Virus record (IMG/VR): IMGVR_UViG_3300010354_000405
Span: 1-29,621 of that record
Strand: one strand, 5' to 3'
DNA from: a virus
DNA: 29,621 bases
How positions within the stretch are numbered: position 1 is the first letter of the stretch; every line of letters begins with the position of its first letter. A program made the position numbers and the translations under genes. The notes under the pieces were generated by a model. It was not told the DNA's origin, did not search any database, and was given only the letters and a program-made list of their open reading frames with translations. Below, in pieces: positions 1 through 29,621 of the stretch.

Positions 1-306
1 CAGAGCGAGTATAATATCACTTCTTGGTTTGTTTCAAAAGCGATTAGACAGTTACGAAAAGATACTGAAGTTAAAGCAATCATCTCTTACGCTGATAGTG
101 ATTTTCATACTGGCACAATCTATAGGGCTTGTAACTTTAAGTATTGTGGTCTTTCAGATCCAAAAAAAGATTTCTACTATGCAGACGGTACCAAGCATTC
201 ACGGGGTAAAGTAAAAGGTGTCGAGGGAGAATGGAAAGAACGCTCCCGCAAGCACCGTTATGTGATGATGTTTGATAAGAATCTAAAACTATTGTGGAGT
301 GTTTAG
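1..306 (+). CDS. Mom-like DNA modification protein (GNAT-like fold), C-terminal fragment
   Basis: Frame 1 is open from the first base to a TAG at 304-306. It gives the last 101 residues of a protein whose start lies upstream of the window. The fragment contains NITSWFVSKAIRQLR, then ISYADSDFHTGTIYRACNF and PKKDFYYADGTKHSRGK. I recognise this pattern from the phage Mu Mom family, which has a GNAT-like fold. Mu Mom converts adenine in phage DNA to a carbamoylmethyl-type derivative that resists host restriction. The same role for this protein is inferred, since the N-terminal half cannot be seen. The final 18 bp overlap the convergent gp53 gene. It could also be an ordinary GNAT acyltransferase, but the SYAD..H.GTIY.A.NF segment argues for Mom. 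Confidence 0.72.
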   Translation, partial: QSEYNITSWFVSKAIRQLRKDTEVKAIISYADSDFHTGTIYRACNFKYCGLSDPKKDFYYADGTKHSRGKVKGVEGEWKERSRKHRYVMMFDKNLKLLWSV

Positions 307-939
307 AGTATTTTCAGTCTTAATCAACTTAGTATTAATATACTGAGAAGACTTCTCATAGTACATAATAGAACGAATATCATTCAGATATTGCTGCAGA
401 TACTGTGGCTTTAGAATATAAATCGTTCTTTTTTTATTATTTTTATCAACCTCATAGTCATAGTTGGATATCCCTACAACTGGATTTAATGAAATATAAG
501 GATTATTTGGATCTGGAATAGTAAAATTAGAATCAACTATCTTACCTGCAGGTAAAATTAGATTACCTGTCGAATTTTTGACTTCAGTTGTTTGGTAATA
601 TTTTACCTCATACATTTTTTCTAGACCATATTTTTCTTCAACAAATCTATAAAGATCTCTATCAGAAAGAGGCCATTCATTTCTCACATTAATAATATTA
701 GCAGAAAGTAAAACAACCCAATCTAGGTCTGAAGATCCATATAATGCTTCTGCAATTGTATCTGGTCTTTCACCATCTCTAACCTGATATTTGTTAAAGA
801 GAGTAAATACGTTCTGTAAGTCATCACGAAGTTTAACTCTACGGAAAAGGTTCTTGACTCTTACATAATTGAGAGAAGAGTTTTTAGTCGGTAATTGAGA
901 TTGATACTCAATATCTGGTAGTTCTCTGAAGTAACTCAT
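289..939 (-). CDS. 53: Baseplate wedge protein gp53
   Basis: The protein has 216 residues, against about 196 in T4 gp53. The most diagnostic part is roughly residues 40-105 (VFTLFNKYQVRDGERPD, then ALYGSSDLDWVVLL, NEWPLSD and FVEEKYG), which is the LysM-like core of gp53. In T4, gp53 clamps neighbouring baseplate wedges together around the hub. The ATG lies 2 bp downstream of the gp48 stop, so the two are probably translationally coupled. It is the last gene of a minus-strand operon (gp4, unknown protein, gp48, gp53). Its 3' end overlaps the convergent Mom-like gene by 18 bp. The 111-residue tail beyond the core is somewhat longer than in T4 and carries no motif I recognise. Confidence 0.9.
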   Translation of the reverse strand: MSYFRELPDIEYQSQLPTKNSSLNYVRVKNLFRRVKLRDDLQNVFTLFNKYQVRDGERPDTIAEALYGSSDLDWVVLLSANIINVRNEWPLSDRDLYRFVEEKYGLEKMYEVKYYQTTEVKNSTGNLILPAGKIVDSNFTIPDPNNPYISLNPVVGISNYDYEVDKNNKKRTIYILKPQYLQQYLNDIRSIMYYEKSSQYINTKLIKTENTLNTPQ

Positions 940-940
940 C

Positions 941-2017
941 TTAGTATCCTACTCCTGGTCCAGATTCTGCTGTATCATAATCTTCTGCATAGACTGGATT
1001 CAATTCTTTAAATGTAAGTGCCATAGATATATGAACTGGTGTTCCATCTGAATATGTTGAATAATTTCCAGATGCAGTATAATCTAATCTCATATCTAGT
1101 AAGGCACAAGTCTTAAATGCATTCAAGAATGGGTGATCCGCACTTCCACTCTTATATTTAATTTCAAATACATCTGGAGCAGCAACTAATAATCCAATTC
1201 CAGCACCACTTGCAAGATTTGTTTTTGGTGACATTGCTTTCTTAAAAGATTTAATAATCTGCTTAACTGTTTGTGACTCATATGAGTCTCTTGGTGCAAA
1301 ATCAAATGTAAAATTAAATTCTCTTAAATTAACACTATTAAATAATAGTTCTAAATTTGGGTTTACTGCAGTTCCAGTGGATCTTCCCAAAATACTAGAT
1401 GCCGAAACATTTGCTCCAAGACTGTTAAGCACTTGTTGGGATGCTGCCGAAATTACACTACCTTGCCCTTCTCCACTTTTTGTAGCATTTACTGCGGTAG
1501 TATATGCATTTTGTAATATCTTTGTAATATCTCCTGGATTTTTAATTAATCCTTCTACCGCCTGTGCTCCTAATCCAGACAAAGGATTTAATCTATCGGC
1601 ACCCCAATCAACCGAATTTCCATCTGCTAATTGTTTTGGTATCGGCAAGTGAATATATTGTACTACACTTTGGAGTGATCCAGATTGTTTATTTCTTATT
1701 GACTCAGTCGCAGTTCCAAATCTTAAAGTTCCTGATTGAGTGTTGAATCCTGGAGGTTTATATTTAACTATTTTTATTTCAAGCCAATCCGAAGTGTTAT
1801 CCAATAAGGCATTTGGATATCTCAAAGGACCATTACCTTTTGGTGGCAAGGGTGAGGATGTTGGAGATTGATTAGTAATGCTTGCATTTCCATTAACATA
1901 TTCAGATAATGGCTTAACGTCAGAAACGTTAGCATACGATATACTATTATTTTGAGTAGCACTACTCAAATCTATATTATTTTGAGCTAGTGTATACCCA
2001 GAAATCGGATCTGCCAT
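941..2017 (-). CDS. 48: Baseplate tail-tube cap protein gp48
   Basis: The protein has 358 residues, close to the 364 of T4 gp48. The N-terminal 60 residues are Asn/Ser/Pro-rich. The tail-tube-like fold lies towards the C-terminus, with REFNFTFDFAPRDSYESQ, then a helix QIIKSFKKAMSPKT, then PDVFEIKYKSG, HPFLNAFKTCALLDMRLDY and MALTFKELNPVYAEDYD. This series is typical of gp48/gp54-type tube-initiating proteins. In T4, gp48 caps the central hub and, with gp54, nucleates polymerisation of the tail tube. The start is 13 bp after the stop of the preceding gene, with a late-promoter-like AATAAATA just upstream at 2032-2039. The distinction from gp54 rests on length and on the neighbouring gp53. Confidence 0.85.
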   Translation of the reverse strand: MADPISGYTLAQNNIDLSSATQNNSISYANVSDVKPLSEYVNGNASITNQSPTSSPLPPKGNGPLRYPNALLDNTSDWLEIKIVKYKPPGFNTQSGTLRFGTATESIRNKQSGSLQSVVQYIHLPIPKQLADGNSVDWGADRLNPLSGLGAQAVEGLIKNPGDITKILQNAYTTAVNATKSGEGQGSVISAASQQVLNSLGANVSASSILGRSTGTAVNPNLELLFNSVNLREFNFTFDFAPRDSYESQTVKQIIKSFKKAMSPKTNLASGAGIGLLVAAPDVFEIKYKSGSADHPFLNAFKTCALLDMRLDYTASGNYSTYSDGTPVHISMALTFKELNPVYAEDYDTAESGPGVGY

Positions 2018-2030
2018 CTACTTTTTTTAA

Positions 2031-2432
2031 CTATTTATTTTTAATTTTTGCAAAAGGGATAGATTGTAAATCTTTCACTTCTTCGGGATAAACCCGATGC
2101 AAAGACCCAACTATTTCTTGCCAAGTATATTGCCTTACTTCACCCCAGTGAAAATTAATTCCTCTGAATCCCCATTTGAATATATCAGTTACTGCAACAA
2201 ATGGGTAAGCATCATACTGTATACCAGAGGTCTTTGGATTGTATATGAAAGTATAATATTCACCTGAAGAATTTGGAACTACTTCTGTTTCTGAAAGAAC
2301 TTCTAATATTCTTAACATCATATCATCTGGATCTTCTACACCAATTAATTCTTTTAGAATAGGTCTAATTCTATTACTGTGAGTATCTGATATGTTGCTA
2401 GATTTTCTTTGTTTTATAGTTTTTCTTGGCAT
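2031..2432 (-). CDS. Conserved-looking hypothetical protein between gp4 and gp48
   Basis: I do not recognise a named family for this 133-residue protein. The N-terminus is basic and Ser/Thr-rich (MPRKTIKQRKSSN), possibly disordered. A compact domain follows from about residue 55 to 130, rich in aromatic residues: GEYYTFIYNPKTSGIQYD, then a short hydrophobic stretch, FKWGFRGINFHWG and RQYTWQEIVGSLHRVYPEE. No signal peptide or membrane segment is seen. It starts 1 bp after the gp4 stop and ends 13 bp before gp48, so it belongs to the structural operon and is probably a virion or assembly protein, an inference from position only. The many Trp/Tyr/Phe residues and the lack of charge clusters in the domain fit a small folded structural module. 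Confidence 0.75.
   Translation of the reverse strand: MPRKTIKQRKSSNISDTHSNRIRPILKELIGVEDPDDMMLRILEVLSETEVVPNSSGEYYTFIYNPKTSGIQYDAYPFVAVTDIFKWGFRGINFHWGEVRQYTWQEIVGSLHRVYPEEVKDLQSIPFAKIKNK
2032..2039 (-). promoter_or_regulatory. Candidate late promoter octamer for gp48/gp53
   Basis: On the minus strand this reads AATAAATA, matching the NATAAATA form of the T4-type late promoter element described for cyanophages. It ends 14 bp before the gp48 ATG at 2017, leaving a very short leader. It overlaps the stop codon of the preceding gene. The region is AT-rich, so a chance match is possible. Confidence 0.35.
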
Positions 2433-2433
2433 T

Positions 2434-2874
2434 TTAAGACCTAATATTTAAATCTTCTTCTGTAAGTATTTTAAATCCATACTGCCTATCCTCACACCAT
2501 TCTCTTGCATACTCCCATTTTGATTGATTCTTGGCATATTCCATCACTTCGTTTAGATACGCCTGAGTTCTTCTTTTTGGTTCTTTTGGAAGACTTAATT
2601 GCTTTTTGGGTTTAATTTCAACAAGATATTTTTTAATAGAACCATTTGGCATTTGTTCTTTCACATAGAAGTCGGGAAAATATCTATGAGGTCTTCCATC
2701 AATTGGAGATTTATACCAGATAAAAATTTCTTCACTAGACCATTCTAGAATATTATCATTTGAATCTAGATATTTCATATACTTTCTTTCCCACAAAGAT
2801 CTCCAAATTACTTGAGTTGGGTCTCCCTTGTATTTTTGTGGATTTTTAATTTTGTATTTTCCTTTGTATGACAT
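2434..2874 (-). CDS. 4: Head completion protein gp4 (T4 gp4/50/65 family)
   Basis: The protein has 146 residues, against about 150 in T4 gp4. The N-terminus MSYKGKYKIKNPQKYKGDP, followed by VIWRSLWERKYMKYLD and then ILEWSSEEIFI and GRPHRYFPDFYVKEQ, is the hallmark of the family. It resembles a small PD-(D/E)XK-type nuclease fold, with the PDFYV and EIKPKKQ segments (about residues 64-90) in the place of the catalytic acid and E-x-K. Known role: completing the packaged head before tail joining. It is the first gene of the minus-strand operon. Its ATG (2872-2874) touches the plus-strand promoter-like element of the divergent tail gene. The start is supported by homology at the very N-terminus. 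Confidence 0.88.
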   Translation of the reverse strand: MSYKGKYKIKNPQKYKGDPTQVIWRSLWERKYMKYLDSNDNILEWSSEEIFIWYKSPIDGRPHRYFPDFYVKEQMPNGSIKKYLVEIKPKKQLSLPKEPKRRTQAYLNEVMEYAKNQSKWEYAREWCEDRQYGFKILTEEDLNIRS

Positions 2875-2881
2875 CTAAATA
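2874..2881 (+). promoter_or_regulatory. Candidate late promoter for the plus-strand tail operon
   Basis: The octamer TCTAAATA differs from the T4 late consensus TATAAATA at one base. It lies 34 bp upstream of the GTG at 2916. Its first base is the A of the divergent gp4 start codon. It mirrors an identical octamer on the other strand at 2908-2915. No -35 box is expected for a T4-type late promoter. Confidence 0.45.
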
Positions 2882-2907
2882 ACTACATCATAAAAACTTA
2901 ATAAAGG

Positions 2908-2915
2908 TATTTAGA
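2908..2915 (-). promoter_or_regulatory. Candidate late promoter for the gp4-gp53 operon
   Basis: Read on the minus strand this is TCTAAATA, the mirror of the plus-strand octamer at 2874-2881. It lies 33 bp upstream of the gp4 ATG and directly abuts the GTG of the opposite gene. The spacing to the start codon matches that of its partner to within a base, which supports a designed divergent pair rather than a chance match. Confidence 0.45.
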
Positions 2916-3662
2916 GTGCCTATACGTCGCCCAATATCAGCGTTTAAAAAGACTCTCACAAACCTAGCACAAACGTCACATTATCAAGTGATAATGGATG
3001 CACCTTATCCTGTGAGAAGATATTTATTGGATAGAGGGATTGATCCGTTCTTTATTACTGAAAACGTTGGTTTATTGTGTTCTTCTGCATCTCTGCCAGG
3101 AAGTTCATATGCAACATCAGATATTGTCGGAAACTTCACGGGTGTTGTTGAGAGAATGGCTCACACTCGTCAGTTTACTCAAATTGATTTAGAATTTTAT
3201 GTCGATAAAGATTATAAGATAGTCAAGTTTTTAGAACACTGGATGGAATTTATATCTAGTGGATCTCAGGTAAATCCTGGAAGAGATGGATACTTCTTTA
3301 GAATGAGATATCCAAAAGATTATAAGACTGACCGCACAAGAATTATAAAATTTGATAGAGATTATGCCGCAGAAATAGAATATACTTTCTTTGGTTTATT
3401 TCCTCTTTCAATTAATAATATAAGCGTTTCATATGACTCTTCTAATATTTTGAAGGCATCCGCAACATTTAACTTTGATCGTTATGTTTGCGGTCCAGTT
3501 ACCAGTCTTGATTTTGTTAGGGGAATTAATTTTAACAATATTATCAAAAATCCATCTACACCACCAGTAATTTACAGAACAGGTCAATCTCTTGGAAATG
3601 AGAGTGGTGTTAGAGGAGTTACTTACAAACCAGGAAATGTTAATCCTACTATAGTAAGATAA
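2916..3662 (+). CDS. Tail-tube-fold protein of the gp19/gp54 type
   Basis: This 248-residue protein starts at GTG. AAAGG at 2903-2907 lies 8 bp upstream, and the next in-frame ATG is only at codon 27, so GTG is preferred. The segment around residues 65-110 (MAHTRQFTQIDLEFYVDKD, then KIVKFLEHWMEFI) is the signature of the phage T4 gp19-like tube fold. It is followed by beta-rich sequence ending in ASATFNFDRYVCG. T4 gp19, gp48 and gp54 share this fold. Next to a gp48-containing operon and directly upstream of the chaperone and tape-measure genes, it is most likely the gp54-equivalent tube initiator, but a minor tube protein is possible. The last 45 residues are Asn/Gly/Pro-rich and probably extended. 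Confidence 0.8.
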   Translation: MPIRRPISAFKKTLTNLAQTSHYQVIMDAPYPVRRYLLDRGIDPFFITENVGLLCSSASLPGSSYATSDIVGNFTGVVERMAHTRQFTQIDLEFYVDKDYKIVKFLEHWMEFISSGSQVNPGRDGYFFRMRYPKDYKTDRTRIIKFDRDYAAEIEYTFFGLFPLSINNISVSYDSSNILKASATFNFDRYVCGPVTSLDFVRGINFNNIIKNPSTPPVIYRTGQSLGNESGVRGVTYKPGNVNPTIVR

Positions 3663-3673
3663 ATAATCTTACT
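3653..3673. promoter_or_regulatory. Late promoter octamer inside an 8-bp inverted repeat
   Basis: AGTAAGAT (3653-3660) and ATCTTACT (3666-3673) form a perfect 8-bp inverted repeat with a 5-nt loop AAATA. The repeat spans the stop codon of the tube-fold gene. The plus-strand octamer GATAAATA (3658-3665), matching NATAAATA, sits across the left arm and loop, 23 bp before the ATG of the gp26 gene at 3689. There is no GC-rich stem or T-tract, so it does not look like an intrinsic terminator. It could serve as a promoter for gp26 onward, or the transcript may fold into a weak hairpin. Confidence 0.45.
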
Positions 3674-3688
3674 GAATTGTAGGATATT

Positions 3689-4408
3689 ATGCCTTTACCA
3701 AAAATTGCTACACCAACATATGAGTTGGAAATACCATCAACTGGAAAAAAAATTAATTACAGACCTTTTTTAGTCAAGGAAGAAAAAGTTCTTATTATTG
3801 CTATGGAGAGTGAAGATCCAAAGCAAATAGCTAATGCCGTTAAAACTTTAATATCTAACTGCATCTTAACAAAAGGGGTAAAAGTAGATAATCTTTCAAC
3901 ATTTGATATTGAATATTTGTTTTTGAATATTCGTGGAAAATCTGTTGGGGAAACAGTAGAAGTTATGATTACTTGCCCAGATGATGGGGAAACTAAAATT
4001 CCCATTGAAATAAATTTAGACGATATTAAAGTCGAAACAAGTGAAGAACATAGTAGAGATATTAAACTTGATGAAAATTTAACATTAAGAATGAAATATC
4101 CATCTTTGAATGAATTCATCAAAAACAACTTTACGAATATTAGTAATGTTACTGTTGATGAGACCTTTGATCTGATTTGCTCTTGTATGGAGCAAGTATA
4201 TTCCGAGGAAGAATCTTGGTCTGCTGCAGATTGTACTAAAAAAGAATTAACAGAATTTCTTGAGCAATTGTCTTCGGTTCAATTTAAACAGATTGAAAAG
4301 TTTTTTGAAACGATGCCGAAACTTTCGCATACTATTAAGTTTACTAATCCAAAAACTAAAGTTGAAAATGAGGTTATTCTGGAGGGATTATCCGATTTTT
4401 TCGCATAG
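3689..4408 (+). CDS. 26: Baseplate hub / tail assembly chaperone, T4 gp26 family
   Basis: The protein has 239 residues, against 208 in T4 gp26. The opening MPLPKIATPTYELEIPSTGK with YRPFLVKEEKVLIIAME, NAVKTLISNCI and FDIEYLFLNIRGKSVGE is the characteristic pattern of T4-type base-plate family gp26. Two further parts follow: a small beta region (TCPDDGETKIPIEINLDD) and a C-terminal helical part with an acidic stretch near residue 170. The ATG is preceded by TAGGA. In T4, gp26 acts in hub assembly. In long-tailed phages generally, the gene just before the tape measure encodes the G-type chaperone. The 3' end carries a strong-looking -1 frameshift signal (4381-4435) that would extend it into the 57-aa ORF. 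A 298-aa fusion is then expected in addition to the 239-aa form. Confidence 0.85.
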   Translation: MPLPKIATPTYELEIPSTGKKINYRPFLVKEEKVLIIAMESEDPKQIANAVKTLISNCILTKGVKVDNLSTFDIEYLFLNIRGKSVGETVEVMITCPDDGETKIPIEINLDDIKVETSEEHSRDIKLDENLTLRMKYPSLNEFIKNNFTNISNVTVDETFDLICSCMEQVYSEEESWSAADCTKKELTEFLEQLSSVQFKQIEKFFETMPKLSHTIKFTNPKTKVENEVILEGLSDFFA

Positions 4409-4435
4409 GAATGGCGCACGAAGATCTTGCGTCAT
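4381..4435 (+). promoter_or_regulatory. Predicted programmed -1 ribosomal frameshift signal
   Basis: Three elements occur in the classical order. GGAGGG at 4381-4386 is an internal Shine-Dalgarno-like element. The heptamer T TTT TTC at 4396-4402 is in the zero frame of gp26, 9 nt downstream. After an 8-nt spacer, a stem-loop at 4411-4435 pairs ATGGCGCA (4411-4418) with TGCGTCAT (4428-4435), 8 bp with one G-U and a 9-nt loop. The gp26 stop TAG lies at 4406-4408. A -1 slip continues into CGC ATA GGA and then exactly into the frame of the 57-aa ORF. The arrangement resembles dnaX and the G/GT tail-chaperone genes of other phages. Frameshifting itself is inferred. Confidence 0.7.
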
Positions 4436-4584
4436 ATTATAAAGTAAACTTTGCCTTGATTCAACACCATAAATATAGTTTGACGGAGTTGGAAAATATG
4501 ATTCCCTGGGAAAGAGAAGTTTATCTTACTTTCCTTCAACAGTATATTGAAGAAGAAAACTTAAAAAACAAGGTAAATGGTTGA
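4411..4584 (+). CDS. Small downstream ORF, probable frameshift extension of gp26
   Basis: This 57-residue ORF runs from an ATG 2 bp after the gp26 stop to a TGA that overlaps the next gene by 8 bp. The sequence is compact and conserved-looking: DLASYYKVNFALIQHH, then YSLTELENMIPWEREVYL and an acidic helix. The pattern YY..NF.L.QHH..S..ELE.MIPWERE is like the T part of G/GT-type tail chaperones, judged from general appearance. Independent initiation looks poor: AGGA directly abuts the ATG and the ATG is buried in an 8-bp stem. It is therefore most likely made as a C-terminal extension through the -1 frameshift at 4396-4402, giving a 298-aa protein. T4 gp51 (about 249 aa) is another hub-assembly factor, but length does not support equating them. 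Confidence 0.75.
   Translation: MAHEDLASYYKVNFALIQHHKYSLTELENMIPWEREVYLTFLQQYIEEENLKNKVNG
4468..4475 (+). promoter_or_regulatory. Candidate late promoter upstream of the tape-measure-like genes
   Basis: CATAAATA matches the NATAAATA octamer. It lies inside the 57-aa ORF, about 100 bp upstream of the ATG at 4577. The same octamer also occurs inside other coding regions of this window (for example 7733-7740 and 11397-11404), so the match alone is weak evidence. Confidence 0.25.
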
Positions 4585-6223
4585 GATCTCATCACCACTA
4601 TCCAGAGAAAATAGAATTCAGATATCCAGATCTAGTACAATTTCTGGGTTGTTGGATGATAGAGCTTCCATTTTATCCCAGAATCCATTAAATGCTCAGA
4701 GAAATACTGGTCCAGATCCAGAGACATTAAAGTTTCTGGAATCAAATCAATCTTCTTTGAATGTTATATCATCTGGATTAGTTACACTTGGACAAAGAAT
4801 AGATGTTTTGTCCAGTTCATTGAATTCTTTATCATCTAGTATTGTCAATAACAATTTTCTTGAAAGTTATAGAGAACAACAAAAGTTACAGCAGGATAGG
4901 GCATTAGAGCAGCAAGCACTTAGAGACGAGTCAGAAGCTTTAATAGAAAGAAAGATTAGTGCTGCTGTAACTGCACCTGTTCAGGATGTTGCAGAGAAAA
5001 CAACATCAACATTATCTTCGTTGATGGGAACACTAACCAAATTTTTTGTTGGTTGGTTAGCATATAAAGGAATATTCCAAATAAAAGATCTAATTGATGG
5101 TTCTTTTGAAAATCTAAAACAGATTCAGACATCTGCAGAAAATAGTTTTAAATTTGTTTATAATATATTCGATACAATAAAAGGTGGAATAGAAAATGTT
5201 ATAAGTACGGTTATTGGTTTTACTAACTCAATAACTGAGTTTGTGGGGAATAATCCACTTGTAAATTTTGTTAAAAATTTAATTTCTGGGGACAGTGGTG
5301 ATAAAAATACACCCAACAATTCACCATCTCCAAATAACTCTCCAAGTATTAGTACTCCAGAGTCTTCACAATCTTCCCCTAATTTATTGGGATCCATTAC
5401 TGAAAATCCAGCAGTTAAGACAGTAACAGAAACCACATCATCTGCCTTAGAAGGTATGGGTAAAATGATGTCTGGATTTATGGTACCTAAAAATGAGAAG
5501 GAAGGTAATTTACCTACTACAAATCCTGGATCATTTTTGCCTGGTTTATTTGGATTGGCGTCAAAGAGTGTCACAGATCTATATGGATCTATGACTGGTC
5601 AACAATCTAAAAATCAATCGCAGACCACACAAAATCAACCACAACCTATTCCACAAATAGAACCTAAGGAAAAGAAAGTAAATACTCCTCAACCACCAGA
5701 ATCTAAAGATAACGTTAAAACTCCAGAAAAATCACCAGAGTTACAGACTCCTTTTGTTATTCAATCACCATCTATGGAACAAAATATTGAACAAGATACT
5801 GAATCAGTCAGTACTTCTGTTAATTTTGGTGATCAACTTACTAGTATCAACTCTAAAATTTTTCCAACATATAGTGAATCTAAAAATTATGCAGTAGATT
5901 TATCCTCAGTTTTGGATATTAAAAATCCACTAAAAACTGAGGATGATTCTCTGATGCCTTACACATCAGAAGTTGAGGCAGAAAGAGCAATTACTTCTCC
6001 TACTCCAAGTCCAGTTATTGAAGGCATACAAAAACCATCTTCTAATGTAGGTCCAGTCGAAAAACCAAAACCAAATATAACTGTTGCACCAATTCCCCAA
6101 CAAGCACCACCACCTCCACAACAAATGAGTTCTGCTAGTAATGATGTACCTGCAATTCCATCATCTAACCCTGATAATTTTTATGCCTTATATTCACAAA
6201 TACACTATAATGTCGTAATATAA
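4577..6223 (+). CDS. Tape-measure-like structural protein, first paralogue
   Basis: This 548-residue protein starts at ATG 4577 after AAGG, overlapping the small ORF by 8 bp. It has three parts. Residues 1-130 are helical with heptad-like LxxL/SS patterns (SLNVISSGLVTLGQRIDVLS) and a Gln/Glu-rich coiled-coil stretch. Residues about 145-215 are more hydrophobic, with FFVGWLAYKGIFQIKDLIDG and a run of amphipathic helix. From about 235 to the end it is low-complexity Pro/Ser/Gln/Asn. It sits exactly where the tape measure gene normally follows the chaperone frameshift pair, and T4 gp29 is of similar size (590 aa). I infer a tape-measure or tape-associated role. The F..GWL.Y core recurs in the next protein. 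It could instead be a scaffold or minor tail protein. Confidence 0.7.
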   Translation: MVEISSPLSRENRIQISRSSTISGLLDDRASILSQNPLNAQRNTGPDPETLKFLESNQSSLNVISSGLVTLGQRIDVLSSSLNSLSSSIVNNNFLESYREQQKLQQDRALEQQALRDESEALIERKISAAVTAPVQDVAEKTTSTLSSLMGTLTKFFVGWLAYKGIFQIKDLIDGSFENLKQIQTSAENSFKFVYNIFDTIKGGIENVISTVIGFTNSITEFVGNNPLVNFVKNLISGDSGDKNTPNNSPSPNNSPSISTPESSQSSPNLLGSITENPAVKTVTETTSSALEGMGKMMSGFMVPKNEKEGNLPTTNPGSFLPGLFGLASKSVTDLYGSMTGQQSKNQSQTTQNQPQPIPQIEPKEKKVNTPQPPESKDNVKTPEKSPELQTPFVIQSPSMEQNIEQDTESVSTSVNFGDQLTSINSKIFPTYSESKNYAVDLSSVLDIKNPLKTEDDSLMPYTSEVEAERAITSPTPSPVIEGIQKPSSNVGPVEKPKPNITVAPIPQQAPPPPQQMSSASNDVPAIPSSNPDNFYALYSQIHYNVVI

Positions 6224-6224
6224 A

Positions 6225-8219
6225 ATGGCAGCAACTAACCTTCTTAAAAAATCTTTTATTAATATAAAAAATATCACTAAGGGAATGTTTTCCTTAACTG
6301 AAGGATTAAACAAAAGTCAAAGTTATACTGCAAAAATTAATAAAGATATTTTAAAAGGAAATGAAAGAAAGAAAAATTACATAAGAGAAAATTCTATTTC
6401 TTTTAAAAGAAAAGTAGAGTCTTCAAGAAGGAGAAAAGGTAGGGATATTATAGAATTAACCAAAGTCGGTGCAGTTTTTAGAGCACCCGCTAAAGCAATT
6501 GCAAATACTACTAAAGGATTTTTTGGAAGAATACTAGACTTTGCCGGCACAATTATGGCAGGTTGGTTGATTTACAATCTCCCAACAATTGATCAAATGG
6601 GAAAAGAACTTAGTGGAAGAGTTATAACTCTTACTGGAATATTACAAAATTTTATACCAAATAGTGTGAAATTATTTTCAGCATTTGGTGGTGTAATAAG
6701 TGCATATTTAAAGAACTTTTTATCTCTTGATTTTAAAGATAGTGAAAATAGAGTTGACACTGCAATGAAAAATTTGAATGATACTTTTTTCGAAATGAAA
6801 GGTTCTTTTGATGAAGTAATGACTTTATTGAAAACTCCACTTACTACGGGTCTTGGTGGCCGTCCAGATTCTCCTGCTTTTGGCACAGACTATTCAAAAC
6901 AACAAGGTGGTGGAGGAAAACTACAACCTATTCATAAACAAGCATTGGACATTATCTCTGGACCAGAAAGTGGAGGAAGTTATAATGCAATGAATCAAGG
7001 AACAATTAATGATAAAATTGTTGGATCAACTCTTAACTCCGAATCAAAAATAGGAAAAAATTTAACTGATATGAGTATTGGAGAAGTTTTACAACGACAA
7101 CAATGGTTGATGAATAAATCAAATCCGCAAGTCAGTAATTATGGTGTTTATGCCGCCGGAAGATATCAATTTATTCCAAATACTCTTCCAGGAGTTATGA
7201 AATCTGCTGGACTGACACCACAAGATAAATTTAGTCCAGAAAATCAAGATTTAATGGCAATTGCTTTACTTAAGGAAAGAGGAATACAACCTTGGACTGT
7301 TGGAGGATCTAAATATTCGGCAAAGGAAAGGGCAATTGTTGAGCAAGCAAGAACAACTCCTACTCAATCAACACCATCAAGGCCAACAGTAACTCCACAA
7401 ACTCCACTATCTACAAATTTTGCACAAGTTACTGGAACAAGTGGTACTGTCAAATATAATGGTAGAGAAGGAGCACCAGTATCTGTTCCATATAGTCCAT
7501 TTAAACCTGGATCTGGTGCAGTTATTACTTCGACTATGGGTTATAGAGGATCTAGTGGAACTTATCATAAAGGATATGATCTAGCAGCAGCTCCTGGAAC
7601 ACCACTATATGCATATTTTCCTGGGAAAGTAACACATATAGGTTTGGATGGAACTGCATCTAGTGCTGGATATGGAAATTGGGTTGTGTGGAAAGATGAT
7701 CTATATGGATCATATCACTTTTTTGGGCATATGATAAATAAACCTCCCGTGAGATTGGGACAAATTGTGAATCAAGGAACATTAATGGGAAATGTCGGAA
7801 GTACGGGAAGATCTACAGGTCCTCACTTACACTGGGAAATTTCATCTAGTCCACCACAGGCAAATGGACAATTTAGTTCTTATGAGGATCCTGGAGCTTG
7901 GTTGAGAAAACACCCATTAAAGAAAGTTGAAGGACAACCTCAGAGTCCTCAGATTTCTCCACCAAGTCAATCGCAACCTTCTCCTCCTACACCTTCTCCT
8001 GCACAAATTTCTCCAAGTCCTAGAAAACAAACAAGTGAAAGATTAGTTCAAGAAGAAACTTCAGAATCTTATGTTGTTCCTTTTGTTTACCCTCAACCAC
8101 AAATACAATCTTCTGGTGGAATGGTTAGTGGTAGCGGACAAGAAAATGTTTTCTATGATGATACTTCGTTAAATAGATTTATCACTAAAAAGTTACTTTT
8201 AGATTTAGCGTACACCTAA
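6225..8219 (+). CDS. Tape-measure-like tail protein with lysozyme-like and M23 peptidase domains
   Basis: This 664-residue protein starts 1 bp after the preceding stop. Its N-terminus is basic (KRKVESSRRRKGRDI), and a hydrophobic segment around residues 105-120 (GTIMAGWLIYNLP) resembles the GWL.Y core of the upstream paralogue. Residues about 235-380 look like a lysozyme/transglycosylase domain: GPESGGSYNAMN with candidate catalytic Glu248, then GVYAAGRYQFIPNTLPGV and FSPENQDLMAIALLKERG. Residues about 425-560 form an M23 metallopeptidase with HKGYD (His448, Asp452) and HLHW (His534, His536), the expected zinc site. The C-terminal 100 residues are Pro/Ser/Gln-rich. Such domains cut peptidoglycan during DNA ejection. 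Its stop overlaps the next ATG (TAATG). The downstream gp5 appears to lack a lysozyme domain. Confidence 0.85.
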   Translation: MAATNLLKKSFINIKNITKGMFSLTEGLNKSQSYTAKINKDILKGNERKKNYIRENSISFKRKVESSRRRKGRDIIELTKVGAVFRAPAKAIANTTKGFFGRILDFAGTIMAGWLIYNLPTIDQMGKELSGRVITLTGILQNFIPNSVKLFSAFGGVISAYLKNFLSLDFKDSENRVDTAMKNLNDTFFEMKGSFDEVMTLLKTPLTTGLGGRPDSPAFGTDYSKQQGGGGKLQPIHKQALDIISGPESGGSYNAMNQGTINDKIVGSTLNSESKIGKNLTDMSIGEVLQRQQWLMNKSNPQVSNYGVYAAGRYQFIPNTLPGVMKSAGLTPQDKFSPENQDLMAIALLKERGIQPWTVGGSKYSAKERAIVEQARTTPTQSTPSRPTVTPQTPLSTNFAQVTGTSGTVKYNGREGAPVSVPYSPFKPGSGAVITSTMGYRGSSGTYHKGYDLAAAPGTPLYAYFPGKVTHIGLDGTASSAGYGNWVVWKDDLYGSYHFFGHMINKPPVRLGQIVNQGTLMGNVGSTGRSTGPHLHWEISSSPPQANGQFSSYEDPGAWLRKHPLKKVEGQPQSPQISPPSQSQPSPPTPSPAQISPSPRKQTSERLVQEETSESYVVPFVYPQPQIQSSGGMVSGSGQENVFYDDTSLNRFITKKLLLDLAYT

Positions 8220-9541
8220 TGTCAGTAAAAAAATCTATATACGAAGAATTTTTTATAGAATCTAATGATAGAAAGAAAACTGTTGATATTAAACAGGGAG
8301 TAGTTTCTTTTGATTATTATGAAGATATATTTTCTCCAACCATCACTGCTAAAGTTATAGTTGTTAATACTGGACACTCAATTGAAGGTAAAGATGGTAA
8401 AACGCAATCAATTTATAATGGATTACCCCTACGTGGTGGAGAAAGAGTTTCTATAAAAATCGCAGGAAATTCTTCAACAAATCCTGGTCTGGATTTTGCA
8501 ACAAATACAAAAGATTATCTTTATGTTTCTAGTATTTCAAATGTTATTAGTCAAACTCAAAGAGAAAGTTTTGTTCTTAATTTAGTTTCAAGAGAAGCAA
8601 TAACAAATGAAACGACTAGAATACCTAAAAAATTCCCGACATCATCTACAATAGATGAATCTGTTAATACTATTTTAAAAGATTATTTAAAAACTGATAA
8701 AATAGGTAAGATAGATAAGACATCAAATAAGTATGGATTTATAGGTAATCTTAGAAAACCTTTTACAGTTTTGGTTTGGTTAGCATCAAAAGCAGTTCCT
8801 GATATTTCTGGAGATTCTACTGCTGGATTTGTATTCTTCCAGACTAAAGATGGTATGCAATTTAGATCAATTGATAAACTGATTACAGAAAAATCAAAAG
8901 CAACTTATACATTTACAGAAGTTAATCAATCAGGTAATGATAGGAATAATGATTTTAATGTTCTGAAGTATTCTACTAATAGAAATCAAAATCTTCTAGA
9001 AAAATTAAGATTAGGTACATATTGCAGCTATAGAATGTTCTATAATCCATTAACTTTTGAATTTACAAGTCCAGAAAAAGGAATATTTAAATTTGAAGAT
9101 TATGCTGGAAATATGAAAAATTTGGGAGATGATATGGTTCTCCCAAATATAACAAATTCTTCAAATGTTACTTTAGGTGATATTCCAACAAGAATACTAA
9201 CTCAAGTTTTGGATATTGGTACTTTAGAAAAAGATGTTTCTAAGGATAAGAATTCAGATCCATTTAAGTATCAATCACAATCTATTATGAGATATAATGT
9301 TTTGTTCACTCAGACCTTGAATATGACTATACCATCTAATACTAATTTGAGGGCAGGAGATATTATTATGTGCGAATTTCCTAAGATTTCTAGTTCTGAA
9401 GGTAAAGAAATGGACGATGATCAAAGTGGACTATATATGATAAAAGAACTTTGCCATCACTTTGATACAGAAGGATCATATACTTCTATGCAATTAATTA
9501 GGGATACTTTTGGAAGGCACGGAGCAAATAATAAAGAGTAG
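8219..9541 (+). CDS. 27: Baseplate hub protein, gp27-like
   Basis: This 440-residue protein starts at an ATG overlapping the upstream stop. T4 gp27 has 391 residues. The N-terminal part is a beta domain (KKTVDIKQGVVSFDYYEDIF, SPTITAKVIVVNTG, GGERVSIKI) typical of the hub barrel that makes the trimeric gp27 ring. A middle domain contains the pattern KPFTVLVWLASKAVP, and the C-terminal beta domain includes NMTIPSNTNLRAGDIIMCEFP. In T4 the gp27 trimer joins the gp5 spike to the tail tube. The position immediately before gp5 is the standard hub arrangement. The gp27 assignment rests on domain style, length and position more than on a single motif. Confidence 0.78.
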   Translation: MSVKKSIYEEFFIESNDRKKTVDIKQGVVSFDYYEDIFSPTITAKVIVVNTGHSIEGKDGKTQSIYNGLPLRGGERVSIKIAGNSSTNPGLDFATNTKDYLYVSSISNVISQTQRESFVLNLVSREAITNETTRIPKKFPTSSTIDESVNTILKDYLKTDKIGKIDKTSNKYGFIGNLRKPFTVLVWLASKAVPDISGDSTAGFVFFQTKDGMQFRSIDKLITEKSKATYTFTEVNQSGNDRNNDFNVLKYSTNRNQNLLEKLRLGTYCSYRMFYNPLTFEFTSPEKGIFKFEDYAGNMKNLGDDMVLPNITNSSNVTLGDIPTRILTQVLDIGTLEKDVSKDKNSDPFKYQSQSIMRYNVLFTQTLNMTIPSNTNLRAGDIIMCEFPKISSSEGKEMDDDQSGLYMIKELCHHFDTEGSYTSMQLIRDTFGRHGANNKE

Positions 9542-9546
9542 GTAAA

Positions 9547-11661
9547 ATGCAAGATGAATCTCTAATAAAAAGTAATTTTGTTGGAAGAGACGGATTTAGA
9601 TGGTGGATAGGTCAGATTCCACCAGAAAAATCTCTTGGTACTCAGATTAATGGTGCTGGATGGGGAAATAGATTTAAAGTTCGCATTATGGGGTATCACC
9701 CATATAGTTTGGTTGATCTACCAGATGAAGATCTTCCTTGGGCACAGGTTCTTTTACCATCGACTGCAGGAACTGGAGCAGCAAATCAGGCAACTGATGT
9801 AAAACTTTCACCTGGAGATACTGTATTCGGGTTTTTTCTGGACGGAGATAATGCCCAAATTCCAGTCATTTTAGGAGCATTCGGAAGAACATCCCAAGTT
9901 CCTTCCAAAGATTATAAAAATCCTTTTGTCCCTTTTACTGGATATACAAGTAAAATTAAGAATGATGGAAAAAATGTAGTAAAAGATCAGTCTAATGAGA
10001 GTAATGCTAACTCTCAAAAATCTCCAAGACACGTTTCTACTGAGCAGGCGAAGGGATTAGGTAAAGATGAGAGGACCTATTTTACTGGAATTGGCGATAT
10101 TTTAGTAGCAGGTACTGAAGATACTTCAAAAACGATAGATAAAATAGGTGCAGAAGTAACTAACTTATTAAATGCAGCTAAATCTGGATTAAACAAAGTT
10201 TCAACTCTAATTAATATTGTAACTGATAAAATCCAATCAGTTACAAATGGTCTTGTTGGTAGTATGATTTCTGGAGTTTATAATGCTTTGGGTCCAATAA
10301 TCAATTCAGGTCTAAAAGCACTATATCAGCAAGTTTATAATTTAGTTTTTGCCGCAACTAAATCTCATCAAATTGCACACTTGGCAGGTGTTGCGGCACA
10401 AACTGCTATGGTTGGGCCAGTTAATAGTATTCAAACACTACTACCTTCATTAGCAAATAAGGTTATTGGATCTTTAGGATCCGTAATTTCAGGATTATTA
10501 AAATCTGTAGTAAAAAATTCTAAAAGATTTAAATCTTGTGCCACTAATCAATTTAGTGGATCATTAATTAATCATATTATCAAACAGGTTGAATCTGGAA
10601 TGAGTGGTGTTCTTGGTGGAATAGAAAAGGTTTTATCTCTTGTTGGTGGATTTGATGTCGCTTCGTTCCTGCGCAGCAGTGTAGAATCTATTTCAGGAAT
10701 TGTTGCCCAAGTCAGTAAAATTAATAAGAGTCCATTAAAAAGAGATCTATCAGTTAAGGTTAATGAGTGGATGGTTGGTAGAGGATCAAAAGATGCTCCA
10801 GGACCAGATTTTAAAGAAATTGCAAAAAGTGTAAAGGCAGATAATTTAATAGAAGCTTTTGGAAACAAGAAGAAAGATTTAGAGACAGCAGCAAAAGATA
10901 TTCAATCCGCATTTGATGGATTTATGGTATCCTCCAAATCTTCTTCCTCAAAATGCTATACAGGAACTCCAGTTTCTTGTAGTCCCCCAAAGGTAAAAAT
11001 ATTTGGAAGTAAGGGTAAAGGTGCTAAAGCTGTTCCCATTATGGGTGCGATTGTAGGAAAAGGTAGAGAGAGAACTGGAAGTGTTATTGGAATTAAAGTT
11101 ACTGAAAAAGGTAAAAAGTATGATTTTCCACCTTTTGTAGAAATCAGTGACGATTGTGATCAAGGTTATGGTGCAGTTGCACGAGCAATTATTAATGATG
11201 AAGGTGAACTTGAATCGATTTATATAGTTTCTGAAGGTGAAAATTATCCTGTAGGTGAATTAGATCCTTATTATGTTGAAAGTATTGATATTGTCGAATC
11301 TGGTGAAGACTATTCACCGGGTGATTATGCTGTAGATCAATTTGATAATAAGTACGATTTACAAATAGAAGACGGAAAAATCATTAATGTCTCACCAATA
11401 AATATTATAACAGTAATTGATCCAATATCTAATGTTGGACCAGTTCCAACAACAATACCAGAAAATTTAAGAGCAACTATAGGAACTCAAAGAAAAATTG
11501 AACAAATTATTAGAGTTGATGATATTCCAGAATTAGATGTTGTTAGTGAAACTGGTTTTGGGGCTGTTCTAAGCACAAGATTGGAGGTTGTTCCAAGTCA
11601 AGTTGATGAATCTGGCAATTTCATAACAAAACCGATTACTCAGATAGATTGTATTAATTAA
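9547..11661 (+). CDS. 5: Baseplate central spike/hub protein gp5, OB-fold type without an evident lysozyme domain
   Basis: This 704-residue protein is preceded by AGGT. Residues about 40-125 show the gp5 OB-fold (NRFKVRIMGYHPYSL, EDLPWAQVLLPSTAGTG, PGDTVFGFFLDGDNAQIPV, ILGAFGRTS), which binds the gp27 ring in T4. Residues about 165-440 are long Ala/Ser/Gly-rich helical stretches. I see no lysozyme Glu/Asp/Thr triad. Residues about 490-620 are repeats of the type KVTEKGKKYDFPPFVEI, then GYGAVARAIINDEGELESIY, then a diverged second copy. This beta pattern is also seen near the end of the giant fibre at 23935-24170. The C-terminal 60 residues are Pro/Val-rich beta sequence. T4 gp5 has 575 residues with an embedded lysozyme and a needle. 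Here both functions seem to be carried by neighbouring genes. Confidence 0.85.
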   Translation: MQDESLIKSNFVGRDGFRWWIGQIPPEKSLGTQINGAGWGNRFKVRIMGYHPYSLVDLPDEDLPWAQVLLPSTAGTGAANQATDVKLSPGDTVFGFFLDGDNAQIPVILGAFGRTSQVPSKDYKNPFVPFTGYTSKIKNDGKNVVKDQSNESNANSQKSPRHVSTEQAKGLGKDERTYFTGIGDILVAGTEDTSKTIDKIGAEVTNLLNAAKSGLNKVSTLINIVTDKIQSVTNGLVGSMISGVYNALGPIINSGLKALYQQVYNLVFAATKSHQIAHLAGVAAQTAMVGPVNSIQTLLPSLANKVIGSLGSVISGLLKSVVKNSKRFKSCATNQFSGSLINHIIKQVESGMSGVLGGIEKVLSLVGGFDVASFLRSSVESISGIVAQVSKINKSPLKRDLSVKVNEWMVGRGSKDAPGPDFKEIAKSVKADNLIEAFGNKKKDLETAAKDIQSAFDGFMVSSKSSSSKCYTGTPVSCSPPKVKIFGSKGKGAKAVPIMGAIVGKGRERTGSVIGIKVTEKGKKYDFPPFVEISDDCDQGYGAVARAIINDEGELESIYIVSEGENYPVGELDPYYVESIDIVESGEDYSPGDYAVDQFDNKYDLQIEDGKIINVSPINIITVIDPISNVGPVPTTIPENLRATIGTQRKIEQIIRVDDIPELDVVSETGFGAVLSTRLEVVPSQVDESGNFITKPITQIDCIN

Positions 11662-11662
11662 T

Positions 11663-12211
11663 ATGGCTCAAAGACCTTTTAAAAAGCAAAAATGGCAAAG
11701 GAGAAGCATAAGTAGCTTTGGGCCTAATTTTAGGTATGATATATGTAATCCCCAAATGGGTCTTGATGGGGTTGATGTTTATAATTTTTATGGAGTTACT
11801 GATAAAAAAGAAATTAGTTTAAGTGGATTGAGTGCTGGAGGGTTATCAAAAATTTATGCTGATGGATCTCTGGAAATTATTGCTGGACAAAAGAGTAAAT
11901 CTACTGGAGTTGATATAGTTATTACTGGAAAAAATGGAGATGTCTGGATAACTGCCGAAAGAAATGGAGAAGTGAGAATAAGAGGGAAAAATATAGTATT
12001 AGATGCTGATGAAAATATAGAACTTAGTGCTGGAAAAGATATTAATTTAAAAGCAAGTGCAGGTAGAATTTTATTGAAATCTACCGAAGCTTCTGTTGAT
12101 GCTCTTTTGGGAAACCTTCCACCATTGCCTATGACTTTTGGGGGGATGTGTTTCGAAGGGACTTATGTCGGAACAGATGTTTTAACGAGTACATTTACTG
12201 GTATCTTCTAA
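11663..12211 (+). CDS. gp5 C-terminal-type needle (beta-prism) protein, separately encoded
   Basis: This 182-residue protein starts 1 bp after the gp5 stop. Residues about 65-140 contain the repeat style of the T4 gp5 C-terminal spike and of VgrG needles: VDIVITGKNGDVWITAERN, then GEVRIRGKNIVLDADENIEL and SAGKDINLKASAGRILLKS. These give alternating beta strands with recurrent Gly, Asp and Ser and would form a triple-stranded beta-helix. The N-terminus is basic (MAQRPFKKQKWQRR) and the C-terminal 40 residues (PPLPMTFGGMCFEGTYVG) look like a tip or cap. I infer that this is the puncturing needle, assembling as a separate trimer on gp5. A separate PAAR-type tip protein is not seen in the window. 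Confidence 0.75.
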   Translation: MAQRPFKKQKWQRRSISSFGPNFRYDICNPQMGLDGVDVYNFYGVTDKKEISLSGLSAGGLSKIYADGSLEIIAGQKSKSTGVDIVITGKNGDVWITAERNGEVRIRGKNIVLDADENIELSAGKDINLKASAGRILLKSTEASVDALLGNLPPLPMTFGGMCFEGTYVGTDVLTSTFTGIF

Positions 12212-12215
12212 TATA

Positions 12216-15200
12216 ATGGAAAATTCTAATTATCTTAGTTTACAACAACTCTTTAATGATCGTGCCACATTCTATGCTGGAATGATCATCTATGGTGATG
12301 TTGAAACCGATAAAGCGATAGATCAGATAGTAGATACTGCAGAAAATTGGGAGTTTGAAAATCCAGTTTTAAAATTAGGTTATGTTGGTATAGAGTCTGA
12401 TACTCAGGCATTTAAATTTGGTGATGGTGAAACTGCCTGGAATGATCTTCCTTATGCTGTAAATGGGCAAGGAACTCAAGGTGCTCAAGGTTTTCAAGGT
12501 TTACAAGGTCTCCAGGGACAAGGAGATCAAGGTGTTCAGGGAACGCAAGGTCCTTTAAGTAATTTTCAAGGAACTCAGGGAAATATAGGTAATTTCCAAG
12601 GTACTCAAGGTACTCAAGGACTCCAAGGAACTCAAGGAGATCAGGGAACACAGGGGACAATAAGTAATTTCCAAGGAACTCAAGGAACAATAGGAGATGT
12701 AGGTCCACCAGGTCCACAAGGATTACAAGGACAGCAAGGTACTCAAGGTAATCAGGGACAGCAAGGAACTCAAGGATCTCAAGGATTACAAGGAGATCAG
12801 GGTACTCAAGGACTTCAAGGTAATCAAGGTTCGCAGGGTATCCAAGGGACTCAGGGTGGGCAGGGTATTCAGGGTCTTCAAGGAGATCAGGGACTCCAAG
12901 GAACTCAAGGAATTCAGGGTGATCAAGGAACTCAGGGAGACCAAGGTATTCAAGGCCTTCAAGGGATTCAAGGAACTCAAGGTATTCAAGGTCTTCAGGG
13001 TACTCAAGGAGATCAAGGTATTCAAGGTCTCCAAGGTATTCAAGGAGATCAAGGAGTCCAAGGAGATCAAGGAACTCAAGGAGACCAAGGTATTCAAGGT
13101 GTCCAAGGAGATCAGGGAACTCAAGGTATTCAGGGAGTTCAGGGTACTCAAGGAGATCAAGGTATTCAAGGTCTCCAAGGTATTCAAGGTCTGCAAGGTA
13201 TTCAAGGCGATCAAGGTACCCAAGGTGATCAGGGAATTCAGGGTACTCAGGGAGATCAGGGAACTCAAGGTATTCAGGGAGTTCAGGGTACTCAAGGAGA
13301 TCAAGGTATTCAAGGTCTCCAAGGTATTCAAGGTACTCAAGGAGACCAAGGTACTCAGGGTGTTCAGGGATTACAAGGAACTCAAGGAGATCAAGGTATT
13401 CAAGGTCTCCAAGGTGTTCAAGGTACTCAAGGAGATCAAGGTACTCAAGGGGCTCAAGGATTACAGGGAGATCAGGGTACCCAAGGAGATCAAGGTACTC
13501 AAGGTATTCAAGGTCTTCAGGGTACTCAAGGAGATCAAGGTATTCAAGGTCTCCAAGGTATTCAAGGTACTCAAGGAGATCAAGGTACTCAGGGGGCTCA
13601 AGGATTACAAGGAGATCAAGGAACTCAAGGAGATCAAGGTACTCAAGGTATTCAAGGTCTTCAGGGTACTCAAGGAGATCAAGGTATTCAAGGTACTCAA
13701 GGTCTTCAGGGAGATCAGGGTACTCAAGGAGATCAAGGTACTCAAGGGGCTCAAGGATTACAAGGAGATCAAGGTACCCAAGGAGACCAAGGTACTCAGG
13801 GTGTTCAAGGTCTACAAGGAACTCAAGGAGATCAAGGTATTCAAGGTCTTCAAGGTATTCAAGGAGATCAAGGAGTCCAAGGAGATCAAGGTGTCCAAGG
13901 TCTTCAGGGAGATCAAGGAACTCAAGGAGACCAAGGAACACAAGGTGTTCAAGGTCTTCAGGGAGATCAGGGAGTTCAAGGAACTCAGGGTGTTCAAGGT
14001 CTTCAGGGAGATCAAGGTACTCAGGGAGATCAAGGTACTCAGGGTGCCCAAGGATTACAAGGAGATCAAGGTACCCAAGGAGACCAGGGAACTCAAGGTA
14101 TCCAAGGTCTTCAAGGAGATCAAGGAACACAAGGTGTTCAAGGTCTCCAAGGAGATCAAGGTATTCAAGGTCTCCAAGGAGATCAAGGTGTTCAAGGTCT
14201 TCAGGGAGATCAGGGGGTTCAAGGAGACCAAGGTACTCAAGGTATTCAAGGTCTTCAAGGAGATCAGGGAGTTCAAGGAAATCAAGGAACTCAAGGAGAT
14301 CAAGGAACACAAGGTGTTCAAGGTCTTCAGGGAGATCAGGGAGTTCAAGGAACCCAAGGAAATCAAGGTCTTCAAGGAGATCAGGGTACTCAAGGAGATC
14401 AAGGTACTCAGGGTGCTCAGGGATTGCAGGGAGATCAAGGTCTTCAGGGTATTCAAGGGGATCAAGGTGTTCAAGGTCTTCAGGGTACTCAAGGAGATCA
14501 AGGCATTCAAGGTCTCCAAGGTATTCAAGGAGATCAAGGAGTCCAAGGAGATCAAGGTGTCCAAGGTCTTCAGGGAGATCAAGGAACTCAAGGAGACCAA
14601 GGAACACAAGGTGTTCAAGGTCTACAAGGAACTCAAGGAGATCAAGGTATTCAAGGTCTTCAAGGTATTCAAGGAGATCAGGGTATTCAAGGTCTTCAGG
14701 GAGATCAGGGAGTTCAAGGTAATCAAGGTGTTCAAGGTGATCAGGGGACACAAGGTGTTCAGGGTCTTCAGGGAGATCAGGGAGTTCAAGGAACCCAAGG
14801 TAATCAAGGTCTCCAAGGAGATCAAGGAACTCAGGGTGTTCAAGGAACACAAGGCGATCAAGGAATCCAAGGAACACAAGGACTTCAAGGAGAACAAGGA
14901 ACCCAAGGTGCCCAAGGTCTTCAAGGAGATCAAGGAGTTCAAGGAAATCAAGGAACTCAAGGAGATCAAGGAACACAAGGTGTTCAAGGTCTTCAGGGAG
15001 ATCAAGGACTACAAGGTAATCAAGGTCTTCAAGGTGAACAAGGAGTTCAAGGATTACAAGGAGTTCAAGGAACTCAAGGTGATCAAGGTATTCAAGGTCT
15101 CCAAGGTATTCAAGGTGATCAAGGAGTTCAAGGTCTACAAGGTGATCAAGGATTACAGGGAATACAGGGTACTCAAGGAGATCAAGGAACGCAGGGTGTT

Positions 15201-18200
15201 CAGGGTTTACAAGGAACTCAAGGAGATCAAGGTATTCAGGGTCTTCAAGGTGATCAAGGAGTTCAAGGTGTTCAAGGACTTCAAGGAACTCAGGGAGATC
15301 AGGGAATACAGGGTACTCAAGGAGATCAAGGAACGCAGGGTGTTCAGGGTTTACAAGGAACTCAAGGAGATCAAGGTATTCAGGGTCTTCAAGGTGAACA
15401 AGGTACTCAAGGTCTTCAAGGTCTTCAGGGAGACCAAGGATTACAGGGTAATCAAGGTCTTCAGGGGGAGCAAGGTGCTCAAGGAGTACAGGGACTTCAA
15501 GGAGATCAGGGGTTACAGGGTAATCAAGGTGTTCAGGGAGATCAAGGAACTCAAGGAATTCAAGGTTTACAAGGAGATCAAGGAGTTCAAGGAACCCAAG
15601 GCAATCAAGGTCTTCAGGGTGATCAGGGAACTCAGGGTGCCCAAGGAACTCAAGGCGCTCAAGGTCTTCAGGGAACACAGGGACTTCAAGGAGAACAAGG
15701 AACCCAAGGTGCCCAAGGTCTTCAAGGAGATCAAGGAGTTCAAGGAACCCAAGGCAATCAAGGTCTTCAGGGTGATCAGGGAACTCAGGGTGCCCAAGGA
15801 ACTCAAGGCGCTCAAGGTCTCCAAGGTGATCAAGGTACTCAAGGTGATCAGGGAGTTCAAGGTGTCCAAGGAACGCAAGGTGATCAGGGAATCCAAGGAA
15901 CACAAGGTCTTCAAGGAGAACAAGGAACTCAAGGCGCACAAGGTCTACAAGGTGATCAGGGAGTTCAAGGAACACAAGGTGTTCAGGGGGTTCAAGGGGA
16001 TCAAGGAACTCAGGGTGCCCAAGGAACTCAAGGCGCTCAAGGTCTTCAGGGAACACAGGGACTTCAAGGCGAACAAGGAACCCAAGGTGCCCAAGGTCTT
16101 CAAGGAGATCAAGGATTACAGGGGATACAAGGTACCCAAGGTGATCAAGGGACTCAAGGCGCTCAGGGATTACAAGGAGATCAAGGAGTTCAGGGAACAC
16201 AAGGCAATCAAGGTCTTCAGGGTGATCAGGGAACTCAGGGTGCCCAAGGAACGCAGGGTAATCAAGGTCTTCAAGGAACACAAGGACTTCAAGGAGAACA
16301 AGGAACTCAAGGCGCACAAGGTCTACAAGGTGATCAGGGAGTTCAAGGAACCCAAGGTAATCAAGGTTTACAGGGTGATCAAGGAACACAAGGCGATCAA
16401 GGTATTCAAGGTCTCCAGGGTATACAAGGTGCTCAAGGTACTCAGGGTGCTCAAGGTACCCAAGGTGCTCAGGGTACTCAAGGCGATCAAGGAATACAGG
16501 GTACTCAAGGTCTTCAGGGGCAACAAGGAACTCAAGGTGCCCAAGGTCTCCAAGGGGATCAAGGAGTTCAGGGTACCCAAGGTAATCAAGGTTTACAGGG
16601 TGATCAAGGTACTCAAGGTGATCAAGGAGTTCAAGGAGTTCAGGGTGCTCAGGGAACTCAAGGACTTCAAGGAGAGCAGGGAACTCAAGGTGCTCAGGGA
16701 TTACAAGGAGATCAAGGAGTTCAGGGTACCCAGGGTACTCAAGGTGTACAAGGACTTCAAGGTGATCAAGGAGTTCAGGGAACTCAGGGATTACAAGGTA
16801 CACAGGGTGCTCAAGGAACACAGGGTGCTCAAGGAACACAGGGTAATCAAGGATTACAAGGAGATCAAGGAGTTCAAGGCACACAGGCAACTCAGGGATT
16901 ACAAGGTAATCAAGGTACTCAAGGAGATCAGGGAACCCAGGGTGTCCAAGGTCTTCAGGGAACTCAGGGTGATCAAGGAGTTCAGGGAACACAAGGTGTT
17001 CAAGGACTGCAAGGCAATCAAGGTATTCAAGGAACACAAGGAGTTCAAGGGTTACAGGGTGATCAAGGTACTCAAGGTGATCAAGGAACTCAGGGTATTC
17101 AAGGTTTACAAGGTACCCAAGGATTACAGGGATTACAAGGCACCCAAGGTAGACAGGGTTTACAGGGTAATCAAGGAGCTCAAGGAACTCAAGGTGCTCA
17201 AGGGTTACAAGGAGACCAAGGCACTCAAGGTGATCAGGGAACACAAGGAGTACAAGGTGCTCAAGGGACACAAGGTCTTCAAGGAGCTCAAGGCACTCAA
17301 GGTAATCAAGGATTACAAGGAGATCAAGGAGTTCAGGGTACCCAAGGTAATCAAGGTTTACAGGGTGATCAAGGTACTCAAGGTGATCAAGGAACCCAAG
17401 GTGCCCAAGGAGTTCAAGGAACACAAGGTCTTCAGGGTGTTCAGGGAAGACAAGGACTCCAAGGTAATCAAGGTGTTCAAGGTCTACAAGGTCTACAAGG
17501 TCTTCAGGGAAGACAAGGTACTCAAGGAAATCAAGGAGTACAAGGTCTACAGGGTGATCAGGGAACTCAGGGACTTCAGGGAGATCAGGGAACTCAAGGT
17601 CTGCAAGGTAATCAAGGTAATCAAGGGTTGCAGGGAGTTCAGGGAACTCAAGGAGTTCAAGGAAGACAAGGACTCCAAGGTCTGCAAGGTAATCAAGGAC
17701 TACAAGGAGATCAAGGTACCCAAGGAAATCAAGGACTTCAAGGTAATCAAGGTAATCAAGGTAATCAAGGAAATCAAGGACTTCAGGGTACTCAAGGAGT
17801 TCAGGGTAATCAGGGTCTTCAAGGATTACAAGGATTACAAGGAAATCAAGGTAATCAAGGTCTGCAAGGGAATCAGGGACTACAGGGAGATCAAGGAACT
17901 CAAGGTGTTCAGGGTAATCAAGGATTACAGGGAGATCAGGGAACCCAAGGAAATCAAGGAGTACAAGGAAATCAAGGAACCCAAGGTAATCAAGGATTAC
18001 AGGGAGATCAGGGAACCCAGGGCAATCAGGGATTACAAGGAAATCAAGGTACGCAAGGTATTCAAGGTCTTCAAGGAGATCAGGGAACTCAGGGTAATCA
18101 AGGTCTTCAAGGTAATCAGGGCGTTCAAGCTGTTCAGGGTACTCAGGGTAATCAGGGATTACAAGGAACTCAAGGTAATCAAGGAACTCAGGGAGTTCAA

Positions 18201-21200
18201 GGACTACAAGGAGATCAAGGAACTCAAGGAGCTCAAGGCACTCAAGGTAATCAAGGATTACAAGGAGATCAAGGAGTTCAGGGAACTCAAGGTGCTCAGG
18301 GATTACAAGGTAATCAAGGCACTCAAGGTGTTCAAGGAACTCAAGGAGTACAAGGATTACAAGGTACTCAAGGACTTCAAGGAGTTCAAGGAACTCAGGG
18401 GACCCAAGGGTTACAAGGAACTCAAGGAAATCAAGGAGTTCAAGGATCTCAAGGATTACAAGGTCTTCAGGGAAATCAAGGAACTCAAGGAAGACAAGGC
18501 ACCCAGGGTCAACAAGGTTCTCAAGGTCTTCAAGGTCTTCAGGGTAGACAAGGTACACAGGGTGTTCAAGGTACTCAAGGACTTCAAGGAGTACAGGGAA
18601 CTCAGGGTAGACAAGGAACTCAAGGACTGCAGGGTAATCAGGGATTACAAGGTGGACAAGGAACCCAAGGATTGCAGGGATTACAAGGACTTCAAGGATT
18701 ACAAGGAAATCAGGGTGCGCAAGGACTGCAAGGTGATCAAGGAACTCAAGGACTCCAGGGTAATCAAGGCCTTCAGGGAAATCAAGGACTTCAAGGAGTT
18801 CAGGGGACACAAGGACTGCAAGGAACTCAAGGTGTTCAGGGATTACAGGGAAATCAAGGAACTCAGGGCCTTCAAGGGTTACAAGGTGATCAAGGAACTC
18901 AGGGTATCCAAGGACTTCAGGGAGATCAGGGAGTTCAAGGAATTCAAGGTCTTCAAGGTTTACAGGGTAATCAAGGAACCCAGGGAATTCAGGGATTACA
19001 AGGCGATCAGGGACTTCAAGGTATTCAGGGTCTTCAGGGAGATCAAGGACTCCAAGGTGTTCAGGGGGTACAAGGAACACAAGGAACCCAAGGTACTCAA
19101 GGACTTCAAGGAAATCAAGGTACCCAAGGTATTCAAGGTCTCCAGGGAGTTCAAGGATTACAAGGAGATCAAGGAACTCAAGGACTTCAGGGCAATCAAG
19201 GGTTGCAGGGATTACAAGGATCTTCTAATTTTGATGTAGATACTGATAATACTACAAACGAAAACAGGTTTGTTCTTTTCTCAGAAGATCCTGATGCCAT
19301 AGCAGGAATTTCAACTCTATATGCAGCAACAGAAAAATTAACATTTGTTCCTGCAACAGGATCTTTAGGAGTTAATACTAACGTAACAACTGATAATTTA
19401 ACTGTAGATGGAACCACAAGATCTACCGAATTTTATGGCGGTGGTGTAAATCTTGTCGGTATTGTTACTCAATTAGTACCAGGTATCGGTATTGATTTAA
19501 CGGCAACTCAAACTCCAGGAAAAGGTGTTGTAACAATTGATGCTTATAGACCAATTGGAAAGACCATATACGTTGCTCAGAATGGAGATGATAATAATAC
19601 TGGTTTATCCGAAAACTATCCTAAGAGAACAATCAAGGCAGCAGCTTCTATAGCACTATATGGGGATACTATTAAACTATTCCCAGGCGTATATGTTGAA
19701 GAAAATCCAATTGTTTTGGCAAAAACAGTTTCTCTTGAGGGAACCGAACTTAGAAACTGTGTAATAACTCCAAAATATCCAGAAAAGGATATGTTCTATG
19801 TTAATAATGGATGCCACATAACCGATGCCAGCTTCATAGGACAGAATTCAAGAAATGGTGCTGCAATAGTAGCATTACAACCACTATTAGGAGTTTCTAC
19901 AGATAGATTCTTTGACGGCGCTAGAATGATTCGTTTGAATCTTGATTATATTGCAAAAGAATCTGTAGGATTCTTAACAAGTGGATTTAGTGGATTTGCA
20001 GGTGGACATAGAGAGCAAGATGCTGCTAAATTGATTGATTCCAATTTAGAATTTATTGCTGGAGAAACTGTTGGATTCTTGACTTCTCCATCTGGTTATA
20101 ACTTCAGTCTAGGAATTAGTAGTTACACTAATTGTAGAGAAGATATTGTAAGTATTATGAAGGCGGTTTCATATGACCTCAAGGCAGGTAGTAACCGCAA
20201 ATCTATCGGTGCTGGATATTCTTACTTCAGCAATTCTAATAGTTTGATTCATATTACAGGTGCTGGTGTATCTGAAGCGACTGTTGCTGCACTCGATTAC
20301 GCAGCAGGAATCTCAACATTTGTCATCAATAACTTAGATCTGCCAGTTTCTTATCAAGGAGTTGGAAATAGTGTAGTACAAGTTAAGAATCCATCAGTTA
20401 TTCAGGTTGCTGGTGGATGTGTAGGTGTTGGAACCACTATTAGTCAATTGATCGGAATCGTAACCAGTATGATAGGTGCTGGAACAACTCTGACTGCTCC
20501 TCCAGTTAGATATGGTGTTACTTTAGAGAGTAATGATTGTGCAGATGATATTAAAGATATATGGAAGTGTATTATTCATGATATTACTAGAGGTGGTAAT
20601 TCTAGATCTGTTGCGGCAGGAAAGGCATATTTTGATGATAACTGGAACTTAAAACCAGGAATTCTCAAGAATCCAGATGAAATAAAACAAACCATAGGAA
20701 CAATTGAATATTCGTTCAATGTTGCCAGAGCAGTAATTAATAACTGCTCTTGGGGCGGATATCCTGTTGGACTTGGTACAACAGTTGTTAATGCAGTTTA
20801 TGATGCAAATACAGGAGTTACGACAGTAACTGCGATTAATCACGGTCTTTCTGTATCGGATCCAGTTAAAATTCAAGGTCTAAAATATGAATGCACTCCA
20901 GGATCTGAAGGATTCCCTGTTGGAGTTGTAACTGCCACTTATGATAGATTGACTGGAATCTCAACCATAGAAGTTAACAAGGCACTAGCAATTAAGTCTG
21001 GGGATAGAATTCGTTTACGTGACCTAGTATTTGAATGTAATAGTGGTGGTGGTCCTTCCACAGCATCATATCCTTCAGGAAACCTTGGATATGATTTTAC
21101 AGTTCAAGATGTTCTTGATCCGAAGACATTTATTGTAAATGTAGGAAAATCAACGCTTGTTCACAACTATCAATATGGTGGAACTGCAGCAAGACTTTAT

Positions 21201-24200
21201 ACACCTGTGTTTGGAATTTCTACAGCATCTTACGATAGAACAACAGGAATAACCACAATTGTTGCAATTGGAATAGGAACTACTTCCCAATCAGACCTAT
21301 ACATTGAACCTGGTAAAAAAGTAAAAATTGAAAATCTTGTCTGGGAATGTAATAGTGGTGGAGGTCCTTCTACTGCATATTATCCATCAGGAAATCTTGG
21401 ATATGACTTTACTGTAATTGCAACAGCAGAGAATCGTTACCTGGATGCTGCAAACTTAATACAGAAGAATAGACTAGAAATTATTGATAAATCTCTTGCT
21501 GCAATTGCAATTGCACACTCTGACTTCTATTTCCCCAACGATGTTCAGACAACTAGATTCTCTAGATTTAAGGATTCTTATCGCCTGATTCAGCAAAATA
21601 GAACTGAAATTGTAAATAGTGCCTGGTCAGCAACTGCCACTTTGTATCCAGCAATTGCAGGAACTGAAACAAAGTGTAAGCGTGACCTAGGATATTTTGT
21701 TGATGCAATTTCAACTGACATATTTACTGGCGGAAATTCTTATTCTATTGCCTTTGTAAATCAATACTTCAGCAATGGTGCGCCAATTAATAACGGATTA
21801 GTTGGAGAAATAACAGAATCTGTTTATGCATTTAATCAGGCAAGAGATCTGATGAAGGCAGCAATTACTAATCAGTTGACCATTAAAGATCTAACTTTAA
21901 CTGGAGACCCAGTAACTGGTTCTAATGTAAGCACTGCATCCTGTGCAAACGTTCAAAATACATTAGATACACTAACATCAATTGTTAATACTGTTCTAAC
22001 TGCAGGATCACTAGATTCACTCAAAACAATTTGGAATAATCCTGGTATTTTTGTTTCGGGTGAGAACAAGTGCCGTAGAGATATTGGATATATTGTAGAC
22101 GCCTTAATCAAGGATGTTAGATACGGAACTAACAAGTACATTCGTGAGGCAACCAGAGCCTACTTCAACAAGAATGGAACACCAATTTCAAATGGATTGG
22201 TTGGAGAAACCGCACAAAGTGTAACTGCATTTAATGCTGTTCGTGATTATGCTAAGAAGGCAATTACAAATCAATTGAATGTAAAAGATCTTTCAATTAC
22301 TCCAGATCCTTTAACTGGAAATAATCAGAGTGAAACTTCTTGTGCCAACGTAAGAACAAATATTGACAACTTGATTTCTATTTTAACAACAACAATTACA
22401 AATGGAAATCTAAGTGCATATCCAGCACTATATACTTCAAATATGGTGAAGATAAATGTTGGTATTTCTACATTAGATCACACATATATTACCGGAGGAA
22501 CATTAACTTCCAATTATACAACTAATATCTTCCCAGACGGAACTTATAACTATATCTTCCCAGTTAAGTCTGAGGTTGGACCAAATACATTTGAATTCGT
22601 TGGTGGAAAGACTGTTCTACCACACACATATGTTTCTGGCGGAACAGTTCAAAAGTATCAGAATTTCCAAACTGAATATTCTCAGGTTAAGGATCTTTCT
22701 ATGCAAGTGGATCCTGAAACTGGATTTAATAATGTAATTAGTTCTTGTGCAGATGTTACCTCTGCACTCAAATCTTGTGTTGGTGTGGTGACCTCGATTG
22801 TTGGACTTGGTTCCACCGCATTCTCTACAATTGGATTTAATATATCATATCCAGGTAATCGTGGAAAAGGATTTGAATCACTTGTTGGTATTACAAGTGC
22901 AGTTTATACTGAGACTTCTGGTAGAACAACAATCAAGGCACCTGGACTACCAATTAAAGTTGGAGATTTAATAGAAGTTAGAGATCTATTGTTCTCCTGC
23001 TCTTCTGGTCTAACAACTAGTACACAGTTATTCCCATCAGGATATTATGGATATGAATTCTATGTCACTAAAATAAATCCCGATGATTCCTTTGACATCT
23101 ATACTGGAATTTCTACCATCCCACATAATTATGTTTCTGGTGGATATGTAATAAACAGATCTATACCTGTTACAGAGGCGAAATATGATAACAACACCGG
23201 AATCACTACCATTACTTCACCTGGTATAAGTTTAAGGATTGGTGATACCGTAACATTACGTGATCTTGAATTTGCTTGCAATAGTGGTGCTGGTACAACA
23301 ACATTATACCCATCTGGTAATAATGGATTTAGTTTCCAAGTTCTGAGTGTTTCTGAAGATGGTAATTCATTCACAGTGAACGTTGGTAAGACTGGAATCG
23401 GCCACACATATGTTGTTGGCGGTGTTGTAATTCCACCATATTCCAAGGGTGTTGGACCAATTACTCAAGGTCCTTATATTAGAAACTGCACCAACTTTAT
23501 CGGTGATAGTATCGGAATGAAAGTTGATGGTTTTGAAGCAGAACCTGGTGATAAGGATGATATTGGTGTAACTGGAACGATGAGCGTTGACTCATACACC
23601 CAATATAACCAAGGTGGTATTGGTGTTTCTATTACCAATGGCGCATATTCTCAGTTGGTTTCTATCTTTACAATTTGTGATGATATTGGAATCTTTACAA
23701 AGTCTGGTGGACAGTGTGATATTACAAACTCCAACGCATCATTCGGTAACTATGGACTAGTTTCTGATGGTGTTGGTGATAATACTTCAAAATCAATTTA
23801 TCGATATACTGCAAGTATATCCGAAAATGCGAAGGCGGAGGATGATACGATTGTGGTTTCTGGAGTTGGTAAGAATCGCCCATATGATGGTCAGGCAATT
23901 TACTTTGATCGTTTATATTATTTCGTAGATCGTATAGAAGTGACCAATGGTGGAAGTGGATATACAGAATCTAATCCACCAACGATTACTTTTGACTTCC
24001 CAGAAGGACCAAATGGAATCAGAGCAGAAGGTTCTGCAAACATTGTTGATGGAAAGGTAGTTTCTATTGACGTAATTAGTAGTGGTACTCAGTATGAAAA
24101 TCCACCAAATATATCAATCACTGGAGGCAATGGGGCAGGTGCTTCCGCATCGCCAGTAATGTATCCAATATATTATGGAATTGAAAAAGCAACATTACCT

Positions 24201-24563
24201 GTAAATGGAGTCTCCGAAATTACTTTAAATCAAACATTGAATAATGATATTGGTGTTGGAACGACTGTTTACTTCTCTAGAATTAGTTTACAAATTGCAA
24301 CTTCCATCTCTCTGGAATGGGTTGGTGCTGGAACAAATATTAATACTGCAAAACCAGCTTTAGGTGGTGTAACAATTCAGGAAAATGAAGTAGATAAGAG
24401 AAATGGAGGACAGGTTGTTTATACCAGCACTAATCAGGCAGGAAACTTCCAAATTGGTGAAGGTGTTGTAATCAATCAGTTGACAGGAACCATTTCCGAA
24501 AGATCCTTCAGTCAAAGTCTGTTAAATACAGTAACACCTCTAATTATAGCACTAGGTAAGTAA
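12216..24563 (+). CDS. Giant collagen-like (Gly-X-Gln) tail fibre, 4,115 aa
   Basis: The ATG lies 4 bp after the preceding stop, and the gene fills a third of the window. Residues 1-83 form a fibre-type N-terminus with VLKLGYVGIESDTQAFKFGD and GETAWNDLPYAVNG, a motif seen at the base of many phage fibres. Residues about 84-2335 are collagen-like G-X-Q triplets with almost no Pro. Residues 2336-4115 are non-repetitive at DNA level: a beta-helix start (GKTIYVAQNGDDNNTGLS, about residue 2448), then about 1,190 residues of repeated Cys-containing helical and beta modules, then resumed beta-helix (YIRNCTNFIGDSIGMKVDGF, about 3752). The conserved-looking end is GGQVVYTSTNQAGNFQIGE. Receptor or cell-surface contact at long range is inferred. 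The intact frame across 6.7 kb of repeats argues strongly for expression. Confidence 0.88.
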   Translation: MENSNYLSLQQLFNDRATFYAGMIIYGDVETDKAIDQIVDTAENWEFENPVLKLGYVGIESDTQAFKFGDGETAWNDLPYAVNGQGTQGAQGFQGLQGLQGQGDQGVQGTQGPLSNFQGTQGNIGNFQGTQGTQGLQGTQGDQGTQGTISNFQGTQGTIGDVGPPGPQGLQGQQGTQGNQGQQGTQGSQGLQGDQGTQGLQGNQGSQGIQGTQGGQGIQGLQGDQGLQGTQGIQGDQGTQGDQGIQGLQGIQGTQGIQGLQGTQGDQGIQGLQGIQGDQGVQGDQGTQGDQGIQGVQGDQGTQGIQGVQGTQGDQGIQGLQGIQGLQGIQGDQGTQGDQGIQGTQGDQGTQGIQGVQGTQGDQGIQGLQGIQGTQGDQGTQGVQGLQGTQGDQGIQGLQGVQGTQGDQGTQGAQGLQGDQGTQGDQGTQGIQGLQGTQGDQGIQGLQGIQGTQGDQGTQGAQGLQGDQGTQGDQGTQGIQGLQGTQGDQGIQGTQGLQGDQGTQGDQGTQGAQGLQGDQGTQGDQGTQGVQGLQGTQGDQGIQGLQGIQGDQGVQGDQGVQGLQGDQGTQGDQGTQGVQGLQGDQGVQGTQGVQGLQGDQGTQGDQGTQGAQGLQGDQGTQGDQGTQGIQGLQGDQGTQGVQGLQGDQGIQGLQGDQGVQGLQGDQGVQGDQGTQGIQGLQGDQGVQGNQGTQGDQGTQGVQGLQGDQGVQGTQGNQGLQGDQGTQGDQGTQGAQGLQGDQGLQGIQGDQGVQGLQGTQGDQGIQGLQGIQGDQGVQGDQGVQGLQGDQGTQGDQGTQGVQGLQGTQGDQGIQGLQGIQGDQGIQGLQGDQGVQGNQGVQGDQGTQGVQGLQGDQGVQGTQGNQGLQGDQGTQGVQGTQGDQGIQGTQGLQGEQGTQGAQGLQGDQGVQGNQGTQGDQGTQGVQGLQGDQGLQGNQGLQGEQGVQGLQGVQGTQGDQGIQGLQGIQGDQGVQGLQGDQGLQGIQGTQGDQGTQGVQGLQGTQGDQGIQGLQGDQGVQGVQGLQGTQGDQGIQGTQGDQGTQGVQGLQGTQGDQGIQGLQGEQGTQGLQGLQGDQGLQGNQGLQGEQGAQGVQGLQGDQGLQGNQGVQGDQGTQGIQGLQGDQGVQGTQGNQGLQGDQGTQGAQGTQGAQGLQGTQGLQGEQGTQGAQGLQGDQGVQGTQGNQGLQGDQGTQGAQGTQGAQGLQGDQGTQGDQGVQGVQGTQGDQGIQGTQGLQGEQGTQGAQGLQGDQGVQGTQGVQGVQGDQGTQGAQGTQGAQGLQGTQGLQGEQGTQGAQGLQGDQGLQGIQGTQGDQGTQGAQGLQGDQGVQGTQGNQGLQGDQGTQGAQGTQGNQGLQGTQGLQGEQGTQGAQGLQGDQGVQGTQGNQGLQGDQGTQGDQGIQGLQGIQGAQGTQGAQGTQGAQGTQGDQGIQGTQGLQGQQGTQGAQGLQGDQGVQGTQGNQGLQGDQGTQGDQGVQGVQGAQGTQGLQGEQGTQGAQGLQGDQGVQGTQGTQGVQGLQGDQGVQGTQGLQGTQGAQGTQGAQGTQGNQGLQGDQGVQGTQATQGLQGNQGTQGDQGTQGVQGLQGTQGDQGVQGTQGVQGLQGNQGIQGTQGVQGLQGDQGTQGDQGTQGIQGLQGTQGLQGLQGTQGRQGLQGNQGAQGTQGAQGLQGDQGTQGDQGTQGVQGAQGTQGLQGAQGTQGNQGLQGDQGVQGTQGNQGLQGDQGTQGDQGTQGAQGVQGTQGLQGVQGRQGLQGNQGVQGLQGLQGLQGRQGTQGNQGVQGLQGDQGTQGLQGDQGTQGLQGNQGNQGLQGVQGTQGVQGRQGLQGLQGNQGLQGDQGTQGNQGLQGNQGNQGNQGNQGLQGTQGVQGNQGLQGLQGLQGNQGNQGLQGNQGLQGDQGTQGVQGNQGLQGDQGTQGNQGVQGNQGTQGNQGLQGDQGTQGNQGLQGNQGTQGIQGLQGDQGTQGNQGLQGNQGVQAVQGTQGNQGLQGTQGNQGTQGVQGLQGDQGTQGAQGTQGNQGLQGDQGVQGTQGAQGLQGNQGTQGVQGTQGVQGLQGTQGLQGVQGTQGTQGLQGTQGNQGVQGSQGLQGLQGNQGTQGRQGTQGQQGSQGLQGLQGRQGTQGVQGTQGLQGVQGTQGRQGTQGLQGNQGLQGGQGTQGLQGLQGLQGLQGNQGAQGLQGDQGTQGLQGNQGLQGNQGLQGVQGTQGLQGTQGVQGLQGNQGTQGLQGLQGDQGTQGIQGLQGDQGVQGIQGLQGLQGNQGTQGIQGLQGDQGLQGIQGLQGDQGLQGVQGVQGTQGTQGTQGLQGNQGTQGIQGLQGVQGLQGDQGTQGLQGNQGLQGLQGSSNFDVDTDNTTNENRFVLFSEDPDAIAGISTLYAATEKLTFVPATGSLGVNTNVTTDNLTVDGTTRSTEFYGGGVNLVGIVTQLVPGIGIDLTATQTPGKGVVTIDAYRPIGKTIYVAQNGDDNNTGLSENYPKRTIKAAASIALYGDTIKLFPGVYVEENPIVLAKTVSLEGTELRNCVITPKYPEKDMFYVNNGCHITDASFIGQNSRNGAAIVALQPLLGVSTDRFFDGARMIRLNLDYIAKESVGFLTSGFSGFAGGHREQDAAKLIDSNLEFIAGETVGFLTSPSGYNFSLGISSYTNCREDIVSIMKAVSYDLKAGSNRKSIGAGYSYFSNSNSLIHITGAGVSEATVAALDYAAGISTFVINNLDLPVSYQGVGNSVVQVKNPSVIQVAGGCVGVGTTISQLIGIVTSMIGAGTTLTAPPVRYGVTLESNDCADDIKDIWKCIIHDITRGGNSRSVAAGKAYFDDNWNLKPGILKNPDEIKQTIGTIEYSFNVARAVINNCSWGGYPVGLGTTVVNAVYDANTGVTTVTAINHGLSVSDPVKIQGLKYECTPGSEGFPVGVVTATYDRLTGISTIEVNKALAIKSGDRIRLRDLVFECNSGGGPSTASYPSGNLGYDFTVQDVLDPKTFIVNVGKSTLVHNYQYGGTAARLYTPVFGISTASYDRTTGITTIVAIGIGTTSQSDLYIEPGKKVKIENLVWECNSGGGPSTAYYPSGNLGYDFTVIATAENRYLDAANLIQKNRLEIIDKSLAAIAIAHSDFYFPNDVQTTRFSRFKDSYRLIQQNRTEIVNSAWSATATLYPAIAGTETKCKRDLGYFVDAISTDIFTGGNSYSIAFVNQYFSNGAPINNGLVGEITESVYAFNQARDLMKAAITNQLTIKDLTLTGDPVTGSNVSTASCANVQNTLDTLTSIVNTVLTAGSLDSLKTIWNNPGIFVSGENKCRRDIGYIVDALIKDVRYGTNKYIREATRAYFNKNGTPISNGLVGETAQSVTAFNAVRDYAKKAITNQLNVKDLSITPDPLTGNNQSETSCANVRTNIDNLISILTTTITNGNLSAYPALYTSNMVKINVGISTLDHTYITGGTLTSNYTTNIFPDGTYNYIFPVKSEVGPNTFEFVGGKTVLPHTYVSGGTVQKYQNFQTEYSQVKDLSMQVDPETGFNNVISSCADVTSALKSCVGVVTSIVGLGSTAFSTIGFNISYPGNRGKGFESLVGITSAVYTETSGRTTIKAPGLPIKVGDLIEVRDLLFSCSSGLTTSTQLFPSGYYGYEFYVTKINPDDSFDIYTGISTIPHNYVSGGYVINRSIPVTEAKYDNNTGITTITSPGISLRIGDTVTLRDLEFACNSGAGTTTLYPSGNNGFSFQVLSVSEDGNSFTVNVGKTGIGHTYVVGGVVIPPYSKGVGPITQGPYIRNCTNFIGDSIGMKVDGFEAEPGDKDDIGVTGTMSVDSYTQYNQGGIGVSITNGAYSQLVSIFTICDDIGIFTKSGGQCDITNSNASFGNYGLVSDGVGDNTSKSIYRYTASISENAKAEDDTIVVSGVGKNRPYDGQAIYFDRLYYFVDRIEVTNGGSGYTESNPPTITFDFPEGPNGIRAEGSANIVDGKVVSIDVISSGTQYENPPNISITGGNGAGASASPVMYPIYYGIEKATLPVNGVSEITLNQTLNNDIGVGTTVYFSRISLQIATSISLEWVGAGTNINTAKPALGGVTIQENEVDKRNGGQVVYTSTNQAGNFQIGEGVVINQLTGTISERSFSQSLLNTVTPLIIALGK
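13377..13817 (+). repeat. Tandem 144-bp (16-triplet) super-repeats in the first array
   Basis: Successive units start at 13377, 13521 and 13665. The X residues read T-D-I-L-V-T-D-T-A-L-D-T-D-T-I-L in the first unit and differ at one position (V to I) in the second. The third unit has diverged and is one triplet longer. A 144-bp offset recurs at 15156-15253 and 15300-15397, which are 98-bp identical blocks. Confidence 0.85.
13851..14623 (+). repeat. 107-bp perfect direct repeat pair
   Basis: Bases 13851-13957 are identical to 14517-14623. The offset is 666 bp (74 triplets), a multiple of 9, so both copies are in the same codon and triplet register. Synonymous choices (CAA/CAG, GGA/GGT/GGC) are the same throughout, unlike most of the array, which points to a recent duplication or gene conversion. 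Confidence 0.9.
15573..16706 (+). repeat. Modular 17- and 8-triplet blocks in the first array
   Basis: Reading only the X residues, a 17-triplet unit D-V-T-N-L-D-T-A-T-A-L-T-L-E-T-A-L fills 15573-15725. Related 17-triplet units fill 15951-16103, 16176-16328 and 16554-16706. The intervals 15726-15950 and 16329-16553 are 25-triplet versions (17 + 8), and 16104-16175 is a lone 8-triplet block. Bases 15570-15667 and 15723-15820 are identical over 98 bp, at a 153-bp offset. Confidence 0.85.
19909..23440 (+). repeat. Diverged protein modules inserted in the beta-helix of the giant fibre
   Basis: Two module types recur in the C-terminal region. The helical type carries C-x-x-D-[IL]-x(n)-D-x-x-x-G-x-N...YF, seen at about 20130, 20537, 21675 (Cys3154) and 22071 (Cys3286). 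The last two are 132 residues apart and each has a second Cys in S-C-A-N-V. The beta type reads A-x-Y-D-x-x-T-G-[IV]-[ST]-T...C-N-S-G...PSG-x-x-G-[YF], seen at about 20790, 20930, 21215, 22890 and 23170. Copies at 21033 and 21345 share 23 of 24 residues over the ECNSGGGPST...LGYDFTV stretch. Confidence 0.8.
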
Positions 24564-24564
24564 T

Positions 24565-24918
24565 ATGGCGGCGATTGCACTTAATAAATTTAGGACTATA
24601 CGGGTAGGAGTAACAACTAATCTAGTTGGAATTTACACCTGTCCTATTGGTGTTGCATCCATTATTATTCTTTGTCAGGTTACTAATGTTGCTGCCGGTA
24701 GCACTTTTTGTCGAGTAACTGCAGTTCATTCCAGAACATCAGATAGTCCATCTGATTATAAATTTGCCAATAATGTGAAAATACCTCCAAACGATGGTAT
24801 GAATTTAGTCGCAGATGGTCGTCTAGCCCTTGAAACTTCCGACATTCTCAAGTTTAGTGCATCTCAAAACAATGGAATTGAATTAATTTTAAGCGTGTTA
24901 GAAACCGCAAAGCAATAA
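24565..24918 (+). CDS. Small virion-associated protein of unknown function
   Basis: This 117-residue protein has an ATG 1 bp after the giant fibre stop and a stop 6 bp before the next gene. I do not recognise a named family. The sequence is beta-rich and hydrophobic in the first half (RTIRVGVTTNLVGIYTCPIG, ASIIILCQVTNV), then FCRVTAVHSRTSDSP and a C-terminal segment ETSDILKFSASQNNGIELIL. Alternating polar and hydrophobic residues suggest a single jelly-roll or beta-sandwich domain. Lack of a signal peptide and its place between two fibre genes suggest a fibre-attachment, tip or decoration protein, an inference from context. Cys residues at about 26, 36 and 49 could be structural. Confidence 0.8.
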   Translation: MAAIALNKFRTIRVGVTTNLVGIYTCPIGVASIIILCQVTNVAAGSTFCRVTAVHSRTSDSPSDYKFANNVKIPPNDGMNLVADGRLALETSDILKFSASQNNGIELILSVLETAKQ

Positions 24919-24924
24919 TAAGAA

Positions 24925-26154
24925 ATGGCAAAGTTTTTAAGTGGAAGAGAGATTGTAAGAGAATTTTCTGGATTAAGTACAGATAGACATCTATACTTAG
25001 CATTAGAAGAAGCTGAGCCTAATCTAGGATATCCAGGCGAAAAATCTGTTGCACTCGCTGAAACATATTATACTCTTGTCACTATTGATAACGGGACAAC
25101 TTATGATAGATATTGGGTTACTACCCCACCCTCAGGTGCATCCGCAGCTGGTATTAGTATCTATGATGAAGGAGTTCTTGTAGGAACAGCAAATAGTGTA
25201 TCTAAGTTAAATTTCGTTGGTAGGAACGTAACTGCCACTGCTGTTGGATCTATTTCTACCATTACAGTTTTAACACCTTCGGTTACAGTTTCCGAAACTC
25301 CGCCACCAGAACCTATTCAAGGAGATTTGTGGTGGGATACTAAAGTTGGAGATTTGAGAATATTTTATGTTGATGTTGATTCAAATCAATGGGTAGACGC
25401 CAATGGGGGAACCATGGTGAATCCCTGGGTATATACAAATGCATTAGATGGTAGAAATGGAATACATACAACTAGCACTGTAGGTGTCGGAACTACAAGT
25501 GGAGATTCATATTTAATTGTCGGTCCAGTTGGGTATTCCAGTGAAGCAATTACTGCAAATGGTAATGTAAAAATAAATGGAAATTTATCTGTTGGGATTG
25601 TTTCTACAACTAATAATGTCTTTATAGCAACGACAAAGTCGTTACATTTGGGAATTAATACATTTTATGGTGGTTTAAGTCCAGTTGGAGATGGAGGTCT
25701 TGATTTATATTTTGGACCAACTGGAATAGGAAGTACAAGTGATAGGCAATATAGATTTGCTTGGCAAAATAATAGAAATGTAGTCTTATATGATGGTGGA
25801 ACTGCCTTATGGAATACTGGAACTCAGACTTCTGATGAAAGATTAAAAGACAATATTAGGCCCACATCATTAAATCCATTAACTATTTTAAATCATATTA
25901 ATGTCGTCGACTTTGAATGGAAATCTTCAAGTGAATTGTATGATGGTGGAATAACTCATACTGGATTCATCGCACAAAATATTGAAGATAAGATTCCAGA
26001 TGCTGTTAAAGATTTTTGTGGAACTAAATTACTACATAAAGAAGAATTAATTCCAGTTCTCTGGAAGGCACTTCAAGAAGCTTTTGTGAGAATAGAATCT
26101 TTAGAAAAAGAGATCAATATTATAAAAATAAATAGTAAAAATAATGAGAAATAA
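24925..26154 (+). CDS. Tail fibre with C-terminal S74 intramolecular chaperone
   Basis: This 409-residue protein follows AAGAA. The N-terminal 65 residues (MAKFLSGREIVREFSGLS, LYLALEEAEPN) are probably an attachment domain. Then come PPPEPIQGDLWWDTKVGDLR, a module common in marine T4-like phage fibres, and Gly/Thr-rich beta sequence with GVGTTSGDSYLIVG. From Ser303 the sequence TSDERLKDNI starts a peptidase S74 (endo-N-acetylneuraminidase-type) chaperone, with candidate Ser303 and Lys308 as the self-cleaving dyad. This is followed by FEWKSSSELYDG, HTGFIAQNIED and a C-terminal coiled coil (FVRIESLEKEINIIKI). S74 domains trimerise fibres and cut themselves off. A late-promoter-like octamer for the next gene lies near its 3' end. 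Confidence 0.85.
   Translation: MAKFLSGREIVREFSGLSTDRHLYLALEEAEPNLGYPGEKSVALAETYYTLVTIDNGTTYDRYWVTTPPSGASAAGISIYDEGVLVGTANSVSKLNFVGRNVTATAVGSISTITVLTPSVTVSETPPPEPIQGDLWWDTKVGDLRIFYVDVDSNQWVDANGGTMVNPWVYTNALDGRNGIHTTSTVGVGTTSGDSYLIVGPVGYSSEAITANGNVKINGNLSVGIVSTTNNVFIATTKSLHLGINTFYGGLSPVGDGGLDLYFGPTGIGSTSDRQYRFAWQNNRNVVLYDGGTALWNTGTQTSDERLKDNIRPTSLNPLTILNHINVVDFEWKSSSELYDGGITHTGFIAQNIEDKIPDAVKDFCGTKLLHKEELIPVLWKALQEAFVRIESLEKEINIIKINSKNNEK
26127..26134 (+). promoter_or_regulatory. Candidate late promoter for the second collagen-like fibre gene
   Basis: AATAAATA matches NATAAATA and ends 32 bp upstream of the ATG at 26167, inside the last codons of the S74 fibre. The spacing resembles that of the divergent octamers near 2900. 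The local sequence is very A-rich, so chance is a real alternative. Confidence 0.35.
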
Positions 26155-26166
26155 TATACCTTAATT

Positions 26167-29100
26167 ATGGCAGCACTTAATTTTCCAAATAATCCTGTTA
26201 TAGGTGAGATTTACCAAGAATCTGGATCTACTTGGAGATGGGATGGAACGTCCTGGTTAAGAATACCAGATCCAGGTGCTCAAGGTGCTCAAGGTCTTCA
26301 AGGTTTAAGTAATCAGGGACCTCAAGGAACCCAAGGAAGACAAGGCACTCAAGGTGCCTTGGGTTTGCAAGGAACTCAAGGTAGACAAGGAAATCAGGGA
26401 TTATCCGGAGAATTTGCAGGTCAAGGTTCCCAAGGAATTCAAGGTGCCCAAGGAACTCAAGGTAATCAGGGACTTCAGGGATTAAGTAATCAAGGGGTTC
26501 AAGGTTTACAGGGCAATCAAGGAAGACAAGGTCTTCAAGGTCTTCAAGGTGCCCAAGGAACTCAAGGTAATCAAGGTCTTCAAGGACTAAGTAACCAAGG
26601 GGTTCAAGGCCTTCAAGGAACTCAAGGCCTTCAAGGTGCTCAAGGATCTCAAGGCAATCAAGGATTGCAGGGAAGACAAGGTACCCAAGGAAATCAGGGT
26701 CTACAAGGTATTCAAGCTTCTCAAGGTACCCAAGGTCTTCAAGGAACTCAGGGGTTACAGGGTGCCCAAGGAACTCAAGGACAGCAGGGGGCACAAGGCA
26801 CTCAGGGTCTTCAAGGTAGACAAGGAACTCAAGGTGCTCAGGGCACTCAAGGACTTCAAGGTAATCAAGGAACTCAAGGTGCTCAAGGAACTCAGGGTCT
26901 TCAAGGAGCTCAAGGAACTCAGGGTCTTCAAGGTAATCAAGGTACTCAAGGGAGACAAGGCACCCAGGGTCTTCAAGGTGCTCAAGGAACTCAAGGAAAT
27001 CAAGGACTCCAAGGAACTCAAGGATTACAGGGTGCCCAAGGCACTCAAGGTTTACAGGGTAATCAAGGAACTCAAGGAAATCAAGGTCTTCAAGGTAATC
27101 AAGGAACTCAAGGACTCCAAGGAAGACAGGGAACTCAAGGTCTTCAAGGTGTTAGCGGAACTGTAGGATCTCAAGGTGATACTGGTCTTCAGGGGGATCA
27201 AGGAGTTCAAGGTCTTCAGGGGGATCAAGGGACTCAAGGTAATCAAGGAGTTCAAGGAGATCAAGGAACTCAAGGTGCTCAAGGTACGCAGGGAGATCAG
27301 GGAACTCAAGGTGCTCAAGGTCTTCAGGGTGATCAAGGAACTCAAGGAGACCAAGGTATTCAGGGTCTTCAAGGATTACAGGGTGATCAAGGAGTTCAAG
27401 GTACTCAAGGAGCACAAGGTCTTCAGGGTACTCAAGGACTCCAAGGTAATCAAGGAACTCAGGGTAATCAAGGATTACAGGGAAATCAAGGCAATCAAGG
27501 AACTCAGGGTAACCAAGGTCTTCAAGGTAATCAAGGAACTCAGGGTAATCAAGGAACTCAGGGTAATCAAGGATTACAAGGAACTCAAGGACTTCAAGGA
27601 CGACAAGGTACTCAAGGAGTTCAAGGACTACAAGGTGCTCAAGGAACTCAAGGAAATCAAGGAACCCAAGGATTACAGGGATTACAAGGTAATCAAGGAA
27701 CTCAGGGTAATCAAGGTCTACAAGGAAATCAAGGGACTCAAGGAAATCAAGGTCTTCAAGGAAGACAAGGAACTCAGGGTAACCAGGGATTACAGGGCGT
27801 ACAAGGAACCCAAGGATTACAAGGATTACAAGGAAATCAAGCAACTCAGGGAACTCAAGGAGCTCAAGGTTTACAAGGTAATCAAGGGACTCAAGGAAAT
27901 CAAGGTCTTCAGGGAAGACAAGGTACTCAAGGCAATCAGGGACTTCAGGGTGCCCAAGGAACACAAGGTGCTCAAGGAACACAAGGTACTCAAGGACTTC
28001 AAGGAGTTCAAGGAACTCAAGGAAATCAAGGATTACAAGGTAATCAAGGACTACAAGGCAATCAAGGAAATCAAGGCACTCAAGGGTTGCAAGGTGCCCA
28101 AGGAACTCAAGGTTTAACAGGATCTACAGGATCTTCTGGATTACAGGGTAATCAAGGAACTCAAGGAGATCAAGGAGTTCAAGGAAATCAAGGAAATCAA
28201 GGTCTTCAAGGAACTCAAGGTAATCAAGGACTTCAAGGTAATCAAGGAACTCAGGGGAGACAAGGAACTCAGGGAGTTCAGGGTAATCAAGGATTACAAG
28301 GTAATCAAGGTGTTACTGGAAGTGTAGGAAATCAAGGAGATACAGGTCTTCAAGGTAATCAAGGTACTCAGGGAGATCAGGGAGTTCAGGGAGATCAAGG
28401 AACTCAAGGAGTTCAAGGTTTACAAGGTCTTCAAGGAACTCAAGGAAGACAAGGAACCCAGGGAAATCAAGGAGTTCAAGGTACTCAAGGTTTACAAGGT
28501 GCTCAGGGTACTCAAGGAGTTCAAGGTTTACAGGGTAATCAAGGAGCTCAAGGAACTCAAGGTAATCAAGGAACTCAGGGTCTTCAAGGAAACCAAGGAA
28601 GACAAGGAACTCAGGGAAATCAAGGAATCCAGGGCACTCAAGGTTTACAAGGCGGACAAGGAACTCAAGGAGATCAAGGAACACAAGGAACTCAAGGAGG
28701 CCAAGGTATTCAAGGTCTTCAAGGATTACAAGGTCTTCAAGGTAATCAGGGTAGGCAAGGAACTCAAGGAAATCAGGGGATTCAAGGAACTCAAGGATTA
28801 CAAGGTGGACAAGGAACCCAAGGAATACAGGGATTACAAGGTAATCAAGGTGCTCAGGGTACTCAAGGTAATCAAGGAATACAAGGTCTTCAAGGTAATC
28901 AGGGTAGACAAGGAACTCAAGGCAATCAAGGAATCCAGGGTACTCAAGGTTTACAAGGTGCTCAAGGAACTCAAGGTATTCAAGGTCTTCAAGGTACTCA
29001 AGGTGTTCAAGGTACTCAAAACTCTCAAGGTACTCAAGGTCTTCAAGGCACTCAAGGAAGACAAGGAACTCAAGGTCTACAAGGACCTCAAGGAACTCAA

Positions 29101-29621
29101 GGATTACAAGGTAATCAAGGCACTCAAGGTGTTCAAGGTTTACAGGGCAATCAAGGTGTTCAGGGTACTCAAGGAAATCAAGGTCTACAAGGTCTTCAAG
29201 GTAACCAGGGTAGACAAGGAACTCAAGGCAATCAAGGAATTCAAGGTACTCAAGGTTTACAAGGTGCTCAAGGTACTCAAGGTGTTCAAGGATTACAGGG
29301 CAATCAGGGAGTTCAAGGAACTCAGGGTAACCAAGGCAATCAAGGACTTCAAGGCGCTCAAGGACTTCAAGGAAATCAAGGTTTAAGTAATCAGGGTGTT
29401 CAGGGTTCACAAGGTCTTCAAGGATTGCAAGGCAATCAGGGAAGGCAGGGAACTCAAGGTCTACAAGGTGCTCAAGGAACTCAAGGGTTGCAAGGAGCTC
29501 AAGGAACTCAAGGAGTTCAAGGTTTACAGGGTAATCAAGGAGCTCAAGGAACTCAAGGAAATCAAGGCACTCAAGGACTTCAGGGCAATCAAGGGTTACA
29601 GGGAAGACAAGGAACTCAAGG
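26167..29621 (+). CDS. Second collagen-like (Gly-X-Gln) tail fibre, N-terminal part, open at window end
   Basis: The ATG at 26167 opens a frame with no stop to the last base, giving at least 1,151 residues. Residues 1-36 form a fibre-base motif: NFPNNPVIGEIYQESG, then TWRWDGTSW and LRIPDP. Similar Pro-N-P..G..Y....W.WDG..W starts are known from other phage fibres. From residue 37 on the sequence is G-X-Q. Short breaks occur: SNQ at several places, SGEFAGQ near 26410, VSGTVGS near 27160, LTGSTGSSG near 28120, VTGSVGN near 28320. Gly is replaced by Ala184, Ala559 and Asn952. The C-terminal domain is outside the window. No obvious Shine-Dalgarno precedes the ATG. The stop 12 bp upstream belongs to the S74 gene. 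Confidence 0.87.
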   Translation, partial: MAALNFPNNPVIGEIYQESGSTWRWDGTSWLRIPDPGAQGAQGLQGLSNQGPQGTQGRQGTQGALGLQGTQGRQGNQGLSGEFAGQGSQGIQGAQGTQGNQGLQGLSNQGVQGLQGNQGRQGLQGLQGAQGTQGNQGLQGLSNQGVQGLQGTQGLQGAQGSQGNQGLQGRQGTQGNQGLQGIQASQGTQGLQGTQGLQGAQGTQGQQGAQGTQGLQGRQGTQGAQGTQGLQGNQGTQGAQGTQGLQGAQGTQGLQGNQGTQGRQGTQGLQGAQGTQGNQGLQGTQGLQGAQGTQGLQGNQGTQGNQGLQGNQGTQGLQGRQGTQGLQGVSGTVGSQGDTGLQGDQGVQGLQGDQGTQGNQGVQGDQGTQGAQGTQGDQGTQGAQGLQGDQGTQGDQGIQGLQGLQGDQGVQGTQGAQGLQGTQGLQGNQGTQGNQGLQGNQGNQGTQGNQGLQGNQGTQGNQGTQGNQGLQGTQGLQGRQGTQGVQGLQGAQGTQGNQGTQGLQGLQGNQGTQGNQGLQGNQGTQGNQGLQGRQGTQGNQGLQGVQGTQGLQGLQGNQATQGTQGAQGLQGNQGTQGNQGLQGRQGTQGNQGLQGAQGTQGAQGTQGTQGLQGVQGTQGNQGLQGNQGLQGNQGNQGTQGLQGAQGTQGLTGSTGSSGLQGNQGTQGDQGVQGNQGNQGLQGTQGNQGLQGNQGTQGRQGTQGVQGNQGLQGNQGVTGSVGNQGDTGLQGNQGTQGDQGVQGDQGTQGVQGLQGLQGTQGRQGTQGNQGVQGTQGLQGAQGTQGVQGLQGNQGAQGTQGNQGTQGLQGNQGRQGTQGNQGIQGTQGLQGGQGTQGDQGTQGTQGGQGIQGLQGLQGLQGNQGRQGTQGNQGIQGTQGLQGGQGTQGIQGLQGNQGAQGTQGNQGIQGLQGNQGRQGTQGNQGIQGTQGLQGAQGTQGIQGLQGTQGVQGTQNSQGTQGLQGTQGRQGTQGLQGPQGTQGLQGNQGTQGVQGLQGNQGVQGTQGNQGLQGLQGNQGRQGTQGNQGIQGTQGLQGAQGTQGVQGLQGNQGVQGTQGNQGNQGLQGAQGLQGNQGLSNQGVQGSQGLQGLQGNQGRQGTQGLQGAQGTQGLQGAQGTQGVQGLQGNQGAQGTQGNQGTQGLQGNQGLQGRQGTQ
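26275..29621 (+). repeat. Second Gly-X-Gln 9-bp coding repeat array, about 370 triplets so far
   Basis: The array begins at Gly37 of the second fibre gene and continues past the window. X is mostly T, N, L, A, V, I and R, with fewer D than in the first array. Proline appears only as GPQ near 26320 and near 29080. Non-triplet interruptions divide it into several collagenous segments, unlike the long first array, which is interrupted only near its start. Confidence 0.95.
28435..29352 (+). repeat. Six tandem 153-bp (17-triplet, 51-residue) super-repeats
   Basis: Units start at 28435, 28588, 28741, 28894, 29047 and 29200. The consensus X residues are N-R-T-N-I-T-L-A-T-V-L-N-V-T-N-T-L. Each unit has exactly one Arg, at the second triplet. 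The first eight triplets (GNQ GRQ GTQ GNQ and GIQ GTQ GLQ GAQ) are nearly invariant in the first four and the last units. The fifth is diverged but keeps the Arg in register. Confidence 0.9.

Follow-up and report, generated by a model that had tools for sequence, protein, structure and literature searches.

A conserved T TTT TTC site and a covarying stem-loop point to -1 frameshifting between gp26 and the gp51 C-terminal domain in T4-like cyanophages

The gp26 homologue of a T4-like cyanomyovirus very probably ends in a programmed -1 frameshift site, T TTT TTC, by which one gene would give rise to both a short tail assembly chaperone (TAC-N) and a long one (TAC-NC). This reading, drawn from sequence comparison, is supported by the conservation of the heptamer, of the -1 register and of a covarying stem among relatives. 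Within the single genome the signal is modest, barely above chance, and it is the comparison across relatives that is decisive.

The gp26 locus and its probable slip site

The window, by which we mean the whole stretch of 29,621 nucleotides analysed here, comprises a block of tail and baseplate genes from a T4-like cyanomyovirus; where the host of a relative is known, that relative usually belongs to the Kyanoviridae, as do S-SRM01, P-SSM2 and S-PM2. The minus strand carries gp53, gp48 and gp4; on the plus strand follow, in order, a tail tube-family gene, gp26, a 57-aa ORF, two large ORFs and gp5. Upstream of the chaperone stands a clear tail tube-family gene (2916..3662, plus strand; phrog_45, E 1.3e-37; PF23849, 60 bits). 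The gp26 homologue itself (3689..4408, plus strand; 239 aa), which represents the short form TAC-N, matches PF12322 at 254 bits and phrog_150 at E 3.7e-81 over profile positions 5-232. Downstream, a 548-aa ORF (4577..6223, plus strand) overlaps the end of the -1 frame extension and occupies the place expected of a tape measure gene. A weak match to the tape measure family phrog_991 (E 5.6e-05 over 141 residues) makes it a tentative candidate for that function.

Directly 3' of this ORF lies another of 664 aa (6225-8219), which has an M23 peptidase domain and resembles endolysins in its matches; at this place S-PM2 has a single ORF, of 1167 aa, directly after gp51. The 548-aa and 664-aa ORFs could possibly be the parts of a split tape measure/lysin protein. 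Further along the window, two giant proteins (12216-24563 and 26167-29621) consist of collagen-like Gly-X-Gln triplets, with an uninterrupted run of 464 such triplets in the first; the long ORFs on the opposite strand of these regions are mirror products of the repeat.

The gp26 frame closes with GAT TTT TTC GCA TAG, which places the slippery heptamer T TTT TTC (4396..4402, plus strand) in the gp26 register. A slip of one base back at TTT TTC leads to Phe-Phe-Arg-Ile-Gly-Met, with a predicted junction of D-F-F-R-I-G-M, and nothing interrupts the -1 frame between the heptamer and its stop codon (4582-4584). The extension (4396..4584, plus strand; 62 residues from the slip site and the stop) joins gp26 to the 57-aa ORF of the gene callers (4411..4584, plus strand), as the first-pass annotation had claimed, in a predicted TAC-NC product of 298 aa (3689..4584, plus strand). 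The flanking elements are likewise where that annotation had placed them. A Shine-Dalgarno-like GGAGGG (4381..4386, plus strand) stands 9 nt upstream of the heptamer, and a stem-loop (4411..4435, plus strand), the presumed frameshift stimulator, follows 8 nt downstream and holds the second ORF's only candidate ATG. The two strands of the window together contain TTTTTTC eight times, against 17 occurrences expected in such AT-rich DNA; since this count is below expectation, conservation alone was used as evidence against a chance heptamer.

Under the proposed mechanism, most ribosomes would stop gp26 at 4408 and release the short chaperone, TAC-N. On T TTT TTC a minority would move back by one base, with help from the downstream stem-loop and from pairing between 16S rRNA and the upstream GGAGGG, and read on into the gp51 C-terminal domain, yielding the 298-aa TAC-NC. 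By analogy with lambda gpG/gpGT, reviewed in PMC5009743, the abundant short form would bind the tape measure protein and coat it; recruitment of tail tube subunits would fall to the rare long form.

Conservation of the probable slip site and the standing of the 57-aa ORF

Our sample comprised 260 gp26 junctions from IMG/VR and from named phages, 194 of them distinct. A lack of conservation in the heptamer or in the -1 register, which the first-pass annotation had named as grounds for abandoning the frameshift, was not what the comparison found: T TTT TTC stands in the gp26 register in 183 of the 194 distinct gp26 ends, with T TTT TTT or T TTT TTG in a further eight (pf16, Ochrobactrum OC, phiM9, SH-Ab 15599 and the loci L257, L260, L262 and L263). 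Since the T TTT TTC set was chosen by its motif, invariance within the set is uninformative by itself, and the informative figures are the 183/194 and the contrast in codon use with other Phe-Phe pairs. In the same genes, TTT TTC is used by 14 of the 184 Phe-Phe pairs outside the site, and the full in-register heptamer recurs there just once. The choice of TTT TTC is not explained by Phe-Phe.

The register is conserved as well. Across three cyanophage clades, 175 of 178 members (87/90, 20/20 and 68/68) have an Arg codon (CGN) directly behind Phe-Phe in the -1 frame, whereas the frame-0 residue that overlaps it varies between Gly, Ala, Val and others. Beyond this codon, an alignment of the -1 domain from T4 gp51 and 31 phage loci has a mean column identity of 65%.

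These data bear directly on the possibility of an independent gp51 gene in the 57-aa ORF, with translation starting at the ATG at 4411 by initiation or termination-reinitiation and with the heptamer being the conserved Phe-Phe end of gp26. Such a gene would agree with an ATG situated 2 nt beyond the stop of gp26, with the separate-gene annotation in S-PM2 and P-SSM2, and with the Vibrio phages D510 and YC, in which stop and start overlap and the heptamer is missing. However, 91 of the 183 distinct relatives conserve the domain although their first ten -1 codons include no ATG, which argues that the ORF is most likely not a free-standing gene. The first-pass annotation had described the ATG as lying within the stem without a spaced Shine-Dalgarno, and this was borne out: none of the 80 ATG-bearing members of the window clade has a Shine-Dalgarno core 4-13 nt upstream, the T run occupying that stretch. 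Moreover, the conserved -1 Arg precedes the ATG, the covarying stem sequesters it, and the TTT TTC pair is invariant at the site in a way that Phe-Phe pairs elsewhere are not. We therefore consider an independent gene highly unlikely and, with half of the relatives lacking the ATG, reject it as the main route.

A less exclusive proposal would have the window clade use both routes, frameshifting to make TAC-NC and some re-initiation at 4411 to make a free C-terminal domain. The ATG at the window position is indeed kept by 90 of the 183 relatives, at re-initiation distance from the stop. Nevertheless, no Shine-Dalgarno sequence lies at a usable distance, the AUG may be kept as the base of the stem, and other clades do without the ATG, which implies that a free C-terminal domain is not generally needed. 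We judge this dual use to be rather unlikely, and favor frameshifting as the route to the second domain.

Deposited records present the domain in more than one form. It is annotated as a separate gp51 gene in S-PM2, P-SSM2 and S-8S53, unannotated in S-CAM4 (L085) and DSL-LC03 (L269), and represented by a cut-short ORF in S-T4 (L270). All six genomes carry the in-register heptamer and a complete -1 domain, and no joined CDS annotation was found in the deposited records examined.

The remaining exceptions among the 194 distinct ends are the two Vibrio phages and a single contig, L069. In D510 (L092, 3660-3690) and YC (L095, 3700-3730), distant gp26 genes without the heptamer are followed by a gp51-like domain through a TAATG stop/start overlap, which is perhaps a third way to make the second protein. 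L069 (1501-2391) contains a natural in-frame gp26-gp51 fusion, a single ORF with TTTTTGG in place of TTTTTTCGG, and a search of its 236-kb contig for a second, T4-style gp26 copy found none. It represents either a phage with the long form only or an assembly error; a structure of the fusion predicted without an alignment (pLDDT 34) was uninformative.

The stem-loop and the Shine-Dalgarno-like element

The arms of the window's stem, ATGGCGCA and TGCGTCAT (4411-4418/4428-4435), form eight pairs, one of them G-U, around a 9-nt loop. By itself the hairpin has a z of -2.4. The first-pass annotation had suggested aligning the heptamer, the Shine-Dalgarno-like element and the stem across related gp26 genes; such an alignment upholds the conservation of the heptamer and the covariation of the stem, but finds the Shine-Dalgarno-like element well kept in the window clade and weak or absent in that of S-CAM4. 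Over 79 distinct sequences, 91.8% of the cells in the stem are paired and four pairs have changed on both sides, with 29 double-change cells as against 8.1 in shuffles. The covariation score is 0.152, compared with 0.047 in shuffles and far lower values in slid controls; none of 500 shuffles scored as high, a count that is not a probability because the shuffle control leaves relatedness in. Covariation is clearest where GCG/CGC alternates with GCT/AGC, a silent Ala codon change in one arm being paired with an Ala-to-Glu change in the other.

Elsewhere in the family, this position is taken by unrelated hairpins. Those of the S-PM2 clade reach 17 pairs and that of MA01 has ten; the S-CAM4 clade has either CCCTCT/AGAGGG or a longer CTTCC type. 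The mean folding energy just 3' of the site is -11.3 kcal/mol, compared with -4.2 kcal/mol for windows elsewhere in gp26, and in 34 diverse representatives there is one clear minimum, for windows starting 2-5 nt after the heptamer. The spacing of 8 nt to the downstream structure lies within the 5-9 nt expected for a -1 frameshift. Neither an Rfam family match in 4200-4700 nor an intrinsic terminator was found.

Within the window clade, codon choice preserves the GGAGGG-like element. The Glu codon at this site is GAG in 71 of 90 members, as against 29% elsewhere, and the duplex with the anti-Shine-Dalgarno averages -7.9 kcal/mol, as against -1.3 kcal/mol in control windows. The 9-nt spacing to the heptamer is found in 81 of the 90, with GGAAGG included. 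In the S-CAM4 clade the element is weak or absent, and it is thus an accessory and no defining part of the signal. The term 'dnaX-like', which the first-pass annotation had applied, suits the layout of the window and its clade, namely a Shine-Dalgarno-like element, a tandem-slippage heptamer and a stem-loop as in E. coli dnaX, but does not extend to the family as a whole, in which the first of these parts is not general. The two systems differ further in their heptamers (A AAA AAG in dnaX, T TTT TTC here) and in their outcome, the shifted product here being longer than the frame-0 protein and not shorter.

The same elements are informative as to which enzyme would slip. A run of six T could in principle invite RNA polymerase, and not the ribosome, to slip during transcription. 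Yet what is kept in almost all members is six T plus C, in codon register and with tandem-slippage geometry, and a conserved downstream hairpin together with an upstream Shine-Dalgarno-like element suits ribosomes and not polymerase. Transcriptional slippage thus appears extremely unlikely, and slippage by the ribosome is the interpretation that we retain.

Kinship with T4 gp26 and gp51 and with known frameshift systems

The 57-aa ORF matches phrog_634 (baseplate hub assembly catalyst; E 1.3e-26) and the C-terminus of phrog_150, where positions 231-278 are contiguous with the 5-232 covered by gp26. Judged by these profile matches, the phrog_634 hit corresponds to T4 gp51 and the ORF is the C-terminal domain of gp51. 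The first-pass annotation had treated the ORF as anonymous; its fusion to gp26 stands, but the ORF is not nameless, being already annotated as gp51 in the two cyanophages S-PM2 and P-SSM2. T4 has two PF12322 domains, one being gp26 and the other the N-terminal 200 residues of gp51. T4 gp51 spans positions 13-280 of the phrog_150 profile, and T4 gp26 spans 14-235. A profile built on the predicted fusions gave a single unbroken alignment with T4 gp51 residues 15-246 that crosses the slip site (i-Evalue 2.1e-12), and the same profile aligned T4 gp26 over the short form only. Hence the two genes of T4 correspond here to one gene and a predicted frameshift, gp26 being homologous to the short form and gp51 to the complete fusion. 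T4 differs in that its two genes are separate and divergently oriented, so that no frameshift is needed. This comparison provides independent support for the link from T4 gp26 to the G/GT chaperone pair that the first-pass annotation had drawn. For T4, PMC3004832 counts gp26 and gp51 among the hub assembly chaperones, gp51 being required and absent from the virion.

Among the PDB matches listed for the gp26 structure model (pLDDT 85.8), the HK97 tail assembly chaperone 2ob9 had the highest probability (0.54; TMt 0.40) at a non-significant E of 2.1, and the likeness to the HK97 chaperone fold is therefore suggestive only. A PDB sequence search with the gp26 profile gave no matches.

The frameshift of lambda gpG/gpGT and its relatives was reportedly treated by Xu, Hendrix and Duda in 2004. 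Lambda uses another slippery heptamer, sequence similarity is no part of the likeness drawn here, and in the present system the heptamer is accompanied by a covarying hairpin and, in one clade, by the Shine-Dalgarno-like element. Closer to our locus, the abstract of Vladimirov, Gautam and Davidson (Virology 2022;566:9-15) is said to describe frameshifting as apparently conserved in a number of T4-like groups, with T4 itself relying on genes 26 and 51.

The first-pass annotation had known of no description for this family, a position that does not hold. To go by its abstract and by papers that cite it, the study of Vladimirov, Gautam and Davidson (Virology 2022) assigned the tail assembly chaperones of T4-like phages, with the same gp26/gp51 family and the same logic of short and long forms as here. 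In the passages that cite this study, PMC12846349 refers to polyT sequences as known -1 signals in the TAC-N genes of T4-like phages, and PMC10885494 to some T4-like phages that carry a short gene and a separate fused gene. The chaperones of Vandenendeviridae and Andersonviridae (PMC12846349) also employ a -1 shift on polyT where TAC-N ends, which adds a short extension ahead of the tape measure gene, but their motif is GTTTTT and the phage family is another. Since T4-like tail assembly chaperones with polyT sites are already published, the present locus is a well-supported example of a described arrangement.

The conserved stimulators, the covarying hairpin and the Shine-Dalgarno-like element, may be undescribed, and they are the only part with a claim to newness. 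It is tempting to speculate, if only tentatively, that cyanophage-type T4-like phages set their chaperone ratio by a three-part dnaX-like signal, in which the hairpin has repeatedly been replaced in place by unrelated ones and the Shine-Dalgarno-like part varies by clade; this would constitute a tuned stimulator system not yet described.

Taken together, our findings from a broad sample confirm the place of the T4 hub-assembly proteins gp26 and gp51 in the scheme of short and long tail chaperones. In marine T4-like phages, a single gene most likely yields both forms through slippage of the ribosome, and in deposited genomes gp51 has been given as a separate gene, truncated or missed. The hairpins found at this site offer a natural set of interchangeable elements for the study of how -1 frameshifting is tuned in bacteria.
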